From: a bacterium
Lineage (GTDB): Bacteria > SM23-81 > DAOVCL01
Reading direction: 5' to 3'
NCBI GenBank assembly: GCA_029932675.1
Contig: JAOZPP010000005.1
Span: 1-64,000 of the forward strand
Length of the DNA: 64,000 nucleotides
Shown here: positions 1 through 64,000 of the stretch, in pieces
How the letters are laid out: each line of letters starts with the position of its first letter
Numbering within the stretch: position 1 is the stretch's first letter
Made by a program: the position numbers and the translations under genes
Notes under the pieces: model-generated
Told to the model about the DNA's origin: nothing
The model's input: only the letters and a program-made list of their open reading frames with translations
Database searches by the model: none

Positions 1-66
1 CGGGGAATCCACCTAAAGCCTTCGTTTTACAAAAACCCACTTTTTCAGCAACCTCGAAAAAAATCC

Positions 67-95
67 TTGACAAAAAGAATATAAATTTTTATTTT
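67..95 (+). promoter_or_regulatory. sigma70-type promoter of the leader region
   Basis: TTGACA at 67-72 and TATTTT at 90-95 are separated by 17 bases, and an A-tract (AAAAAAATCC) lies immediately upstream. The same A-tract-TCC-TTGACA arrangement precedes the promoter at 49973 and, with CCC, the minus-strand promoter at 20738. It would start transcription near 101 and read through the structured leader towards the exported protein at 758. Confidence 0.6.
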
Positions 96-137
96 TTGGT
101 TGATGTCCTTAATGGCCTCGTTATTATGAAAAGGTAT

Positions 138-292
138 ACCTCTCTTGCACAATGGAATGTAGTGAGGAAGGGAGGTCAAGAAGGGAAAAGCCACGGGACT
201 CAAGGATGTATTCTTGAGTTAGAGTTTAACAACCAATCATAGCCGGGCTGTCTGATGGAATGAAATTTAAGACAGGCCGGTTTTTGCTTTTT
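138..292 (+). terminator. structured leader ending in an intrinsic terminator
   Basis: Three hairpins follow one another. ACCTCTCTT (138-146) pairs with AAGGGAGGT (168-176), ACTCAAG (198-204) with CTTGAGT (213-219), and CCGGGCTGTCT (243-253) with AGACAGGCCGG (270-280) with one G-G mismatch. The last is followed by TTTTTGCTTTTT, a good intrinsic terminator. Since a promoter lies at 67-95, this is either an attenuator in front of the downstream gene or a self-contained small RNA of roughly 190 nt. It could also simply end a transcript entering from outside the window. No known RNA family was recognised. Confidence 0.55.
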
Positions 293-385
293 GGGGGTCT
301 CAACTCGAAGTTATGGGTTTAAGGGTTAAATTCCCCTTGTCGAGCTGTGATAACTGGAGTTGAAGGGAACAGTTCTCTCCTCAAA

Positions 386-515
386 GGCGACAACAGAGCA
401 ATCCGAGCTGGCACAGGATTGGGGAGCACCGAAGGGGCAAAAGCTCCTTGGATGGCGATCGCGTAAGGGGACTAAGGCCTACTTCGGCTAATCGCAATGC
501 GTGGGAGGTGTCGTG
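386..515 (+). ncRNA. Structured leader RNA, candidate riboswitch of uncertain class
   Basis: An outer stem CGACA (388-392)/TGTCG (509-513) encloses three hairpins: CAATCC (399-404)/GGATTG (416-421), GGAGC (423-427)/GCTCC (443-447), and GCGAT (455-459)/ATCGC (491-495) with an inner GCC/GGC stem. Unpaired strings such as ACCGAAGGGGCAA in the second loop look conserved rather than random. The order AATCCG, ACCGaaGGGGC, GGCTAA faintly recalls the ydaO/c-di-AMP fold, and the loop string alone recalls the glycine riboswitch core, but neither match is complete. Assignment is open; only the multibranched folding is directly supported. Confidence 0.35.
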
Positions 516-757
516 AGATGAGTAATAAGGAAGAAAGTCAGGTTATCAGAGGATCAGGAAAACAGAGGGGATGTCTGATTTCCGATCCTTAGAGAGGAAG
601 GTGAAAAGGGAAGAGTAGAAAGGAGGGAGGTGATGGAAAGAGTTAAAGGATCAGGACATCGGAAGGTAAGCAAAACAGGGAAAAATTTCTGATGTCCGTA
701 TGGGGAGACCGGGTGAAGCCAATCTATACGATGGTTAAACTAAGAGAGGAGGGAGAG
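516..757 (+). other. Leader stretch without a recognised gene
   Basis: This part holds degenerate 'atcagg' oligomer repeats also found upstream of the gene at 5360. It also contains a very short open frame at 633-692 (19 codons, starting MERVKGSG) behind a strong GGAGGGAGG site. The frame overlaps the repeats and resembles nothing I know; it may be fortuitous or a leader peptide. Confidence 0.3.
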
Positions 758-2962
758 ATGAACTGGAGGAGTTTTGTTTTGGTGAGCACAGCCATTTTGC
801 TGGTTTGTGCATTTGTTGGTATTTCGGCCCAGGCAAGAGATATTGCCCTAAACGATAATACCGCTACGAGCTACATTTATAAACCAGATAGCACTGAAGC
901 CTATTATGCGATTGCCTCCTTTTTCGTTACCTATTATGATTCCATAAGGGGCAAGCCCATCTCCTCTTTCGACACTCCTGAAGATATTGGTTTCGCAAAC
1001 GCTGATGATGAGGGTTATCGCTCAGCGGTAGATAGCCAGGGGAACATCCATATTGTGTGGATGACAACTCACTGGGGGGCTGAAGCAAAATGGGAGATTG
1101 CCTATGTGAAGTTTGACTCGCTGGGGAACCTATTGGTTGGGCCAATAGAGGTATCTGATTTAGGCGATTCTGCTTCTACACTACCTCAATATAATTCCGC
1201 CTATCCCGCCATTGCCCTTGACTCCAATGACGATGCGCACGTAGTTTGGATGGATAAGCGGGATGGGAATTGGGAGATTTATTACTCCAAGGTAAGCCAT
1301 ACGGGGCAGGATCTTGCCGTTCCCGATGTCTGTATCTCGGATAAGGATGGGTGGGACTCTGGCAGGTATATTGACCCGGACTCGGAATGGGAGACAGTGG
1401 CTGGCTTCCAGGAGGGCACAGGCAATCCCATCGTTGTGGTGCATACCTACTTCATCGAACACCCGGACATCTGTGTGGATGGAGCAGATCGGGTTCACAT
1501 AGTCTGGTCGGATTATCGAGATGGGCTTTGGCAGACATACTATCAAAGCCAAACCATTGACGGGGGTGTTATCGTTGATGACAAACGAATATCAGCCCCA
1601 AGTGGAGCTTATGATTGTATTTCGCCAGCGATAGCAGCGGGCCCTTTTGTGGAGGAAATATCCGATTACACGGTCCGAGTCATCTGGCAAGAGATCAACA
1701 CCTTTTACAATAAGATGTTGCTCTACTGGCAAAAAATGCATGCCAGCACTGGCCAATTTGAAGGTGGTGTTCTCCAAATTAGAAGCCCTGGTGATCCTGG
1801 GCAGGATATGGCCTCACCCGATATTGCTGTTGACGATAGCGATTTTGTCCATATTGCCTATATGGACAACAGCTCCATCGACCCTGGTCATGGGGATGCA
1901 TCTCATCCTGCGCAGAGGGATATCCACATAGATGGCCAGTGGGAGATTTATGTGGCAACTTATAATCCTGCTCTTCTGACTTTCAGCAGGGCACCCAAGC
2001 GGGAGAGTGATTTAACCGCTACAGCGGATACCACAGAATGGGGTGATCCCCTGTATGGTGAGTATACAGGGCCAGGGTCACCGGCCAATCTCCACGATTG
2101 TCCTTCTATGTATCCCCGGATTTCAGTGGCAGAGGGGGGGCAAAATGGCTGGACAGGTGTCACTTGGCAGGACTATCGGAATCAGAATTGGGATGTCTAT
2201 TATGTGGCATTGGGCAATCTGGGGGATTGTCCTCAAGCTGACATTCAGTTGACTACTGACCTGCGGCCGGACAAATACCCCTGCATTACCAAGGGGAACA
2301 CGGCAACTCCGGATATTGCTTTCCAGAGGAAAGTTGATCTGGGATATGGCCTGGAGTGGGAAGGCTATCACTGTAGATGGAACGGGGGAACCGAGTATGT
2401 GCGCGCTACGGTCACGGATAGCCTTACTGGAGTGCAGGTTGGCGACTACTACCTCTTCCAGATGGATCCCACGGATACTAATGCCTTTGACGGGATTGAC
2501 TATATGTGGACGATGCCCCTTCCGCCCGCCACTTATAGATATCAGTTTAGGGCAAGTATCAATGCGGGAGTTACTGAGGTGTTCACAACCCCCAAATATG
2601 TTGTAGTTCCCCCTATGATCCATACAGGCAGGGGGGGAGATACTCCACCAATTCTTCCTTTACAATTCACTCTGGAGCAGAACTATCCCAATCCGTTCAA
2701 TGCCGCCACCACCATCCACTACCACCTCCCAGTGGTCAGTGGTCAGCGATCAGCAGTCAGCTTAAAGATTTACAACATCTTAGGAGAGGAGGTGAGGACG
2801 CTGGTGGATAAACCACAGAAGGGAGGGAAGTATGAGGTAAGTTGGGATGGAATGGATGATAGGGGCAAGCCAGTGGCCAGTGGGGTATACCTTGCCAGGT
2901 TAGAGGTGAAAGGTTATAGGTTAAAGGTGGCAAAGACGAGGAAGATGGTGGTGCTCAGGTGA
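758..2962 (+). CDS. Exported repeat protein with T9SS type A sorting domain
   Basis: A secreted or surface-attached protein of 734 residues. The start chosen is the ATG at 758, directly after AGAGAGGAGGGAGAG and giving a clean signal peptide (MNWRSFVLVSTAILLVCA...) that matches the start of the paralogue at 5360; the ATG at 692 would add 22 unlikely residues. The body carries irregular beta-propeller-like repeats around 'hivWsDyRdGnWeiYY', for example near residues 150-180 and 240-275, as in sialidase/BNR-like exoproteins. The last 100 residues (from about 636) form a T9SS type A sorting domain with NYPNPFN and a FlgD-like Ig fold ending in KMVVLR. No catalytic residues were recognised and the ligand is unknown. 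It is the first of four exported proteins in a row. Confidence 0.8.
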   Translation: MNWRSFVLVSTAILLVCAFVGISAQARDIALNDNTATSYIYKPDSTEAYYAIASFFVTYYDSIRGKPISSFDTPEDIGFANADDEGYRSAVDSQGNIHIVWMTTHWGAEAKWEIAYVKFDSLGNLLVGPIEVSDLGDSASTLPQYNSAYPAIALDSNDDAHVVWMDKRDGNWEIYYSKVSHTGQDLAVPDVCISDKDGWDSGRYIDPDSEWETVAGFQEGTGNPIVVVHTYFIEHPDICVDGADRVHIVWSDYRDGLWQTYYQSQTIDGGVIVDDKRISAPSGAYDCISPAIAAGPFVEEISDYTVRVIWQEINTFYNKMLLYWQKMHASTGQFEGGVLQIRSPGDPGQDMASPDIAVDDSDFVHIAYMDNSSIDPGHGDASHPAQRDIHIDGQWEIYVATYNPALLTFSRAPKRESDLTATADTTEWGDPLYGEYTGPGSPANLHDCPSMYPRISVAEGGQNGWTGVTWQDYRNQNWDVYYVALGNLGDCPQADIQLTTDLRPDKYPCITKGNTATPDIAFQRKVDLGYGLEWEGYHCRWNGGTEYVRATVTDSLTGVQVGDYYLFQMDPTDTNAFDGIDYMWTMPLPPATYRYQFRASINAGVTEVFTTPKYVVVPPMIHTGRGGDTPPILPLQFTLEQNYPNPFNAATTIHYHLPVVSGQRSAVSLKIYNILGEEVRTLVDKPQKGGKYEVSWDGMDDRGKPVASGVYLARLEVKGYRLKVAKTRKMVVLR
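2730..2764 (+). repeat. In-frame heptanucleotide repeat, sorting-domain site A
   Basis: Five consecutive 7-mers of the form CAGYRGT (CAGTGGT, CAGTGGT, CAGCGAT, CAGCAGT, CAGCTTA) encode the loop VSGQRSAVS between the first two strands of the sorting domain. Confidence 0.75.
2897..2931 (+). repeat. In-frame heptanucleotide repeat, sorting-domain site B
   Basis: Five 7-mers of the form AGGTNAN (AGGTTAG, AGGTGAA, AGGTTAT, AGGTTAA, AGGTGGC) encode the segment just before the terminal KMVVLR. Confidence 0.7.
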
Positions 2963-2998
2963 CAAGGGGCAAGGGGGAGGTGGAAGAATGAGGTGTAT

Positions 2999-3076
2999 CG
3001 TGGTTCGTAGATTGTGCTCGTAAAGGCGAAAGCCAAGAGGTGCAAGGTGAATGCCGAGAGCTGATTACCTAAAACC
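2999..3076. repeat. Intergenic repeat, copy 1 (TCGTRN heptamers)
   Basis: The stretch beginning CGTGGTTCGTAGATTGTGC is nearly repeated at 5092-5177. Both copies lie shortly after the stop codon of a T9SS-cargo gene. The 5' half is made of 7-mers around TCGT (GTTCGTA, GATCGTG, CTCGTAA in the second copy). Confidence 0.65.
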
Positions 3077-3156
3077 CTTTACCCAACACTTGTCATCTTT
3101 CTGAAGTAAAGCTTGATTTTGGGGAAGAAGCTTATGATATGGGAAAAGGAGGATAG

Positions 3157-5058
3157 ATGGGCGGGAGAGGAGAATTGAGAATAAGGAAGGAGGGAGTTGT
3201 TAAAGTTATGGGGTTGGTGGTTGGGATGGTGTTGGGGGTTGTGGTGGTTGCCTCTTCGGCGGTTTGGCGGCAGACGAGTTGGAGGGGAGGGGGTGGGCAG
3301 CAGGTTTGGCGGGACACCACCAAGTATTTGGAGGGCAAGGGGATAAATGCCAGGATAGACACTTTAGGCAACCTATATCTAAGGTACTGGAATGAGGTGG
3401 GGGATTTCTACAATTGGACATCGGCGATATACTCCATTTTGCAGACCTATAGTGGGCGAATCTTAGTCTCCGGATGGGGCAATAGGGTCTGGTTCTCAGA
3501 TGATGCAGGATCTACCTGGTCGGAGAGCGAACCTTTGCAGGATGCAGTGAGAATTAACTCCATTGCTCAAGCTCAAGACTCCACTTTGTATGCTTCTGGA
3601 CGAGCTTATGATGGGGCATACTATCATACTACTGTTTATAGGTCGAAGAACCTGGGCGAAGATTGGGAGAAGGCTGTTACCTTGGGTTATGGTATGCAAT
3701 CATCCCCACAGATTATAGTAGCATCCGATTCTACCCTGTATGTATCAGCAATTAAGACCGATCCAGTTGGGCAGGAGAGGGGGATGGTCTTCAAGTCCAC
3801 TGATGCCGGAACCACCTGGGATACAACGGCGACATTGCCTGGTGTTTACGCTGCTCTTGATTTGCTGGAGGATTATACCGGGGCAATTTATGTGAAAACC
3901 TATCGGAGTGACAAAGGCCATAAGTGGATGGAATATCCTGCAAAGCGTTTTTACCGTTTCTTCTATCCTCCCCTGCTTGATCCCAAGAAGGATTGGGTAG
4001 AGATTTTCAAATCTACCGATGGGGGAGCGAGTTGGGATACAACAGGGGATCTGCCATATGGGGGGGGGGCAGGAGGATTTGTTCAAGGTCTCGATTCCAG
4101 TCTCTATGTGGGGAGAGGGGGATGGGATCTTTATTATCCTGTTATTAAATCAACCAACTTGGGAGAAACCTGGGAACCCGTCGGTGAACTGAGTGAGCGA
4201 GTTGAATGGATATACTCAGTGTTGGCAGCCTCAGATGGGGCCATTTATGTTGGGACGCACAACTGGGGAAATGTGTTTCGTAGCAGAAACCAGGGAGATG
4301 ACTGGGAGAAGGTGGGTGGGACTCTCCGGGCCCAGACGGTTTCCTGTCTGGGGGAGGACAGCAGTGGGGTTATCTATGCGGGCACCATTTATGACCGCCT
4401 ATACAAGGGTGGTTATGGCCGGGGTTATGTAGTCTCCTCTGTCTATGATACAGGAGATTCCACCCATTATGAGAGCATAACTTGGCAGGCTGAGGGCAAT
4501 GGAGAGTTGCTTCAGGTTAAGGTGCGTACAGCAAGGGATACCACTATGACTGGAGCAGCCTCCTGGGATACCTGTGAGGTGGCCACAAATGGGCAGGTTC
4601 TTTCATCCTTGAACTCGGTGCACAATGGGGACAGGTATATCCAGTATCGGGTGGAGATGGCCACAGATGACAGGGAGGTTACTCCTGTCTTGGAGGAGAT
4701 CAGCATAGAGTATTACAGTGGGGTAGAGGATAGGAGCAATAATTGGTTACGAGTGGGGGGGTATGAGTTAGGGCAGAACTATCCCAATCCGTTCAATGCT
4801 ACCACCGTCATCCGCTATCACCTCCCAGCGGTTAGCGGTCAGCAGTCAGCGGTCAGCTTAAAGATTTACAACATCTTAGGAGAGGAGGTGAGAACTTTAA
4901 TAGAGAGTAAACAGAAACCAGGGGAGTATCAGGTGGTATGGGATGGGAGGGATGATTCTGGGAACCATGTGGCCAGTGGGATATATATTTGTAGGCTAAA
5001 AGCTGAAAACCGAAAGCTGAAAGCCGAAATGACGAGGAAGATGGTGGTGCTCAGGTAG
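3157..5058 (+). CDS. Exported Asp-box (BNR) propeller protein with T9SS sorting domain
   Basis: A 633-residue exported protein. The ATG at 3157 follows AAAAGGAGGATAG; an alternative start at 3208 (MGLVVGMVLG) would give a more ordinary signal peptide but has a poorer ribosome site. At least six Asp-box motifs of the form S-x-D-x-G-x-(T/S)-W are visible, such as FKSTDAGTTWD, FKSTDGGASWD, IKSTNLGETW and FRSRNQGDDW, which mark the blades of a sialidase/photosystem-stability-factor type beta-propeller. No sialidase arginine triad was recognised, so an enzymatic role should not be assumed. From about residue 536 it ends in a T9SS type A sorting domain (NYPNPFN, then KMVVLR). It sits between two paralogous exoproteins. 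Confidence 0.8.
   Translation: MGGRGELRIRKEGVVKVMGLVVGMVLGVVVVASSAVWRQTSWRGGGGQQVWRDTTKYLEGKGINARIDTLGNLYLRYWNEVGDFYNWTSAIYSILQTYSGRILVSGWGNRVWFSDDAGSTWSESEPLQDAVRINSIAQAQDSTLYASGRAYDGAYYHTTVYRSKNLGEDWEKAVTLGYGMQSSPQIIVASDSTLYVSAIKTDPVGQERGMVFKSTDAGTTWDTTATLPGVYAALDLLEDYTGAIYVKTYRSDKGHKWMEYPAKRFYRFFYPPLLDPKKDWVEIFKSTDGGASWDTTGDLPYGGGAGGFVQGLDSSLYVGRGGWDLYYPVIKSTNLGETWEPVGELSERVEWIYSVLAASDGAIYVGTHNWGNVFRSRNQGDDWEKVGGTLRAQTVSCLGEDSSGVIYAGTIYDRLYKGGYGRGYVVSSVYDTGDSTHYESITWQAEGNGELLQVKVRTARDTTMTGAASWDTCEVATNGQVLSSLNSVHNGDRYIQYRVEMATDDREVTPVLEEISIEYYSGVEDRSNNWLRVGGYELGQNYPNPFNATTVIRYHLPAVSGQQSAVSLKIYNILGEEVRTLIESKQKPGEYQVVWDGRDDSGNHVASGIYICRLKAENRKLKAEMTRKMVVLR
4826..4860 (+). repeat. In-frame heptanucleotide repeat, sorting-domain site A
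   Basis: Five 7-mers (CAGCGGT, TAGCGGT, CAGCAGT, CAGCGGT, CAGCTTA) encode the loop AVSGQQSAVS at the same place as in the neighbouring sorting domains. Confidence 0.75.
4994..5028 (+). repeat. In-frame heptanucleotide repeat, sorting-domain site B
   Basis: 7-mers GGCTAAA, AGCTGAA, AACCGAA, AGCTGAA, AGCCGAA encode LKAENRKLKAE just before the terminal strand. The heptamer family differs from that at site B of the neighbouring genes. Confidence 0.75.
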
Positions 5059-5359
5059 AGATGGAGGGTTGAGATAGGGAGAGATCGTTGCTCGTGGTTC
5101 GTAGATCGTGCTCGTAAAGGCGGAAGCCAAGAGGTGCAAAGTAGATAATGGATCCCGAGAGGTGATTGTCTAAAACTTTTCACTCAAGACCTAAGATCTA
5201 AATAGGAAAGGGGGTGATGTAGAAATCAGAAAATCAGGGCATCAGGGGATCAGAAAAATCAGAGGATTGGATGGGGAGATTCCTGATGTCTGAGAGGGGG
5301 GTGGGTCGGATGAATCCGATCCCTAAAGAAGCCATCTTAACCCAAAAGAGGAGGGAAAG
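5059..5359 (+). repeat. Intergenic repeats between exoprotein genes
   Basis: No gene is apparent. 5092-5177 is the second copy of the repeat at 2999-3076. 5221-5290 is a run of 8-9-base units starting ATCAG (ATCAGAAA, ATCAGGGC, ATCAGGGG, ATCAGAAAA, ATCAGAGG), a degenerate microsatellite related to the one before 758. The ribosome site of the next gene is at 5348-5356. Confidence 0.6.
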
Positions 5360-7600
5360 ATGAGCTGGAGAAGTTTTGTTTTAGTGGGCACAGCCGTTTT
5401 AATGGTTTGTGCTATGGTGGGCCTGGCCCAGGCGCGCGTTGGGCTGAATGATGCCACCGATACCTGCTATATCTACAAACCAGATACCACTGAGGGGCAC
5501 TATGCGATAACATCGTTCTTTGTGACTTATTATGATTCCACAACTGGCAAGCCTGTTTCCTATTTCACCCCACCAGAGCTTATTACTCCTTGGGATAAGG
5601 CAAAGTTCAAGGGTGCTGATGATGTGGCCTTTCGTTCGGCGGTGGACAGCCAGGGGAATATCCATATCGTGTGGATGACGAAATATTGGGGCACTGGGGA
5701 GAAATGGGAGATTGCCTATGAGAAGTTTGATTCCCTTGGGACCCGAGTAGCTGGGCCGATACAAGTATCCGATGTTGGTGATTCTAGTTCTACTCCACCG
5801 CAATACAACTCTGCCTATCCCGCCATTGCCATTGACTCCAATGACGATGCCCACATTGTCTGGATGGATGGGCGGGATGGGAACTGGGAGATATATTACT
5901 CCAAGGTAAGCCATACTGGGTTTGACCTCACCGTTCCCGATGTCTGTATCTCCGACAAGGATGGCTGGGATTCCGGTAGATATATTGACCCTTACTCTGA
6001 GTGGGAGACAGTGGCTGGTTTTCAACAGGGCACAGGCAATCCCATCGTTGCCGTGCACACAGAATTCATTGAGCACCCGGACATCTGCGTGGACGGAGGG
6101 GATACCGTGCACATCGTCTGGAGCGACTACCGGAATGAGGAGGCAGGTGAACACTATTGGCAGGTTTACTGGCAAAGCCAGACTAACGATGCTCTCCCGC
6201 AGGTTATCATTAATGATAGAAAAGTTTCCGAACCTATGTCAGGTCCTTTTGACTGTGTTTCCCCTGCAATTGCTGCTGGCCCACGGGCTCCAATTGCTCC
6301 TTATGACTTTGGCATTGATTTTGTCTGGCAGGAAACCGACTATTGGGGTAGGTGGCACGTTTACTATCGTAAGCTCCACAGCAGTAATGGCCAGGAGATA
6401 ATAGGAAAACTCCATGTGAGTGGGGGTGAAAATTATCTGAATGCAGCCTGCCCTGATGTTGCCGTTGATGATGGCGATTCCGTGTACATTGTCTTTATGG
6501 ATGATCGGGATATCGATCCTGGGCATCACGATTCATCTCATCCTGCGCAGAATGACATTCATATAGACGGGCAGTGGGAAATTTATGTAACAGCTATTGA
6601 TCCTGCAGGAGTCTTCTTTAGGTATCCTAAGCGGGAAAGCGATCTGACCACTACCTCTCACACCACAGAATGGGGTGACCCTCTGTTTGGGGAATATACT
6701 GGCCCTGGTTCGCCTGCTAACCTCCACGACTGTCCCTCTATGTATCCCCAAATATCGGCAGCAGGTCACGGGCAAAGCGGTTGGACAAATGTTACCTGGC
6801 AGGATTATCGGAACCAAAATTGGGATGTCTATTATACAGCGCTGAGCCATCCTGGAGATTGTCCTCAAGCTGACATTCGTTTGACCGCCGATCCGCGACC
6901 GGACAAATATCCCTGTATCTCCAAGGGAAACACCGATAAGCCCGACATCGCTTTCCAGAGGAGGGTTGATCTTGGCTATGGCCCTGAATGGGAGGGTTAT
7001 CACTGCCGGTGGAACGGGGAAAGTGAGTACGTGCGCACTACGGTCATAGACAGCCTTACTGGTGAGCAGGTTGGCGACTACTATCTTTTCCAGATGGACC
7101 CCACGGATACTAATGCCTGGGATGGGGTTAACTATATGTGGACGATGCCCCTTCCGACTGGCACCTACAGGTATCAGTTTAGGGCGAGCATAGATGCGGG
7201 AGCCACTGAGGTGCATACCACTCCTAAATATGCTGCCGTCCCCTCGTTGAGCAACGACAAGACCGGGACCCCTGGTCAAGCTCCTTTAGCTCATCCGGTG
7301 CAGTTCACTCTGGAGCAGAACTATCCCAATCCGTTCAATGCCGCCACCGCCATCCACTACCACCTCCCAGTGGTCAGTGGTCAGCGGTCAGCAGTCAACT
7401 TAAAGATTTACAACATCTTAGGAGAGGAGGTGAGGACGCTGGTGGATAAACCACAGAAAGGAGGGAAGTATGAGGTAAGTTGGGATGGGAGGGATGATAG
7501 GGGCAAGCCAGTGGCCAGTGGGGTATACCTTGCCAGGCTAGAGGTGAAAAGTGATAGGTTAAAGATGACAAGGACGAGGAAGATGGTGTTACTCAGATAG
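5360..7600 (+). CDS. Exported repeat protein with T9SS sorting domain, paralogue of 758-2962
   Basis: A 746-residue exported protein collinear with the one at 758 along its whole length, including the signal peptide (MSWRSFVLVGTAVLMVCAMV) and the segments CISDKDGWDSGRYIDP and VTWQDYRNQNWDVYY. The ATG follows AAGAGGAGGGAAAG. Differences concentrate in short insertions, such as WDKAKFKG near residue 75 and NEEAGEHYW near residue 255. Propeller-like 'hiVWsDyR' repeats fill the middle, and a T9SS type A sorting domain with NYPNPFN starts near residue 647. The two genes are a tandem duplication separated by the Asp-box gene. Function unknown; a surface adhesin or polymer-binding role is only an inference. 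Confidence 0.8.
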   Translation: MSWRSFVLVGTAVLMVCAMVGLAQARVGLNDATDTCYIYKPDTTEGHYAITSFFVTYYDSTTGKPVSYFTPPELITPWDKAKFKGADDVAFRSAVDSQGNIHIVWMTKYWGTGEKWEIAYEKFDSLGTRVAGPIQVSDVGDSSSTPPQYNSAYPAIAIDSNDDAHIVWMDGRDGNWEIYYSKVSHTGFDLTVPDVCISDKDGWDSGRYIDPYSEWETVAGFQQGTGNPIVAVHTEFIEHPDICVDGGDTVHIVWSDYRNEEAGEHYWQVYWQSQTNDALPQVIINDRKVSEPMSGPFDCVSPAIAAGPRAPIAPYDFGIDFVWQETDYWGRWHVYYRKLHSSNGQEIIGKLHVSGGENYLNAACPDVAVDDGDSVYIVFMDDRDIDPGHHDSSHPAQNDIHIDGQWEIYVTAIDPAGVFFRYPKRESDLTTTSHTTEWGDPLFGEYTGPGSPANLHDCPSMYPQISAAGHGQSGWTNVTWQDYRNQNWDVYYTALSHPGDCPQADIRLTADPRPDKYPCISKGNTDKPDIAFQRRVDLGYGPEWEGYHCRWNGESEYVRTTVIDSLTGEQVGDYYLFQMDPTDTNAWDGVNYMWTMPLPTGTYRYQFRASIDAGATEVHTTPKYAAVPSLSNDKTGTPGQAPLAHPVQFTLEQNYPNPFNAATAIHYHLPVVSGQRSAVNLKIYNILGEEVRTLVDKPQKGGKYEVSWDGRDDRGKPVASGVYLARLEVKSDRLKMTRTRKMVLLR
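7368..7402 (+). repeat. In-frame heptanucleotide repeat, sorting-domain site A
   Basis: 7-mers CAGTGGT, CAGTGGT, CAGCGGT, CAGCAGT, CAACTTA encode VSGQRSAVN in the same loop as in the paralogue. Confidence 0.75.
7535..7569 (+). repeat. In-frame heptanucleotide repeat, sorting-domain site B
   Basis: 7-mers AGGCTAG, AGGTGAA, AAGTGAT, AGGTTAA, AGATGAC precede the terminal KMVLLR codons. Confidence 0.7.
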
Positions 7601-7621
7601 AAGCGAGAGATGAATCCGAAT

Positions 7622-7645
7622 GTGGCAGAATTGGGGTTCTGCCAC
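7622..7645. repeat. Dispersed hairpin repeat, copy 1
   Basis: GTGGCAGAA (7622-7630) and TTCTGCCAC (7637-7645) form a perfect 9-bp stem with a six-base loop TTGGGG. Copies occur at 20282 and 61268, always between genes. There is no T-run, so it is not a typical terminator. Confidence 0.7.
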
Positions 7646-7766
7646 CTCCCATTGGAATAAGTGTTAGATCAAAGGTGAAGATCGAAAACTGAGAGGTGTG
7701 AGGATGAAGGTCGAAAACCTGACACCTTACTATCTATAACCTTGTAGAAGGAAGGAGGGAAGGAAA

Positions 7767-10292
7767 ATGTTGCGCAAAATAGTCGTAGTCCTAATATTGG
7801 TGGGCCTTACCCCGGCTTTTGCCTTAGCTGCTGGTTCATCAGGCAGCTATTTGGCAAAGAGCGGGAGATCATACAGGCCCAGTCAACCAGCATCCAAAGG
7901 GGAGATGCTTTACTATGACGATGGTTCTTTTGAGGATGCCCTGGGGATTTACAGCGAGCATTTTGGCTCTATCCCCAGCGATTCCACTATTGGGATTGCT
8001 GCCTTCTTCATTCACCAGGCCTGTAGCCTTCAGGCAGTCTCCGTTTACCTCGATTACAGAACCTCCAATGATTTCTACCTTTGGGTATGGGCTGATTCCA
8101 GTGGAGTGCCCAAATCCGGAGGAACGCCCGTCTATTTCCAGCTTGCAGCCGGGCCGGATTCAGGCTATGTAGGCTGGTGGACTGTTGATATAGAACCTTC
8201 TGTCCCGGTTCCCGATACATTCTGGGTAGGGATCGGTTATAGCTATCTGGGGGCTGAGCCAGAGTGGTATATCGGCTATGATACAGGAACCGAGGATAAC
8301 CTTCATTTCGATGTTAACCTTTGGGGGACTGTTGATAAGTGGGAGAACCTCTGCGACCCCTATGGTAACTGCCATCCCTTAGGTATTAGACCTATAATTT
8401 CATCGGTGGCTATCGACCACGATGTGGGCCTGGTCTCCATAGATGCCCCTCCTGCTCAGGTCTGTCCTAATATGCCCTGTACCCCTAAGGTAACGGTGAC
8501 TAATTTGGGCTCATACTTTGAGACATTCGATGTAAAGATGACCATAAGTCCTGGATATACCAGCACGAGAACTATCACCGATTTGGATCCCGTCTATGGG
8601 GATACGGTGCAGATAAGTTTTGATCCCTGGACAAGTGGAGGCGAGGGGACTTTGTATCAGGTTACAGTTACAGTAGAACTTCCGGGGGATGAAAACTCCA
8701 TAAATGACACCTTGGAAGTTCAGACCTTGGCCTCAGGATGGCAGTTCTATGACGATGGGGGTTTTGAAAGTGGAGTCGGCTTCAATGTCACTGGGACAGG
8801 GGAGATTCCTTCCACAGAAACCTGGGGTTTTGCCACCATCTTCCCATTACCTAATGAGGAGTTAGACTTTGTCATAGATACCATAGCTATCTACTTCAGC
8901 GAGTTTAATGATGATGGCTTTCGACTCTATGTTTGGAAAAACGACCCTTCCTGCCCTGATCAACCACAAAGCCATGGCACCCCTCTCTACAATAATATGT
9001 ATGCTGAAGCCAGCGTGGGTTGGAACTATTATCCAGTAAATGTCTTTACCTCTTCTGATTTTTGGATTGGCGTTTGCTATAATAGAAAAACACTTGGCTC
9101 CCCTCTGTGGGAAATAGGTTTGGATACTACCACATTTGACCAGCATACCAAGGTCAATTTAGATGGGACCGCTTGTAGTTGGTATCTGTGGGATCAGCAG
9201 GGTTATCCGGAGAAGGTTCGTGCCCATGGAATAAGGGTTCACAGAACATGGACAGAAAAACCCCAATTTATCAGGGGTGACTACGATGGCAGTGGACAGT
9301 TGCTCACTAACGATCCTTTGATGGAGCTCCAATGGATCTTTGGTGTCCCGGGTGCTACTGCTCCAACCTGTATGGATGCCGCTGATTACAGCGATGATGG
9401 TGGCGTCTTGACCAATGATCCTCTAATGGCGCTTCAGTACATTTTTGGTGTCCCTGGCTCAACTCCTCCACCGCCTCCTTATCCTGACTGTGGTATAGAT
9501 CCCACTGAGGATGAATTAGATTGTGTCTCCCATCCCTTTTGTATGGGAGGTGGCAAGGAGATAACCTATAGGCCGGCTATTAGCGTGCCGGGGGCCAAGG
9601 AGAGGGTTGTAGTAGGAGAGGCGAAGATAGTCGATGGATTAGTGGAGGTGCCCATTGATTTGGTAGTAAATGATCGAGTTTGTGGATTTGACATCTCCCT
9701 TGGCTATGATGCCTCTACCTTGCGGTTTATTGAAGTAGTGGGTGGAGATGGATATGATTTTTATGCTGTGGACACCCGGGAGGAAGGGATAGTAAGGATT
9801 GGAGGAGTTCCTGATATAGAGATGGTTAAGCTAATGGAGGCAGGGACGCATAAGGTGGGTGTGGTAGTGTTTGAAGTAAAGAGGGAAGCAGATGTGGTGC
9901 TGAGCTGGCGGAAGGTAGAAGTATACGGATCTAATGTGCAGCTTCTACCAGTGGAATGGGTAAATGGGGTAGTTAGGGTGGGTTTACCTACCAAGCATAC
10001 CTTAGAGTCGAACTATCCCAATCCGTTCAACTCTGCTACCCTCATCCGTTACCACCTGCCAGCTATCAGCCATCAGCTATCAGCAGTTAGCTTAAAGGTT
10101 TACAACATCATGGGAGAGGAGGTAAAAACCCTGGTGGATGGGGAGCAGAAAGCGGGCAGTTACCAAGTGGTTTGGGATGGGAAGGACAGTGGAGGCAAAC
10201 CAGTGGCCAGTGGGATATACTTCTGTAGGTTAAAGGTGTTAGGTGATAGGTTAGAGGTGGTGAAGACGAGGAAGATGGTGCTGCTCAGGTAG
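7767..10292 (+). CDS. Modular exported protein with dockerin-like, cohesin-like and T9SS sorting domains
   Basis: An 841-residue exported protein; the ATG follows AAGGAGGGAAGGAAA and a signal peptide is clear. Two homologous beta-rich modules start 'YYDDGSFE' (about residue 48) and 'FYDDGGFE' (about 328), with a CARDB-like adhesion module between them (about 220-320). Residues 505-561 hold two calcium-loop repeats, GDYDGSGQLLTNDPLMELQ and ADYSDDGGVLTNDPLMALQ, resembling type I dockerin. Residues 610-731 resemble a cohesin fold (VEVPIDLVVND, GFDISLGYDASTLRF). A T9SS type A sorting domain (NYPNPFN) follows from about 740. Having dockerin-like and cohesin-like modules in one chain suggests self- or partner assembly at the surface, but neither binding activity is proven. 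Confidence 0.75.
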   Translation: MLRKIVVVLILVGLTPAFALAAGSSGSYLAKSGRSYRPSQPASKGEMLYYDDGSFEDALGIYSEHFGSIPSDSTIGIAAFFIHQACSLQAVSVYLDYRTSNDFYLWVWADSSGVPKSGGTPVYFQLAAGPDSGYVGWWTVDIEPSVPVPDTFWVGIGYSYLGAEPEWYIGYDTGTEDNLHFDVNLWGTVDKWENLCDPYGNCHPLGIRPIISSVAIDHDVGLVSIDAPPAQVCPNMPCTPKVTVTNLGSYFETFDVKMTISPGYTSTRTITDLDPVYGDTVQISFDPWTSGGEGTLYQVTVTVELPGDENSINDTLEVQTLASGWQFYDDGGFESGVGFNVTGTGEIPSTETWGFATIFPLPNEELDFVIDTIAIYFSEFNDDGFRLYVWKNDPSCPDQPQSHGTPLYNNMYAEASVGWNYYPVNVFTSSDFWIGVCYNRKTLGSPLWEIGLDTTTFDQHTKVNLDGTACSWYLWDQQGYPEKVRAHGIRVHRTWTEKPQFIRGDYDGSGQLLTNDPLMELQWIFGVPGATAPTCMDAADYSDDGGVLTNDPLMALQYIFGVPGSTPPPPPYPDCGIDPTEDELDCVSHPFCMGGGKEITYRPAISVPGAKERVVVGEAKIVDGLVEVPIDLVVNDRVCGFDISLGYDASTLRFIEVVGGDGYDFYAVDTREEGIVRIGGVPDIEMVKLMEAGTHKVGVVVFEVKREADVVLSWRKVEVYGSNVQLLPVEWVNGVVRVGLPTKHTLESNYPNPFNSATLIRYHLPAISHQLSAVSLKVYNIMGEEVKTLVDGEQKAGSYQVVWDGKDSGGKPVASGIYFCRLKVLGDRLEVVKTRKMVLLR
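10060..10094 (+). repeat. In-frame heptanucleotide repeat, sorting-domain site A
   Basis: 7-mers CAGCTAT, CAGCCAT, CAGCTAT, CAGCAGT, TAGCTTA encode AISHQLSAVS. This is a CAGCYAT family, different from the CAGYGGT family of the three preceding genes. Confidence 0.75.
10227..10261 (+). repeat. In-frame heptanucleotide repeat, sorting-domain site B
   Basis: 7-mers AGGTTAA, AGGTGTT, AGGTGAT, AGGTTAG, AGGTGGT precede the terminal KMVLLR codons. Confidence 0.75.
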
Positions 10293-10305
10293 AGTTAAGA
10301 TAGAG

Positions 10306-10368
10306 AAGGGGGGAGCGACAGGATTCGGTGGCCTTGGACAAGATAAGCTGAACTTCGCTTCCCCCCTT
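10306..10368. terminator. Possible bidirectional stem between convergent genes
   Basis: AAGGGGGGAGCGA (10306-10318) pairs with TCGCTTCCCCCCTT (10355-10368) apart from one bulged T. It lies between two convergent genes, as a shared terminator would. The loop is long and there is no U-tract, so the call is tentative. Confidence 0.35.
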
Positions 10369-10379
10369 GAATTAGAAAG

Positions 10380-11954
10380 CTATTGGGCAGGTCGCCAGAT
10401 GAAGAAGCTTTCCTCCCTTACCGCACACCTTCCCTGGGAGATGTAACGGGAGGATGAATTGTAGTCCCAGCCGAGGTATTGGGAATCCCCACCTCCATGG
10501 GTGGTGACGAAGAGGTGGTTGGAAAGTTTTCCAATGGCGCTTATTCTGTCTGCACCATACTTCCTATCTCCCCTACTGGGGTCTATGGGCACCCAGCCAT
10601 ATCCAGGGAAGTAGACCTCTGCCCAACGGTGATAAACCGCATCTACCGATGCCTCATCCCCCCTCATCGATGTTCCCGCCTCGAATCGGGCCGGCAGGCC
10701 GCCTGCCCTGCAGAGGGCGATGAAGAGAAATGTATACTCCGAACAGGAACCGGTTCCCCTTTTGATTAAAGTGGGAGCTACATCCCACCCTCCGGTTCTC
10801 TCATATTCCATATGATCTATCACCCACTGGAATACCTTTCTGGCTATCCAATAGGTATTCCTTTCCTTGCCGATGATTTCTCTTGCTTTATCCTTTACTA
10901 AATCTCCAGTAATGAGATATCTGGACCCTTCACCAAGCCACTTATCCTTTACCTCCTGGGGTATTTCTTCGAGGTTCCCGGCCCTCTCCGGAAGGAGTGG
11001 GTAGCTGATGGTCCTCAAGCGGGCCTTCACCCTATAGCCAACCTCAACCCTCCGGTTGGGGGGAAGGTCCTTAATCGGGTAAATGGCCACCTTCTGTCCC
11101 CAGCGGTCGGTTACTACCTGAGCGGGTTGGGGTTTGAACCTGATCGGGGAGAGCAATTGCTGGCGAGGAGAGCTTGAGGGGACTGCGATGGCTATCTGGC
11201 CCCACCTTATCATCCCTGGTCCCAGGTTCTCCACCCTATGGACGAACTCTAACTCTACCCGGCGCTGCTCAGTAACTCGAAATAGGGGAAAGGTGGTAAG
11301 GTCTATGCTATAGAGGCTATCTGTTTGGAAGTCCACATTCCAGAGCGACTTCCCATCCCAGGCCAAGCCACAAGGGTAAGGGCCGGGGGAGGAAATTGAG
11401 GTTATTACCCTCCCATCCTGGGGGCGGAGGAGATAGATCTCGTCCTTAATCCTATCGGCCACCCAGATGTATCGGCCGTCAAAACAGACGCCCTGGGAGT
11501 AAGGGTAGGGTGCGGGGAAGTAATCCAAGGTAGTACCATCCAGGGGGTTCAGCAGATAGATCAACTCCTTATCCGCCAAGATGAGGGCCTTACCATCCCA
11601 ACCCAGTCCCACCGGTGAGGAACCGGGGGCAGGGAACCTTACCTTTACCTCTCCACTTCGAGGGTCGAAGCCATAGATCATCCCCTCTTCCCCATCGACT
11701 ACGAAGAGTTTCTCCTTAACCCAGGCCAAGCCCAGCGGTCGGGGACAGGGGGCTGAGAAGCTCCCCCTTACCTTGCCTGATGCGGGATCGAGTGCATAGA
11801 TCTTGGCCTCCCTCCAGTCGGCCAGCCAGAGGTTCTTTCCGTCCCATCCCAGGCCTGCGGGGCAACGGGTAGGGGAGGGGAAACCATGAGCGCTAAGGAG
11901 AGAAGGGCAAAATAGCACGAAAAGCAGGAGGAGAATACGAACTGCTCTTAACAT
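10380..11954 (-). CDS. Exported NHL-type propeller fused to a transglutaminase-like domain
   Basis: A 524-residue exported protein with ATG behind AAGGAGGGAAAA and a signal peptide of about 22 residues. Residues 30-220 contain five degenerate blades of the form 'GLaWDGk.LwvaD....iy.ldp.dG', an SMP-30/NHL-like propeller. Residues 370-470 are a transglutaminase-like (papain-fold) domain with the expected triad: Cys404 in GTGSCSEYT, His442 in YHRWAEV and Asp458 in PIDPS. Such domains act as cysteine proteases or amidases or bind peptides. The 10-base gap to the upstream membrane bactofilin gene suggests one operon. There is no sorting domain, so a periplasmic location is likely. Confidence 0.75.
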   Translation of the reverse strand: MLRAVRILLLLFVLFCPSLLSAHGFPSPTRCPAGLGWDGKNLWLADWREAKIYALDPASGKVRGSFSAPCPRPLGLAWVKEKLFVVDGEEGMIYGFDPRSGEVKVRFPAPGSSPVGLGWDGKALILADKELIYLLNPLDGTTLDYFPAPYPYSQGVCFDGRYIWVADRIKDEIYLLRPQDGRVITSISSPGPYPCGLAWDGKSLWNVDFQTDSLYSIDLTTFPLFRVTEQRRVELEFVHRVENLGPGMIRWGQIAIAVPSSSPRQQLLSPIRFKPQPAQVVTDRWGQKVAIYPIKDLPPNRRVEVGYRVKARLRTISYPLLPERAGNLEEIPQEVKDKWLGEGSRYLITGDLVKDKAREIIGKERNTYWIARKVFQWVIDHMEYERTGGWDVAPTLIKRGTGSCSEYTFLFIALCRAGGLPARFEAGTSMRGDEASVDAVYHRWAEVYFPGYGWVPIDPSRGDRKYGADRISAIGKLSNHLFVTTHGGGDSQYLGWDYNSSSRYISQGRCAVREESFFIWRPAQ

Positions 11955-11964
11955 TTTTCCCTCC

Positions 11965-13101
11965 TTAGATTAACTCTTTGGCCTTGGCCTGGCGGTATAG
12001 GGTCTTCCTGCTCAACAGGATGGCTCCAAGGCCGAAGACCATAGTGAGGATCCTCACTGACCAACCTAAATAAGGGACTTTGGCCAAAAGGGTGAGGACG
12101 ATTAAACCTAAGATCAGAGACCAAATCGGTGAGAGGTTCCTCTTAGAGAAGATCCCCAAGATCTTGTCCCCGATGAAGACCCCCACGAATATCTTGCTCA
12201 GGTAGAGGGCGAGGATATAGCCAAATAGGGCAAAGATCGCCAGAGGGATGCCAATCACGGTAAGGAGGAGGATAAATATGGCCACGGGAAGGCAAACGAG
12301 GGTAACCACCCCCCATCCAAGGCTCCTCCAGGGTGAGGAGGCTAGGGTCTGTGAGATGAGGAGGGCGTTCCGGTGGGAAAGGCTTACAGCGATTATCCCT
12401 ACGAGGAGAAGGCCAAGGAAGAGGGCAACCTCAAAGAAGACGGAGAACATACTTCTCCCCTTTTTTCTCACCTCAGGCCTTTCCCATTGGTGACCCCCCT
12501 GGACCTCTGCCCCCTCCGGAACCTGGATCTCGGATGGGCTTTTGTAAATAAGTTTCCCTTTTATCACTACGGAAGGGGCAAGGGTTATCTCCTTTGCCTC
12601 CAGATAGACATCCCCCCCAATTGTTCCCCCGATGAAGATGGCCTGAGCGGCGATGTGCACATCTCCCCCGATGGTTCCGTTTAGCCTGACCTCCTGACAT
12701 CCAACCCTCACTTCCCCTCCAATGGTTCCCCCTTCGGGCAGGGAAAAGGTTTGACAGCCTACTAAGAGATCACCTCCTACTTGGCCATTGACCCTAATCC
12801 GGCGACCTGCACCTCTTAGGTCGTCTCCTATCTGGCCCGAAAGATCGATCTCCTCTGCTATAGCCCAAAGGTCGTGCTCTATCTCCCCCTTGATGGTTAA
12901 CCCCCTGGCTATGGAGAGGAGATCTCCCCCCACAGTTCCACTTATCCTCACCGTCTCCCCGCTCACTATCGCATTCCCTGTCCACCTTTCTCCCTCGGCC
13001 AGGGAGACAGTCGCCCCCCCTCTTAACTGAGTGGCATAGGTGTTTACGGGTACCCAGAAGAGGGTTAAGGCTAAAAACAGAAGTTTGCAGACTCCCCTCA
13101 T
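11965..13101 (-). CDS. Bactofilin-like (polymer-forming) membrane protein
   Basis: About 378 residues. The ATG at 13101 follows AAAGGAGGCAAA; an in-frame TTG at 13116 is less likely. After a signal peptide, residues 25-195 consist of short hydrophobic repeats ending in 'GGDv' or 'GGev' (VGGDLLVG, IGGEVRVG, IGGDVHIA, IGGDVYLE), the pattern of a right-handed beta-helix as in bactofilins. From about residue 218, four hydrophobic segments follow (VALFLGLLLVGIIAV, VTLVCLPVAIFILLLTVIGI and two more). The architecture suggests an extracytoplasmic beta-helix anchored in the inner membrane. It is transcribed 10 bases ahead of the transglutaminase-like gene, and a joint envelope role is inferred. Confidence 0.7.
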   Translation of the reverse strand: MRGVCKLLFLALTLFWVPVNTYATQLRGGATVSLAEGERWTGNAIVSGETVRISGTVGGDLLSIARGLTIKGEIEHDLWAIAEEIDLSGQIGDDLRGAGRRIRVNGQVGGDLLVGCQTFSLPEGGTIGGEVRVGCQEVRLNGTIGGDVHIAAQAIFIGGTIGGDVYLEAKEITLAPSVVIKGKLIYKSPSEIQVPEGAEVQGGHQWERPEVRKKGRSMFSVFFEVALFLGLLLVGIIAVSLSHRNALLISQTLASSPWRSLGWGVVTLVCLPVAIFILLLTVIGIPLAIFALFGYILALYLSKIFVGVFIGDKILGIFSKRNLSPIWSLILGLIVLTLLAKVPYLGWSVRILTMVFGLGAILLSRKTLYRQAKAKELI

Positions 13102-13159
13102 TTTGCCTCCTTTCAAGAACTTAGCTCGCTACGCTCGCCAAGCTCTCCACTGGGGTTAT

Positions 13160-13233
13160 GCTCCTCTGATGCGCCGCAATCTTACGCTTATTCGGACAGC
13201 ACTGGCTAAAGCAATTTGGCATCAGAGAGGAGC
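13160..13233. repeat. Imperfect inverted repeat in an intergenic gap
   Basis: In the 320-base gap between the bactofilin-like gene and the propeller gene, GCTCCTCTGATGC (13160-13172) faces GCATCAGAGAGGAGC (13219-13233), complementary apart from two extra bases. No gene was seen in the gap. The terminator at 13353-13390 occupies its other end. Confidence 0.45.
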
Positions 13234-13352
13234 AAAGTCTGGGATTAACCTTGGATTACAATATAATAAAGCCCATTGAGAAAGCAACGATTTTTCGATA
13301 ACTTGCACTATCCTTCCATTAAAGGACAAAATAAGGGGGCAAAGCGGAGGGA

Positions 13353-13390
13353 GAAAATTTTAGGCACACCCACGAGACCGCGGATGTGCC
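13353..13390 (-). terminator. Intrinsic terminator after the cobalamin locus
   Basis: Read on the minus strand, GGCACATCC and GGGTGTGCC form a 9-bp stem (one G-U pair) around a 10-base loop, followed by TAAAATTTT. It lies 30 bases beyond the stop codon of the propeller gene and would end the riboswitch-controlled transcript. Confidence 0.55.
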
Positions 13391-13420
13391 CTTCACAGAG
13401 AGAAGCTGGGATAAGCCCGC

Positions 13421-14839
13421 TCACTTAATCAACAACATCTTCCGCACTTCCTTTACCCTTTGCCCTCTGACTTTTAACCTGTAGATATAGACTCCACTGG
13501 CAACTGGGTTGCCCCCTGAGTCCTTACCGTCCCAGACGACAGAATATCCCCCAGGTCCTTTCTCCTCATCCACCAGGGTCCGCACCAACTGACCAGCAAT
13601 GTTGTAGACTTTTAAACTAACGTAGCTCGTGCTCGTGGATCGTGCTCGTGAATCACCCTCCCCCGAACACGAGTAACTTTTGAGGGTGGCAGGGTAGAGA
13701 CGATCTACGAACAACGAGTAACGAACAACGGTTGTTGCATTAAACGGATTGGGGTAGTTCTGTTCCAAAGCAAATCGGCTGGGAAGGGGGACATCTTTGG
13801 CTTCGTCAACAAAATCCGCTCCGCCGTAGATGGCCATATCCTGAGCCCCATCGCCAAAGCCGTAGGTGGCCATCACCGAGTCATTTTGGGGAGAGAACTT
13901 CTGCACTGCGTCATCACCAAAATTGCTCACCCAGATCACGTCCTCTCTATCATCGTAGAGAACCCTCATCGCCCCCTTGCCAATGCGGATTGGATTGTCC
14001 CGGCTATGGTAAACATCCCCAGTGTAGACATCATAGCTATAGAGGAAGCCACTTTTCTCATCGCCCCAGTCGGGGAGATAGCCTCTGCCCCCTTGGGTGA
14101 TTGCTATGTCCCCTGGCCAACCGCCGAGCTCGACGGTATCCACCACCGCCGGTGTCGAATCCGGTCCTGCCCAGCGGTCTATAACACAGACCTTGCCGGC
14201 ATTGGCCTCCCAGAGCCCTGAACAGACCACATGGACCCTTCCATCTGGAGCCAGGGCCAGGTCCTGGGCGTTGCGGGGCATAGGAAGGGTTGTAGTCACC
14301 TCATCGGTAGCAAGATCAATAACCGAGACCGAGGAAGGTGCAAAGTCTGGATGCCCTCCGCTGTTGGCCACAAAGGCCAGGTTATCCACCACCAAGATTC
14401 CCTCAGGCCCAACTCCAACGGGAATATCTTTCACCACTAAACCATTCTCTAAATCAACAACCGACACGGTATTTGCCAAGTAGTTGGTCACATAAGCCCT
14501 GTTAGAGCCAACAACTGCCATAAACCAGGGATTGCTCCCCTCGGCCAGGCCGATCCGCCTCTCCACCCCTTCATCTTGGGGATCGATCACCATAATCTCC
14601 GGCGGCGTGGAATTGACCACGTAGATCCTCTCTTCGAAGCCAACCACCTGATTGGGAATATCCCCCAGTTGGAGAAAATCATTGGTGATCTCAGAAGTCT
14701 CTAAGTTCATCTTGGAAAGGGTTCTCCCCAACCCATTTAGGACATATAAGGTGCGAGGGATATCCCCCCCGTAGAGAACGGAAGCCAAGCCAATCAGAGA
14801 CAAAACCCTGATCATCAATAGGATTTTTGTGCTTCTCAC
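13421..14839 (-). CDS. YncE/BtuG-like beta-propeller with T9SS sorting domain
   Basis: About 472 residues. The start chosen is the GTG at 14839, five bases after AAGGAGGGGG, giving a signal peptide (RSTKILLMIRVLSLIGLASVLYG). Residues 30-345 are a YncE-type seven-bladed propeller with repeats such as AYVTNYLANTVSVVDLENG, 'vpVGvgPeGi' and 'NAQDLALAPDGRVHVV'. The same fold family includes BtuG, the surface cobalamin-binding protein of Bacteroides. The last 115 residues are a T9SS type A sorting domain (NYPNPFN) with an unusual insertion of about 30 residues between strands 1 and 2. It is the last gene of the riboswitch locus, 388 bases after the TonB receptor gene. Cobalamin binding is inferred from context only. 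Confidence 0.7.
   Translation of the reverse strand: MRSTKILLMIRVLSLIGLASVLYGGDIPRTLYVLNGLGRTLSKMNLETSEITNDFLQLGDIPNQVVGFEERIYVVNSTPPEIMVIDPQDEGVERRIGLAEGSNPWFMAVVGSNRAYVTNYLANTVSVVDLENGLVVKDIPVGVGPEGILVVDNLAFVANSGGHPDFAPSSVSVIDLATDEVTTTLPMPRNAQDLALAPDGRVHVVCSGLWEANAGKVCVIDRWAGPDSTPAVVDTVELGGWPGDIAITQGGRGYLPDWGDEKSGFLYSYDVYTGDVYHSRDNPIRIGKGAMRVLYDDREDVIWVSNFGDDAVQKFSPQNDSVMATYGFGDGAQDMAIYGGADFVDEAKDVPLPSRFALEQNYPNPFNATTVVRYSLFVDRLYPATLKSYSCSGEGDSRARSTSTSYVSLKVYNIAGQLVRTLVDEEKGPGGYSVVWDGKDSGGNPVASGVYIYRLKVRGQRVKEVRKMLLIK
13446..13480 (-). repeat. In-frame heptanucleotide repeat, sorting-domain site B
   Basis: On the coding strand the 7-mers AGGTTAA, AAGTCAG, AGGGCAA, AGGGTAA, AGGAAGT encode KVRGQRVKEV just before the terminal KMLLIK. 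Confidence 0.65.
13621..13735 (-). repeat. Oligomer-repeat insertion in sorting-domain site A
   Basis: Around 100 bases inside the sorting domain consist of TCGTG-type units (CTCGTGCTCGTGGATCGTG) and ACGARYA heptamers (ACGAACA, ACGAGTA, ACGAACA). They encode a segment including SCSGEGDSRARSTSTS that other sorting domains lack. The same TCGT heptamers occur between genes at 2999 and 5092. Confidence 0.65.
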
Positions 14840-15026
14840 AGCCCCCTCCTTTTTGTATGCACTGAAGGAAAGCAAAAAGACCTAAAGATTTGCCCCTCCT
14901 CCGCCGGAATCGCGGATAAAAGCAGTCTTCATAGTGGGGCAAGGCCGTAACCCAATAATTCACCGCAGAGGACGCTTTAAAGGTTCTTACCACTCTGGTC
15001 ACTAAATGGATTATGGGCCATTGCGA

Positions 15027-15090
15027 GCCCCGTTAGATATCAATGATGGTTCGCTGAACTCCAAGATTGGCAGAAATTATCTAACGGGGC
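15027..15090. repeat. Perfect 13-bp inverted repeat
   Basis: GCCCCGTTAGATA (15027-15039) and TATCTAACGGGGC (15078-15090) are exact inverted copies about 38 bases apart, each flanked by a GCGAG string. They lie in the 387-base gap between the TonB receptor and the following propeller gene, where no coding sequence was seen. Confidence 0.6.
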
Positions 15091-15163
15091 GAGCGAATAA
15101 AGTGCGGTAGAAGTTGATACTTTGAGCAACCCAAAATTGGAGTACAAAGCCGGTGGGGATTTA

Positions 15164-15233
15164 TGAATAATTCGGATCCATCAGGGCAGAGCCCTACCAG
15201 CACAGGGAGACTTTGGAGCATACGAATTATTCA
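15164..15233. repeat. Inverted repeat overlapping the TonB receptor stop codon
   Basis: TGAATAATTCG (15164-15174) and CGAATTATTCA (15223-15233) are exact inverted copies, with an inner GGGC/GCCC stem. The right arm covers the stop codon of the receptor. It could be a weak terminator or a 3' processing/stability stem between receptor and propeller cistrons. Confidence 0.45.
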
Positions 15234-17467
15234 GCCCGATAATCCCATTTTAAGGCCCTCTTCAGGGTCAGCCCGATCCTCCACTCCCGTGGGGGGAGGG
15301 GGGCTCTTTCCATAATCTGGTATTTCACATTCCTTAGGTTGTATATCGAGCCCCTGATCTGAACATCCACCCCCTTGATCCTTGGCTTCACCCCAACGGT
15401 GAGATCATCCACCTCATAGCCAGGCATCTCTACGGTGTTGGCCTCGGTGACGAATCTCTCACCGATTAGCCTCCGCCGGTATTGGAGTTGGAAGATCCGG
15501 TAGTTCAAATCCACTCCGATCCTGACACTCCTGCGAAGACGGTAAGGAAGGTCCCTGTTGTGAGTGGTCCTCTCCCCGCTTTTGTTGATCGGCTTAAGAT
15601 GAGTCCGACTCCAGCGCAAGCCAAAGATCTCGTCAGGACTCTGCCAGCTCAGCTCGTACTCCTCTCCAGATATCTCAGCATTGGTATTAAAGGGAGAGAA
15701 GGTGGCAAAGGAGCCCAGCCTCCAAATTATGAGGTCATCCACCTTGTTGTAAAAATGGGTGAGTTCTGCTTGAAGTTCACCCCAGATATGCCACTTGATG
15801 CTTACTCCGAGTTCGAAGGAGAAGGACTTTTCGGGTTTCAGGTCCGGCTTGCCCTTAACCCGATACTCCTGGTAGAATAGATCAGCGAAAGTCGGGGGAC
15901 GAAATGAACGACCGAGATTAGCCTTAAGCCCAATTCTATTCAGCTTGCCTCGCCAAAGAAGTAGGCCTAGCTTGGGACTCCATTGCCTCTCATACTCACT
16001 TGCCTCTTTATTTTTAATGCGGATCCGATCGTAGCGTAGCGCTGAGGTCAATAGCCCCTGTTTAAACCCTATAGGAAAAGGAAACTTTAATTCATCATAG
16101 AGCCAGATCCCATGGGTGTAATCCCTGGTCTCCCCTATCGGTTCATTAGAGGGCTGAATTAGATCCTCATCGGTATAGTGGGTCCAGTTCCCTTCGTAGC
16201 CGAAGCGAAGGGTCCCCAACCCCTGCAGGAAAACCTGGGTGGTAAATCTTAGCTGGTAGTCGGTCAGCCAACTTTTAGAGTGATATCGAGGGACAGTGCG
16301 ATACCGCAGAGGGACATCAGGAGGGTAGATGTGCCTGTATTCTGTGGTTGATCTGTGATAGCTCAGGTGAATATCTGCTTGCACCCGCCTCCAATGGGCG
16401 CCACAGTGACCTCCCAAGATGTTCCGATCTGTCTTCGCCCTGGCATAAGGGGTGAGGCCAAAGATCAATCCCGGCAATCCCCGCTCTGAGCGGAACCGAT
16501 AACCGTGTAGTTCAAATTCGTAACTTCCCCATTGGTAACTGAACTTACCAAACCCACAGTTGGAGAAGAAGTCAGCGTTAATCCGATCTTCCTTAATCGT
16601 GGTTCCATCCGGTCGCTCGTAGGAGTAGGGGTAATCCCCCTCGCTTTTCTGCTGTTCAAAGGAGACAAAATACCCCAGTCTCTTCAGACTACCAGAGAAA
16701 GTTGGGGCCCAGTTAGTTGTGCCATATGCCCCGACTTCCCCCTGTAGGGTTATCTGGGACTGGGATGGCTTCCTGGTTAGGATATTGATGACGCCACCGA
16801 TGGCCCCAGCACCGAAACGGGCCGAGCTCCCTCCCTTGATGACCTCGATCCTCTCCACCATTCTCAAGGGGATATTGGTCAGATCCACCTCTCCGATTAG
16901 AGCATCGTTGAGTTTGATGCCATCCAGCAGAACCAGCACCTGGTTTGGGCGACTGCCGCGGATGGAAACCGTCTTCTCCCCATCCTTCTCCTGAATCTCC
17001 ACCCCTGGAACCTGCTGGAGGATCTCCCCTAAGTTTTGAGCATTGCTTTGTTCGATATCCTTGGCCGTGATGATTACCACCGAGGTTGGCTGTTCCTCTG
17101 GAATGCGACTACCAATGACGGTAATACAGGGCAGGTTAATAACCTTGGGTTGAAGATCGAAATCAACCTCCACAGGACGATCCAGGCCCACCTTAACTCC
17201 AGACTTGGTCTGGCTCTCATACCCTATATAGCTGGCGGTTATGGTGTATTCGCCCACGAAGAGGTTCTCGATCACCCATCGACCGCATTCATCTGAGGAG
17301 GTCCCCAGGCCGGTGCCCTCCACCACGATATTGGCTCCATAGAGGGGCTTGTGGGTGGTTCGATCCCGAACCACCCCCGTTATCTTCACCACCGACTGGC
17401 ACCAGCCTGAGGTAAAGGTCAGAAGGATCAGAAGAGCAATCCTTGATAGGTGGATAAGCTGTTTCAT
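15227..17467 (-). CDS. TonB-dependent outer-membrane receptor, BtuB-like
   Basis: 746 residues. A signal peptide of about 23 residues is followed by a carboxypeptidase-regulatory-like domain (about 26-105, GVVRDRTTHKPLYGANIVVEG) common in FCB receptors. Next comes the plug (about 118-225: NLGEILQQVPGVEI, VSIRGSRPNQVLVLLDGIKL, ERIEVIKGGSSARFG) and a 22-strand-type barrel. Plug wording and size are close to BtuB/CirA rather than SusC. It starts 11 bases after the preceding propeller gene without a good ribosome site, suggesting translational coupling. The cobalamin riboswitch upstream makes cobalamin or another corrinoid the likely substrate. No BtuFCD genes are in the window, so the inner-membrane step must be encoded elsewhere. 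Confidence 0.85.
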   Translation of the reverse strand: MKQLIHLSRIALLILLTFTSGWCQSVVKITGVVRDRTTHKPLYGANIVVEGTGLGTSSDECGRWVIENLFVGEYTITASYIGYESQTKSGVKVGLDRPVEVDFDLQPKVINLPCITVIGSRIPEEQPTSVVIITAKDIEQSNAQNLGEILQQVPGVEIQEKDGEKTVSIRGSRPNQVLVLLDGIKLNDALIGEVDLTNIPLRMVERIEVIKGGSSARFGAGAIGGVINILTRKPSQSQITLQGEVGAYGTTNWAPTFSGSLKRLGYFVSFEQQKSEGDYPYSYERPDGTTIKEDRINADFFSNCGFGKFSYQWGSYEFELHGYRFRSERGLPGLIFGLTPYARAKTDRNILGGHCGAHWRRVQADIHLSYHRSTTEYRHIYPPDVPLRYRTVPRYHSKSWLTDYQLRFTTQVFLQGLGTLRFGYEGNWTHYTDEDLIQPSNEPIGETRDYTHGIWLYDELKFPFPIGFKQGLLTSALRYDRIRIKNKEASEYERQWSPKLGLLLWRGKLNRIGLKANLGRSFRPPTFADLFYQEYRVKGKPDLKPEKSFSFELGVSIKWHIWGELQAELTHFYNKVDDLIIWRLGSFATFSPFNTNAEISGEEYELSWQSPDEIFGLRWSRTHLKPINKSGERTTHNRDLPYRLRRSVRIGVDLNYRIFQLQYRRRLIGERFVTEANTVEMPGYEVDDLTVGVKPRIKGVDVQIRGSIYNLRNVKYQIMERAPLPPREWRIGLTLKRALKWDYRAE

Positions 17468-17478
17468 CGGCGAGGCTT

Positions 17479-18804
17479 CTATCGCAGAAGAACCATCCTT
17501 CTTGCCTGGATGAAATCTCCAGCTTCGAGGTGGCAGAAGTAAACCCCGCTGGCAAAATCTGAGGCATACCAGGAGACGCTCTTCTGCCCTGCTTTCTGGT
17601 ATTCATCCACCAAAGTGGCCACCCGCTGGCCCAGCAGGTTATAGATTTCCAGTTTGACCCAACAGCCTTTTGGCAAGCCATAGGCGATCTGGGTGACTGG
17701 GTTGAAGGGATTGGGATAATTCTGCAGAAGCGCAAAACCTCGGGGAACTAAATCCTCCTCCTCTGCCACCCAGGTGGAATCGCTGGCAGGACGGATAGCT
17801 ATGGACACCGGGCCATCGCCGACCGAGAAGGTCCACACCACCACATCGTTGGTATCTATCTGGGAGACGGTATTGGCCATAAAGTTACAGGAGTAGGCGT
17901 AGTTATCCTTGTCACAGCCAATTCCCAAAGCACCCTTTCCCACCAGAATGGGATTATCCGGGCCGCGCAGCACCTGGTTGGTTTCGGTATCAAAAGTGTA
18001 GACAAAACCGTGGTCGCTGGGGTACCAGCCTCCGGCCGCCAGATAAGCTATGCCCCGAGGGCTAATGGCTATGGCTGTTGGGGCTCCGCCGATAGCGATG
18101 CTGTCTACGACAGAGTCGCTTACCGTATTGATCACATATATCCTTCCTGGGATCGACCAGTAGTCTCCGGTGCAGACGACATTCAGCTCACCGTCTTGGT
18201 CTAAGGCCAGGTCCTGTGGATTGGTGCCCACATCGATAACCTTTACCACCGAGTCTGTGGTTGACTCGATGACGGAGACAGTCCCCTGCCCGTAGGTTCC
18301 CGTTAAAGTATCCCACTCCGTGTTGGTTACATAGACCTTATCCCCTACCACAGCCACCCCCTCCGGACCAACTCCGACGGCTATTTGATCGATGACCTCT
18401 CGGGTGTTGACATTCACCACCGAAACCGAGTCGATGTTGAAGTCGGTCACATAGGCAATGCTATCGTTGAGAAAGGCCATATGCCAGGGGTTGCTGTAGG
18501 GCTGGGTCATCTCAATGTATCCCTCAGTGCTGTCTGCATCCAGGTTGATGATCTGGATGTTGTTCGATGTGCGATCTGAGTTGATCACATAACCTTTGTT
18601 CCCCCTTATCACAATCTGATTGGGGGTCTTCCCCACGTCCACCACATCGTTGAAGACCTCGTTTGTCTCCAAATTGATGCGAGATAGGCTCTCCGACGAT
18701 GTCGCCCCATTCACCACCCAGGCTGTCTTTGGATTCCCTGCGATGGAGCTTGTTACGGCAACTCCAATGATCAGAATCCCTGCAAGAAATAGACTACCCT
18801 TCAT
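17479..18804 (-). CDS. YncE/BtuG-like beta-propeller with T9SS sorting domain
   Basis: 441 residues from the ATG at 18804, chosen for GGAAGGGAGAAAG upstream and a clean signal peptide (MKGSLFLAGILIIGVAV). A longer frame from 18867 has no ribosome site. Residues 28-345 are YncE-type blades (SESLSRINLETNEVFNDVVD, KVYVTNTEWD, PQDLALDQDGELNVVCTGD), similar throughout to the propeller at 13421. A T9SS type A sorting domain (NYPNPFN, VKLEIYNLLGQ) starts near residue 355. It sits directly upstream of the BtuB-like receptor, as BtuG propellers pair with BtuB in Bacteroides. The inferred role is surface capture of cobalamin and hand-over to the receptor. Its sorting domain lacks the heptamer repeats found in most others. 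Confidence 0.75.
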   Translation of the reverse strand: MKGSLFLAGILIIGVAVTSSIAGNPKTAWVVNGATSSESLSRINLETNEVFNDVVDVGKTPNQIVIRGNKGYVINSDRTSNNIQIINLDADSTEGYIEMTQPYSNPWHMAFLNDSIAYVTDFNIDSVSVVNVNTREVIDQIAVGVGPEGVAVVGDKVYVTNTEWDTLTGTYGQGTVSVIESTTDSVVKVIDVGTNPQDLALDQDGELNVVCTGDYWSIPGRIYVINTVSDSVVDSIAIGGAPTAIAISPRGIAYLAAGGWYPSDHGFVYTFDTETNQVLRGPDNPILVGKGALGIGCDKDNYAYSCNFMANTVSQIDTNDVVVWTFSVGDGPVSIAIRPASDSTWVAEEEDLVPRGFALLQNYPNPFNPVTQIAYGLPKGCWVKLEIYNLLGQRVATLVDEYQKAGQKSVSWYASDFASGVYFCHLEAGDFIQARRMVLLR

Positions 18805-19049
18805 AGTCTTTCTCCCTTCCAGTTTGAGGTTAATGTTGGGCTCCGAAGCCAGAGCACTATCTTTCAAATATGCATTCTATCACCCCCTCGCTTTGAGACT
18901 GTCTGCCTATTACAAAACTGGTAAGACAAGGGATTGGAAACCTTATTATGGCGATGGAGCCCCATCTTGCGGCTTCGACAAATTGAACCCCTGGTATACA
19001 CCGAACTTGGCTCCTCAAGGTTGTGTGGGGCGGCCTCTGTCTCATCTCT

Positions 19050-20033
19050 CTATCTGATCAGCACAAGTCTCCTCGTCCTTTCAGCTTTCGGCTTTCGGCT
19101 TTCAGCTTTCAGCCCTATCACTTCTAACCTACATAGATACACCCCGCTGGCCAACTCTCCCCCCAGGTTGTCTTTTCCATCCCAGATTACGGTATATTCT
19201 CCGGGCGACTGTTGTTCATCCACCAGGGTCCTCACCTCCTGGCCTAAGATGTTGTAGACCCGGAGGGTGACGGCGGTCTGCGGACGGCCGACGGCCGACA
19301 GACGGTAGCGGATGAGGGTGGAGGAGTTAAACGGATTGGGGTAATTTTGGGCCAAGAGAAAGGAGCCTGGTAGGTTTTTCTCATCACCCCCCCTGCACCC
19401 ACTCGATGAGTGGATGGCAACAATGGCATCCAGATCGAAGGAGGGGCCTGAATCCTGAACCAGGCTGTCCGCATCGGTAACCCTGACAAAACGAGCAGAG
19501 GGCAAACCCACCTCGGCTAAGTCGAAGGAGTCTCCCCCAGAGACAGTCGGATCAGTGGGATCCGCGGCCCCATTGGTGGGAGTCACCCCGGCCAATCCGG
19601 CGAAGGTTTTGGGATCATAGGGAAACTCAATGAAGTCAATCCCATCCTGGCTAACTGCCACTATTCCCGTCTCGGCATAGGACTTGGTGGTATCTCCTCC
19701 TATATAGAAGGGGTTTTCGAAGACGGTGAAATCGGGGCCTTCCTTGTCCACTATGATGTTGTCAATAAATTCCAAAATGATACTCCCACCTGTTCCCAGG
19801 GACAAAAGTTCCCGAGGGCTACTACTGGGGCTGGTAGATGTGGCCATTGAATCCGGTGGCCCGAGCACATTGCCCGGAAAATATGGCTCTCCGAAACCGG
19901 CTCCCGGCCCGGGAGAAAAAGCAACCACGGAATCGGCCCAGGGGTCACCAAGATCCTGTGGCAAACCCTCCGAAAAGGGGTAAGATATTGCCAACAGGAT
20001 AAGCATCCCGATTAAGGTTCTACCTCTTCCCAT
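19050..20033 (-). CDS. T9SS-sorted surface protein of the cobalamin locus
   Basis: 327 residues, ATG behind AGAGGAGGCAGAC, with signal peptide. Residues 35-215 form one domain with the segments NVLGPPDS, SLGTGGSIILEF, GPDFTVFENPF, AVSQDGIDFIEFPYD and ARFVRVTDAD. This type is usually annotated only as 'cell surface protein'; I recall similar proteins near corrinoid uptake genes but cannot verify it here. From about residue 232 it ends in a T9SS type A sorting domain. It is the first cistron after the B12 riboswitch and terminator, which is the main clue to its role in corrinoid acquisition. Confidence 0.65.
   Translation of the reverse strand: MGRGRTLIGMLILLAISYPFSEGLPQDLGDPWADSVVAFSPGPGAGFGEPYFPGNVLGPPDSMATSTSPSSSPRELLSLGTGGSIILEFIDNIIVDKEGPDFTVFENPFYIGGDTTKSYAETGIVAVSQDGIDFIEFPYDPKTFAGLAGVTPTNGAADPTDPTVSGGDSFDLAEVGLPSARFVRVTDADSLVQDSGPSFDLDAIVAIHSSSGCRGGDEKNLPGSFLLAQNYPNPFNSSTLIRYRLSAVGRPQTAVTLRVYNILGQEVRTLVDEQQSPGEYTVIWDGKDNLGGELASGVYLCRLEVIGLKAESRKPKAERTRRLVLIR
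19079..19134 (-). repeat. In-frame heptanucleotide repeat, sorting-domain site B
   Basis: In plus orientation: TTTCAGC, TTTCGGC, TTTCGGC, TTTCAGC, TTTCAGC, then CCTATCA, CTTCTAA, CCTACAT. The coding strand reads GLKAESRKPKAE before the terminal LVLIR. Confidence 0.75.
19267..19308 (-). repeat. In-frame heptanucleotide repeat, sorting-domain site A
   Basis: In plus orientation: GTGACGG, CGGTCTG, CGGACGG, CCGACGG, CCGACAG, ACGGTAG. The coding strand reads SAVGRPQTAVT in the same loop as the other sorting domains, from a GC-rich heptamer family. Confidence 0.7.
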
Positions 20034-20400
20034 TGTCTGCCTCCTCTGACAAACATTGTTTTAGATCCCAAGTTTTACAGAGTTTTTCATAGAAACCGCA
20101 GATTCACGCAAATGGACGCAGATTCTACCGCACTTTAGTGCGGGTTCAGAAACTGAGAAGAGTGAGATTGCTCGTCGCAGAGCCTGTGCTGAGAGGGATC
20201 AAAGCGCTCCTCGCCAAGACCCATCCCTTTGCCTGTCATTGCGAGTCCCGAGCGGGTGGGTGCCCTTAGCTGATGGTACTGGTGGCAGAATCGGGGTTCT
20301 TCCACCTCGGTAATAACTTTCTAATTTCCATTTTCGCCTCGATTTGCGGCTTTGCTGCGCTATGTCTATCTGGGTTCATCCGTGGTTGGCTATTATTTGA
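20034..20400 (-). other. Untranslated stretch between terminator and first cobalamin-locus gene
   Basis: No gene was found in about 370 bases. It contains a hairpin CCGCAC/GTGCGG near 20129-20144, an oligomer string GCAGATTCACGCAAATGGAC of dispersed-repeat type, and the second copy of the dispersed hairpin at 20282-20305. It would form a long 5' untranslated segment after read-through of the riboswitch terminator. Confidence 0.5.
20282..20305. repeat. Dispersed hairpin repeat, copy 2
   Basis: GTGGCAGAA (20282-20290) faces TTCTTCCAC (20297-20305) with one mismatch and the loop TCGGGG. The preceding bases (TGCCCTTAGCTGATGG) resemble those before the copy at 61268, so the repeat unit is about 55 bases. 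Confidence 0.65.
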
Positions 20401-20402
20401 AA

Positions 20403-20441
20403 TAAAAAACCCGACCTTCTTAGGAAGAAAGTCGGGTTTTA
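20403..20441 (-). terminator. Riboswitch expression-platform terminator
   Basis: Read on the minus strand, AAAACCCGACTTTCTT and AAGAAGGTCGGGTTTT form a long stem with a tiny loop, followed by TTTTTTATT. It lies about 50 bases downstream of the B12 box and is the likely transcription-off structure of the cobalamin riboswitch. Confidence 0.85.
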
Positions 20442-20488
20442 CCCGGATACTCCGAACCTCACCCTCGAAGGTTTCTGGAATTCCAAAC

Positions 20489-20692
20489 GAACCCGGCAGG
20501 TTTCCTGACTTAGGGCTTCAAACCTACTCACCAGACCTTCCCATTCCGACTTCGGTCAGAACAGTGGTTCTCTTAAGTCATCAGGCCTAATCGCCTGAAT
20601 GACTTGGCTGGCTTTCGTAGCCCATCACAGTAGCGGGGCTGTGACGGATTCTCACCGTCTTCCCTTTTACCCTGATAAGGCACCGGGAACAC
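20489..20692 (-). ncRNA. Cobalamin (B12) riboswitch
   Basis: On the minus strand the canonical blocks appear in order: GGTGCC near 20683, AAAAGGGAA near 20665, GGTGAGAATCCGTC at 20643-20656, ACAGCCCCGCTACTGTGA at 20625-20641, GGGAAGG near 20550, and the B12 box AGTCAGGAAACCTGCC at 20495-20510. The spacing and the peripheral stem between the core and the B12 box fit an adenosylcobalamin-class aptamer of about 200 nt. A strong intrinsic terminator follows, so binding of cobalamin should stop transcription of the surface protein, propeller and BtuB-like receptor genes downstream. Confidence 0.95.
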
Positions 20693-20715
20693 AAGATTTA
20701 CCAAAGAACAAACTC

Positions 20716-20743
20716 AATATAGCAGACTCTCAGCAGAAGTCAA
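20716..20743 (-). promoter_or_regulatory. sigma70-type promoter of the cobalamin locus
   Basis: On the minus strand TTGACT (20738-20743) and TATATT (20716-20721) are 16 bases apart, preceded by an A-tract and CCC. Transcription would start near 20709, just before the riboswitch aptamer. Confidence 0.8.
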
Positions 20744-20986
20744 GGGTTTTTTGGGGCCAAAAGTTCCCGCCAAGTGCTTAGCTCGAGTTATTTATACACC
20801 CCAGGCCTGAAAATTTAGTCTCTTTGGGAAGGAATTTTTTTCCCATTATCCATCCTTTTGGCGTGAAAGGAAAAAAGAGTGGTTTTTTAACTCCCAGAAA
20901 TTCAAGGAGATAGAAAAAAACCAAGGGGAATATATCTTGGTATGGTTTTTGTATAGACCTCCATCGATGAAAACCAAGGAGAGGAG
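20744..20986 (+). other. Region upstream of the flagellar cluster
   Basis: AT-rich intergenic DNA between the divergent cobalamin locus and flgC. I looked for -35/-10, sigma54 (GG-N10-GC) and FliA-type elements and found no convincing one. No flgB reading frame is present. A weak stem CCAAG/CTTGG lies near 20921-20940. Confidence 0.4.
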
Positions 20987-21502
20987 ATGCCCATAGAGGG
21001 ATTATTTACCAGTATGGGGATAAGTGCCTCTGGCCTCCTTGCCCAGAGGGTGAGGATGAATGCCATTGCCTCAAACATTGCCAATGTAAACACAACTAAG
21101 ACCCCGGAGGGGGGTCCATATAGGAGACAATGGGTTGCCCTTGTTGCCAGTGGGCAAGGGGGATTCCTCATCCCCGAAGGAGATTACCCTCCCCTTTCCC
21201 TATCACTTCCCCTGGTTTCCACCAACCGGGCCCACCTTCCGCGAGAAGGGCTTCATCCTATAGCACGAAGGCCAATGGGGGTTAAGGTGAAGGGGGTGAT
21301 TAGGGAAGAAGGGGACTTTAAACGGATATATGATCCCCAGAATCCCGAGGCAGATGAAGACGGATGGGTGACTATGCCGAATATAGATCTGGCCACTGAA
21401 ATGGTGGATATGATAACGGCAACAAGGGCCTATGAGGCAAATGTCACCGCATTCAACGCAGCGAAGCACATGGCTTTGAAATCAATGGAGATTGTAAGGT
21501 AG
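20987..21502 (+). CDS. flgC: Flagellar proximal rod protein FlgC
   Basis: 171 residues, ATG behind AAGGAGAGGAG. FlgC forms part of the rod that connects the MS ring to the hook. The N-terminus (MGISASGLLAQRVRMNAIASNIANVNTTKTPEGGPYRR) carries the rod/hook signature, and the C-terminus (PNIDLATEMVDMITATRAYEANVTAF) is the conserved D0 helix. It is longer than the usual 134-150 residues because of a proline-rich stretch near residues 55-95. It is the first flagellar gene here and overlaps nothing; FlgB, its usual upstream partner, is absent from this window. Confidence 0.93.
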   Translation: MPIEGLFTSMGISASGLLAQRVRMNAIASNIANVNTTKTPEGGPYRRQWVALVASGQGGFLIPEGDYPPLSLSLPLVSTNRAHLPREGLHPIARRPMGVKVKGVIREEGDFKRIYDPQNPEADEDGWVTMPNIDLATEMVDMITATRAYEANVTAFNAAKHMALKSMEIVR

Positions 21503-21506
21503 AGAA

Positions 21507-21797
21507 ATGGATGGTATATCGAAATTATCGTCCCTTTCCGGGCTCTTCAAATCGCCTCCAGGGCCAAAGCCCGATAAGGAGTCCTTCAAGAAGACGCTCT
21601 TAGGATATATAGACCAGATTAACGAGCTCCAAAATCGAGCTGACAAATCCATTGAGAAGCTTATCTCCGGTGAGGCGAAGGATCTCCATCAAGTGATGAT
21701 CGCCGCTGAAGAGGCCTCTATAAGCTTTCAATTGATGATGGAGCTACGGAACAAGATATTGGATGCTTACCACGAAGTGATGAGGATTCAAGTTTAA
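21507..21797 (+). CDS. fliE: Flagellar hook-basal body protein FliE
   Basis: 96 residues, four bases after flgC. FliE is the adaptor between the FliF ring and the rod. The C-terminal half (DLHQVMIAAEEASISFQLMMELRNKILDAYHEVMRIQV) matches the family core with the conserved 'A-x-x-s-f-q-l-m-m-x-v-R-n-K' helix and the terminal M-R-I-x-V. The N-terminus is short and proline-rich. About 180 bases without a gene separate it from fliF. Confidence 0.92.
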   Translation: MDGISKLSSLSGLFKSPPGPKPDKESFKKTLLGYIDQINELQNRADKSIEKLISGEAKDLHQVMIAAEEASISFQLMMELRNKILDAYHEVMRIQV

Positions 21798-21978
21798 CGA
21801 AGCCTCGCCTTCCCGCTCCAAGAGGGCAAATTAACGAGTGCAGCGATATGGGTTAGGCGAAGCTTAGGATGGAGGATCAAGAATGACAGAGATTCGTAAC
21901 CGGGAAGAATCAGGGCCTCAGCCCAATTGCTTTTGCTTCCCGCTTTGCCTTATGAAGTGGTTCAATCGGGAGTAGGAA

Positions 21979-23457
21979 ATGGGATCCTGGCAACAGTTGA
22001 CTAAGGCAGCACAAAGGCTCAGTATAGGGCAGAAGTTGGCTATGGGAGCCGTTTGCCTCCTCGTCCTCCTCAGCATCATATTTGCCCTCCATTGGGCGAA
22101 GAGGCCGGATTTTGCTCCCCTCTATACCAACCTCTCCCCTCAGGATGCTGCCCAGATGGTGGATAAACTGAGGTCAGCGAAGATACCCTATAGGTTAGCT
22201 GCCGGGGGGACGACGATTATGGTTCCCTCTAAGGATGTCTACCAGACGAGAATAAGCTTGGCCTCTGAAGGTCTTCCTCAGGCAAGCACGGTGGGATTTG
22301 AGATCTTTGATAAGACGAACCTGGGAACAACCGATTTTGTGCAGAAGATCAACTACCATCGAGCATTAGAAGGGGAACTCACCAGGACCATTGAGCAATT
22401 GGCCGCGGTTCAATCGGCCAGGGTGCACCTCGTCATCCCCAATCCCAGCCTTTTTGCCCAAGAGCAGAGGGAGGCTACAGCATCCGTTGTCTTGAATTTG
22501 GCGGGAGGGGGGAGGCTTAACCAAAATCAAGTTAAGGGGATAACTCATCTCGTGGCCAGTTCAGTGGAGGGTTTGAAGCCAGAGAATGTGACCATCTTGG
22601 ATAGTTGGGGGAATATCCTTTCCGGTGGAGATGGGGAGGAAAATTCCCTTTTTACCCTGACCAGCAACCAATTGGACCTGCAGAAGAACGTGGAGAGTTA
22701 CCTCTCCCATAAGGCCTTGGCTATGTTGGAAAAGGCAGTAGGGGTGGGGAATGCCATAGTGAAGGTGAATGTGGAGCTCGATTTCAAGAACATAGAGAAG
22801 ACTGTGGAGAGTTACGATCCGGAGAGCTCGGTGATCAGAAGTGAGGAGAGGAACGAACAGACCTCAGCTTCCCAAGGGGGAAAGAGCGAAAGTTCTATTA
22901 CCAATTACGAGATCTCCAAGACAGTGGAACATATAGTGGATAAGACCGGAAACATAGAGAAGCTCTGGGCTTCCGTTCTCATAAATGGAACCTACATCAG
23001 CAAAAAAGGGAAAAAGGGAAAGGAAATAAAGGTATATCAGCCGAGGTCGGAAGAGGAAATCGGTCGGCTGACTGAAATAGTGAAGAAGGCCATTGGCTTT
23101 GATCCCGCCCGCGGCGACCAAATTGAGGTGGCCAATATCCAGTTTGGAACTTCCCCTCAGCCAGCTCAGGTCAATTTGAAACCCTCTCCCCTGGCGAGGA
23201 TGGGGTCTGGGATGGGGAGGAAAGTTTTGATAGGGATTATTTTAGTTGTGGCCCTCTTCTTTTTAAAGCTTGCCCTTAAGCAATTGGGGGAGATAGCCTC
23301 CTCCCTTCAGCCCACCCCTTCAGCCCCCACTATGGGTGGAGGGGAGGAAGGGGAGAAGGAGGTTAGATATGATCCCAAGGCGGAGATAATCAAGATGGCC
23401 AACGAGAAACCGGACCAACTGGCCTCTTTAGTGAGGAGTTGGCTAACCAAAGAATAG
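21979..23457 (+). CDS. fliF: Flagellar MS-ring protein FliF
   Basis: 492 residues. FliF builds the inner-membrane MS ring and the housing of the export gate. A first membrane helix lies near residues 20-38. The secretin-like/YscJ domain follows (APLYTNLSPQDAAQMVDKL, then EGELTRTIEQLAAVQSARVHLV and PSLFAQEQREATASVVL), with a second helix near 413-430 (KVLIGIILVVALFFLKLAL). The acidic C-terminus (YDPKAEIIKMANEKPDQLASLVRSWL) is the FliG-binding tail. It is slightly shorter than enterobacterial FliF (about 560) but within range. Only 4 bases separate it from fliG. Confidence 0.95.
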   Translation: MGSWQQLTKAAQRLSIGQKLAMGAVCLLVLLSIIFALHWAKRPDFAPLYTNLSPQDAAQMVDKLRSAKIPYRLAAGGTTIMVPSKDVYQTRISLASEGLPQASTVGFEIFDKTNLGTTDFVQKINYHRALEGELTRTIEQLAAVQSARVHLVIPNPSLFAQEQREATASVVLNLAGGGRLNQNQVKGITHLVASSVEGLKPENVTILDSWGNILSGGDGEENSLFTLTSNQLDLQKNVESYLSHKALAMLEKAVGVGNAIVKVNVELDFKNIEKTVESYDPESSVIRSEERNEQTSASQGGKSESSITNYEISKTVEHIVDKTGNIEKLWASVLINGTYISKKGKKGKEIKVYQPRSEEEIGRLTEIVKKAIGFDPARGDQIEVANIQFGTSPQPAQVNLKPSPLARMGSGMGRKVLIGIILVVALFFLKLALKQLGEIASSLQPTPSAPTMGGGEEGEKEVRYDPKAEIIKMANEKPDQLASLVRSWLTKE

Positions 23458-23461
23458 GGAG

Positions 23462-24484
23462 ATGGCTTTAGCGAAGGGGAAATTATCTGGAGCCCAGAAG
23501 GCTGCAGTGTTGCTGATAACTTTGGGGCCGGATGCTGCTTCGCAGGTCTTGAAGGAATTGAGCCAGACAGAGGCGCAAATGGTAGTGGGGGAGATAGCTA
23601 AACTCAAGGAGATACCTCCGGAGCTAAAGGATGAGGTGGTGGAGGAGTTCCTCGATGTCAGCCAGAGGAAAAATGAGGCAACCGAGGGGGGAACTGAATT
23701 TGCCAGTGAACTCCTCCGCAAGGCGATTGGGGGGAAGAAGGCCCAGGAGATGCTGCGCAAGGCCATGGAGGGGTATGAGATAAACCCCCTGGAGCTCATC
23801 AAAAGCAGTGAACCGGAGGAACTCACCAAACATCTCCAGGAGGAACATCCCCAAATCATCGCCCTTATCCTTGCCTTTCTTCCCCGGGACTTGGCTTCGC
23901 AGGTCCTCTTAAACCTCCCTGAGGAGACCTCCCGGGATGTTATTAAAAGGATGGCGGTCACGGAGAGGATCTCCCCTCAGATAATAAAGGAGGTAACTGA
24001 CCTCCTTGGCGAGAAGTTGGACACGGGCTCCGCTTTGGGGGTGGAGGCCTTTGATGGGGTGAAGACAGCGGCTGAACTCTTGAGCTTCTTGGGAGCTTCA
24101 ACGGCAAAGGATATACTTGACGATCTGGAGAAGGTGAATCCGGAGATGGCCCAGAAGATGCAGGAGTTCCTCTTTATGTTTGATGATATAGCCCATCTGG
24201 ATGATCGTTCGGTGCAGAGGTTGCTTAAGGAGATCGATACCAAGCAGTTAACTTTTGCTTTGAAGGCAGCAAGCGAGGAGGTGAAAAAGCGCTTCCTGCA
24301 GAATATGTCGGAGAGGGCTCAAGAGGCTCTCAGGGAGGATATGGAGCTGTTGGGCCCGGTGAGGGTCTCGGAGGTGGAGGAGGCTCAGAGGGCTATAGCT
24401 GCAACGGTGCGGAATCTCTCCTATGCTGGGGAGATAATCATCCCCCGAAAGGGGGGTGAGGGAGGAGGGGATGAGTATGTATAA
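23462..24484 (+). CDS. fliG: Flagellar motor switch protein FliG
   Basis: 340 residues. FliG couples the rotor to the stator and binds FliF, FliM and MotA. The N-terminal domain starts LSGAQKAAVLLITLGPDAAS. The middle domain contains the EHPQ motif (EEHPQIIALILAFLPRDLAS), and the C-terminal torque domain is seen in FDDIAHLDDRSVQRLLKEID and NMSERAQEALREDMELLGPV with its charged residues preserved. Length is typical. The end overlaps the start of fliH by 14 bases. Confidence 0.95.
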   Translation: MALAKGKLSGAQKAAVLLITLGPDAASQVLKELSQTEAQMVVGEIAKLKEIPPELKDEVVEEFLDVSQRKNEATEGGTEFASELLRKAIGGKKAQEMLRKAMEGYEINPLELIKSSEPEELTKHLQEEHPQIIALILAFLPRDLASQVLLNLPEETSRDVIKRMAVTERISPQIIKEVTDLLGEKLDTGSALGVEAFDGVKTAAELLSFLGASTAKDILDDLEKVNPEMAQKMQEFLFMFDDIAHLDDRSVQRLLKEIDTKQLTFALKAASEEVKKRFLQNMSERAQEALREDMELLGPVRVSEVEEAQRAIAATVRNLSYAGEIIIPRKGGEGGGDEYV

Positions 24485-25079
24485 TAAGGTGATAAAAAGC
24501 AAGATACCACCCGTGGGGATCAGGGTGGTGGGAGGAAACTTGAGCCCTTCCCCTCCACCCCTTCCTTTGCCTCAGAAGCCACAGTCCTCTTCAGCATCAA
24601 ATTACCAGAAGGGATTTGAGGAGGGGAAGAGGGAGGGCCTGAGGTTGGGCAGAGATGAGGTAGCTCAAGTAGTTTCTCAACTTAAGGCCATCTCAGGGGC
24701 CATCCTGGAAGCGAAAAAGGAGATCATCAATCAAGCCCAAAGGGAAGTGGTGGAGCTGGCTCTGGCCATAGCGAAGAGGGTGGTGAGGGCCAATGTACAG
24801 GTTAATAAGGAAATAATCATCAATATGGTTGAGGAGACCCTGCGGCGGACAGTGGATAGGGAGAGGATCGTCATCAGGGTTAATCCAAGCGATGTGGAGG
24901 TGATAAAGTCAAATCGCTCCCAGTATACCTCCTCAATTGAGGGGATAGAGAACTTGGAGATAGTCGCTGATCGGAGGGTTTCACCAGGTGGCTGTGTGGT
25001 GGAGACGAACACGGGGAGCGTAGTTGCTGACATCGATGCTCAATTGGAGGAGATAAAGGAGAAACTTATTGGAAGCTGA
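24471..25079 (+). CDS. fliH: Flagellar assembly protein FliH
   Basis: About 202 residues. The ATG at 24471 (MSMYNK) follows GGAGGAGGGG directly; a GTG at 24456 is possible. FliH regulates the FliI ATPase and links it to the C ring. Features are a proline-rich N-terminal region, the glycine-repeat helix typical of FliH (GFEEGKREGLRLGRDEV), a coiled coil, and the C-terminal FliI-interacting domain (ELALAIAKRVVRANVQVN, VIRVNPSDVEVIKSNR, DRRVSPGGCVVETNTGSV). Confidence 0.9.
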   Translation: MSMYNKVIKSKIPPVGIRVVGGNLSPSPPPLPLPQKPQSSSASNYQKGFEEGKREGLRLGRDEVAQVVSQLKAISGAILEAKKEIINQAQREVVELALAIAKRVVRANVQVNKEIIINMVEETLRRTVDRERIVIRVNPSDVEVIKSNRSQYTSSIEGIENLEIVADRRVSPGGCVVETNTGSVVADIDAQLEEIKEKLIGS

Positions 25080-25080
25080 A

Positions 25081-26442
25081 ATGGATTTAGAGAAATACCT
25101 AAAAGCCATCGAGAGGATAGATCCCATAAAACAGAGGGGAAAGGTGACCCAAGTAGTGGGATTGTTGATAGAGTCGTTGGGCCCTTCGGTCTCAGTGGGG
25201 GAGATCTGTGATTTGGTTTACAGTAGAACGGCAAAACCGGTAAAATCTGAAGTGGTAGGTTTTAAGGAAAGGAAGGTTCTCCTGATGCCCCTTGGGCCAA
25301 TGCTGGGGATTGGCCCGGGAACAGAGGTAGTGGCTACCCACCAGGCCCTTTCTGTGGGGGTAGGAAGGGAGCTTTTGGGGAGGATCCTCAATGGTTTGGG
25401 GGAGCCGATGGATGGTAAAGGCCCCCTGGTGACCAGCCAGAGGAGGTCTGTATATGCGTCTCCGCCCCACCCCTTGGAGAGGAAAAGGATTAAGGAACCT
25501 TTGCCCACTGGAATTAGGGCCATTGATGGTCTGCTTACCTGTGGAAAGGGACAGAGGGTAGGAATATTTGCTGGTAGCGGAGTGGGAAAGTCCGTCCTCT
25601 TAGGGATGATTGCCAAAAAGAGCGAGGCCGCCGTCAATGTCATTGGACTTATTGGGGAGAGGGGGAGGGAGGTAAGGGACTTTATAGAGAGGGATCTGGG
25701 GGAGGAAGGGTTGAAGAGGTCTGTTGTCGTAGTGGCCACCTCAGATCAGCCTCCCTTGATTAGGTTAAAGGGTGCTCTGGTGGCCACCACTATAGCGGAG
25801 TTCTTTCGGGATGAGGGGTTTGATGTGATGTTGATGATGGATTCGGTGACCAGGATCGCCATGGCCCAAAGGGAGATTGGGCTAGCCATTGGTGAACCAC
25901 CCACTTCAAAGGGGTATACCCCTTCTACCTTCGCCTTTTTGCCCCAGTTCTTAGAACGGGCGGGAAATTCCCATCGGGGAAGCATCACCGGCCTCTATAC
26001 CATATTGGTAGAAGGGGATGATATGAACGAGCCCATCTCCGATGCCTGCCGGGCAATACTTGATGGGCATATAGCCCTCTCGCGTAAATTGGCTTCTCAG
26101 AACCACTATCCGGCCATCGATGTGTTGGAGAGCGTTTCCCGGGTAATGATAGATGTGGTTGGGCCTGAACATATGGAGGCAGCCAAGAAGCTACACGAGG
26201 CCTTGGCTACTTACCGGGATTCCGAGGATCTGATAAACATTGGGGCATATGTGCCTGGATCGAACAAAAGGATAGACTACTCCATCTCTATGATCGATCG
26301 GATCAACTCCTTTCTCAAACAGGATATTGAGGAGGACACTGGATATGAGGAGACGGTTGATCGGCTGATCGGGATGTTCAAGTTCAATCCGGCCCAGGAG
26401 ATTACCCCTCCTGAGAAGGACCTGGCCCAGAGGGTAGGATGA
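25081..26442 (+). CDS. fliI: Flagellum-specific ATPase FliI
   Basis: 453 residues counted from the ATG at 25081, one base after the fliH stop. FliI is the hexameric ATPase of the flagellar export apparatus, related to F1-beta. The Walker A motif GSGVGKS lies at residues 165-171. Walker B (FDVMLMMDSVTRIAMAQREIG) and the export-ATPase signature around GEPPTSKGYTPSTFAFLPQF are intact, as is the DEPISD-like loop (DDMNEPISDACRAILDGHI). Length is standard. The last four bases overlap fliJ. Confidence 0.96.
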   Translation: MDLEKYLKAIERIDPIKQRGKVTQVVGLLIESLGPSVSVGEICDLVYSRTAKPVKSEVVGFKERKVLLMPLGPMLGIGPGTEVVATHQALSVGVGRELLGRILNGLGEPMDGKGPLVTSQRRSVYASPPHPLERKRIKEPLPTGIRAIDGLLTCGKGQRVGIFAGSGVGKSVLLGMIAKKSEAAVNVIGLIGERGREVRDFIERDLGEEGLKRSVVVVATSDQPPLIRLKGALVATTIAEFFRDEGFDVMLMMDSVTRIAMAQREIGLAIGEPPTSKGYTPSTFAFLPQFLERAGNSHRGSITGLYTILVEGDDMNEPISDACRAILDGHIALSRKLASQNHYPAIDVLESVSRVMIDVVGPEHMEAAKKLHEALATYRDSEDLINIGAYVPGSNKRIDYSISMIDRINSFLKQDIEEDTGYEETVDRLIGMFKFNPAQEITPPEKDLAQRVG

Positions 26443-26891
26443 AACGTTTTAACTTCAGGTTAAAGAAGGTTCTCAAACACAGGGAGATCTTGGAGAACTT
26501 AGAGAAGGAGAGGTTGGGAAGGGTCAAATCAGAGCTGAAAAGGGAGACGGAGTTATTGAAGGAGATGGAAGACACGAGAAGGAGGGCAAGGGAAAAGTTG
26601 AGGGAGAGGAGGGAGGAAGAGATTAACCTTCCCGAAGCCCTGATCTATGAGGCATTCCTGGAGAGGATGGACGAGGAGGTTAACCTCCAGGCGGCGAAGG
26701 CTGCCCAACTTACCCAGAAGGTGGAGGAAACCAGGGAGGACCTCCTGCGTGCCTCTAAGCGAAAGAAGATTGTGGAGAAATTGAAGGAGAGGAAAAAAGC
26801 TGAATATGCCTCCGAGGTGAGGAGGTTTGAGCAGGGGATAAGCGATGAAGCCTCGATCAACCGGTTCAATCGTAAAGCGGGGGAAAAATGA
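26439..26891 (+). CDS. fliJ: Flagellar export chaperone-like protein FliJ
   Basis: 150 residues, starting within ATGA of the fliI stop. FliJ is the coiled-coil stalk of the export ATPase. The sequence is almost entirely charged helix and begins with the family's 'F-x-F-R-L-x-k-V-L-k-h-r' (FNFRLKKVLKHREILENLEKE). Context between fliI and motE and the usual length (about 147) settle the call even though sequence conservation in this family is low. Confidence 0.9.
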   Translation: MKRFNFRLKKVLKHREILENLEKERLGRVKSELKRETELLKEMEDTRRRAREKLRERREEEINLPEALIYEAFLERMDEEVNLQAAKAAQLTQKVEETREDLLRASKRKKIVEKLKERKKAEYASEVRRFEQGISDEASINRFNRKAGEK

Positions 26892-27466
26892 TGAAGAAGG
26901 TAATTTTGAACCTTATCCTCACCCTGGTCATCTTTATCGGGATGATGATGGCCACTGGGGTAATGCAGAAGCAACTGTTGCCGGTGCTAAGATTGAAGAA
27001 GGAGTTGGCGAAAGGCTCCCCAGCCCAGCGAGGTGAGGCAGCAGGTGATACCCTCTTGGCAGAGCAGAGTTCACCTCCAGATTCGGCCACTCTGATGCGC
27101 AAAGAGATAGAGGCCCAGAGGAAGGAGATAGCCGCCAAGCTGGCTGCATTGCGGAAAAGGGAGAAGGAGGTCTCCCAACGGGAGCAGAAAATAGAAGAGG
27201 AACTTGCCCAACTTAAGAGCTTAAAAGAAGAGCTCAACGCAACGGCCAGCACTCAGGCCTCCAAGTTGGCCAAGGCATTTCAGGCGATGGATGCGGGTCA
27301 GGCAGCAAAGATAGCCGGAAACCTTGATGATCGAACGCTAACCGACCTTTTGCTGCAGTTAAGGGAGAGGAATGCGGCCAAGATACTTGCTGCCTTGGAC
27401 CCTTCCCGTGCAGCCCGCATCTACAAAAGTTTGAGTAGCAAAGATCTACAGGCCTCAAGCCAATGA
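26888..27466 (+). CDS. MotE-like flagellar protein (MgtE N-terminal domain)
   Basis: 192 residues overlapping fliJ by 4 bases. One N-terminal membrane helix (VILNLILTLVIFIGMMMATGV) is followed by a long coiled coil (about 60-120) and a C-terminal MgtE-N-like domain (MDAGQAAKIAGNLDD, DLLLQLRERNAAKILAALDP, AARIYKSL). This architecture matches MotE-type proteins found between fliJ and fliK in many bacteria, described as stator-associated chaperones. A direct role here is inferred from order and architecture. Confidence 0.8.
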   Translation: MMKKVILNLILTLVIFIGMMMATGVMQKQLLPVLRLKKELAKGSPAQRGEAAGDTLLAEQSSPPDSATLMRKEIEAQRKEIAAKLAALRKREKEVSQREQKIEEELAQLKSLKEELNATASTQASKLAKAFQAMDAGQAAKIAGNLDDRTLTDLLLQLRERNAAKILAALDPSRAARIYKSLSSKDLQASSQ

Positions 27467-27539
27467 AGCCATCTATAATGAGAGAAGCCCCCCTCCTCAC
27501 CGGAGAGGGTGAAAATTAACCAAAGGTGAGTTTCGCAAG

Positions 27540-29294
27540 ATGAACCAGTCTGTGTTGAACATATCGCCACCTCCGTCTGAGGGGGAAGTCCATTCCCTCA
27601 GGAGGAAGAGGAGGGGTTCAACCAAGTTCCAGGACCTTGTTCTGGGGCCAACTCAAGAGGGCTCAGTACTCGAGGGCAACAGGGTTGACCCGTTTTCAGG
27701 AGGGGAAGAGGACCCCACTAACTGCATCCAGGAATCCGCTAAGGGGCAGTCCTTCTGGGGAGGAGATCTCTCCAAGGTTTTCCCTCAAGGGGGAAGGGTT
27801 AGGGGTGGTAAGGCCTTCCTCTCCCTTTTGAAGGGAACCCAGCCCAAAGGAGCAGATCTTCCTTCCATCCCTGAAAAGCAGAATTCAGAGGGGGGAGGAA
27901 AGCCCGCCATTGGGCCAGATGGCCCCCTCTCTCCTGGGGTAAAGCCGCGTTCATTGAGGCTTTCATCCCTCTGGCCAAAGGGGAATAGAGGCAAAGCAGT
28001 GGCTGCGTTTCCACCTATAAGTCATTTGCCTTCAACCTCAAACATTTCCCCTTCCCCCTCTCTGAATTTTAAAGCTGCCCTCTTAGGAGCAGGCCTTCCA
28101 GCCACCATTGCAACCCCCACTCCTCCAGGTTATCAATGTCTAAAGGTTCCCTCTCAGGGTGATCCGCAAGGCCTTACTTCCTCACCGCGGGTCCAGCAGG
28201 GTATTCCTCCGGCAGATCTAAAGGCCAGGTTGGGAGAAACCGCTTGGGCTATCAATGATGGTTCGGCTTCCTCCAGGGGATTGAGGGCTGGGAAGAGCGG
28301 AACCCCTCACTCTCAGGGGGCCTCTCCGCTCTCCCCAATAAAGGTTGAGGTGGTAGAGAGACCACCATCCCAACTTACCCTCATCCTCCGCTCCTCTCGA
28401 GCTGATGGCCCATTGAGGTTGGAGGTAAACCTTTCTCAGGTGGATTCCTTCTTGAATAGGGTAATGATGAAGTCCCTCGAGAAGGCAGTTGGCTGGGGAG
28501 GTAAAGGATGCGAGTTGACCATTAGGTCGGAAAATGGCTTAAGCGATAAGCCCCAACTCAATTTTACCTTTAAGGAAGGGAAGATCATTGGAGAGGTAAC
28601 CCTTTCCGATCAGAGGGTGAAGGGGATCATTAACCAGGCCCTGCCCCAACTGAAGAGGGCTTTGAGCCAGGTTGGGATAGAGGTGGACAGCCTCCAGGTA
28701 TCTCTACCTACCCCTCAGCGGAGGAGATCGCCGCAGGCTTCATCAAAGCATTCATCTGCCCCCTCCCAGGCTGAGGAGGCAAAGGCTTTTAGGCTAAACT
28801 TCCCTTCGTCACCAGTGAGGTTACCGGCTGCCCTCTCTCACCACCAGCAATCACCCATCTCCTCCCCTCAGGTCAAGGGCTTGAACCCCCTGATAGATCA
28901 GCTTATCGGAAAGCTTAAGGTAAACCTCCAGCAGGGGAGATCAGAGGCTACGGTGGCTTTAAAGCCCGATTATTTGGGAAACCTCCAGATAAAGTTAACC
29001 TTAGAGGGGAAGAATATCGTGGGGAAGATTCTGGTTGATAATCCCCTAACCAAGAGTTTGATTCAAAGCTCTTTGCCCCAACTCAGGGACTCCCTCACCC
29101 ATTTGGGTATTCAGGTTCAGAACTTTGATGTCGCCGTTGGAGGGAAATTTCCTTCCCCTCAGCGAAGGTCGACCTCACGGGGGAAGAGGGAGAAGCTTCC
29201 CCCCTATTCCAAACCGCTTCCCTCCCTTCATTCCCTTTCCCCTGTTTTGGGGGTGAATATGGCTGCCGGAGGGGGGGTGGATTACTTGGCTTGA
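27540..29294 (+). CDS. fliK: Flagellar hook-length control protein FliK, two Flg_hook-like domains
   Basis: 584 residues. FliK measures hook length and switches export specificity through its C-terminal domain. The first 270 residues are low-complexity, rich in Pro, Ser and Gly. The true FliK C-domain lies near 453-555 (VALKPDYLGNLQIKLTLEG, KSLIQSSLPQLRDSLTHLG). A second copy of the same fold precedes it near 290-395 (ELTIRSENGLSDKPQLNF, KGIINQALPQLKRALSQVG). In both, the domain is followed by a PQRRS string, which supports a recent internal duplication. The switching QR-type motif cannot be placed confidently. Confidence 0.85.
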   Translation: MNQSVLNISPPPSEGEVHSLRRKRRGSTKFQDLVLGPTQEGSVLEGNRVDPFSGGEEDPTNCIQESAKGQSFWGGDLSKVFPQGGRVRGGKAFLSLLKGTQPKGADLPSIPEKQNSEGGGKPAIGPDGPLSPGVKPRSLRLSSLWPKGNRGKAVAAFPPISHLPSTSNISPSPSLNFKAALLGAGLPATIATPTPPGYQCLKVPSQGDPQGLTSSPRVQQGIPPADLKARLGETAWAINDGSASSRGLRAGKSGTPHSQGASPLSPIKVEVVERPPSQLTLILRSSRADGPLRLEVNLSQVDSFLNRVMMKSLEKAVGWGGKGCELTIRSENGLSDKPQLNFTFKEGKIIGEVTLSDQRVKGIINQALPQLKRALSQVGIEVDSLQVSLPTPQRRRSPQASSKHSSAPSQAEEAKAFRLNFPSSPVRLPAALSHHQQSPISSPQVKGLNPLIDQLIGKLKVNLQQGRSEATVALKPDYLGNLQIKLTLEGKNIVGKILVDNPLTKSLIQSSLPQLRDSLTHLGIQVQNFDVAVGGKFPSPQRRSTSRGKREKLPPYSKPLPSLHSLSPVLGVNMAAGGGVDYLA

Positions 29295-29369
29295 TCCACC
29301 GAATGACCAGTTAACAACAAACAATTGTTAATTAACAAACGAAAACAGTTGGAAAGGAGGTGAAAGGAT
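29295..29369 (+). repeat. AT-rich heptamer-type intergenic repeat
   Basis: Between fliK and flgD the units CAGTTAA, CAACAAA, CAATTGT, TAATTAA and CAAACGA follow one another, of the same CAATTAN type as at 36473 and 40613. The strong ribosome site AAAGGAGG for flgD follows at 29353. Confidence 0.5.
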
Positions 29370-30032
29370 ATGAGCAATGAATCCATTGCTCCACTCAGCT
29401 TAGGAGCCGATCAGACCCTTTACTCCATGGGGGGAACAACTCTGGGAAAGGAGGATTTCCTCAAGCTCCTCATCACCCAGCTCCAGTATCAAGATCCGCT
29501 AAGTCCCCTGAACAACCAGGAGTTTATGGCTGAACTGGCCCAATTTAGCTCCTTGGAGCAGCTTCAGAACGTCAACTCCAACCTCCAGACAAGTATGCTC
29601 CTCAGCCAGTCCCTCAACAACTCCTCAGCTACTAACTTGATCGGAAAGAGGGTCATAAGCTTGGGCAACCAGGTCTACTTGTCCGGTGAGGGAGGGGAGG
29701 AGATAACCTTTGACTTAGCTGAGGATGCAGGGGTCACCATAGAGATCTACGATGAGGAGGGAAATCTGATCAGGACCCTCAAAGGTGGCTCCCTCCCGGG
29801 AGGGAGAAACCAGATCCACTGGGATGGGGAGGATGGAGAGGGCAACCAGCTTCCTCCTGGCAACTACAGCTTTAAGGTTATAGCTGTTGACTCAGAGAGC
29901 AATGTGGTGGATGTAACCACCTATAGCACAGGTTTGGTAGAGGGGGTAAGGTTCAAGGAGGGGAATGCTGTGCTCATATTGGGGGATGAGGAGATCAACC
30001 TCTCCGACATCGTAGAGGTCCTTAGGCCGTAG
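29370..30032 (+). CDS. flgD: Flagellar hook capping protein FlgD
   Basis: 220 residues behind AAAGGAGGTGAAAGGAT. FlgD caps the growing hook. The N-terminus has the family core (LGKEDFLKLLITQLQYQDPLSP, NQEFMAELAQFSSLEQLQNV). Residues 110-180 are the FlgD Ig-like domain (VTIEIYDEEGNLIRTLKGG, NQIHWDGEDGEGNQLPPGNY). This domain is recognisably related to the C-terminal halves of the T9SS sorting domains elsewhere in the window. Confidence 0.95.
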   Translation: MSNESIAPLSLGADQTLYSMGGTTLGKEDFLKLLITQLQYQDPLSPLNNQEFMAELAQFSSLEQLQNVNSNLQTSMLLSQSLNNSSATNLIGKRVISLGNQVYLSGEGGEEITFDLAEDAGVTIEIYDEEGNLIRTLKGGSLPGGRNQIHWDGEDGEGNQLPPGNYSFKVIAVDSESNVVDVTTYSTGLVEGVRFKEGNAVLILGDEEINLSDIVEVLRP

Positions 30033-30049
30033 GAAAGGAGGTGATGAGA

Positions 30050-30436
30050 GTGGTAGACCTAATCCACGGCACCCCTGCTGAGCCCTTAAATTACCCCTTC
30101 CTGCAGCAGGGAAAATGCGGAAGTTCTAATAGTACCTCCTACTTTCAGCAGATCCTTAGCCAGAAGCTGGAGGAAGGGAACCAGGACCTAAAGTTCTCCT
30201 CTCATGCAATTCAGAGGTTGGCTTCCCGGGAGATCAACCTCACCTCCTATGATCTGAGCAGGATCAACGGAGCTGTGGAAAGGGCAAAGGCGAAGGGGGC
30301 CAAGGATTCATTGGTTCTCTTAGGCAACTTGGCCTTTGTAGTCAGTGTGGAAAACAAGACAGTTATCACCGCCTTAGTCGATTCTTCCCTCCGGGAGAGG
30401 GTCTTTACCCAAATCGACAGTGCGGTGATAGCTTAA
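30050..30436 (+). CDS. Flagellar operon protein, TIGR02530 family
   Basis: About 128 residues. A GTG at 30050 sits eight bases after AAAGGAGG and is preferred; GTG 30041 and ATG 30044 overlap that site. The C-terminal part is the family core: FSSHAIQRLASREINLTSYDLSRI, then ALERAKAKGAKDSLVLLGNLAFVVSV in slightly varied form, ending with KTVITALVDSS. Proteins of this family always lie between flgD and flgE, and their biochemical role is not known to me. Confidence 0.85.
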   Translation: MVDLIHGTPAEPLNYPFLQQGKCGSSNSTSYFQQILSQKLEEGNQDLKFSSHAIQRLASREINLTSYDLSRINGAVERAKAKGAKDSLVLLGNLAFVVSVENKTVITALVDSSLRERVFTQIDSAVIA

Positions 30437-30513
30437 AACCGGGCTGGACCCCTTTGGGGAGGCCCAGGGCTGCTGAACGAATGAAGCAGCCCAGAAGAAG
30501 GGGGTAGATTAAA

Positions 30514-32556
30514 ATGATGCAGTCTCTTTATGCCGGTGTATCCGGGTTGAGGAACCATCTCACCAGGATGGATGTTATCGGCAACAACATAGCCAATGTG
30601 AATACCATAGGCTTTAAGGCGGGGAGGGTAACCTTCAAAGAGACTATGGCCGCCCTCCTGCGGGGAGCGACCAGGCCTACCTCTGACAAAGGAGGGGTTA
30701 ACCCTATGCAGATAGGGTTGGGAATGGCCATTGGTTCAATCGATAACCTCTTTACTCAAGGGAGCTTGGAGACGACTGGGATCATTACCGATCTGGCCCT
30801 GCAGGGCGATGGCTTCTTTGTCCTCCGGGATGGGGAGAAGAGGTACTATACCAGAGCGGGCGCCTTTCGGGTGGATTCCCTGGGAAGGTTGGTCAACCCA
30901 GATGGTCTCATAGTCCAGGGGAGGATGGCTGATGCCTTGGGAACTATAGGATCGGGAACGGTGGTGGGGGATATAACCCTCCCCTTTGGGCAGAAGACAG
31001 CAGCCAAGGCTACATCGAGGATAGGTTTTACCTGCAACCTGGATTCCAGGGAGAGCCCCTTGGGAGCGATCTTCGACTCCAAATCCCTCTTCGCCGTTGA
31101 GGATGGAAGCAGCGATATGAATGGCCTCTATGCCAATGGTAATGCGGACAGTAGTTTATCCCTCACCCCAGGGGATACGGTTACAGTGCAGATAGGGACC
31201 GCAACGGCTACCTACACCTATGTGGATACGGACGCGGGAACCACCTCCGATGATTTCCATACCATCAATGACCTCATAGCCGAATTGAACAACGACTTCT
31301 CCAGCACCGTTACCGCGAGCATAGATTCGGACGGGGCCATCAATATCCTCAATGGTTCAGGTGGGGATATTGTCTTGACCATCACCAGCTCCAATACCAC
31401 CTTGCAGAGCGCACTGGGAGCAGGGAGTGGGGTAACCATTGCCGACGGCGAGTCCCATCTCACAGACCAGTTCTCCCATACGGCCACGGGGAGCGATCTT
31501 TTGGTCAACCTGAGGGATTCAGAGGGGAACAGCCTGGGACTGGGAGCAGGGGATGCAATTAGCATCAGCGGTTCCATTGCAGGAACGGGGATTGGGGCGA
31601 ATAGCTTTACTGTGGGCACCCATACCTTATCCGATCTGGCCACAGAGATCGAGGCTGACTTCGATAACTCCATCCCTGCAGGTGGCAATGATATAGCTGA
31701 GGTGGTCATCGACAGCGACGGCTCCATCAAGGTAGGGACTGTGGCTGGAGCCCCCTCCCAGATAACATCGGTTACCGTGAACTGCAGTGGGAAGGCCACC
31801 TTCAACACGGCGATGACCTTTATGCAGACGCAGCAACCAACGACTGTCTCCCATTCCACCTCGATCACCGTCTATGACAGCCAAGGGGGGACGCATGTGA
31901 TCACCTTTACCTTCACCAAAGATGCCACCGCGGAAAACACCTGGAATTGGACAGCTTCTGTAGAGGAGCCAGCGACGGTGATCAGCGGCTACTCAGGGAA
32001 GATTGAGTTCAACTCCGATGGTTCCTTGAAGAGCTTCAGCTACGACACGGGCAGCAGTTTCAAGTTTGATCCAGGGACTGGTGCTGATAGCCCGGTGGAG
32101 ATTAGCTTGGATCCCGGTGAAATTGGTGGTTTCAATGGTATCACTCAGTTTGCTTCTTCCTCCACCACCATCGCCTCCAGCCAGGACGGATACGGAATGG
32201 GAACCTTGGACTCTATCTCCATCGGTGAGGATGGAACGATCACTGGCTCCTTTACCAACGGGGTGTTGCGCACCTTGGCTCAGATATCACTTGCTTCCTT
32301 CAACAACCCGGAAGGACTGAAGAAAGCCGGGGATAACCTCTTTGAGGAGACCACCAACTCTGGGCTTCCCCTTATCGGTGCGGCTGGGACCACCGTCCAC
32401 GCCACCATATCCTCCGGGGCACTGGAGATGTCCAATGTAGACCTGGCTCAGGAATTCGTCAATATGATCGTCGCTCAAAGGGGATTTCAGGCCAACGCCC
32501 GTATTATTACTACCAGCGATGATATGCTGCGGGAACTAGTCAACTTGAAGAGGTAA
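30514..32556 (+). CDS. flgE: Flagellar hook protein FlgE
   Basis: 680 residues. FlgE polymerises into the hook. The N-terminus (MQSLYAGVSGLRNHLTRMD, IGNNIANVNTIGFKA) and C-terminus (VDLAQEFVNMIVAQRGFQANARIITTSDDML) form the D0/D1 coiled coil. In between lie the FlgE D2 domain (FTFTKDATAENTWNWTASV) and a large serine/threonine-rich insert (about 200-420), which makes it much longer than the 400-residue enterobacterial hook protein. Long hook proteins are common outside Proteobacteria. A strong ribosome site is not obvious (GAAGGGGGTAG). Confidence 0.93.
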   Translation: MMQSLYAGVSGLRNHLTRMDVIGNNIANVNTIGFKAGRVTFKETMAALLRGATRPTSDKGGVNPMQIGLGMAIGSIDNLFTQGSLETTGIITDLALQGDGFFVLRDGEKRYYTRAGAFRVDSLGRLVNPDGLIVQGRMADALGTIGSGTVVGDITLPFGQKTAAKATSRIGFTCNLDSRESPLGAIFDSKSLFAVEDGSSDMNGLYANGNADSSLSLTPGDTVTVQIGTATATYTYVDTDAGTTSDDFHTINDLIAELNNDFSSTVTASIDSDGAINILNGSGGDIVLTITSSNTTLQSALGAGSGVTIADGESHLTDQFSHTATGSDLLVNLRDSEGNSLGLGAGDAISISGSIAGTGIGANSFTVGTHTLSDLATEIEADFDNSIPAGGNDIAEVVIDSDGSIKVGTVAGAPSQITSVTVNCSGKATFNTAMTFMQTQQPTTVSHSTSITVYDSQGGTHVITFTFTKDATAENTWNWTASVEEPATVISGYSGKIEFNSDGSLKSFSYDTGSSFKFDPGTGADSPVEISLDPGEIGGFNGITQFASSSTTIASSQDGYGMGTLDSISIGEDGTITGSFTNGVLRTLAQISLASFNNPEGLKKAGDNLFEETTNSGLPLIGAAGTTVHATISSGALEMSNVDLAQEFVNMIVAQRGFQANARIITTSDDMLRELVNLKR

Positions 32557-32634
32557 TTCCTTGGTATTAATGGGAGCCTAACCTTGATAGCCGCCTCCCC
32601 TCTCTGGGGGGCAACAAGCTAAACTAAAGAAGAG

Positions 32635-34158
32635 ATGAAGATTCTCTATATCTGGGTTCTCCTATCCATTCCCCTTTTGTGCTCATCCTGTGCTAAAAAG
32701 CCGACTAAAGAGGAGAATCATCCACCGGTGATAAGCAAGCTTAAAGCAAGCCAATCGGCGGTTGACCTGCGCACCGATGTGATCATTACCGCGCAGGTTA
32801 CTGATCAGGATGAGGATGTACTCAGTTCGGTTTGGGGGGCCAACTGGGGGGAGTTTAAGGCCACCTCCCTTGATTCGGCTATCTGGACTTCACCTTCCTC
32901 TCCAGTTATTGCCACCATTAGGTTAAGGGTCTCCGACGGAAATGGGGGGAGTGCCAGGGATAGCTTACAGATAATGGTGAGGAATAACCCACCCCAAATA
33001 ATGGCCCTTACTGCCCCCATCTCCAATCTGACCTTGGGGGGAGAGACGGTGATCGGGTGCCAAGCTACGGACCCTGATGGGGATACCCTCAGCTATCAGT
33101 GGGAGAAGGATGGAGGGGAGTTCTCCCAGTTCTGGGGGGATTCCTGCAGATGGGTAGCCCCGGCTGCGGAGGGGGTCTATCAGATCAAGGTGAAGGTCTC
33201 TGACGGCAAGGGAGGGCAGGCCAGGGATAGCCTCCAATTGAATGTGTATAGCGAATCCGGATGCTGTTGGATATCCGATACGTTTAACGATCGCCTAGTG
33301 AAGGTCTCCCCTGGGGGCATAATCCTCCTGCGGTTAAGTGGTTTCTCCCGACCAATGGGGTTGGCCGTCAACCCCGCAGAGGAGGTCTGCTGGGTAGCGG
33401 ATACCTACAACGATCAGGTCCTTAAATTGAACTCTCAGGGGAAGAGTGAGGTTAAGGTGACTGGGTTCCAAGCCCCCAAGGCCCTCTCCTGTTTCTGGGT
33501 GGAAGGGTCCTGCTGGATAGCCGATTCTGGGGGAGATCGGGTAGTGAAAGTGGCTTATGATGGAGAGGAACTCCTTAGGGTGGGAGGGTTCAATTCTCCC
33601 CAATCTTTAGCCGTTGATGAGAGGGATGGAAGCTGTTGGGTAGCAGATACAGATGGGGACCGGGTGATTAGACTCTCTCCCTCCGTACCTGATGGGGCAA
33701 GGGTGGATAGCCTCTCCTCAGACTATGCTATGATAGTAGGGGGATTGGGAGGCCCCATAGCTGTTTCCGTAGGAAGATTGGATGGCTCTTGTTGGGTTGC
33801 GGAGAGGGACTCCAACCAAGTGGCCAAGATCTCCCCCCAGGGGGAAGTTCAGCTACGGGTAAATGGTTTTCAGGCCCCTCAAGCAGTAAGCGTAAACTCT
33901 AAGGATGGAACTTGTTGGGTAGCAGATACTGGGGGAGATCGAGTGGTCAAGCTCTCCCCCTCGGGGGAGCTCCTTCTAAGGGTGGAGGGTGAGTTTCATC
34001 AACCCTATTCAGTAGCGGTCAACCCCACCGATGGTTCCTGTTGGGTAGCAGACACCTATGGTTATCGGGTGGTGAAGCTTTCCCGGCAAGGAGAGGTTCT
34101 CTGCACCATAACTGGCCTCAAAGCCCCCCGGGTTATCTCCGTTAATCCAGGGCAATGA
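32635..34158 (+). CDS. Predicted lipoprotein with Ig-like domains and a Cys-Trp NHL-type propeller
   Basis: 507 residues. A short hydrophobic signal ends in a lipobox-like CSSC (Cys19), so it is probably lipid-anchored. Two Ig/PKD-like domains follow (about 30-115 and 120-205; 'vtDqDeDvLss', 'VSDGxGGxARDSLQ'). Then come at least six propeller blades built on 'DGSCWVADTxGDRVVKLSPxGE' (about 210-505), each with an invariant C-W pair. It lies in the middle of the flagellar cluster between flgE and flbD, with its stop overlapping flbD by 4 bases, so it is co-transcribed. I know of no standard flagellar protein of this type; attachment to the basal body or stator surroundings is speculation. Confidence 0.75.
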   Translation: MKILYIWVLLSIPLLCSSCAKKPTKEENHPPVISKLKASQSAVDLRTDVIITAQVTDQDEDVLSSVWGANWGEFKATSLDSAIWTSPSSPVIATIRLRVSDGNGGSARDSLQIMVRNNPPQIMALTAPISNLTLGGETVIGCQATDPDGDTLSYQWEKDGGEFSQFWGDSCRWVAPAAEGVYQIKVKVSDGKGGQARDSLQLNVYSESGCCWISDTFNDRLVKVSPGGIILLRLSGFSRPMGLAVNPAEEVCWVADTYNDQVLKLNSQGKSEVKVTGFQAPKALSCFWVEGSCWIADSGGDRVVKVAYDGEELLRVGGFNSPQSLAVDERDGSCWVADTDGDRVIRLSPSVPDGARVDSLSSDYAMIVGGLGGPIAVSVGRLDGSCWVAERDSNQVAKISPQGEVQLRVNGFQAPQAVSVNSKDGTCWVADTGGDRVVKLSPSGELLLRVEGEFHQPYSVAVNPTDGSCWVADTYGYRVVKLSRQGEVLCTITGLKAPRVISVNPGQ

Positions 34159-34355
34159 TCCACCTGACCAGACTGAACGGCAAGCCGGTGGTGGTTAATG
34201 CGGAGCTTATAGAGACGATGGAAGCTACCCCGGACACCATCCTCACCCTCACTACGGGAAGGAGGATAATGGTAAAGGAGGATATGGAGGAGGTAGTGGA
34301 AAAGGTGAAGGAGTATTTAAGGGAGACTAGGGTATGGACATTACCACCTTCATAG
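34155..34355 (+). CDS. flbD: Flagellar protein FlbD
   Basis: 66 residues, ATG within the previous stop (ATGA). It belongs to the small FlbD family (not the Caulobacter regulator of the same name) found just before motA in Firmicutes and spirochaetes. The sequence shows the core MIHLTRLNGKPVVVNAELIE, TPDTILTLTTGRRIMVKED and a C-terminal amphipathic helix. Function is unknown; a link to hook or motor assembly is suggested only by position. It overlaps motA by 22 bases. Confidence 0.88.
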   Translation: MIHLTRLNGKPVVVNAELIETMEATPDTILTLTTGRRIMVKEDMEEVVEKVKEYLRETRVWTLPPS

Positions 34356-35128
34356 GGATTATCAGCGGGGTCTTTGTCCTCATAGTAGCCATCTTTATGG
34401 GTGGTGGGTTGGCCATCTTCATCAACGTCCCCTCGATGATGGTGGTAGTGGGTGGGACCTTTGCCGCCACCCTGATCAACTATCCACTGCCGGAGATGCT
34501 TAGGCTGATCAAGGTGGTGAAGAATGCCTTCCTCCATAAGGTGATCTCTCCGGTAGAGACCATCAACAAGTTGGTTTCTTTTGCCGAGATAGCCCGCAAG
34601 AACGGGATGCTTGCCTTGGATAAAGAGCTTAAGAGCATCGATGATAACTTCCTGCGGGAGGGGATGCAATTGGCCGTAGATGGGATGGACCCAGAGCTGA
34701 TCAGAAATGTCTTGGAGGTGGAGAAAGCATTCTTAGAGGAGAGACACACGGTGGGTCAAGGGATCTGTAAGGCTATGGGGAAGTATGCCCCTGCCTTTGG
34801 TATGCTGGGGACCCTTATTGGACTTATCCAGATGCTCAGATCCCTTGATGATCCAACCCAGATAGGGCCGGGGATGGCTGTTGCCTTGATTACCACCTTC
34901 TATGGGGCCTTGATGGCCAACCTTCTCTTCCTCCCCTTGGCCGGGAAGTTAGAGACCCTCTCTCAACAGGAGTTGCTCCTCAAGGAGCTGGCCGTAGAGG
35001 GGATACTGGCCATCCAGGCCGGGGATAGCCCCCGCATAGTGGAGCAGAAGCTGCGCGCCTTTTTGGCCCCCCATCTTCGGGCAGGGATAAAGAGGAAGAG
35101 GGCAGGGGAGGGCGAAGGTGGCGGTTAA
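34334..35128 (+). CDS. motA: Flagellar stator subunit MotA
   Basis: 264 residues. MotA surrounds MotB in the ion-driven stator and pushes on FliG. Four membrane helices are visible (first: FIGIISGVFVLIVAIFMGG; last pair around MLGTLIGLIQML and MAVALITTFYGALMANLLFLP). The conserved prolines are in YAPAFGMLGTLIGL, and the cytoplasmic loop contains charged residues. The C-terminal tail is short and basic. It overlaps flbD and motB, indicating one operon. Confidence 0.94.
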   Translation: MDITTFIGIISGVFVLIVAIFMGGGLAIFINVPSMMVVVGGTFAATLINYPLPEMLRLIKVVKNAFLHKVISPVETINKLVSFAEIARKNGMLALDKELKSIDDNFLREGMQLAVDGMDPELIRNVLEVEKAFLEERHTVGQGICKAMGKYAPAFGMLGTLIGLIQMLRSLDDPTQIGPGMAVALITTFYGALMANLLFLPLAGKLETLSQQELLLKELAVEGILAIQAGDSPRIVEQKLRAFLAPHLRAGIKRKRAGEGEGGG

Positions 35129-35870
35129 GAAGAGGAAGAAACCGGCGGAGGAAGGGGCACCTGAATGGATGGTCACCTATGGAGATCTGATGACCTTACT
35201 GATGACCTTCTTTGTCCTGCTCTTCTCCTTCTCCTCCATTCAGGAGGCCAAGTTCAGGAATGCTATCGGTTCCTTGAAGGGGGCCTTGGGGGTGCTCTCC
35301 AAGAACCCTAAGGCGATGAGCCAGGTTAAGTCTGATGAGCGATTTATCCCCCAGAGGGATAGGAAGTTGATGAGGGCCTTGAAACAGGTGAGGAAGCTCT
35401 CCCAGGAGGGGAGGTTCAAGGGACAGATAAAACTGGTAAAGACGGAGAAAGGGTGGTTGGTGAGCATCTCCAATCCAGTGATGTTTGAGATCGGCAAGGC
35501 AGAGATCAAACCACCTCTCTACCCTGTTTTAGACAAGATAGCGGAGATAATTAGGGTCAAGCCAATGGAAGTGCGAGTAGTGGGCCATACCTGCGATCTT
35601 CCTATCCACACCAGCCAGTTCCCCTCCAACTGGGAACTCTCGGCGACAAGGGCAGTGAATGTGGTCAAATACTTTGAGTCCAAGGGGATTCCAGGGGCTA
35701 AATTTGCCGCGGTGGGGAGGTCCAAATACTCCCCCATCGTTCCCAACGATTCGGAAAAACATAGAAGGTTAAATCGGAGGGTGGAGATATACTTGGATTA
35801 CATTAACCCTCCCCTAAAGCCAGTAGAACCGCTTACCCCTATCTCCCCATCAGGAAAGGAGGAGAGCTAA
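35118..35870 (+). CDS. motB: Flagellar stator subunit MotB
   Basis: 250 residues from a GTG at 35118 overlapping motA by 11 bases. The single membrane helix contains the ion-carrying aspartate Asp23 (VTYGDLMTLLMTFFVLLFSF). Residues 130-240 are the OmpA-like peptidoglycan-binding domain (VRVVGHTCDLPI, NWELSATRAVNVVKYF, AVGRSKYSPIVPN, RRLNRRVEIYL). The ion used cannot be decided from sequence alone. Confidence 0.94.
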   Translation: MAVKKRKKPAEEGAPEWMVTYGDLMTLLMTFFVLLFSFSSIQEAKFRNAIGSLKGALGVLSKNPKAMSQVKSDERFIPQRDRKLMRALKQVRKLSQEGRFKGQIKLVKTEKGWLVSISNPVMFEIGKAEIKPPLYPVLDKIAEIIRVKPMEVRVVGHTCDLPIHTSQFPSNWELSATRAVNVVKYFESKGIPGAKFAAVGRSKYSPIVPNDSEKHRRLNRRVEIYLDYINPPLKPVEPLTPISPSGKEES

Positions 35871-36448
35871 TGGCAGCAAAGAAGAAAGAACCAGTAAAGG
35901 AGGGGAAGGAATCCCCTCCTCTCCAGGAGCCTGTTGAGCCCAAGGACCAGCCCAAAAAGGGGTTTATGTCGGGCAAGTTAAAAAAAGTGGCCTTCCCTCT
36001 GATCGTAGTCATCCTTTCCTATGTTGTGGTAACTAAAGTAATTTCCCCAAAGCTATTGGCGGAGAAGAAGGAATTGGAGAAGAAGAAGAAATTGGAGCTA
36101 AAAGGAGAAGAGGAGAAACCCAAGGATAAGTCTCCAGATAAGATGATCGGGCAGGTTTATACCATCTCTGACATAATAGTCAACCCAGCAGGCTCCAATG
36201 GGGAGAGGTTCGTCAAAACCTCTATAGCCCTGGAGATAGAGGGGGCTAAACTTACCGAGGAACTGACCAAGAGGGATGTCCAACTCAGGGATATATTGAT
36301 TGGTATCTTCACCAGCAAAACGATTGGGGAACTTACCAATCCGGCGAGGAGAGAGGATCTGAGGAGAGAGGTTAAGGAGAAGATAAACTCACTTCTGGTA
36401 TCCGGAAAGATAAAGAATGTTTACTTCACTGATCTGGTGATCCAATAA
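35870..36448 (+). CDS. fliL: Flagellar basal body-associated protein FliL
   Basis: 192 residues, sharing one base with the motB stop. FliL rings the stator in the inner membrane. After a charged cytoplasmic N-terminus, the membrane helix lies near 41-58 (VAFPLIVVILSYVVVTKV). The periplasmic domain contains the family features: YTISDIIVNPAGSNGERFVKTSIALE, LRDILIGIFTSKTIGEL and a final DLVIQ. Length is a little above average because of a Lys/Glu-rich linker. Confidence 0.9.
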   Translation: MAAKKKEPVKEGKESPPLQEPVEPKDQPKKGFMSGKLKKVAFPLIVVILSYVVVTKVISPKLLAEKKELEKKKKLELKGEEEKPKDKSPDKMIGQVYTISDIIVNPAGSNGERFVKTSIALEIEGAKLTEELTKRDVQLRDILIGIFTSKTIGELTNPARREDLRREVKEKINSLLVSGKIKNVYFTDLVIQ

Positions 36449-36472
36449 CTTGCAGCAACCATGGAGTCCTAT

Positions 36473-36531
36473 ACAATTAGCAATTAACAAGTTAGCTGAA
36501 CCGGAGGCCATTTTCCATTGCTAATTGATCG
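36473..36531. repeat. Dispersed AT-rich repeat, copy 1
   Basis: CATTTTCCATTGCTAATTGATCG (36509-36531) recurs inverted at 40613-40635 with one difference. The flank ACAATTAGCAATTAACAAG (from 36473) is made of CAATTAN heptamers and also has a counterpart there. CAATTAGCAAT and ATTGCTAATTG form an 11-bp inverted repeat within the element. It lies between fliL and fliM. Confidence 0.6.
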
Positions 36532-36570
36532 TTTCCCTATCAATCCGTGGTTATCATTAAGGAAGGAGCG

Positions 36571-37626
36571 ATGCCTGGTATCCTATCCCAAGAAGAGATA
36601 GATCAGTTAGTCTCCTCGGTGGCTAAGGGAAAGACTGAAGAGAAGAGGCCGTTTGGTGCGAGGAAAAAAGCGATTCCCTATGATTTTCGTCAACAGAACA
36701 TCATCCCTAAGGCCTCGCTGCATGCTATAAAGAGCCTCCACACCGATTTTGCCAAGTCGCTGAGTATTTTTCTCCTGCGGACGGTGAAGAATGAACTGGG
36801 GGTGAAGTTGGCCACGGTCAATTCCCTTCCCTTGGGGGAGTTTATCAAGTCTCGTGCCAACCCTACCTATCTCAGCTTAGTGAGGCTTAAACCCTATAAT
36901 GGTGAGTTAATCATAGATATCTCCCCTAATCTGGTTTTCCTTTTAGTCGATCTCCTCTTCGGAGGGACAGGCAGTCCCCCACCGGCAAATGGGGTAATTA
37001 CCCATATGGAGAAGAAGTTTATGAGAAAATTGGTGGAGGGGATGCTCAGTGAGTTCAAAGCGATCTGGGAAAAGGTAACCCCCTTTCATCCGAGGATAGA
37101 AACCGAAGGAACAGACCCCGCCATTGCCGGTTCACCCTCCGACTTGGAGAATGCGATGATGGTGACCTATGAGTTGACCCTGGGGGAGGGTTCAGAGGGT
37201 CATCTCCCCTTAAGCTTCTGCTACACTGCTAAGCTTCTTAAATCGCTGGTAGCTGTCTTGGGACAGAAAAAGGTAGGGGAGGGGGAACTGCCCCCAAGAG
37301 AGGAGGCTCAGACCGAGGAGTTGCTGAAGAGTTTGAGTCAAGTGGAAATGCCTGTGTCCGTAGAGCTTGGCAGGACCCTTCTGACCATCAGGGATTTGAT
37401 TGGCCTTCAGATAGGGGATGTCATTCGGTTAGACAATTACATAGATGATGAGTTGAAAGTCGAGGTTGAGGACAGAGCGAAGTTCCTGGCCCGGCCAGGG
37501 GCTTATCGAGGGAGGAAGGCGGTGATAATATCTTCAATCTTTAAGGAAGGAGAGGTGAGAAATGGCCAGCAAAAAGGGAAAGGTGAACCCCCAGCCGACG
37601 GAGGAAGAGGCCCCAAAGGCGGGTAA
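36571..37626 (+). CDS. fliM: Flagellar motor switch protein FliM
   Basis: 352 residues from the ATG at 36571, which follows AAGGAAGGAGCG and gives the expected start MPGILSQEEIDQL, the CheY-binding peptide. The CheC-like middle domain carries the GGTG motif at residues 131-134 (LLFGGTGSPP). The C-terminal SpoA domain (MPVSVELGRTLLTIRDLIGL) is FliN-like. The final 25 residues are a charged tail whose codons overlap fliN by 65 bases, an unusually long overlap. Confidence 0.94.
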   Translation: MPGILSQEEIDQLVSSVAKGKTEEKRPFGARKKAIPYDFRQQNIIPKASLHAIKSLHTDFAKSLSIFLLRTVKNELGVKLATVNSLPLGEFIKSRANPTYLSLVRLKPYNGELIIDISPNLVFLLVDLLFGGTGSPPPANGVITHMEKKFMRKLVEGMLSEFKAIWEKVTPFHPRIETEGTDPAIAGSPSDLENAMMVTYELTLGEGSEGHLPLSFCYTAKLLKSLVAVLGQKKVGEGELPPREEAQTEELLKSLSQVEMPVSVELGRTLLTIRDLIGLQIGDVIRLDNYIDDELKVEVEDRAKFLARPGAYRGRKAVIISSIFKEGEVRNGQQKGKGEPPADGGRGPKGG

Positions 37627-38098
37627 GGGTCCAGAGGAGGAGGAAATCACCGAGGAGGCATCAACTGATAGGGCGGCGGTGGAGGATCAAGCCACTATAG
37701 ATCAACCAGACCCGGATGCCAATCTAAAGTGGCCAGAGGAGGAGAACCCTTCTGGAGAGGGGAAACCCACTGAGGAAGAAGTGGTAATCCAAGATGCCCA
37801 ATTTGATCAGATTAAGCCCCCCCAGTCTACTGGTAAGGGTAACAACATAGATCTCCTTCTCGATGTCAATCTCCCCATCTCGGTGCAATTAGGAAAGACA
37901 TCGATGACCATCCAGGAGCTTTTAGAGATTAGCCCTGGTTCGGTGATTGAGCTGGACAAGATGGTAGGTAGCCCGGTGGAGATTTTGGCCAATGACAAAA
38001 CTATAGCCCAAGGTGAGGTAGTGGTGGTTGATGAGAATTTCGGGGTAAGGATAACCTCTCTCCTTAGCCCGGCGGAAAGGATAAAGAGCCTCAGATGA
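37562..38098 (+). CDS. fliN: Flagellar motor switch protein FliN
   Basis: 178 residues. FliN forms the bottom of the C ring. An acidic, probably disordered region of about 90 residues precedes the SpoA domain (DVNLPISVQLGKTSMTIQELLE, SPGSVIELDKMVGSPVEILAN, VVVDENFGVRITSLLSPAERI). No CheC phosphatase module of the FliY type is present. The start lies inside fliM behind GGAGAGGTGAGA, so translational coupling is likely. The stop overlaps fliO by 4 bases. Confidence 0.93.
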   Translation: MASKKGKVNPQPTEEEAPKAGKGPEEEEITEEASTDRAAVEDQATIDQPDPDANLKWPEEENPSGEGKPTEEEVVIQDAQFDQIKPPQSTGKGNNIDLLLDVNLPISVQLGKTSMTIQELLEISPGSVIELDKMVGSPVEILANDKTIAQGEVVVVDENFGVRITSLLSPAERIKSLR

Positions 38099-38640
38099 AG
38101 GTTTTCCTCCTTATAAGCTCAATTCTGAACCAGCAAGGTCCAGCCCTCCCCTTCTCCTATCAGGAGCCAACCCCCCTCTCCCCGGGGAGCTTCTGGAACC
38201 TGGCCGGGAAGACCATTGGCTCGCTCTTCCTTGTCTTGGGATTAATCGTTTTGTTCATATTCTTTTTGAAGAGGCTTAATCTCCGCGGCCCGTTAACTGG
38301 TTCCCACTCGAATATAGTGAAGGTCATCTCTCATCAGACCCTTCTTCCCAAGAGATCCCTCTACCTGGTCAAGGTGGCCGAGAAGTTCCTCGTGTTGGGG
38401 GTGAGCCCCTCCGGAATAAACCTGATAACCGAACTGGAGGATGGGTTGGAAGCAGAATTGCAGGGTCAGAATAATCTCAGCGGATTTTCCCAGCAGTTGG
38501 ATAGGTTCCTCTCTAAATTCAAGGGTAGAACATCCTTAAAGATGATGACCTCTCTGCAATCTGAATTTCAGGGGAACCTGAGGAAGATACGAGAGAGGAT
38601 TGGTAATTTGGAGAAGCTTGTCAACTCCAGTTTGCAGTAG
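38095..38640 (+). CDS. fliO: Flagellar biosynthetic protein FliO
   Basis: 181 residues. FliO assists assembly of the FliP export gate. One membrane helix lies near residues 42-60 (GSLFLVLGLIVLFIFFLKRL), followed by the family core (IVKVISHQTLLPKRSLYLVKVAEKFLVLGVSPSGINLI). It is positioned between fliN and fliP as usual. About 130 bases without a gene follow. Confidence 0.88.
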   Translation: MKVFLLISSILNQQGPALPFSYQEPTPLSPGSFWNLAGKTIGSLFLVLGLIVLFIFFLKRLNLRGPLTGSHSNIVKVISHQTLLPKRSLYLVKVAEKFLVLGVSPSGINLITELEDGLEAELQGQNNLSGFSQQLDRFLSKFKGRTSLKMMTSLQSEFQGNLRKIRERIGNLEKLVNSSLQ

Positions 38641-38770
38641 GGGGGAAGGTGTTGTCATTAATATGGACTATCGCTCCCCTGGTGCTCCGCAAGGTCTTAT
38701 TAACCAATTGGAGACTCCCTGAAGAGTAGATGGTGAGGGAAGGTAAAAATGATTTAAGGAGGTTTAAATC

Positions 38771-39529
38771 TTGAGAAATAAAAATTTACGACTTAAATCA
38801 ATCCTCTTGCCGGGGCTTCTTCCGGTGATCCCCCTGTTGCTTCTCCTCTCCCCTCGGGCAGATGCGTTTCCTCTTCCCTCCCTTGGAGGAGGGAACCCCC
38901 AGAACCTCTCCACCGCCATCCAGATACTCCTTCTGCTCACCGTTATCTCCTTGGCCCCGGCCATTCTGGTTACCTTAACCTCCTTTACTCGGATTATCAT
39001 CGTCTTCTCCCTGCTGAGGCGATCTATGGGAACAATGCAGATGCCTCCCAACCAGGTTATGATTGGTTTGGCCCTCTTTCTCACCTTCTTCATAATGGCC
39101 CCAGTCTTTACTCAGATAAACGACCAAGCATTGAAGCCATTTATGGCAAAGGAGATAAGCACCCAAGAAGCCTATGAAAGGGGGGTTCAACCACTGAGGG
39201 ATTTTATGCTCAGACAGACAAGGGAGAAGGACCTAGCCCTCTTTGTCCATTTTGCTAAATTGGAAAGGCCAAAGGGGCCGTCCGATCTTCCCACTTATGT
39301 GATCATCCCTGCCTTTGTGATCAGTGAACTGAAGACTGCTTTCCAGATGGGGTTCCTCATGTATCTACCCTTCCTGATCATTGATATGGTGGTGGCCTCT
39401 GTGTTAATGTCAATGGGGATGCTGATGCTTCCTCCGATAATGATCTCCCTTCCCTTCAAGATCTTGCTCTTTGTAATGGTGGATGGATGGAACTTAGTAG
39501 TTAGATCTTTGGTGATGAGCTTTCGCTAA
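38771..39529 (+). CDS. fliP: Flagellar export gate protein FliP
   Basis: 252 residues from a TTG at 38771 eight bases after AAGGAGG. FliP is the main pore subunit of the FliPQR gate. There is a cleavable signal sequence, then helices including ALVTLTSFTRIII-type TLTSFTRIIIVFSLLR, MIGLALFLTFFIMAPVF, and the C-terminal pair FLIIDMVVASVLMSMGM and LPFKILLFVMVDGW. Length is standard. Confidence 0.95.
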   Translation: MRNKNLRLKSILLPGLLPVIPLLLLLSPRADAFPLPSLGGGNPQNLSTAIQILLLLTVISLAPAILVTLTSFTRIIIVFSLLRRSMGTMQMPPNQVMIGLALFLTFFIMAPVFTQINDQALKPFMAKEISTQEAYERGVQPLRDFMLRQTREKDLALFVHFAKLERPKGPSDLPTYVIIPAFVISELKTAFQMGFLMYLPFLIIDMVVASVLMSMGMLMLPPIMISLPFKILLFVMVDGWNLVVRSLVMSFR

Positions 39530-39543
39530 GGAGGGATAAGCAG

Positions 39544-39813
39544 ATGAGTCCAGAGACGTTCCTCTCCCTCTTCCGGGAGACCTTGATTACCACCCTTCTG
39601 GTGGCCGGTCCAATGCTTTTGTCCGGTCTGGTAGCCGGCCTGTTAGTCAGTATATTTCAGGCGGTAACATCGATTCATGAAATGACCCTTACCTTCATTC
39701 CCAAGATATTGGCTGTAGCCTTGGCCCTGATTATCTTTCTCCCCTGGATGATAGCTAAACTACTGGACTTCACCTCCAATCTCCTCATTAACCTCCTCTC
39801 CTATATAGGTTGA
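39544..39813 (+). CDS. fliQ: Flagellar export gate protein FliQ
   Basis: 89 residues, two membrane helices (LITTLLVAGPMLLSGLVAGLL and ILAVALALIIFLPWMIAKLL) separated by the conserved loop with SIFQAVTSIHEMTLTFIPK. It starts 14 bases after fliP and its stop abuts fliR. Size and sequence are typical. Confidence 0.95.
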   Translation: MSPETFLSLFRETLITTLLVAGPMLLSGLVAGLLVSIFQAVTSIHEMTLTFIPKILAVALALIIFLPWMIAKLLDFTSNLLINLLSYIG

Positions 39814-39815
39814 GT

Positions 39816-40595
39816 ATGGAGATCTCCCAATTGGATCATCGGTCTCTCGTGGGGTTCAGTCTGCTGTTTCTGAGGGTCGTAGGGTTGATATTTGCCGCCC
39901 CCTTCTTTGGCAATATTGCCATCCCCAAGAGGACTAAGGTGGCATTCTCCCTGATCTTAACTGGACTCCTCTTCCCCTTTATCCCCTCATTGGCTGGTGT
40001 GCCCACCAGCCCTCTGCCCATAGCCTTCGCTGTGGCCAAGGAACTCTTGATTGGTATTTGCTTAGGGTTTGCCCTTTATCTACTCTTTGAAGCTGTGGTC
40101 TTTTTCGGTCAAATAGTTAGCTATCAGATGGGGTTTGCCATCGTCTCCTCCATCGATCCAGAATCCCAACAAAGGGTGCCGATCATCGGTCAGTTCGAGT
40201 ACCTCCTGGTCCTCCTGGTCTTCTTAGCCTTAAACGGACACCATCTCCTCCTCTCCGGGCTCTATTCCAGCCTAAGGACAATCCCCTTGGGCAGGGCATC
40301 CCTGAGCTCATTGCTCCTCCCCCAGTTGATAGATTCGATGAAAAACGTCTTCGTCATTGCTCTCAAATTGGGTGCCCCAGTTATAGCTGCATTGCTCTTT
40401 GGCGATCTGATAATGGGATTGATGGCTCGGGCAATTCCTCAGATGAACGTCTTTATCATTGGTTATCCCATAAGGATCGGAATTGGTTTTCTGGCCTTAG
40501 CACTTTGTATCCCCCTTTTAGTGAGCAACTTACACCAACTCCTCAAGGGGTTAGAAGGGGAGATCATCATCCTGCTCCGGATTTTGGCTCCTTGA
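39816..40595 (+). CDS. fliR: Flagellar export gate protein FliR
   Basis: 259 residues from the ATG at 39816 (TTG 39810 is an in-frame alternative). FliR is the single-copy gate subunit that joins FliP to FlhB. Six hydrophobic helices are visible, with the family segments FLRVVGLIFAAPFFGNIAIP, FYSQ-like FFGQIVSYQMGFAIVSSIDP and FIIGYPIRIGIGFLALAL. It follows fliQ without a gap. Confidence 0.94.
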   Translation: MEISQLDHRSLVGFSLLFLRVVGLIFAAPFFGNIAIPKRTKVAFSLILTGLLFPFIPSLAGVPTSPLPIAFAVAKELLIGICLGFALYLLFEAVVFFGQIVSYQMGFAIVSSIDPESQQRVPIIGQFEYLLVLLVFLALNGHHLLLSGLYSSLRTIPLGRASLSSLLLPQLIDSMKNVFVIALKLGAPVIAALLFGDLIMGLMARAIPQMNVFIIGYPIRIGIGFLALALCIPLLVSNLHQLLKGLEGEIIILLRILAP

Positions 40596-40612
40596 GTAGG
40601 GGTTCAATACAA

Positions 40613-40690
40613 CGATCAATTATCAATGGAAAATGACACTTCAGTCTCCATCACATCTTAACTTGCTAATTGTAAATTGATCATTTCTCA
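40613..40690. repeat. Dispersed AT-rich repeat, copy 2 (inverted)
   Basis: CGATCAATTATCAATGGAAAATG at 40613-40635 is the reverse complement of 36509-36531 with one difference. TAACTTGCTAATTGT near 40659-40673 matches the other half of that element, separated by a different spacer. It lies between fliR and flhB. Confidence 0.6.
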
Positions 40691-40718
40691 GTGATGGAGT
40701 GGAGCGGAATGGAGAGAT

Positions 40719-41789
40719 ATGCCTGAAGATTCCTTCCAAGAGAAGACAGAGAAGGCGACCCCCCGTCGGAGGCAGAAGGCAAGGGAGAAGGGGAATGTAG
40801 CTAAAAGCAGTGAGCTGAATTCGGCCCTTGTTCTTTTGGCTGGTTTGGCTGGTTTGGGATTTTTGGCCGCTGGGATGAGCAGGAGGTTGATGGGCCTGTT
40901 CCGCTTCTTCCTCTCGCAGGGTTTTGCCATCCAGCTCAACCAAGTAAACGTATACGCCTATCTCGTCTTCGTCCTCAAGCAGATCTTCTCCCTTTTGGCC
41001 CCTTTTCTCCTGGCTGTGGTTATCGCCGGAGTAGCCTCTAACCTAGCCCAGATTGGGTTCCTCTTCACCACTGAACCGCTTAAGCCTAAGTTAGGGACCC
41101 TCAATCCGATAACTGGCTTTAAGAAGCTCTTCTCCCTCAAGGGACTCTTCGAGCTTCCTAAGGCGGTTATTAAACTGGTGATTATTGGGGTAATTAGCTA
41201 TCTCACTATTAGGGGGAAGCTGCCCCAGTTCTTCCTCCTCTCCCAGATGGGGCTGGATGCCATCGTGGGGGTCATCGGGAAGATCGCTTTACTCCTCGGA
41301 TTTCGGGTGTCAGTAGTATTCCTTATCTTGGCTGTAATTGACTATGCCTTCCAAAAATGGGATTACGAGAAGAGGCTAAGGATGACCAAGGAGGAAGTGA
41401 AGGAGGAAAGAAGGCAGCATGAAGGTGATCCCCTGGTCAAAGCGAGGATAAGGAGTGTGCAGAGGGAACTGGCCAGAAGGAGGATGATGAAGGAGATCCC
41501 CAAGGCCGATGTGGTTATCACTAACCCCACAAGCTTGGCCGTGGCCCTGCGGTATGATCCGGAGAAGATGTCTGCCCCCCAGGTGGTGGCCAAAGGAGCA
41601 AGGTTGTTGGCTAAGAAGATTGTGGAATTGGCCAAGCAACACTCGGTCCCCATTGTGGAGGATAAGAGGCTGGCCAGACTTCTCTATAGAAAGGTGAAGA
41701 TAGGGGAAGAGATACCCGTGGTTCTCTATCAAGCAGTAGCAGAGGTGCTCTCCTACATCTATAGGTTGAAGAACAAGCTAATAGACTAA
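40719..41789 (+). CDS. flhB: Flagellar export switch protein FlhB
   Basis: 356 residues. FlhB controls export gate opening and substrate switching. It begins with the family motif EKTEKATPRRRQKAREKG, has four membrane helices (residues 35-210), and the basic linker KMTKEEVKEE-like RMTKEEVKEERRQHEGDP. The autocleavage site reads NPTS (Asn269-Ser272) where almost all members have NPTH. Asn, Pro and Thr are kept, so cleavage may still occur. The C-terminal domain (SVPIVEDKRLARLLY) is complete. Confidence 0.94.
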   Translation: MPEDSFQEKTEKATPRRRQKAREKGNVAKSSELNSALVLLAGLAGLGFLAAGMSRRLMGLFRFFLSQGFAIQLNQVNVYAYLVFVLKQIFSLLAPFLLAVVIAGVASNLAQIGFLFTTEPLKPKLGTLNPITGFKKLFSLKGLFELPKAVIKLVIIGVISYLTIRGKLPQFFLLSQMGLDAIVGVIGKIALLLGFRVSVVFLILAVIDYAFQKWDYEKRLRMTKEEVKEERRQHEGDPLVKARIRSVQRELARRRMMKEIPKADVVITNPTSLAVALRYDPEKMSAPQVVAKGARLLAKKIVELAKQHSVPIVEDKRLARLLYRKVKIGEEIPVVLYQAVAEVLSYIYRLKNKLID

Positions 41790-41904
41790 TGGTTTACTGG
41801 GATTGGGGATCAGCAGTCGAACGTTTTCAGCCGTTGCCCTCCTGGCCTCTGCGGTCAGGATGGGGCTCTTACCGTCTAACCTTTAAGGTAGTACCATAAG
41901 GCCG

Positions 41905-43986
41905 ATGAAGAGGGAAATTTCAGAGAACAGTTTCATCTCCGCTCTAGCCAAGAGGGGTGATACCATCGCTGCAATTGGGGTGATTGCGGTCATTACCCTT
42001 ATCGTCATCCCTATGCCCCCTCGCCTGATGGATATTCTCCTCACCTTCAACATAACATTCTCCATGATCATCGTCCTGGTCTCAATGTATACCCTCCGGC
42101 CCCTCGACTTCTCCGTCTTTCCCTCCCTCCTTTTGGTGGCCACCCTCTTCAGGCTGGGCCTCAATGTCTCCACCACCAGGCTAATCCTGCTGAAAGCCTA
42201 TGCAGGGGAAGTAATATTTGCCTTTGGCAACTTTGTGGTCGGGGGGAATTATGTGGTAGGCGTAGTGATCTTTTTGGTAATTGTGGTCATTCAGTTTGTG
42301 GTAATTACCAAAGGGGCTACCAGAATAGCGGAGGTAGCGGCCAGATTTACCTTGGATGCTATGCCTGGAAAACAGATGGCCATTGATGCAGACCTGAATG
42401 CTGGTTTGATCGATGACGAGGAGGCCAGGCGGCGGAGGGCGGAGATAGCTAAGGAAGCCGATTTCTATGGAGCAATGGATGGAGCCTCCAAGTTCGTGAG
42501 AGGAGATGCAATTGCTGGCCTCATCATTACCACGATCAACATATTGGGTGGTTTAGTTATCGGGGTGTTCCAGAGGGGGATGAACCTCCCCACGGCCCTC
42601 CATACCTATACCCTCCTTACAGTTGGCGATGGATTGGTAGCTCAGATCCCTGCCTTAATCGTCTCCACTGCAGCAGGGATAATTGTCACCCGGGCGGCGG
42701 CAGAGGCCGATATGGGTGCGGATATAATTAAACAGTTATTGGTGCAGCCTAGGGCAATTGCCCTCGTTGCTGTAACCTTGCTTTTCTGTGGTTTAGTTCC
42801 TGGTTTGCCTACTGTGCCCTTCTTCGCCCTTTCCGCTGCCGCAGGGGGTGTGGCTTATCTCACTAGACAGGCCCAAAGGAGGGCCGAGGAAGAGCCACCT
42901 TTAGAGGCCAAGGAGCAACCGAAGAGGGAGGGAATGGAGGATATCAAGCAACTGCTCCATATAGATCCAATGGAATTGGAGATCGGCTATGGACTTATCC
43001 CCTTGGTAGATAGGGAGCAAGGTGGGGATCTTCTGGATCGGATATCAATGCTTCGCCGTCGCTCCGCTCTGGAGCTGGGGATTATCGTTCCTCCTATTAG
43101 AATTAGGGATAACGTCTCCCTTGAACCTGACGCATATCTGATCAAGATAAAGGGAACTGAGGTAACTAAGGGGAAGCTAAAGGGGAACTGTTACCTGGCG
43201 ATGAACCCAGGTCTGGCAAAGGAGGGGATCGAGGGAACCCCCACCTCCGAGCCGGTCTTTGGCCTCCCCGCCTATTGGATAGACCCCTCCCAGAAGGGGA
43301 AGGCGGAGAGGGCCGGTTACACAGTAGTAGAACCCCCAGCGGTGGTGGCTACCCATCTCTCCGAGGTGATTAGGTCTCATGCCGATGAACTTCTTGGCCG
43401 CCAGGATGTGCAAAATCTGATAGATGGAATAAAGGAGAGCCATCCGGCCGTGGTGGAGGAGCTGATTCCCAAGGTAATGGGGATAGGAGGGGTGCAAAAG
43501 GTCCTTCAAAGGTTACTCAAGGAGAGGATAAGCATCAGGGATCTCGTGACTATACTGGAGACCTTGGCCGACTATGGGCCAATGGTCAGGGATATAGACC
43601 AACTGACCGAATATGTGAGGCAAGCCCTCTCCCGCTCCATCTGTAAACAGTTCTCCAATGAGAAAGGGGAGATAAACTGTCTTACCCTTGATCCCAAGTT
43701 AGAGCAAATACTTTCTGACTCTATTAAACGGTCGGAGACTGGGGCAACCCTAGCCTTGGAACCTGGGCTCGTGCGGCGGCTCTTTGACAGCATCTCTGCT
43801 AAACTGGAGAAGTTTGCCCCGCTCAATCAACAGCCCGTGATCCTCTGTCCAGCCAGTATTAGGGTACACCTCCGCAGGTTGGTGGAAGGGGTTCTCCCTA
43901 ACCTCGTCGTCCTCTCCTATAAGGAGATTGCCCCACCCACAAAGATTAACTCTATTGGGATGATCGGATTGGAAGATGAGAGTTAA
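41905..43986 (+). CDS. flhA: Flagellar export protein FlhA
   Basis: 693 residues, standard length. FlhA is the nonameric export-gate platform. About eight membrane helices occupy residues 20-320, interrupted by the FHIPEP cytoplasmic loop with DAMPGKQMAIDADLNAG. The C-terminal domain (from about 350) has GYGLIPLVD, the SKTP-like region and the chaperone-docking core (AVVEELIPKVMGIGGVQKVL). The 115-base gap before it holds no gene. The end overlaps flhF by 11 bases. Confidence 0.96.
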   Translation: MKREISENSFISALAKRGDTIAAIGVIAVITLIVIPMPPRLMDILLTFNITFSMIIVLVSMYTLRPLDFSVFPSLLLVATLFRLGLNVSTTRLILLKAYAGEVIFAFGNFVVGGNYVVGVVIFLVIVVIQFVVITKGATRIAEVAARFTLDAMPGKQMAIDADLNAGLIDDEEARRRRAEIAKEADFYGAMDGASKFVRGDAIAGLIITTINILGGLVIGVFQRGMNLPTALHTYTLLTVGDGLVAQIPALIVSTAAGIIVTRAAAEADMGADIIKQLLVQPRAIALVAVTLLFCGLVPGLPTVPFFALSAAAGGVAYLTRQAQRRAEEEPPLEAKEQPKREGMEDIKQLLHIDPMELEIGYGLIPLVDREQGGDLLDRISMLRRRSALELGIIVPPIRIRDNVSLEPDAYLIKIKGTEVTKGKLKGNCYLAMNPGLAKEGIEGTPTSEPVFGLPAYWIDPSQKGKAERAGYTVVEPPAVVATHLSEVIRSHADELLGRQDVQNLIDGIKESHPAVVEELIPKVMGIGGVQKVLQRLLKERISIRDLVTILETLADYGPMVRDIDQLTEYVRQALSRSICKQFSNEKGEINCLTLDPKLEQILSDSIKRSETGATLALEPGLVRRLFDSISAKLEKFAPLNQQPVILCPASIRVHLRRLVEGVLPNLVVLSYKEIAPPTKINSIGMIGLEDES

Positions 43987-45019
43987 GGTGTTTTCTGCCC
44001 CTTCAATGAAGGAGGCCTTAGAGAGGATTAAGAGGGAGCTTGGTCCTCAAGCTATTATTCTGAAGACCGAAGAGTTCAGGAACAAGGTGGAGATAACAGC
44101 AGCCACCGATGTAGACTACCCTCCTCTGGAGAGGAGCCAAAGCAACGCTAAGGGGATATGGGATACCTTAGACCAGATAAGGGAAAAGGTGGACTCCATC
44201 TCCCAACTATTGAGCACATCACCTCTCCTCAGTGACTCTCCTCTCTCCAAGCTATTCCTTGAGCTTTTGGGTCGCAGAATAGGGGAAGAGGTCTCTCTGA
44301 AGGTGGTCAACGATCTCAGAAGGGATGATCCTCCGTCACAGGGGGGTTGGGAGGAGTTAAAGGGTAAGGCGCTCTCCCATCTGAGCCTCCTCCTCCCTTC
44401 AGAGGGGATCAGGGAGAGCCCCAAAGGTCCAACCGTCGTAGCCTTAATCGGCCCAACCGGGGTAGGAAAGACTACCACAGCCTCTAAGCTGGCTGCTCAA
44501 TTCTCCCTTTTGAAAAAGAAAAAGGTGGCCTTGTTGAGTATAGACAACTTCCGTCCCGCAGCAGGGGAAGAGTTGGAGGAAGTTGCTCAAACCTTAGATA
44601 TTCCCTTCCAGGTTACCAAGACACCGGAGGGGATGAGGAAAACCATGAGGGATTTCCGGGATCGGGATTTTGTTTTCGTTGATACTGCTGGCCATAGCTA
44701 TAGGGATGGAGAGCAGATCTTTGAGCTAAGGAATTTTTTTAAGCATTATCCACCTACTGAAACCCATCTCGTCCTCTCCACAACCACGAAGCCGGAGGAT
44801 AACCTGGAGGCGTGGAGGAGATTTCGTTCCATCCCTATACAGAAGCTTCTCTTCACCAAGCTCGACGAAACCCTCTCCCCAGGAGGAATGGTAGAAATCA
44901 TCGTCAAGACAAAAAGACCTGTTTCCTACCTCACTAATGGGCAGAGGATACCAGAGGATATATGGGAAGTGGAGAGCAGAGCTTTGGCCGAGATAGTCAT
45001 GGGAGAGAGGACCTTATGA
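43976..45019 (+). CDS. flhF: Flagellar SRP-like GTPase FlhF
   Basis: 347 residues. FlhF sets flagellar placement and number together with FlhG. The N-terminal segment MRVKVFSAPSMKEALERIKRELG is typical, followed by a helical linker. The SRP-type G domain has P-loop GPTGVGKTT at 159-167, SIDNFRPAA (G2), FVDTAGHS (G3) and FTKLDET (G4). The 11-base overlap with flhA and 4-base overlap with flhG show tight coupling. Confidence 0.94.
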   Translation: MRVKVFSAPSMKEALERIKRELGPQAIILKTEEFRNKVEITAATDVDYPPLERSQSNAKGIWDTLDQIREKVDSISQLLSTSPLLSDSPLSKLFLELLGRRIGEEVSLKVVNDLRRDDPPSQGGWEELKGKALSHLSLLLPSEGIRESPKGPTVVALIGPTGVGKTTTASKLAAQFSLLKKKKVALLSIDNFRPAAGEELEEVAQTLDIPFQVTKTPEGMRKTMRDFRDRDFVFVDTAGHSYRDGEQIFELRNFFKHYPPTETHLVLSTTTKPEDNLEAWRRFRSIPIQKLLFTKLDETLSPGGMVEIIVKTKRPVSYLTNGQRIPEDIWEVESRALAEIVMGERTL

Positions 45020-45801
45020 AAAAGAACCCTTATATGATAAGCTTTCCCAGTGGAAAGGGAGGAGTGGGGAAGACCAACATTGTAGCTAGTTTAGCAGTTG
45101 CCCTTTCTCAAAGGGGAAAGAAGGTAGTGGTCTTGGATGGGGATCTAAGCTTGGCCAATGTAGATCTCCTTTTCGGGGTGAACCCTTCCTTTACCCTGCA
45201 ACATGTTCTTTTGGGGGAGAAGGAGTTGTCCGAGATCTTGGTAGAAGGTCCCCCAGGGGTGAGGATCATTCCGGCTAGTTCCGGGGTGGACGAACTCTCC
45301 CAGTTAAGGGAGGGGGAGAGGAGGAGGTTAATCAGAGAGTTCAAGCTTGTGGGGCGAGACGCTGATTTTCTCCTTATAGATACCCCCCCAGGTCTTACCC
45401 CCAATGTAATGGACTTTGTTTTAACCTCGGATCTGGCCGTCGTGGTCACCACACCGGAGGTTACCTCTATAACAGATGCCTACGCCACAATTAAGGCTAT
45501 CTCGTTGCGGAGACCAACTAAGCAACTGCCCGTAGTGGTGAATATGGCCGGTGGGGAGGGGGAGGCATTTGAGATTATAGAGAGGATAGGGTTGGTGGCG
45601 GCCAGGTTTCTTCAGGTTGAAGTGAGGGGTTTAGGTTTTATCCCCTCTGACCAATCTGTTCCCCAAGCTGTTGCTGAGCAAAAGCCCTTTTATTTGGCCT
45701 TTCCCCACTCACCAGCTTCCCAGGGGGTAGCCTCCCTTGCCCAAAAATTGATGCAAGCTGACCGATCTGTAAATGGACCAGGTAATCAACAGATTAGCTA
45801 A
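45016..45801 (+). CDS. flhG: Flagellar number regulator FlhG (MinD/ParA ATPase)
   Basis: 261 residues from the ATG at 45016, which overlaps the flhF stop (ATGA); an upstream in-frame ATG at 44962 lies inside flhF. Motifs are the deviant Walker A KGGVGKT (residues 14-20), DGDLSLANVDLLFG (A'), DFLLIDTPPGL (B) and a C-terminal amphipathic region. FlhG stimulates FlhF GTPase and limits flagellar number. The last 29 bases overlap the next small gene. Confidence 0.93.
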   Translation: MKKNPYMISFPSGKGGVGKTNIVASLAVALSQRGKKVVVLDGDLSLANVDLLFGVNPSFTLQHVLLGEKELSEILVEGPPGVRIIPASSGVDELSQLREGERRRLIREFKLVGRDADFLLIDTPPGLTPNVMDFVLTSDLAVVVTTPEVTSITDAYATIKAISLRRPTKQLPVVVNMAGGEGEAFEIIERIGLVAARFLQVEVRGLGFIPSDQSVPQAVAEQKPFYLAFPHSPASQGVASLAQKLMQADRSVNGPGNQQIS

Positions 45802-46006
45802 AGCCCTTGCTTTTACCTTAGCTGGAGTCACTGCCTTGAGCGGTCTTCTGTTTGGTGTGGGAGCGGGAAGGATATTAATCCGCACCCTCGCTGTTTATCT
45901 CTTTTTCCTCTATGAGATCAGATTTTTGGGAAAGATAATAGGAAAGATTTTGGTCTCTGCGTTGGCCGAGGAGGAGGCCCCCCCAGAGGAGGAAGTTCGG
46001 GGTTAA
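45773..46006 (+). CDS. Small membrane protein between flhG and fliA
   Basis: 77 residues. One or two hydrophobic helices (ALAFTLAGVTALSGLLFGVG and LIRTLAVYLFFLYEI) are followed by an acidic tail (AEEEAPPEEEVRG). It starts inside flhG and ends 6 bases before fliA, so it is translated with them. I do not recognise a family. The position suggests a flagellar accessory or membrane anchor, but this is only inferred from context. Confidence 0.7.
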   Translation: MDQVINRLAKALAFTLAGVTALSGLLFGVGAGRILIRTLAVYLFFLYEIRFLGKIIGKILVSALAEEEAPPEEEVRG

Positions 46007-46012
46007 AAAAAG

Positions 46013-46756
46013 ATGGATAACTCTGAAAAGGAAAAGTTGCTCTTAGAATATGCCTCATTGGTTAAGTATGTCGTTAACCGGATGTTGATCAGTATCCCTC
46101 CCTGTCTGGAGAAGGAAGATCTGATCAGTGTGGGGACGATTGGGTTGTTGGAGGCAATCGAGAAGTATGATTCCCAAAAGGGGATAAACTTTGAGACCTA
46201 TGCCATTCACCGGATAAAGGGAGCGATATTGGATGAGTTGAGGTCGGTCAACTGGGCTCCCAGAACCGCCTTGGAAAGGGCCAGGGAGTTGGAAAGGGTC
46301 TACCGCAGACTCGAGCAGAAGCTGGGGAGAACGGCTACAGATGAGGAGGTAGCTGGGGAGATGGGGATTACTATGGAGGAATTCTACCAGAGATTAGATG
46401 AGGCAAGAGGGATCTCTCCACTCTCCTTGGAGCAGTTTCAATACTCCCCCAATGGAGGAGGAGAGGTAACCCTCTTAGATAGCTTAAGCAGTAATTTACC
46501 TTCACCCTTAACGGATACCGAGAGGGTGGAACTCAGGGAGACTATTGCTAAAGCCCTCAACTCCTTACCTGAGAAGGAAAGGATGGTAATGACCTTATAC
46601 TATTATGAGGGCTTGACCCTCAAGGAGATTGGGAAGGTCCTTCATCTGTCTGAACCCAGGGTCTGCCAAATCCATACCAAGGTGATCATTAACCTCCGGG
46701 TAAAGTTAAGAAAACTCATAGAACCTGAGGTTTCTTTAAGGAGAGATATTATCTGA
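46013..46756 (+). CDS. fliA: Flagellar sigma factor FliA (sigma28/WhiG type)
   Basis: 247 residues. It directs RNA polymerase to late flagellar promoters. Region 2 (VKYVVNRMLISIPPCLEKEDLISVGTIGLLEAIEKYD, then FETYAIHRIKGAILDELRS), region 3 (ELERVYRRLEQKLGR) and the region 4 helix-turn-helix (YYEGLTLKEIGKVLHLSEPRV) are complete. The PRTALERARE linker is typical of FliA/WhiG. No FlgM gene is in the window. The stop codon sits inside a long perfect hairpin. Confidence 0.95.
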   Translation: MDNSEKEKLLLEYASLVKYVVNRMLISIPPCLEKEDLISVGTIGLLEAIEKYDSQKGINFETYAIHRIKGAILDELRSVNWAPRTALERARELERVYRRLEQKLGRTATDEEVAGEMGITMEEFYQRLDEARGISPLSLEQFQYSPNGGGEVTLLDSLSSNLPSPLTDTERVELRETIAKALNSLPEKERMVMTLYYYEGLTLKEIGKVLHLSEPRVCQIHTKVIINLRVKLRKLIEPEVSLRRDII

Positions 46757-46792
46757 AAGGGATAATTTATCACCCCCTTTCAGATAATATCT
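46744..46792 (+). other. Perfect 18-bp hairpin across the fliA stop codon
   Basis: AGATATTATCTGAAAGGG (46744-46761) and CCCTTTCAGATAATATCT (46775-46792) are exact inverted copies around a 13-base loop. The left arm contains the last codons and stop of fliA. No T-run follows (TAACGG), so it is a better candidate for an RNA processing or 3'-protection stem than for an intrinsic terminator. Confidence 0.75.
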
Positions 46793-46857
46793 TAACGGAA
46801 GGTAGTTGAAGTAACTTTACGCTCTGTTTGTTATTCAGGCGTTTAGCTCAGAGTGAG

Positions 46858-47124
46858 ATGCCAGAATCGATAAATTTCCCCCGCGGTCTTCCTGAACCAG
46901 GAAACATTGACCGAGTGCATGGTGTAGGACATCAATCCAGTGAGTCGGAGAAGAGGAAGTTCGCCCGGCTCTTGGAAAAGGAGGAAGGTAAAGGGGAGGA
47001 GGAGAAGAAGGAGGAACAGGGGGAAAGGGAGATGCCTTCCCCAGCTTCTGGGAAGGAGAGCTCCTCCCCCAAGGAGAAGCCTTCCCCAAATGGACGAGGT
47101 AGGTTCATAGATGTGACCATTTGA
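46858..47124 (+). CDS. Hypothetical charged protein of the flagellar cluster
   Basis: 88 residues from the ATG at 46858 (after AGAGTGAG). A short N-terminal segment (MPESINFPRGLPEPGNID) precedes a helix-like stretch (SESEKRKFARLLEKEEGKG) and a long Lys/Glu/Ser/Pro-rich tail, probably disordered. The stop overlaps the next gene, which is FliK-like at its C-terminus. I do not recognise the family; it may be a small chaperone or export accessory. Confidence 0.55.
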   Translation: MPESINFPRGLPEPGNIDRVHGVGHQSSESEKRKFARLLEKEEGKGEEEKKEEQGEREMPSPASGKESSSPKEKPSPNGRGRFIDVTI

Positions 47125-48260
47125 TGAAGAAGAGTGAGAGGGTAAAAGATAAGCCTTTATTCTATATAACTTCTCCGTCTGCAGGATCTTTCCTTTCTGG
47201 TCTAAAGCCGGGCAGGGTGGTCAGGGGAAGGGTAGTGCAGCTTCTTCCCCCTGATAAGGCCATAGTGAGGATAAGGGGATTCCACCTTTTAGCCGAGAAT
47301 CGCGGGGGACTGAAGGAGAAAGAGCGCTTTGAAGCATCTGTAGATAGGGTTGGGCCTCCGTTGACCTTAACCCTTTTGGTAGAGGAGGAGTCTATCTCTA
47401 AAAAACTGAAGGAGATAGGTATCAAGCCTACTCGGTTCAATAGAACCTTAGCTCAAGCCCTCCTCTCCCACCACCTTCCTTTGAACAGGAAGGGGTTTGA
47501 AGACCTTCTCTCCCTCTGGGAGGGAATCTCCTCACTCTTTGGCGGAAGGGAGCCCCCGGAGAGGCTTTGGATTGCTCTTCTTTTAAAGAAGATGCGAATC
47601 CCTCCTACCTCCAAGCTGTTTACTCTTCTTCAGGAGGAGGACTTCCTTATTGGGGAGAAATTGAGGAAGATAATCCATCACTTTCCTCGGCTTGACAAGG
47701 CTATAAGCCAACTTGTCCCCCGTCTCGACGACCCCGAGCTTCCCATCAGGCTAAAGCAATTCCCTCAGGAGATGGAGATGTTCTTGATGGAAGTTTCCTC
47801 CTTTATGAGGCGGATTCCCCCCCAGGATTGCCGTTGGCTAAGAGAGAGTAACGAGGAAATTGAGTATATCAGGAAGTTGGAACTCCTCCTTGCCCACTCC
47901 CAGGAGATAACCTATAGGCAGATACCAATCGAGGAGGAAGATAAGTTCCGGACCTTACAGGTAAAGTTCGAACGAAGGAGTAATTCAGATTGGCTGCGGA
48001 TCTCAGGGGAATTCAGAGCTATGGGAAGGGTTGAACTGGAGGTCCTTCTTTTAGATGGAGAGAAAGTTCTCCTAAGGGTCTGGGTTGAGCGGGAGGAAGT
48101 GGGTTCTCTCTTTGAGAAGGGGCTACCCCATCTGGAGGAGAGGTTAGGGGCCTTAGGGTTACAACTGACTACCCCCCTTATTTGGCAGAAGAAGATTACC
48201 CTCTCTCCTCTTTTCTTCCTCGGTTCCCCCTGGGAGGGGGAGATAGACATCAGGGGATGA
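47124..48260 (+). CDS. Second FliK-like protein (Flg_hook-like C-terminal domain)
   Basis: 378 residues from the ATG at 47124, inside TGATG with the previous stop. The N-terminus (SGLKPGRVVRGRVVQLLPPDKAIVRIRGFHLLAE, then a beta segment ending LTLTLLVEEE) resembles the N-terminal barrel of FliK-like proteins in clostridia and similar groups. A helical middle follows. Residues 285-350 (FRAMGRVELEVLLLDGEKVLLRVWV, then EKGLPHLEERLGALGLQL) match the strand-helix pattern of the FliK C-domain. It is therefore a divergent paralogue of fliK at 27540. The function is inferred. Confidence 0.6.
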   Translation: MKKSERVKDKPLFYITSPSAGSFLSGLKPGRVVRGRVVQLLPPDKAIVRIRGFHLLAENRGGLKEKERFEASVDRVGPPLTLTLLVEEESISKKLKEIGIKPTRFNRTLAQALLSHHLPLNRKGFEDLLSLWEGISSLFGGREPPERLWIALLLKKMRIPPTSKLFTLLQEEDFLIGEKLRKIIHHFPRLDKAISQLVPRLDDPELPIRLKQFPQEMEMFLMEVSSFMRRIPPQDCRWLRESNEEIEYIRKLELLLAHSQEITYRQIPIEEEDKFRTLQVKFERRSNSDWLRISGEFRAMGRVELEVLLLDGEKVLLRVWVEREEVGSLFEKGLPHLEERLGALGLQLTTPLIWQKKITLSPLFFLGSPWEGEIDIRG

Positions 48261-48272
48261 AAGATAATCGAT

Positions 48273-48371
48273 ATGGAAGAAGAAACTATTCTCTATAGGC
48301 TTGCTGCTGAACTCATTAGCTATCTTTACTCTTTAGGCTCTTCTCAGAGGAAGGAAGATGAAAGGGACTGA
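48273..48371 (+). CDS. Possible 32-residue ORF before fapA
   Basis: An open frame MEEETILYRLAAELISYLYS... fills the 97-base gap between the FliK-like gene and fapA and overlaps the fapA start by 14 bases. The amphipathic helical sequence is plausible for a small protein, but there is no good ribosome site and no family match. It may be chance. Confidence 0.25.
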   Translation: MEEETILYRLAAELISYLYSLGSSQRKEDERD

Positions 48372-49218
48372 CCTAAAGGTCATCTCAGGTGATGTTAACC
48401 AGATGAGTGGAGAACTAATCTGTGAGGGTTCCCTTAAGGTGGAGGGGGGGGTGTGCAGTGGGCAACGATTGAGGGTTGCCGGGAACCTTTTGGTGGAAGG
48501 GGATATTGAGGATGCTGAGGTAGAGGTTAAGGGCAAGCTCATCGTCCAGGGGGCGATTACCGGTGATGGTAAGGGCCTGATCACCGCCTATGGGGATATA
48601 GAGGCTAAGTATATTAACCGTCAGACGGTGATGAGTCACTCCTCAGTGAAGGCCAAAGAAGAGATTAGGTATGCTACCGTAAAGGCTGACCAAAGAGTAG
48701 TAGTCACCCAAGGGAGGGGTTGGATAGTGGGGGGGACGGTGACCGCGGGAAAGGAGGTGAGGGCAAGGAATATCGGCAGCCGATATGCCACTCCTACCAT
48801 TATTAAGGTTGGCCTCGCCCCAGAGGTATGGGATAAATTGGATGGCTTGAGGAAGAGGATCTATATGAAAGAGAAGATAAGATCTCAGATGGGAAGGGAA
48901 TTGGCATATCTGCAAGGACTTAGGGAAAGAGAGGGAGGACTTCCCCCCAAGAAGGAGGAGATCTTCCAGGAGATTGATTTTCTCCATGGGATCTATGGGG
49001 ATCAACTGAAGAAGATGAGGGAGGAGTGGGAATTTCTGGAAGAGCACTTGAAGGAGTTAAAAGTGGGGGTAGTCATAGTGGAAGATGTGATTTTCCCTGG
49101 TGTAGTCATCAATATTTTGAACTCCTGTCGCAAGATAGCGGAGGTGAAAACAGGCGTGGTGTTCAAGAAGGATAAAGATGAGGTAATCGACCTTCCCTTC
49201 TCCTCCAAGAAGAGATAG
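48358..49218 (+). CDS. fapA: FapA-like (DUF342) beta-helix protein
   Basis: 286 residues, ATG behind AGAGGAAGGAAG. The N-terminal two thirds are the DUF342/FapA beta-helix with repeated polymer-like turns (GSLKVEGGV, GNLLVEGDIEDAEVEVKGKLIVQGAI, YGDIEAKYINRQT, GGTVTAGKEVRARNIGS). A helical C-terminal coiled coil (about 165-245) follows, then a short strand region. FapA proteins lie at the end of flagellar clusters in many bacteria; their role is poorly defined, with links to membrane association or chemotaxis proposed. It is the last gene before the terminator at 49381. Confidence 0.85.
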   Translation: MKGTDLKVISGDVNQMSGELICEGSLKVEGGVCSGQRLRVAGNLLVEGDIEDAEVEVKGKLIVQGAITGDGKGLITAYGDIEAKYINRQTVMSHSSVKAKEEIRYATVKADQRVVVTQGRGWIVGGTVTAGKEVRARNIGSRYATPTIIKVGLAPEVWDKLDGLRKRIYMKEKIRSQMGRELAYLQGLREREGGLPPKKEEIFQEIDFLHGIYGDQLKKMREEWEFLEEHLKELKVGVVIVEDVIFPGVVINILNSCRKIAEVKTGVVFKKDKDEVIDLPFSSKKR

Positions 49219-49380
49219 GAGGTATAAGTGGGTGAAAAACCTCTTATTCCACAGGTGGGTTTCCTTGACTAATGGGTTAAGCTGCTTATCTCCTCGGTCA
49301 GTTTGTTGCCAGTATGTCCCTCTCCTATCATAGGGGTAGCCCTGTTTTTAAAGGAAAGGTAAGGATAGACTGTATTATCT

Positions 49381-49413
49381 CTCGGAATCTGCCAAAAGGT
49401 TCCGAGTTTTTTT
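49381..49413 (+). terminator. Intrinsic terminator of the flagellar cluster
   Basis: CTCGGAATC and GGTTCCGAG form a 9-bp stem (one G-U pair) with an 8-base loop, followed directly by TTTTTTTATTG. It lies 163 bases after the fapA stop, in a stretch without other features. Confidence 0.9.
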
Positions 49414-49520
49414 ATTGTTGGGAATTTAAATCGACTAATATTTAAGTTAATGCCAAAGCCAATGGAGTAGACTTTCTTTATTTTATATCCTTGATTCTAA
49501 ATGGGGAGTTTTTAATTTTG

Positions 49521-49943
49521 GGGACTGTTAAGTTAGCTGGTGCTGTTTTTTCCTTTGTGAGAATTTTAGCCAATCAATTCTTGATGTTTCAATCCCTGAT
49601 AGAGAAAGGGGGCAGTGACCATTGCAGGGTGAATAGTTGCACCTGTGAAAGATATAAATCGATAAGCATAGAACCAGAGTTTCAGGAAAATATAGGTATT
49701 TTGAGGGTTTTTAAACCCCCTGCATTTGAGCAAGTTTTCTATCCAGTGCTTTGATGACATTTTCTACTCTATTGGTATCTCTCAGCAAGTCTGGGAGAAA
49801 GAAAGAGGTTGTCAATAGCTTGAAGTTCCTCCGCAGCGATCTGATAGTCTCTTCTAATGAATCGACAAGTCAATATTTTTCTCTAAGTATAAGAGATTAA
49901 AAAGGAAATCACAAGAAGTAGTAACAGTTAACTTAACAGTCCC
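49521..49943 (-). mobile_element. Internally deleted insertion sequence with inverted ends and target duplication
   Basis: The 19-base ends GGGACTGTTAAGTTAGCTG (49521-49539) and CAGTTAACTTAACAGTCCC (49925-49943) are inverted copies with one mismatch. Both are flanked by the same 8 bases TAATTTTG (49513-49520 and 49944-49951), the expected target-site duplication. The 423-base interior retains the C-terminal end of a transposase on the minus strand. Families with 8-base duplications include IS256, ISL3 and IS1595-type elements; I cannot choose among them. It is too short to transpose by itself but could be moved in trans by a full-length relative. Confidence 0.85.
49566..49868 (-). pseudogene. 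Transposase C-terminal remnant, frameshifted
   Basis: On the minus strand one frame (stop at 49711) reads DSLEETIRSLRRNFKLL, then LRDTNRVENVIKALDRK and LAQMQGV. A second frame continues KCRGFKNPQNTYIFLKLWF, YAYRFISFTGA and so on to a stop at 49566. Joining them by removing one G from the GGGGG run gives a continuous 'R-x-T-N-x-v-E-n ... GFKNPxNxxxFL', typical of the C-terminus of DDE transposases. An in-frame stop closes the upstream side near 49868. Confidence 0.7.
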
Positions 49944-49972
49944 TAATTTTGAAAAAAAATTAAAAAAAATCC

Positions 49973-50001
49973 TTGACAGTCCTAAAGAGAGGTATTAATA
50001 T
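49973..50001 (+). promoter_or_regulatory. sigma70-type promoter of the TonB receptor gene
   Basis: TTGACA (49973-49978) and TAATAT (49996-50001) with a 17-base spacer, preceded by a long A-tract that may act as an UP element. The start near 50008 leaves a 5' leader of about 50 bases before the receptor gene. The -35 box lies 22 bases from the target duplication of the deleted insertion sequence. Confidence 0.8.
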
Positions 50002-50060
50002 AGCTTGTCCAATTAAGGATTCTCTATGGATGAGAGGACTAAAGAAAGGAGGGAGAAGAG

Positions 50061-53000
50061 ATGATTAGAATAAAAAGCATAGTTATCTTTGTAGGTGTTT
50101 TTATTCCCTTAGTTCTTGCCGTTTCCCTTTGGGCGGGAACCACGGGCAAGATAGTGGGAACGGTGAGGGATAAAGACACCGGTGCCTCTCTGCCTGGGGT
50201 GAATATCGTAATCAGGGGGACGACGATGGGTGCGGCCACTAATTTAAAGGGAGAGTACTTTATCATCAATGTGCGGGCTGGCACCTATACTTTGGAAGCT
50301 ACAATGGTTGGTTATAAAAAGATGGTTGTCTCGAATGTGAAGGTATCAGCCGATCTAACTACTACTGTGAACTTTGAGCTTGAACCTACAGTGCTGGAGT
50401 TGGGGGAAGTTGTGGAGGTGACTGCGGAGAGGAAAATCGTTAGAAAGGATGTGACCTCTTCACAGAGGATAGTTGGCGGGCGGGAGATTCAGGAGATGCC
50501 AGTAAGCGATTTTGATGATGTGGTTGTTCAGCAAGTTGGTGTAGTAGAGACGAACTTAGGGTTATCTGGTGGGGTGCATATCCGTGGCGGTAGAGAAAAT
50601 GAAACGGCCTATATTGTTGATGGAGTATATACTAATGATCCATTTACTTCTCAGAGAGGGATATGGCTTGATAACAATGCAATTTCTGAGATGTCAGTTA
50701 CTACAGGGGGGTTTGATGCTGAATATGGGCAGGCTATGTCAGGGGTGGTTAATGTGGTAACTCCAGAGGCGGGAAGGGATTATGGTGGAATGCTGGAGTA
50801 TACTACAGATAGGCCTCTGAACGGTACTGATTATGACAATGACTATGACAATACCTATTTTAGCTTTGGTGGCCCCATACCTTGGTCCCATAGTAAGGCT
50901 GGGTTTTTCCTCTCTGGAGCTTATTTGGATGTGGGGAACCGGAATCCAATGATCCTGCCCACACCCCGAAATGATGAAATTCACCCCAGTGGGACAGCTA
51001 AGATTACTATTAGACCGACTAAGGCGATTAAGTTAACCCTTAACGGTAACTGGTCCAGACGGAAGTATCATGCTTACTCCACTCAGCAACACCACCGTTC
51101 ACGTGGGAAATGGTTATATGAGTGTCCTCTTTACAGGAGGGGAAACAGTCAGGTTAATTTGAAGTTCAACCATACTTTAAGTAAGAATACCTTCTATACA
51201 ATTAATATGGGGAGATTTAACACTTACACCAAATATAGTGCACAAAACGGAAGACATTACCACGATTTTCGGGCGATTGGCCCTGGCCTTAAATGGATGA
51301 GTGACCCGATAAAGTATGGCTGGTATGATCAGGAGTGGGGTACTTGGTTGGAAGGTCTAAACCCAGATTCGGTTTGGTTGGACTATTATAAAAAAGAGAT
51401 GTATTATTACCAAGATTCGAGTGGCACCTGGAGGTGGGTCAGTCCTGAACTCCACGCGGAGGCCTTAAATGATCGCTGGTTTGATACGGGTCATTGGATT
51501 GTGGACTATTCTGCTCCGGAGTCGGTGAGGTATGTGCCATTTGATCTGGATGCCTATTTGGAAGATGTGGCCAATTCACCAAATCACCAAAGCGACCTAT
51601 ATCAGGGTGATATAGACAGGTGGGCTTATCCTTATCCCCGTGATGAGTACCAACAGTTTATATATAACTTCTTCCCAAGATGGCATGATAGAAGGAGTAC
51701 ACATCATTTTTTGGACTTTAAATTGGAGAGTCAAGTAGATAAGTACAATTACTTGAAATTTGGGGTTAATGTGAGGAAATATGATTTGGAATTCACTGAC
51801 ATCCAATTTTCCAATTCACGTCCTTACTCCGATCACTACCACAAAAAACCTTTAGAATTTGCTATTTACTTGCAAGATAAAGTGGAATTCGAGGATCTGG
51901 TTTTCAAACCAGGCCTTAGGCTGGATTACTTCGACCCTGCTTCTCAGCGATACAAAGATTACACCAATGTGGAGCTGGGCAAAGAGGAGGCCAAATCCAG
52001 GGTTCAGATAAGTCCCAGAGTAGGAATTTCCTTCGCTGTAGGCGACAAAACGGTCTTGTATTGTAGCTATGGACACTTCTTTCAGATACCAGATCTAAGT
52101 GAGATATATATGGATCTTAACGCTGATCTAGCCACAGGTTATCCTCTGATTGGAGACCCAGGTTTGCCCCCTAAAAAGACGATTTCCTATGAGATTGGTT
52201 TGAAACACGCCTTTACTCCAGATGTAAGGGGTGATATCACTGCCTATTATAAGGACGTTCCAGTGCTTTTATCCAGCGAACAGGTGGATACGTATCTGGA
52301 AAGGGTTGGTATGCCCGTGCAATACACCCGAATGACAACGAATGATTTTGCCACTATTAAGGGGATAGATGTGAGTTTAAGTAAGAGGAGAGGTATATTT
52401 ACAGGGAAGTTAACTTATTCCTACTTGAGTGCTAAGGGGAGCGGTTCTAATGGAAGGGAGTTCTACTACTATTATATGGTGGAAGGCGAACCACGTCCCA
52501 AAAGAGAATATCCGTTGGAGTTTGATATCAATCATACGATTAAGGCGAGCCTGAATATGTATCTAAAAAAGGGATATGGTCCTGCTCTTTGGGGGTTTAA
52601 ACCTCTCTCTGATTTGAATGCCAATCTTCAGTTTACCTTCATGTCAGGGGCACCTTATACACCCGTGAATGAGAAGGGCAAGCCAATGGAGATGGGTTCC
52701 AAGAAGATGCCCTCATTTCAGAAAACCGATTTGAAAGTGGAGAAGGGATTTGGATTGGGCGGCAAATATGAATGTAGCTTTTTTATAGATGTGAGGAATC
52801 TCTTTGATGTGGAAAACGTTGTGAACATTTATCGCTCCACAGGTAAACCAGATGATGATTCATATAAGCCTACAAGGGAAAGTTTCTCTTCGGAGGAGGA
52901 GTGGAAGAAGGCCGTAGAAGATTGGTATAAGTATGTCAAGAATCCCAACAATTATGGGGAGCCTCGAATTATCAAATTGGGATTGAGGTTATCCTTTTAA
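50061..53000 (+). CDS. TonB-dependent receptor with carboxypeptidase-regulatory-like domain
   Basis: 979 residues; ATG behind AAAGGAGGGAGAAGAG. The signal peptide ends near residue 28. Residues 30-110 are the carboxypeptidase-like domain (GTVRDKDTGASLPGVNIVIRG, GYKKMVVSNVKVS), 130-240 the plug (SGGVHIRGGRENETAYIVDGV, SVTTGGFDAEYGQAMSGVVNV), and the rest a large outer-membrane barrel ending in a terminal LRLSF. The plug wording is of the CirA/SusC-like type common in FCB phyla. The substrate is unknown, and no SusD gene follows. Base composition is more AT-rich than the flagellar cluster. It heads a group with the fibronectin-like and PorV-like genes. Confidence 0.88.
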   Translation: MIRIKSIVIFVGVFIPLVLAVSLWAGTTGKIVGTVRDKDTGASLPGVNIVIRGTTMGAATNLKGEYFIINVRAGTYTLEATMVGYKKMVVSNVKVSADLTTTVNFELEPTVLELGEVVEVTAERKIVRKDVTSSQRIVGGREIQEMPVSDFDDVVVQQVGVVETNLGLSGGVHIRGGRENETAYIVDGVYTNDPFTSQRGIWLDNNAISEMSVTTGGFDAEYGQAMSGVVNVVTPEAGRDYGGMLEYTTDRPLNGTDYDNDYDNTYFSFGGPIPWSHSKAGFFLSGAYLDVGNRNPMILPTPRNDEIHPSGTAKITIRPTKAIKLTLNGNWSRRKYHAYSTQQHHRSRGKWLYECPLYRRGNSQVNLKFNHTLSKNTFYTINMGRFNTYTKYSAQNGRHYHDFRAIGPGLKWMSDPIKYGWYDQEWGTWLEGLNPDSVWLDYYKKEMYYYQDSSGTWRWVSPELHAEALNDRWFDTGHWIVDYSAPESVRYVPFDLDAYLEDVANSPNHQSDLYQGDIDRWAYPYPRDEYQQFIYNFFPRWHDRRSTHHFLDFKLESQVDKYNYLKFGVNVRKYDLEFTDIQFSNSRPYSDHYHKKPLEFAIYLQDKVEFEDLVFKPGLRLDYFDPASQRYKDYTNVELGKEEAKSRVQISPRVGISFAVGDKTVLYCSYGHFFQIPDLSEIYMDLNADLATGYPLIGDPGLPPKKTISYEIGLKHAFTPDVRGDITAYYKDVPVLLSSEQVDTYLERVGMPVQYTRMTTNDFATIKGIDVSLSKRRGIFTGKLTYSYLSAKGSGSNGREFYYYYMVEGEPRPKREYPLEFDINHTIKASLNMYLKKGYGPALWGFKPLSDLNANLQFTFMSGAPYTPVNEKGKPMEMGSKKMPSFQKTDLKVEKGFGLGGKYECSFFIDVRNLFDVENVVNIYRSTGKPDDDSYKPTRESFSSEEEWKKAVEDWYKYVKNPNNYGEPRIIKLGLRLSF

Positions 53001-53136
53001 AGAGCCGTTATCCTTCCTTCCCCAATAGGGGTATGGATCTGTTTTAACGGGCCCTCAACTCTGAAATTTCTTAGAGATGATTCCCAAATGGCCATTTATG
53101 TTCGGTTAAACTGTAAAATGCCATAAGGAGGAGAAG

Positions 53137-56100
53137 ATGCATAATAGTATAATCAAAGTTAGTTTATTTACGCTTTTAGGGACTGTTACCCTGTTAGTGG
53201 GGAATCCTCATCCAGGGTGGGCACGTTGGCAGGATGATTATTATCAAAAATATAAGGAGTTTTTGAGAACAAAGGGGGAAAACTCCGAGAGTAGTGGGTA
53301 TTATAAGGTAGGTTTCACTACTGGTGAGATGCCGGACACCTCGATTGGTCCTACCTCACCGATGATTTCTTGGTTGGGGGTAGGTAAACTCTGTGCTATT
53401 ACGGTAAGTAATACCGCCCAGGGGGGACTTTTTTCACCTCCAATTGGTTGGAGTGGATACAATGGGAGGTGGCCTACAGGTTACTTTTATGGGGAAGGAT
53501 TTAATGGGGACTATCCTTGTGGGCAAAATCAATATTATAATTGGGGATGTGGGGTTTGGATTGGGGGGTTATATCCGAGGATCAATCCAGTCACACAGGA
53601 GACCACCTGGGTGCCTAGAGTTGTTACTGGGGGCTATTACTCTGATCTGTCGGCGATGAGCAAGCTATATGCAACCAATGAGGTGATACCAGCCGGTCAG
53701 GAAGGAGCGGGGGATAGGTTGTTTGCAGACCCCGGGACCACGCCAGCTAGCTATCAGTATCGTTGGGTTTTTGCCGATACTGAGGCTATAAATCCCCGCC
53801 GCCGAAAGAATTTTCCTGATCTGTATGACAGGTTTAGATTAGACCCGGCCAATGGGGATATGGTGGCTATAGAGGAGACTTGGTCTGTGGCGGGGGATTG
53901 GGTCTCCGAGGACGAGGCAAGAACCCTTTTTACCTTTGGATATGATGGAGATCCACTTGGGGTCAAATTGATCCAGAGGACTTATGATTGGAACTATGGT
54001 TATAACGATGATTATATTTACATCAACTACCGGATTGTGAATATGAACGAAGTTCCCATAGAGAGCGTTTATGTCGGTTATTTTATGGACAATGACATTG
54101 GTGCTTTGGGGATAGAGGCTGCAGAAGGTAGTAACGACGATTTGGTGGGTTTTGATAAAGAGCTTAACCTGGGTTATACCTATGATTCGAACTTAGGTGA
54201 GCCCGGTTGGAAGACACCAGCAGGCTATATTGGATGTGTCTTCGTGGAAACGCCACGCAGGCCAGATGGGGAACAGATTGGTTTGACTGGTTTTCAGACC
54301 TGGACCAGAGAAGGTCCTGAGGGAAGAACTGTCGATGATCTGGAGGCGGATTGGGCAAAATATGCCGAATTGGATGGCCGTTATTCTAAGACTAAGGAGT
54401 GTTATGATCCCGATACTGCCCGCTTTGAGGTTTTCCAGAAACCTCAGGATGTGCGTCATCTTTCTGCTTCAGGGCCTTATTATCGATTAGAACCTGGGGA
54501 GGAGATTTCCTTTACTATTGCCATTGTGATGGGGATGAGTTTATCGGAATTGAAGGAAAATACTCTCCAGGCGGTAAAACAGTTTGAGATGGGGTATATT
54601 GGTACAGCTCCTCCTCCTCCTCCTCATTTGACGGTCACTCCTGGTGATCAGAAGGTCTTTCTATCCTGGGATAATTACCCAGAAGATAAGGAGGATATAA
54701 TTACTGGGGAGAAGGACTTTGAGGGATACAGAGTTTATAAAAGCACAACTGGTGTTGAAGGTGATTGGACGCTTTTGGCCGACTATGATATTAACTCCGA
54801 TAGCTTAGGAACCCCAGGTACTGCAGACAGCACCGGAAATGTAGTTATAGTGAAGTATAAGAGAGGAACTTCTAAACTCAGATTTGGAGCAGGTGGTTTT
54901 TACCCACCCATGCTGCCATATTTTTCGGGCAATGAATATGCTATTGAGTTCCTGACCGATGATTATTTTCAGGTTGAGAATGTGTCCAAGCAGATAACCT
55001 ATAAATGCAGAAAGCAGTATAAAGGAGGAGATTATTTTGCAGTTTTGCACGCTGACACAGTGGTAGAGGGGAGCGGTGACACTTTGATTTTTCCGGATAC
55101 CACCAATTTTTACGATCCGGATTTCTCTAATTATCCTCACTCCCTTTTTCATGCTCAATATCATCCGGGGGCTTTTATCTATATGGATGGGTTCTATGTC
55201 TATATAGCCAATGGTAAACCCAGCCCAGATGATCCACCATTGACTAAATATGAACCTCAAAAAGGGGACCTTTTTCGCATCGTTACCAAGGTCAGCACTG
55301 ATATCGGCCCCCAAAATGGGCTTCAATATCATTATGTTGATGATGAGGGATTAATCAATGGGATGCCTTATTACTATGCGGTCACCTCATACGATAAAGG
55401 TTACCCAGGGATGGAGTTGGAACCTTTAGAGAGTGCTAAGATTAAACATTTGGTTATTCCCAGGGCTACTCCTGCTGATGAATATGGTCCATCGGCCAGC
55501 TCAATTTCCCATGTCTGGGGTGTTTGCGAGGGGGAAGTAAGGGTTGAGATTACTAATCCGGAGAAGTTGCAATCTGGAAATTATGAGGTGACTTTCTACC
55601 CTGACACTGGCGTCTATGTGCCAGCTAGTGGGTGGAATCTAACAAATATTACCGATCCTTCTAATCCGGTTCCAGTTTTACAAAACAAGGGGTTGTATGT
55701 TAACCCCTTTACCCATCAGAAGTACGCCAGCTGTGATACCCTAGGGTTCCATATTTCGATAGTTGGACCCGACCGGAATATGGTGATTCCAGACACCTTA
55801 ATCGATCTGGTTGAGGGAGATACTACTATCTATGCAGGGGAATGGAACAATGAATGTTCTTTCAACTTTATTCTCCAAGGGGATCAAGGGGTTGGGCCTT
55901 ATACTTACGAAATTACCTTTCCTGATAGCGGATGTATAGATGTGGCTGCTGATTCAATAGTTCCCTGGTGTGTAAGAAATAAAACCTTGGATGAACCGTG
56001 CCCTACCTATTATACGGGAAGGAATGATAATACGATACGTATATTGAAAAGGGATTACAGCGATTTTGGTGATGTCGCTATAGAGATGATTCCAGATTTT

Positions 56101-56577
56101 CTGCATTTCAAAGACCCAGTTTTGGATACCATATTTGGGGTTTATCCGGACAGCAGCGATCCTCCAACTCCTAATGATATCTATACCATTAGAACCCGTA
56201 AGACCTTTGCTGGGGGTAGCAAGGGAGATGTGTTCAGGTTTAGCATTAGGTCTCTAAAGGAGAAAAAACCTGCTTACAATTTGGAGAGGATAAGGGTAGT
56301 TCCTAATCCCTACTATATGAAGGCTGCCTGGGATACGGACAAATACCATCGGAAAATTATGTTTACTCACCTTCCTGCGAAATGCACTATTCGAATTTTC
56401 ACCGTATCTGGGCTTCTGATCCGCACCATTAAACACGAAAGCGAAAGTGGTAATGGAGATGAGTTTTGGAATATGACTACAGATGAAAATTTGGATATTA
56501 TGAGTGGTTTATACATCTACCAAGTCAAAGCAGAGGATGGGAAAACCAAAGTGGGTAAATTTGCCATTATTCGCTAA
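53137..56577 (+). CDS. Large exported protein with fibronectin III-like domain and sorting-like C-terminus
   Basis: 1146 residues, ATG behind AAGGAGGAGAAG; the signal peptide ends around residue 29 (HPGWA). The N-terminal 480 residues are a Trp/Tyr/Gly-rich domain without recognised motifs. After a PPPPP linker near residue 490 there is a fibronectin III-like domain (LTVTPGDQKVFLSWDNYPED, FEGYRVYKST). The C-terminus (RVVPNPYYMKAAWDTDKYHR, IRIFTVSGLLIRTIKHESE, SGLYIYQVKAEDG) is a variant of the T9SS sorting fold with PNPY instead of NYPNPFN. It probably reaches the cell surface together with the adjacent receptor. Function unknown. Confidence 0.75.
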   Translation: MHNSIIKVSLFTLLGTVTLLVGNPHPGWARWQDDYYQKYKEFLRTKGENSESSGYYKVGFTTGEMPDTSIGPTSPMISWLGVGKLCAITVSNTAQGGLFSPPIGWSGYNGRWPTGYFYGEGFNGDYPCGQNQYYNWGCGVWIGGLYPRINPVTQETTWVPRVVTGGYYSDLSAMSKLYATNEVIPAGQEGAGDRLFADPGTTPASYQYRWVFADTEAINPRRRKNFPDLYDRFRLDPANGDMVAIEETWSVAGDWVSEDEARTLFTFGYDGDPLGVKLIQRTYDWNYGYNDDYIYINYRIVNMNEVPIESVYVGYFMDNDIGALGIEAAEGSNDDLVGFDKELNLGYTYDSNLGEPGWKTPAGYIGCVFVETPRRPDGEQIGLTGFQTWTREGPEGRTVDDLEADWAKYAELDGRYSKTKECYDPDTARFEVFQKPQDVRHLSASGPYYRLEPGEEISFTIAIVMGMSLSELKENTLQAVKQFEMGYIGTAPPPPPHLTVTPGDQKVFLSWDNYPEDKEDIITGEKDFEGYRVYKSTTGVEGDWTLLADYDINSDSLGTPGTADSTGNVVIVKYKRGTSKLRFGAGGFYPPMLPYFSGNEYAIEFLTDDYFQVENVSKQITYKCRKQYKGGDYFAVLHADTVVEGSGDTLIFPDTTNFYDPDFSNYPHSLFHAQYHPGAFIYMDGFYVYIANGKPSPDDPPLTKYEPQKGDLFRIVTKVSTDIGPQNGLQYHYVDDEGLINGMPYYYAVTSYDKGYPGMELEPLESAKIKHLVIPRATPADEYGPSASSISHVWGVCEGEVRVEITNPEKLQSGNYEVTFYPDTGVYVPASGWNLTNITDPSNPVPVLQNKGLYVNPFTHQKYASCDTLGFHISIVGPDRNMVIPDTLIDLVEGDTTIYAGEWNNECSFNFILQGDQGVGPYTYEITFPDSGCIDVAADSIVPWCVRNKTLDEPCPTYYTGRNDNTIRILKRDYSDFGDVAIEMIPDFLHFKDPVLDTIFGVYPDSSDPPTPNDIYTIRTRKTFAGGSKGDVFRFSIRSLKEKKPAYNLERIRVVPNPYYMKAAWDTDKYHRKIMFTHLPAKCTIRIFTVSGLLIRTIKHESESGNGDEFWNMTTDENLDIMSGLYIYQVKAEDGKTKVGKFAIIR

Positions 56578-56609
56578 TCTTTGATCTTAACAAAATAGGA
56601 GGTGGGGTC

Positions 56610-57581
56610 ATGAAAAGAATGTTGGCTTTTATACTCTTTTTGCTTTTTGTTCAAGTCTTCATCCCCCAGGTCTCAAAGGCCAGATTAGGGGGGGCAGGTG
56701 TGGGGTTCCTCAATTTGGGGGGGGGGAGTAGGGGTATAGCTTTAGGGGGAGCGTACAGTGCTCCAGCAGAAGGGTTAGAGGCTATCTATTGGAATCCTGC
56801 GGGATTGGCCTATATGGAGAGGACGAGTGTCTCTTTCACCCATGGTCAACTTTACGCCGATCTCAAAAATGAGAATGTCGCTTTTGCTATGCCCTTGGGA
56901 GGAGGTGTATTGGGATTTAGTGGATATGCCCTTCTATCTGGAAAGATAGAGAAGACCACCATAGAAGATCAGGACGGCACAGGGGAATTTTATACCGCTA
57001 ATGATTTCGCCGGTGGCATATCTTACGCCCGTATGATGACCGACAAATTCGCTTTTGGTTTAACAGTCAAACTAATTGACGCAAATATAGACAAATGTTC
57101 AGCTATTGCTTGGGCCTTTGATATAGGGGGGACCTATAACACCGGTTTTAGGAATTTGCGGTTGGGATTCGTTATACGCAATTTTGGGCCAGATACCCAT
57201 TATGAGGGGGAGAATTTGCAATATCTCGAAAACGAGTATTTGAAGGCTACTTACCGTTCCGATCCCTTCCCCTTGCCAATGAGCTTTCAAATGGGCTTTG
57301 CCTATGATGTTATTAACTCTAAGGATAACAAAATAACTGCGCTTGTCGATTTAGTTCATCCGATTGATCAGGACGAAACGATTGCTGGGGGGATCGAATA
57401 TTGGTTGAGGGACACATATGCCTTAAGGGTAGGTTATTCTGAAGAAAACAATAGAGGATTGCGTGGGGGGGTGGGAGTGAAACTCTCTTTGGGGACGATC
57501 AAAACAAATATCGATTACAGCTATGAGTTTCATCAATATCTTGATGGGATTCAACGTTTTACAATTGAGTTTACATATTGA
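56610..57581 (+). CDS. PorV/PorQ-family outer-membrane protein
   Basis: 323 residues, with ATG behind AAAATAGGAGGTGGGGTC. After a signal peptide the typical start appears: FLNLGGGSRGIALGGAYSA, then EGLEAIYWNPAGLAYME. It continues as a beta-barrel of the FadL-like PorV/UPF0164 type (AFGLTVKLIDA, EYWLRDTYALRVGY) ending with an aromatic residue (FTIEFTY). In T9SS organisms PorV shuttles cargo from the translocon to the sortase complex, and other members act beside secreted proteins. It follows the large exported protein by 32 bases, so the two may work together. The other T9SS core genes are not in the window. Confidence 0.8.
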   Translation: MKRMLAFILFLLFVQVFIPQVSKARLGGAGVGFLNLGGGSRGIALGGAYSAPAEGLEAIYWNPAGLAYMERTSVSFTHGQLYADLKNENVAFAMPLGGGVLGFSGYALLSGKIEKTTIEDQDGTGEFYTANDFAGGISYARMMTDKFAFGLTVKLIDANIDKCSAIAWAFDIGGTYNTGFRNLRLGFVIRNFGPDTHYEGENLQYLENEYLKATYRSDPFPLPMSFQMGFAYDVINSKDNKITALVDLVHPIDQDETIAGGIEYWLRDTYALRVGYSEENNRGLRGGVGVKLSLGTIKTNIDYSYEFHQYLDGIQRFTIEFTY

Positions 57582-57717
57582 AAGGATTTGATGGCACACT
57601 AACTAACAATTGAGGTTTAAGGTGAAATGGGGAAGGAGGTGATGTTTATTGGAAAGAAAGTATAGATAGTATATGGTGCTTATAACCTTTTGAATGAAAT
57701 ATAAGGAGGGTAAGGAA

Positions 57718-60018
57718 ATGAAGAAAGGCATGTTGTTTTTTAGTGTGGGAGTGGTGATTTTTATATTGGGTAATTACGTCTTTGCTGGAAATAACTTCCC
57801 GGGAAAGGGTGTGGCCCCTGTTCAGGGTTTACCATTCTTAGAAAAGCCAGGCCCCTTGGCTACAAAGCCCACTGTGTCATTATCCAAAGAGGGGGTGAAG
57901 AGCCTCTCCTTTGTGGATAGTCATGGACAGCAGCATTGTATGGTCTTTGATCCATCGGGTAAGAGGAAAAGTGTGATCGATACTTTGAAGTGGTATGTGG
58001 GGGAACCTTATGATTGTAACGACTATACAGGAGCCCTGGATACTAGTTTTATCTGGTTCTATCCAGCAGCTCGCTGTTCCCTTTTGGAAGTGTGGGGTAA
58101 CTTTCACGACCGGGCTGTAGAGGGTAGCCAGAAGATTTCCATCGCTGGCCTATGCTTTGAGGAACGGGGGGATGCTTGCACTGATACTTGTTGTCCCATG
58201 TGGATTCATGTATCCGAGGATGAGAGTGATACTTTTGCCATCTCCCTCACGGATAACCTATTACCGTGGGAGCTTCTCTGGTCTGTAAACGGTGGTGATA
58301 CTTGGTCCAAGAAGGACTTTACTGAATACCCTCCTGGGTTTGTTCTCGAATTGCCTCCAGATACTGCCTTCTTTGTGATATTGAGGGCCAGCTCTGGCGG
58401 TGGGCAACCTCACATCAATTGGGATGACTGTAATGGTTTCACCAGGCAGTGTGAGCCCCGATGTGCCCACTGGTATTTTACCTATCAGCACGCAACCCAT
58501 GGAAGTCGTTATTGTCCAGGGGTCTCTTGTCAATCCCACTACTATGTCTATTATGCAACTGAACCATGGAGTTATCCAGAGCTTCTGGTTAAGGCTGTAG
58601 TTAGCTACCAATCAGTTCCCCCTTTCATCGATTCCTTGACTCAGCTAATGGATAACTACTATCCGGAGGAGAGTTTTGAGGTTAAAGCGGGAATGAGGGA
58701 TTTGGATGGAGAGGTTACCGAAGCTATCCTTCACTTTACAGTGAGAAACTCTGGTGATACCACCAACTTGTCTATGGACATTGTGCCTGATCCTCACTGT
58801 CCCACTGGATTTATAGGCACTGCTGACATCAGCGGTTCCTTCTCATTTTTGGATACTGTTGATTATTGGGTCACTTGTAAGGATAACGATGAGAAGGCGG
58901 GGATATGGCGTGGCCAGGGTGACGGTGTTCAGTCCTTCGTCTTCCAAAAGCCAAACCTCAAAGCGGATATTTTCTTAGCCAATGATATGGGTGGGGACAG
59001 GGGTATCTATTATCGTGCACTTCTGGATAGCCTTGGTTATGAGTATGAATACTGGGATCTCACTAAGAGTCATGGGTTGGATGAAACTATATTAGGCTAT
59101 GGGAGATGGAATACGGTGATACTATTCGGTTGGGGTTGTAGCACATTGCCAGGAAAGGATCCCACCGGAAGTATGTGGGCCAATTTCTTGGACCAAGGTA
59201 CCCTAGACACCACAAGGAACATCCTCTATGTAGATCAGGACTACTTCTGTGTGCACGATGATAGTTTGGACTACCCTGATGGATGTGGCTTTGAGGGGAA
59301 TTTAAGCGCGGGTGAGTTCTTATACGACTATTTTGGGGTGGGTTGGGCCAAGAGCGATCCAGAGGAGCAGGACACCCTCTTTATTGGTTTAGATGCACAA
59401 TTAGTGGGGTCTTATGTGGGGGAGATTTTCGCGCTGAATACGGACCACGTAGGGATAACTCCTTGGCCAGATTACACCAGGGCCAATAGTCAAGCCACTG
59501 ATATCTTTCAAGCTGTTTATGGGGAAGAGCCATGTGGCACCAGATATAATGGTGGGAACTTCAAGACCGTTTTTCTTCCTTTCCCCTTTGAGGCCTTATG
59601 TGATTATGATACTCTAAACCAGGAACCTGTTCTTACCGATAAGGCCTTGACCGTGATGGATAGTATTCTGTCGTGGTTTGGGACTCGGGATTCAATCCCT
59701 GAAGGTATTCAGCAGCTCCCTGATGGGGGAGAGTTGCCGAGGGTCTTTACCCTCTCCCAGAACTACCCCAATCCATTCAACCCAGTGACCAGCATAGAGT
59801 ATACAGTTCCCAAATCTGCTGAGGTGAGCCTGAAGGTCTATAACGTTCTGGGCCAGGAGGTGAAGACCTTGGTGGACCTGCGGCAGAATGCAGGTAGGTA
59901 TCGGGCCACTTGGAATGGGGAGGATAGTCACGGCCAGAAGGTCTCCAGCGGTATCTACTTCTATCAGTTGAAGGCGGGAGACGTCTCGTTAGTGCGCAGG
60001 ATGATCCTCTTGAAGTAG
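57718..60018 (+). CDS. Exported Cys-rich protein with T9SS type A sorting domain
   Basis: 766 residues from the ATG at 57718, which follows AAGGAGGGTAAGGAA; an upstream ATG at 57694 overlaps that site. The signal peptide is MKKGMLFFSVGVVIFILGN. The first half contains many cysteines in pairs (GDACTDTCCPMW, NGFTRQCEPRCAHW), suggesting disulfide-bonded folds. The second half (about 420-670) has a Rossmann-like alternation (DIFLANDMGGDRGIYYRALLD, TVILFGWGCSTL) seen in exported peptidase-like or unknown domains. A T9SS type A sorting domain (NYPNPFNPVTSIEYTVP) starts near 680 and has no heptamer repeat. Function unknown. Confidence 0.72.
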   Translation: MKKGMLFFSVGVVIFILGNYVFAGNNFPGKGVAPVQGLPFLEKPGPLATKPTVSLSKEGVKSLSFVDSHGQQHCMVFDPSGKRKSVIDTLKWYVGEPYDCNDYTGALDTSFIWFYPAARCSLLEVWGNFHDRAVEGSQKISIAGLCFEERGDACTDTCCPMWIHVSEDESDTFAISLTDNLLPWELLWSVNGGDTWSKKDFTEYPPGFVLELPPDTAFFVILRASSGGGQPHINWDDCNGFTRQCEPRCAHWYFTYQHATHGSRYCPGVSCQSHYYVYYATEPWSYPELLVKAVVSYQSVPPFIDSLTQLMDNYYPEESFEVKAGMRDLDGEVTEAILHFTVRNSGDTTNLSMDIVPDPHCPTGFIGTADISGSFSFLDTVDYWVTCKDNDEKAGIWRGQGDGVQSFVFQKPNLKADIFLANDMGGDRGIYYRALLDSLGYEYEYWDLTKSHGLDETILGYGRWNTVILFGWGCSTLPGKDPTGSMWANFLDQGTLDTTRNILYVDQDYFCVHDDSLDYPDGCGFEGNLSAGEFLYDYFGVGWAKSDPEEQDTLFIGLDAQLVGSYVGEIFALNTDHVGITPWPDYTRANSQATDIFQAVYGEEPCGTRYNGGNFKTVFLPFPFEALCDYDTLNQEPVLTDKALTVMDSILSWFGTRDSIPEGIQQLPDGGELPRVFTLSQNYPNPFNPVTSIEYTVPKSAEVSLKVYNVLGQEVKTLVDLRQNAGRYRATWNGEDSHGQKVSSGIYFYQLKAGDVSLVRRMILLK

Positions 60019-60035
60019 GTCTTGTAATTTGGTAA

Positions 60036-60080
60036 TGGAAAAAAGGCTGTCTGGGCAGAATGCCCAGACAGCCTTTTATT
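60036..60080. terminator. Bidirectional intrinsic terminator
   Basis: AAAAGGCTGTCTGGGCA and TGCCCAGACAGCCTTTT form a 17-bp perfect stem with a 3-base loop, with A- and T-runs on both sides. It serves both the plus-strand gene ending at 60018 and the minus-strand gene ending at 60110. Confidence 0.93.
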
Positions 60081-60109
60081 TTAGGCTGATCCTATGGGAA
60101 CAAAATAGG

Positions 60110-61222
60110 CTAAACCTTAATCAATTCATATCCTCTCTTCCCCAATCCCAAGCCTTCCCCATAACTAAGCTGAATGGTGTAGTCGATCTCTGGATAGATA
60201 TCCTTGATCTTATCATCTCCGGGGTTGAAACTCCTCTGGAGGGCAGAGTTTTTTAGCCCCGGGCTTTGGTTGAGGAGGTCAACCGAGGCCTGGTCGATAG
60301 CTATGGGGTCTGGAGAGGCCAGGATACCGATATCGGGGACTAAAGGGGCGTCTGAACGGTCAAAGCAATCACAATCAGGGGTTATGTTCAAAAGAAAGTT
60401 GATATAGCCTACTCTCCCACCCTTTCCCCTGGTCACCGCCCAAAGGTATTCCACCATCCTCTCCTGGAGCTCCCTACTCGCTGCATCCCACTTCACCCTG
60501 ATCGCCCCTGTGGGGCAGCTTGGGATACACTCACCACACCCAGTACATTTCTCTCCCACAATGTAAGCCTTTCCCTCCCTGAGCTCTATGGCCTGGGGGA
60601 GGCAGTAGGGGCGACATCTTTCACAGCCCGTGCATCTCTCCTCCTTTATGAAAGGACGAAAGTTGGAGTGCTGAGCTAACTTACCAGCTATACTGGCACA
60701 GCCCATACCAATGTTTTTAATCGCCCCTCCAAATCCCGTCGCTAAGTGGAGCTTGAAGTGGGCAACCCCAATTAAGGAATCAGCATAAGCGATATCGGAG
60801 CCAATGTAGGCCTTTTTTATATGTTTCCCCTCTATCTCCACCTCTTGGAAGGATTGTCCCCGCAGCCCATCGCCGATAAGCAAAGGCGCCCCCGTGACTA
60901 CTTGATTAAATCCATGTTCTGCGGCCAGGAGGAGGTGGTCGTAGGAATTTGAGCGAGAGCCAGGATAGAGGGTGTTGGTGTCTACCAAGAACGGTTTCCC
61001 TCCCGCCTCCTTTACCTTCTCCACAATGGGCCTGAGGAAGATCGGCCGGATGAAACCTGAGCCTCCTCTCTCCCCGAAGTGGAGTTTCACCGCGGTCAGC
61101 CCATCTTTCTCCACTATCCTCCCTAAGCCCGCTCGATCGAAGAGACGGCTGAGCTTCTGGAATAGGTTTGTGCCTGACCTTGTCCGCAGGTCGGTAAAGT
61201 AGACCTTGCTCTTGGTTTCCAT
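60110..61222 (-). CDS. DUF362 protein with two [4Fe-4S] ferredoxin clusters
   Basis: 370 residues. The N-terminal 190 residues and the end form the DUF362 domain (KVYFTDLRTR, AVKLHFGERGGSGFIRP, FLVDTNTLYPGSRSN, AKNIG-like AIKNIGMGCAS). Two CxxCxxCxxxCP-type motifs (CTGCERCRPYCLP and CTGCGECIPSCP) at about 194-236 bind iron-sulfur clusters. Such proteins are cytoplasmic and widespread in anaerobes, with no agreed function. The gene has its own upstream region containing the dispersed hairpins and ends at the bidirectional terminator. Confidence 0.85.
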   Translation of the reverse strand: METKSKVYFTDLRTRSGTNLFQKLSRLFDRAGLGRIVEKDGLTAVKLHFGERGGSGFIRPIFLRPIVEKVKEAGGKPFLVDTNTLYPGSRSNSYDHLLLAAEHGFNQVVTGAPLLIGDGLRGQSFQEVEIEGKHIKKAYIGSDIAYADSLIGVAHFKLHLATGFGGAIKNIGMGCASIAGKLAQHSNFRPFIKEERCTGCERCRPYCLPQAIELREGKAYIVGEKCTGCGECIPSCPTGAIRVKWDAASRELQERMVEYLWAVTRGKGGRVGYINFLLNITPDCDCFDRSDAPLVPDIGILASPDPIAIDQASVDLLNQSPGLKNSALQRSFNPGDDKIKDIYPEIDYTIQLSYGEGLGLGKRGYELIKV

Positions 61223-61239
61223 TTATTTATAACCTGAGC

Positions 61240-61291
61240 CGTCAGATGCCCTCATCTGACGGGGGTAGTGGCAGAATCGGGGTTCTGCCAC
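61240..61291. repeat. Double hairpin repeat (dispersed repeat, copy 3)
   Basis: CGTCAGATG (61240-61248) and CATCTGACG (61253-61261) form a perfect 9-bp hairpin with loop CCCT. Directly after it GTGGCAGAA (61268-61276) and TTCTGCCAC (61283-61291) form the hairpin also present at 7622 and 20282. The pair looks like a REP-type element between two minus-strand genes. Confidence 0.7.
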
Positions 61292-61337
61292 CTCATCTTG
61301 GGTTTCCTTCATTCTTAATTTTACATTTGGTTTTTTG

Positions 61338-61988
61338 CTAAGAGAATATCCTGAACTTGGCCAATACCCGGGCCAGTGAACCCAATATCTGCGCCTCCTG
61401 ATCAGAACGTCCTTGCTGATCCGTAATCTGGCGAATTGCTGACCAGAGATAGACTACCATCGAGAGGGGGGTGAGGGTCCCTACGCCCCAGTATCCAATC
61501 CTGAGCACAGTTGGTGGAGAGGAGAAGAGGAACATAAAGAGGAGGATGAGTTGTGCCCAGGTGGTGGCCTTACCTAAGAGGTTTGGGGTAGTGAGGGTAT
61601 TCCTCATCCTCAAGAAGGAGGGGAGGGGTTCACCAGAAGCGCGCAGGGCGAAAAACCAGAGCCCCCCCAGGAGGATGAACCGCCCTAAGACCATCCCAGT
61701 TATCAACCAGGTGGGGCGGCCAAGGAGGAGGCTAAAACCTAAGTAGCCAATGCCAATACAGACCTTGTCGGCCAAGGGGTCCAGGAAACGGCCTAAGGGG
61801 TTCTCCTCCTTTGATGCTCTGGCCAGGCTTCCATCCAAGAGATCAGAAATAGCTACCCAGGAGATGATCAACTTAGCGGCGAGGGGAGCCCAATTCCATT
61901 TTCCCCAGTTGCCAAGACAGAGCAGAAAGGGGGGAATCATAAATAGGCGGCTTAAGGTTAACCAATTGGCGGTTTTTCTTAGATCCAT
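61338..61988 (-). CDS. CDP-alcohol phosphatidyltransferase (PgsA-like)
   Basis: 216 residues. Members transfer a phosphatidyl group from CDP-diacylglycerol to an alcohol, most often glycerol-3-phosphate. The complete signature D-G-x2-A-R-x8-G-x3-D-x3-D is present at Asp52-Asp74 (LDGSLARASKEENPLGRFLD). Several membrane helices follow (WLITGMVLGRFILLGGLWFFA, TWAQLILLFMFLFS). It shares a base with the recN stop, so the two are co-transcribed. Phosphatidylglycerophosphate synthase is the likeliest activity, but the alcohol cannot be read from sequence. Confidence 0.85.
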   Translation of the reverse strand: MDLRKTANWLTLSRLFMIPPFLLCLGNWGKWNWAPLAAKLIISWVAISDLLDGSLARASKEENPLGRFLDPLADKVCIGIGYLGFSLLLGRPTWLITGMVLGRFILLGGLWFFALRASGEPLPSFLRMRNTLTTPNLLGKATTWAQLILLFMFLFSSPPTVLRIGYWGVGTLTPLSMVVYLWSAIRQITDQQGRSDQEAQILGSLARVLAKFRIFS

Positions 61989-63691
61989 TATGCTTTTCCC
62001 CCTTCCTTGATAAGTTCCTCGGCCTGCTCCAAGGCGGTGAGGCTTATCCTCTTCCCCGCCAACATCCTTGCTATCTCCTTTACCCTCTCTCCCGGGGTGA
62101 GCTTACGGATCTTTGTCTGGGTCTTCCCCTGGTCAGTGGTCTTCTCCACCTTATAATGATGTTGCGCCAGAGAGGCGATCTGTTGGAGATGGGTGATACA
62201 GATTATCTGATGGGAATCAGCCAACTTCCTTAGCTTTTCCCCTACCTGATGGGCAACCTTTCCCCCTATCCCCACATCTATTTCATCGAAGATCAAAATC
62301 GGAATTTGATCTACCTTGGCCAAGATGGCCTTTAGGGCAAGCATTATCCGAGAGGCCTCCCCTAAGGAGGCTATTTTGGTCAGAGGTTTGACTTCCTCCC
62401 CGGGGTTGGGGGATATATAGAACTCCCCCTTCTCCATCCCCTTCTCCGTGGGTTCATACCTTTCTCCTGCAACTTCAATTAGGCCATCCGCTGTCTTTAA
62501 TGGGGTAAGTTTCACCTTAAACTTAGCCTTTCCCATACCTAAGGAGGAGAGCTCTTCCTGCACCCTTCCCTCCAATCTATCTGCTGCCTGGTTCCTCTTC
62601 TGGGAGAGGAGGTGGCAAAGGGAGGTGAGATCAGCCCGAAGTTGGATGATCCTTCCTTCAATTGTTGCTAAGGCTGAATCAAAATCCTCGATTGAAGCCA
62701 ATAACTCCTTGAGCTTTGCTTGGTGTTGGAGGACAGCCTCTATACTTCCCCCATACCGTTTCTTTAGTCCCCTAAGGGAGAGGAGCCTCTCGGTTACCGC
62801 CTCCAACCTGCGAGGATCGGATTCAATCCTCCCCAGATGGGAGGTGAGGAGGTGATAGATCTCTTCCACTCGCAGGGAAATCTCCCTCAGATCCTCAACT
62901 GGTTTTTCCAACCGGTGATCAATCTTAGCTGCCCTCTCCACCTCCGTTTCTGCCCGCTGGATATTTTCTAAGGCCGAACCGCTTGCTTGGTAGAGAAGGT
63001 CAACTGCTGTGGCCAGGCTCTGACTGAGGGTCTCCGTATTCTCTAAGACCTTCTTCTCCTCTTCTAATTTCTCCTCCTCCCCGGGTTGAGGGTCGATCCT
63101 CTCAATTTCCCTCAACTGGAAGGAGTAAAGCTCCCTCTTCTCCTCGGCCTTCTCCTTGGCCTTGATCAATTCCTCTCGCCGGTTTATCTCCTCTTTTAAA
63201 GCCTTATAGGCAGCTCCTACCTTCCTCCTTAAAGGCCAGAGGCCGCCGAAGCCATCTAAGAGGTCCAGATGGGAGCCCCGGTGCAGGAGGGATTGATGCT
63301 GATGGGGGCCATGGAGGTCTACCAGGAGGTCCCCTATCCCCCGCAGGGCAGCCAAGGTGATCAGCCTTCCGTTGGCATAACAATGTGATGGACCCTGAGG
63401 GAATATCTCCCTCTCCAGGATTAGTTCCCCCTCCTCGGCCTTAACTCCCCACTGGGAAAGCAACCTTTGGATAGTCTCATCCAGTGTAAAGAGACCCTCC
63501 ACCTTAGCTGATTCAGCTCCTGATCTGACCTGAGTCCTCTCCGCTCTCTCCCCTAAGAGGAGCCCTATCGCCCCGACTATTATGGATTTTCCTGCCCCGG
63601 TAGAGCCAGTGAGCACATTGAGCCCGGCACCAAACCTAATGGAGAGCTTATCGATGAGGGCGTAATCCTTAATTCGCAACTCCCTGAGCAT
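61988..63691 (-). CDS. recN: DNA repair protein RecN
   Basis: 567 residues, normal length. RecN is an SMC-like ATPase in double-strand-break repair. It begins MLRELRIKDYALIDKLSIRF with Walker A GSTGAGKS at 29-36. A long coiled coil lies between about 150 and 360. The ABC signature region (KIASLGEASRIMLALKAI) and Walker B (PILIFDEIDVGIGG) follow, then the D- and H-loop (HQIICITHLQQIASLAQHHY). It lies 2 bases from the nadK stop; nadK-recN is a common gene pair. Confidence 0.95.
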   Translation of the reverse strand: MLRELRIKDYALIDKLSIRFGAGLNVLTGSTGAGKSIIVGAIGLLLGERAERTQVRSGAESAKVEGLFTLDETIQRLLSQWGVKAEEGELILEREIFPQGPSHCYANGRLITLAALRGIGDLLVDLHGPHQHQSLLHRGSHLDLLDGFGGLWPLRRKVGAAYKALKEEINRREELIKAKEKAEEKRELYSFQLREIERIDPQPGEEEKLEEEKKVLENTETLSQSLATAVDLLYQASGSALENIQRAETEVERAAKIDHRLEKPVEDLREISLRVEEIYHLLTSHLGRIESDPRRLEAVTERLLSLRGLKKRYGGSIEAVLQHQAKLKELLASIEDFDSALATIEGRIIQLRADLTSLCHLLSQKRNQAADRLEGRVQEELSSLGMGKAKFKVKLTPLKTADGLIEVAGERYEPTEKGMEKGEFYISPNPGEEVKPLTKIASLGEASRIMLALKAILAKVDQIPILIFDEIDVGIGGKVAHQVGEKLRKLADSHQIICITHLQQIASLAQHHYKVEKTTDQGKTQTKIRKLTPGERVKEIARMLAGKRISLTALEQAEELIKEGGKA

Positions 63692-63693
63692 CT

Positions 63694-64000
63694 CTACCCC
63701 TCAGATCCCGGTTCCAACCCCCATTTGAGCTTTTCTCTGAGGACCTGGTAGAAAGACTGTGCGGTAGAGTGGACTAACGTTATCTTGTAATCCCCCTTGG
63801 TTATCCTTACCCTATCCCCGGAAGACAGTTCATATCCCACCTGACCGTCTATGGTGAGCATTGCTAAGTTGTGATCAGAATAGACCGCAACTTCAAAGAC
63901 CTCCTCTTGAGAGATGACCATGGGCCTTACTGAGAGGCTGTGCGGACAGATGGGGGTGATGATGATCGCCTCCATACGGGGGTTGATGATCGGCCCCCCG
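63694..64000 (-). CDS. nadK: NAD kinase, C-terminal part (cut by window edge)
   Basis: The last 100 or so residues of ATP-NAD kinase, which makes NADP from NAD. The frame is open to the window end and starts there with GGPIINPRMEAIIITPICPH, the conserved 'GGPivhP...iTPicPHsL' segment. The end (VRITKGDYKITLVHSTAQSFYQVLREKLKWG) is typical. The start codon lies outside the window. Confidence 0.9.
   Translation of the reverse strand, partial: GGPIINPRMEAIIITPICPHSLSVRPMVISQEEVFEVAVYSDHNLAMLTIDGQVGYELSSGDRVRITKGDYKITLVHSTAQSFYQVLREKLKWGLEPGSEG

Follow-up and report, generated by a model that had tools for sequence, protein, structure and literature searches.

A cobalamin-riboswitch operon predicted to pair BtuH- and BtuG-type proteins bearing T9SS-type tails with a BtuB-like receptor outside Bacteroidota

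The BtuG proteins of Bacteroides thetaiotaomicron (BT1954, BT1490 and BT2095) are seven-bladed propellers whose genes adjoin btuB under a cobalamin riboswitch, and in BtuG1 the propeller is fused to a BtuH domain (PMC10404256). Nearly all of 114 BtuG homologues have a lipobox cysteine and a lipoprotein export signal; with the BLAST settings used, homologues were found only in Bacteroidetes, nearly always as lipoproteins (PMC6143338). TonB receptors capped by a lipoprotein are apparently exclusive to Bacteroidetes (PMC10404256), and btuH homologues have been noted in three Firmicutes (PMC8941943). Here, we describe a locus within a 64,000-nucleotide stretch of bacterial DNA from outside Bacteroidota (the whole stretch is hereafter the window). 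We are confident, if short of certain, that this locus is a B12-repressed corrinoid-scavenging operon in which BtuH- and BtuG-type proteins delivered by T9SS serve a BtuB-like receptor; repression by B12 is read from the regulatory sequence, without expression data. The way of working that we propose is that of BtuB/BtuG/BtuH in Bacteroides, and the differences lie in how the capture proteins are attached, in which phylum the system occurs and, probably, in what carries the corrinoid across the inner membrane.

The only Rfam match above threshold in the window is to the cobalamin riboswitch, RF00174, at positions 20702-20478 on the minus strand (cmscan, 90.4 bits, E 4.5e-21, gathering score 31.5), and covers the full model (1-189). 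This aptamer (20478-20702) is preceded by a sigma70-like promoter at 20716-20743 (minus strand; TTGACT-16-TATATT, with TG before the second hexamer, matching the consensus at 10 of 12 positions) and followed by an intrinsic terminator at 20406-20440 (minus strand; a 16-pair stem and T-run found by a hairpin scan), which we presume to be the expression platform. A terminator-like hairpin of 13 pairs (13362-13391, minus strand; hairpin scan) lies after the last gene. The scans found no more consensus sites in this region than in shuffled sequence, and it is the placement of the promoter and terminator around the riboswitch, not the number of sites, that is suggestive. Downstream are four open reading frames, all on the minus strand, at 19050-20033, 17479-18867, 15227-17467 and 13421-14875; ribosome-binding sites put the likely true starts of the two propeller genes at 18804 (441 aa) and 14839 (472 aa). 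The initial annotation of this DNA had described a promoter, a B12 riboswitch and a terminator followed by four minus-strand genes, and had asked for a covariance-model search for RF00174; the search, the reading frames and the scans bear that description out. The interval between the terminator and the first gene, about 370 bases long, contains short dispersed repeats, and the consensus scan detected no promoter-like site in it. Two such repeats were seen in this gap (20247-20308 and the stretch 20040-20400); the 361-base stretch has counterparts at 45 other positions in the genome, most of them matching over about 28 bases.

The gene at 15227-17467 (minus strand) encodes a TonB-dependent receptor of 746 aa, with Pfam matches to Plug, to the barrel and, at the N-terminus, to CarboxypepD_reg. 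Its best NCBIfam family is TIGR01779, the TonB-dependent B12 receptor, at 171.8 bits, which is below the equivalog cut-off of 599.7, and phmmer matched it to the BtuB chains 8bmx_C, 8p97_A and 8blw_A. By sequence, the plug resembles those of E. coli BtuB and CirA, and the C-terminal barrel resembles those of the Bacteroides BtuB structures 8bmx_C and 8p97_A. As judged from these alignments, the plug and barrel are related to Bacteroides BtuB, in agreement with the earlier reading of this gene as a BtuB-like TonB receptor; the N-terminal CarboxypepD_reg extension and the score below the TIGR01779 cut-off set it apart from the BtuB proteins of Bacteroides and E. coli. Given that score, and 156 bits against the TonB-hemin family, the locus could conceivably take up another tetrapyrrole or a cobalt compound, such as heme, under B12 control. 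We give this hardly any credence, since the best family is nonetheless the B12 receptor and since the propeller and the 327-aa protein discussed below resemble corrinoid-bound structures. Cobinamide as the substrate would not alter the argument, being itself a corrinoid and a ligand of BtuG2 as well (PMC10404256).

On either side of the receptor gene lies a gene for a putative BtuG-like protein. The first (17479-18804, minus strand) encodes, within its 441 aa, a signal peptide, a seven-bladed propeller (17788-18738) and a T9SS C-terminal domain (about 17482-17730); the second (13421-14839, minus strand; 472 aa) has the same parts, with the propeller at 13826-14770 and the C-terminal domain at about 13424-13774. 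Both propellers match BtuG chains by sequence (8ptf and others), the second matching 8ptf with an E of 2.6e-7 in phmmer. Structural comparison rests on an AF2 model of the first propeller only, built from a ten-row alignment (mean pLDDT 94.9), to which the second propeller is 38% identical. In Foldseek, BtuG chains occupy ranks 1-8 and 10-17 for this model (best E 4.8e-20, TM about 0.8). In VIA, the archaeal S-layer propeller 1l0q comes first (Z 38.4) and BtuG1 second (35.4), with other BtuG chains at 34-35 and BtuG chains as a whole at ranks 2 and 5-12. Fold and sequence together thus point to BtuG, and the structure comparison that the initial annotation had called for, with BtuG at the top of the Foldseek list, supports its view of the propellers as BtuG counterparts; corrinoid binding remains inferred, with no binding data.

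Because VIA ranks 1l0q above BtuG, the fold alone would neither exclude a general YVTN propeller nor settle the ligand. YVTN propellers are widespread, and 1l0q is also the top match by sequence, so the two proteins might be general YncE or S-layer-like surface proteins that stand in a B12 operon by chance. Since the fold is compatible with either, gene context has to decide. The arrangement that characterises BtuG, a gene adjoining btuB under a B12 riboswitch, is present here, and when protein score was the sole criterion for collecting 20 further propeller loci, 14 of these proved to carry a same-strand cobalamin riboswitch upstream and three more to have a receptor alongside. Together with the lead of BtuG chains in Foldseek, this makes a chance association very unlikely. 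The propellers differ from BtuG of B. thetaiotaomicron in sequence, with about 20% identity, in coming from outside Bacteroidota, and in their attachment: none of the surface proteins of the locus has a lipobox cysteine at its N-terminus, such as nearly all BtuG homologues have, and the propellers have a signal peptide and a C-terminal T9SS-type tail in place of a lipoprotein signal.

The first gene of the operon (19050-20033, minus strand) encodes a 327-aa protein with a signal peptide, a surface domain (19368-19955) and a T9SS-type C-terminal domain (about 19053-19355). There is no Pfam match for the surface domain, phmmer against the PDB returned only FlgD, for the tail, and a three-row profile gave nothing useful; the identity of the protein was revealed only by a 22-row profile and a predicted structure. 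Relatives of the domain occur in 35 of the 386 genomes that we surveyed, and an E-N pair is invariant in the 22-row alignment of relatives. Against the PDB, the profile made from this alignment matched a single chain, 8blw_B (residues 393-499, E 0.005), and the matched stretch lies within the BtuH domain of BtuG1 (PMC10404256). The AF2 model of the 327-aa protein (pLDDT 91.2) has as its best VIA match 7biz_A, which is B12-bound BtuH2 (Z 14.2 over 153 residues, 22% identity), and as its second the H-domain of BtuG1 in 8blw_B (Z 13.3), with the next matches at Z 10.2 or lower; 8blw_B is also the top Foldseek match (E 8.6e-7). Two of the B12 contacts of BtuH2 are made by Asn399, to the phosphate, and by Phe401, to the lower base (PMC8941943). 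The GNAF motif of the BtuG1 fragment, matched to 7biz_A, aligns with VFEN-x-F of our protein, such that its Asn107 and Phe109 align with Asn399 and Phe401 (numbering via 7biz_A). All 106 relatives checked keep the Asn, and 85 of them keep the Phe. This comparison leaves out the corrin-ring contacts Tyr510, Trp577, Trp511 and His476.

On the evidence of profile, modelled fold and aligned residues, the 327-aa gene is a btuH homologue, with corrinoid binding predicted only. It had previously been called a third surface protein; the surface assignment and T9SS-type tail stand, and the identity is now corrected to a BtuH-type domain. The protein shares with BtuH (BT1956) and the H-domain of BtuG1 the fold over about 150 residues and the Asn/Phe pair, and in KSB1 and Zixibacteria-like genomes the domain lies C-terminal to a propeller, fused as in BtuG1. 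It differs from BtuH in its low identity (about 23%), in the absence of PKD domains, in having a T9SS-type tail in place of the lipid, with no lipobox such as a surface lipoprotein of the BtuH kind would need, and in having relatives in many phyla. With this identity, the predicted order of the operon becomes btuH-btuG-btuB-btuG. DUF4465 (BtuJ) was considered as an identity for the 327-aa protein and set aside, as there is no Pfam match to it and no BtuJ chain among the Foldseek and VIA matches listed; a distant link is not excluded. All 22 members of the BtuH-like alignment match NF033170 (LIC_13355 family lipoprotein), a Leptospira-named NCBIfam family without a function, with a best E of 3.3e-20, and for this reason that family may bind corrinoids too; the protein of our locus scores 34.7 bits on NF033170, against a cut-off of 120.

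All three surface proteins thus begin with a signal peptide that lacks a lipobox and end in a domain of the Por_Secre_tail/FlgD_ig type. On TIGR04183 (cut-off 23), the first propeller protein scores 39.2 bits and the 327-aa protein 24.9; the second propeller protein, at 16.6, is below that cut-off, and scores 40.3 on Pfam FlgD_ig (cut-off 27). The genome encodes SprA (758.7 bits, in one frame), PorV (215.6) and PorU (750.1), with PorK-N outside the search; a tail of this kind also closes PorU itself and is found at about 40 other places in the genome. Given the tails and the presence of these three genes, T9SS export of the surface proteins is likely, with the function of the system in this phylum inferred from gene content. 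In Porphyromonas gingivalis, the heme-binding protein HBP35 and the gingipains are T9SS cargo for nutrient capture, and our locus resembles these in bringing a nutrient-binding protein to the surface by means of a C-terminal T9SS signal; it differs in the class of ligand and in the pairing of the cargo with a riboswitch-controlled B12 receptor. In the open-access literature, which does not cover subscription papers or preprints, we came across no account of a corrinoid system that relies on T9SS delivery, nor was one known to the initial annotation. The T9SS as such has been reviewed (PMC5445135).

The earlier proposal that the three proteins are both exported and anchored by their T9SS C-terminal domains is supported in its first part, by the tails and the T9SS genes. 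Anchoring is not shown, since the tail serves for export and is as a rule removed by cleavage, and in Bacteroidota T9SS cargo can be released; in the absence of localisation data, surface location is a prediction. It is therefore possible, albeit unlikely in our estimation, that the exported proteins are released into the medium or kept in a surface layer as free corrinoid scavengers, and do not form a receptor lid. Such release would also fit the absence here of the lipid-anchored N-terminal linker that has been proposed as the hinge of BtuG2 (PMC10404256). Nonetheless, in most relatives the coding sequences for propeller, BtuH domain and receptor are neighbours, and this propeller family also includes members that resemble lipoproteins, suggesting that attachment to the cell is useful. 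We therefore retain the receptor lid as the preferred reading, and the contact between propeller and receptor that it implies is inferred.

The locus was noted at the outset to have no BtuFCD, and this is borne out; moreover, there is no FecCD permease, and hence no BtuC, in the whole of the 97%-complete genome, the same search being positive in 13 of 14 control genomes. CbiC is likewise absent from the genome. One EcfT is present, along with six matches to B12-binding domains, five of them above the cut-off. A second cobalamin riboswitch (C47:4255-4437, 111.4 bits) is followed by genes for an ECF S-like protein and for another BtuB-like receptor, the whole locus (L038) spanning C47:4255-6941 of genome G000; the S-like protein has only weak Pfam matches, below the cut-off. 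Because FecCD and CbiC are missing and EcfT, an S-like gene behind a riboswitch and B12-binding domains are present, the gene content fits an organism that is unable to make the corrin ring and imports corrinoids by an ECF transporter, with the ECF step inferred and the assignment of the S-component weak. Small membrane genes, ECF S-like or DUF6580, neighbour B12 loci in three other genomes (G002, G004 and G012).

We propose that when intracellular cobalamin is low, transcription would pass the riboswitch terminator. The BtuH-type protein and the two BtuG-type propellers would then cross the inner membrane by their signal peptides and the outer membrane by T9SS, which would read their C-terminal domains; PorU would presumably trim the tails and fix the proteins to the surface. 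A propeller would cradle the corrinoid and hand it to the BtuB-like receptor for import with TonB energy, and the BtuH-type protein would serve as a second capture site. The ECF transporter whose S-component is encoded behind the second riboswitch would probably carry the corrinoid over the inner membrane.

The initial annotation had suggested looking for the same arrangement in related genomes, and the same content of riboswitch, receptor, propeller and surface protein does recur elsewhere. Of the 28 strongest BtuH-like relatives in the survey of 386 genomes, 24 have a same-strand cobalamin riboswitch upstream, and most have a propeller and/or a receptor gene beside them. For the named loci, which were picked by protein pattern and not by RNA, an upstream riboswitch on the same strand is present in 54 of 80; the chance expectation is about 0.002 riboswitches per locus, calculated from two riboswitches in 3.03 Mb. 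The named relatives were drawn from a narrower alignment, not from the broad 22-row one. Homologous loci without a riboswitch had been put forward as grounds for refutation, and these do occur (26 of 80), with 11 of them having less than 2.8 kb of upstream DNA; we consider that they weaken the case little. The genomes with BtuG/BtuH-type proteins are labelled KSB1, Calditrichota, Zixibacteria, Gemmatimonadota, Fermentibacteria, Chlorobiota, Kapaibacteria, Sumerlaeota and Deltaproteobacteria, and most of the proteins are encoded next to cobalamin riboswitches. Twenty propeller-BtuH fusions, from KSB1, Calditrichota and others, order their domains as BtuG1 of B. thetaiotaomicron does, and 18 of these end in a T9SS tail.

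In a tree of propellers, the second propeller of our locus groups with the T9SS-tailed fusions, in a clade with good support. The tree implies about ten changes of attachment label, of which at least four, on well-supported branches, are for T9SS. These counts are rough: the tree came from a short search, and the labels were assigned by rule, some of them probably wrongly. We lean towards the view, although only slightly, that BtuG/BtuH-type corrinoid capture is an outer-surface module of many phyla with exchangeable attachment (T9SS tail, lipid, dockerin or PEP-CTERM), of which the lipoprotein form in Bacteroides would be one branch only; the T9SS form would then need a lid mechanism without a lipid hinge. 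BtuG/BtuH-type proteins are thereby placed in many environmental phyla for which we found none described in the literature, a shared set of binding domains being joined to a variety of surface attachments. A family that has no Pfam entry gains a testable function, and corrinoid scavenging is predicted in uncultured bacteria. Within the genus, just one further genome was searched (G001), and it lacks the BtuH-like gene and the propellers; a genome from another phylum (G004) has the receptor with 66% identity and the second propeller of our locus with about 70% identity; the absence from the congener and the similarity of the receptor across phyla make horizontal transfer of the locus plausible, as far as sequence comparison can tell. 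Among BtuG- or BtuH-type proteins of other loci, dockerin-like ends in place of a T9SS tail were seen at L042:9281-10540, L083:8434-10308 and L229:2360-3583, a PEP-CTERM end at L098:6080-6922, and a lipobox in others.

Elsewhere in the window, positions 1001-10292 encode a series of near-duplicate secreted proteins (repeat families D1-D3 and D5) that bear T9SS-type tails; the last of them (7767-10292) contains dockerin-like repeats and matches cohesin weakly. Of the nine PorV-family proteins above the family cut-off in the genome, one lies in the window at 56697-57575 (197 bits). Lastly, downstream of a bactofilin-like membrane protein, positions 10380-11954 encode a secreted protein that combines a propeller-like N-terminal half with a transglutaminase core.
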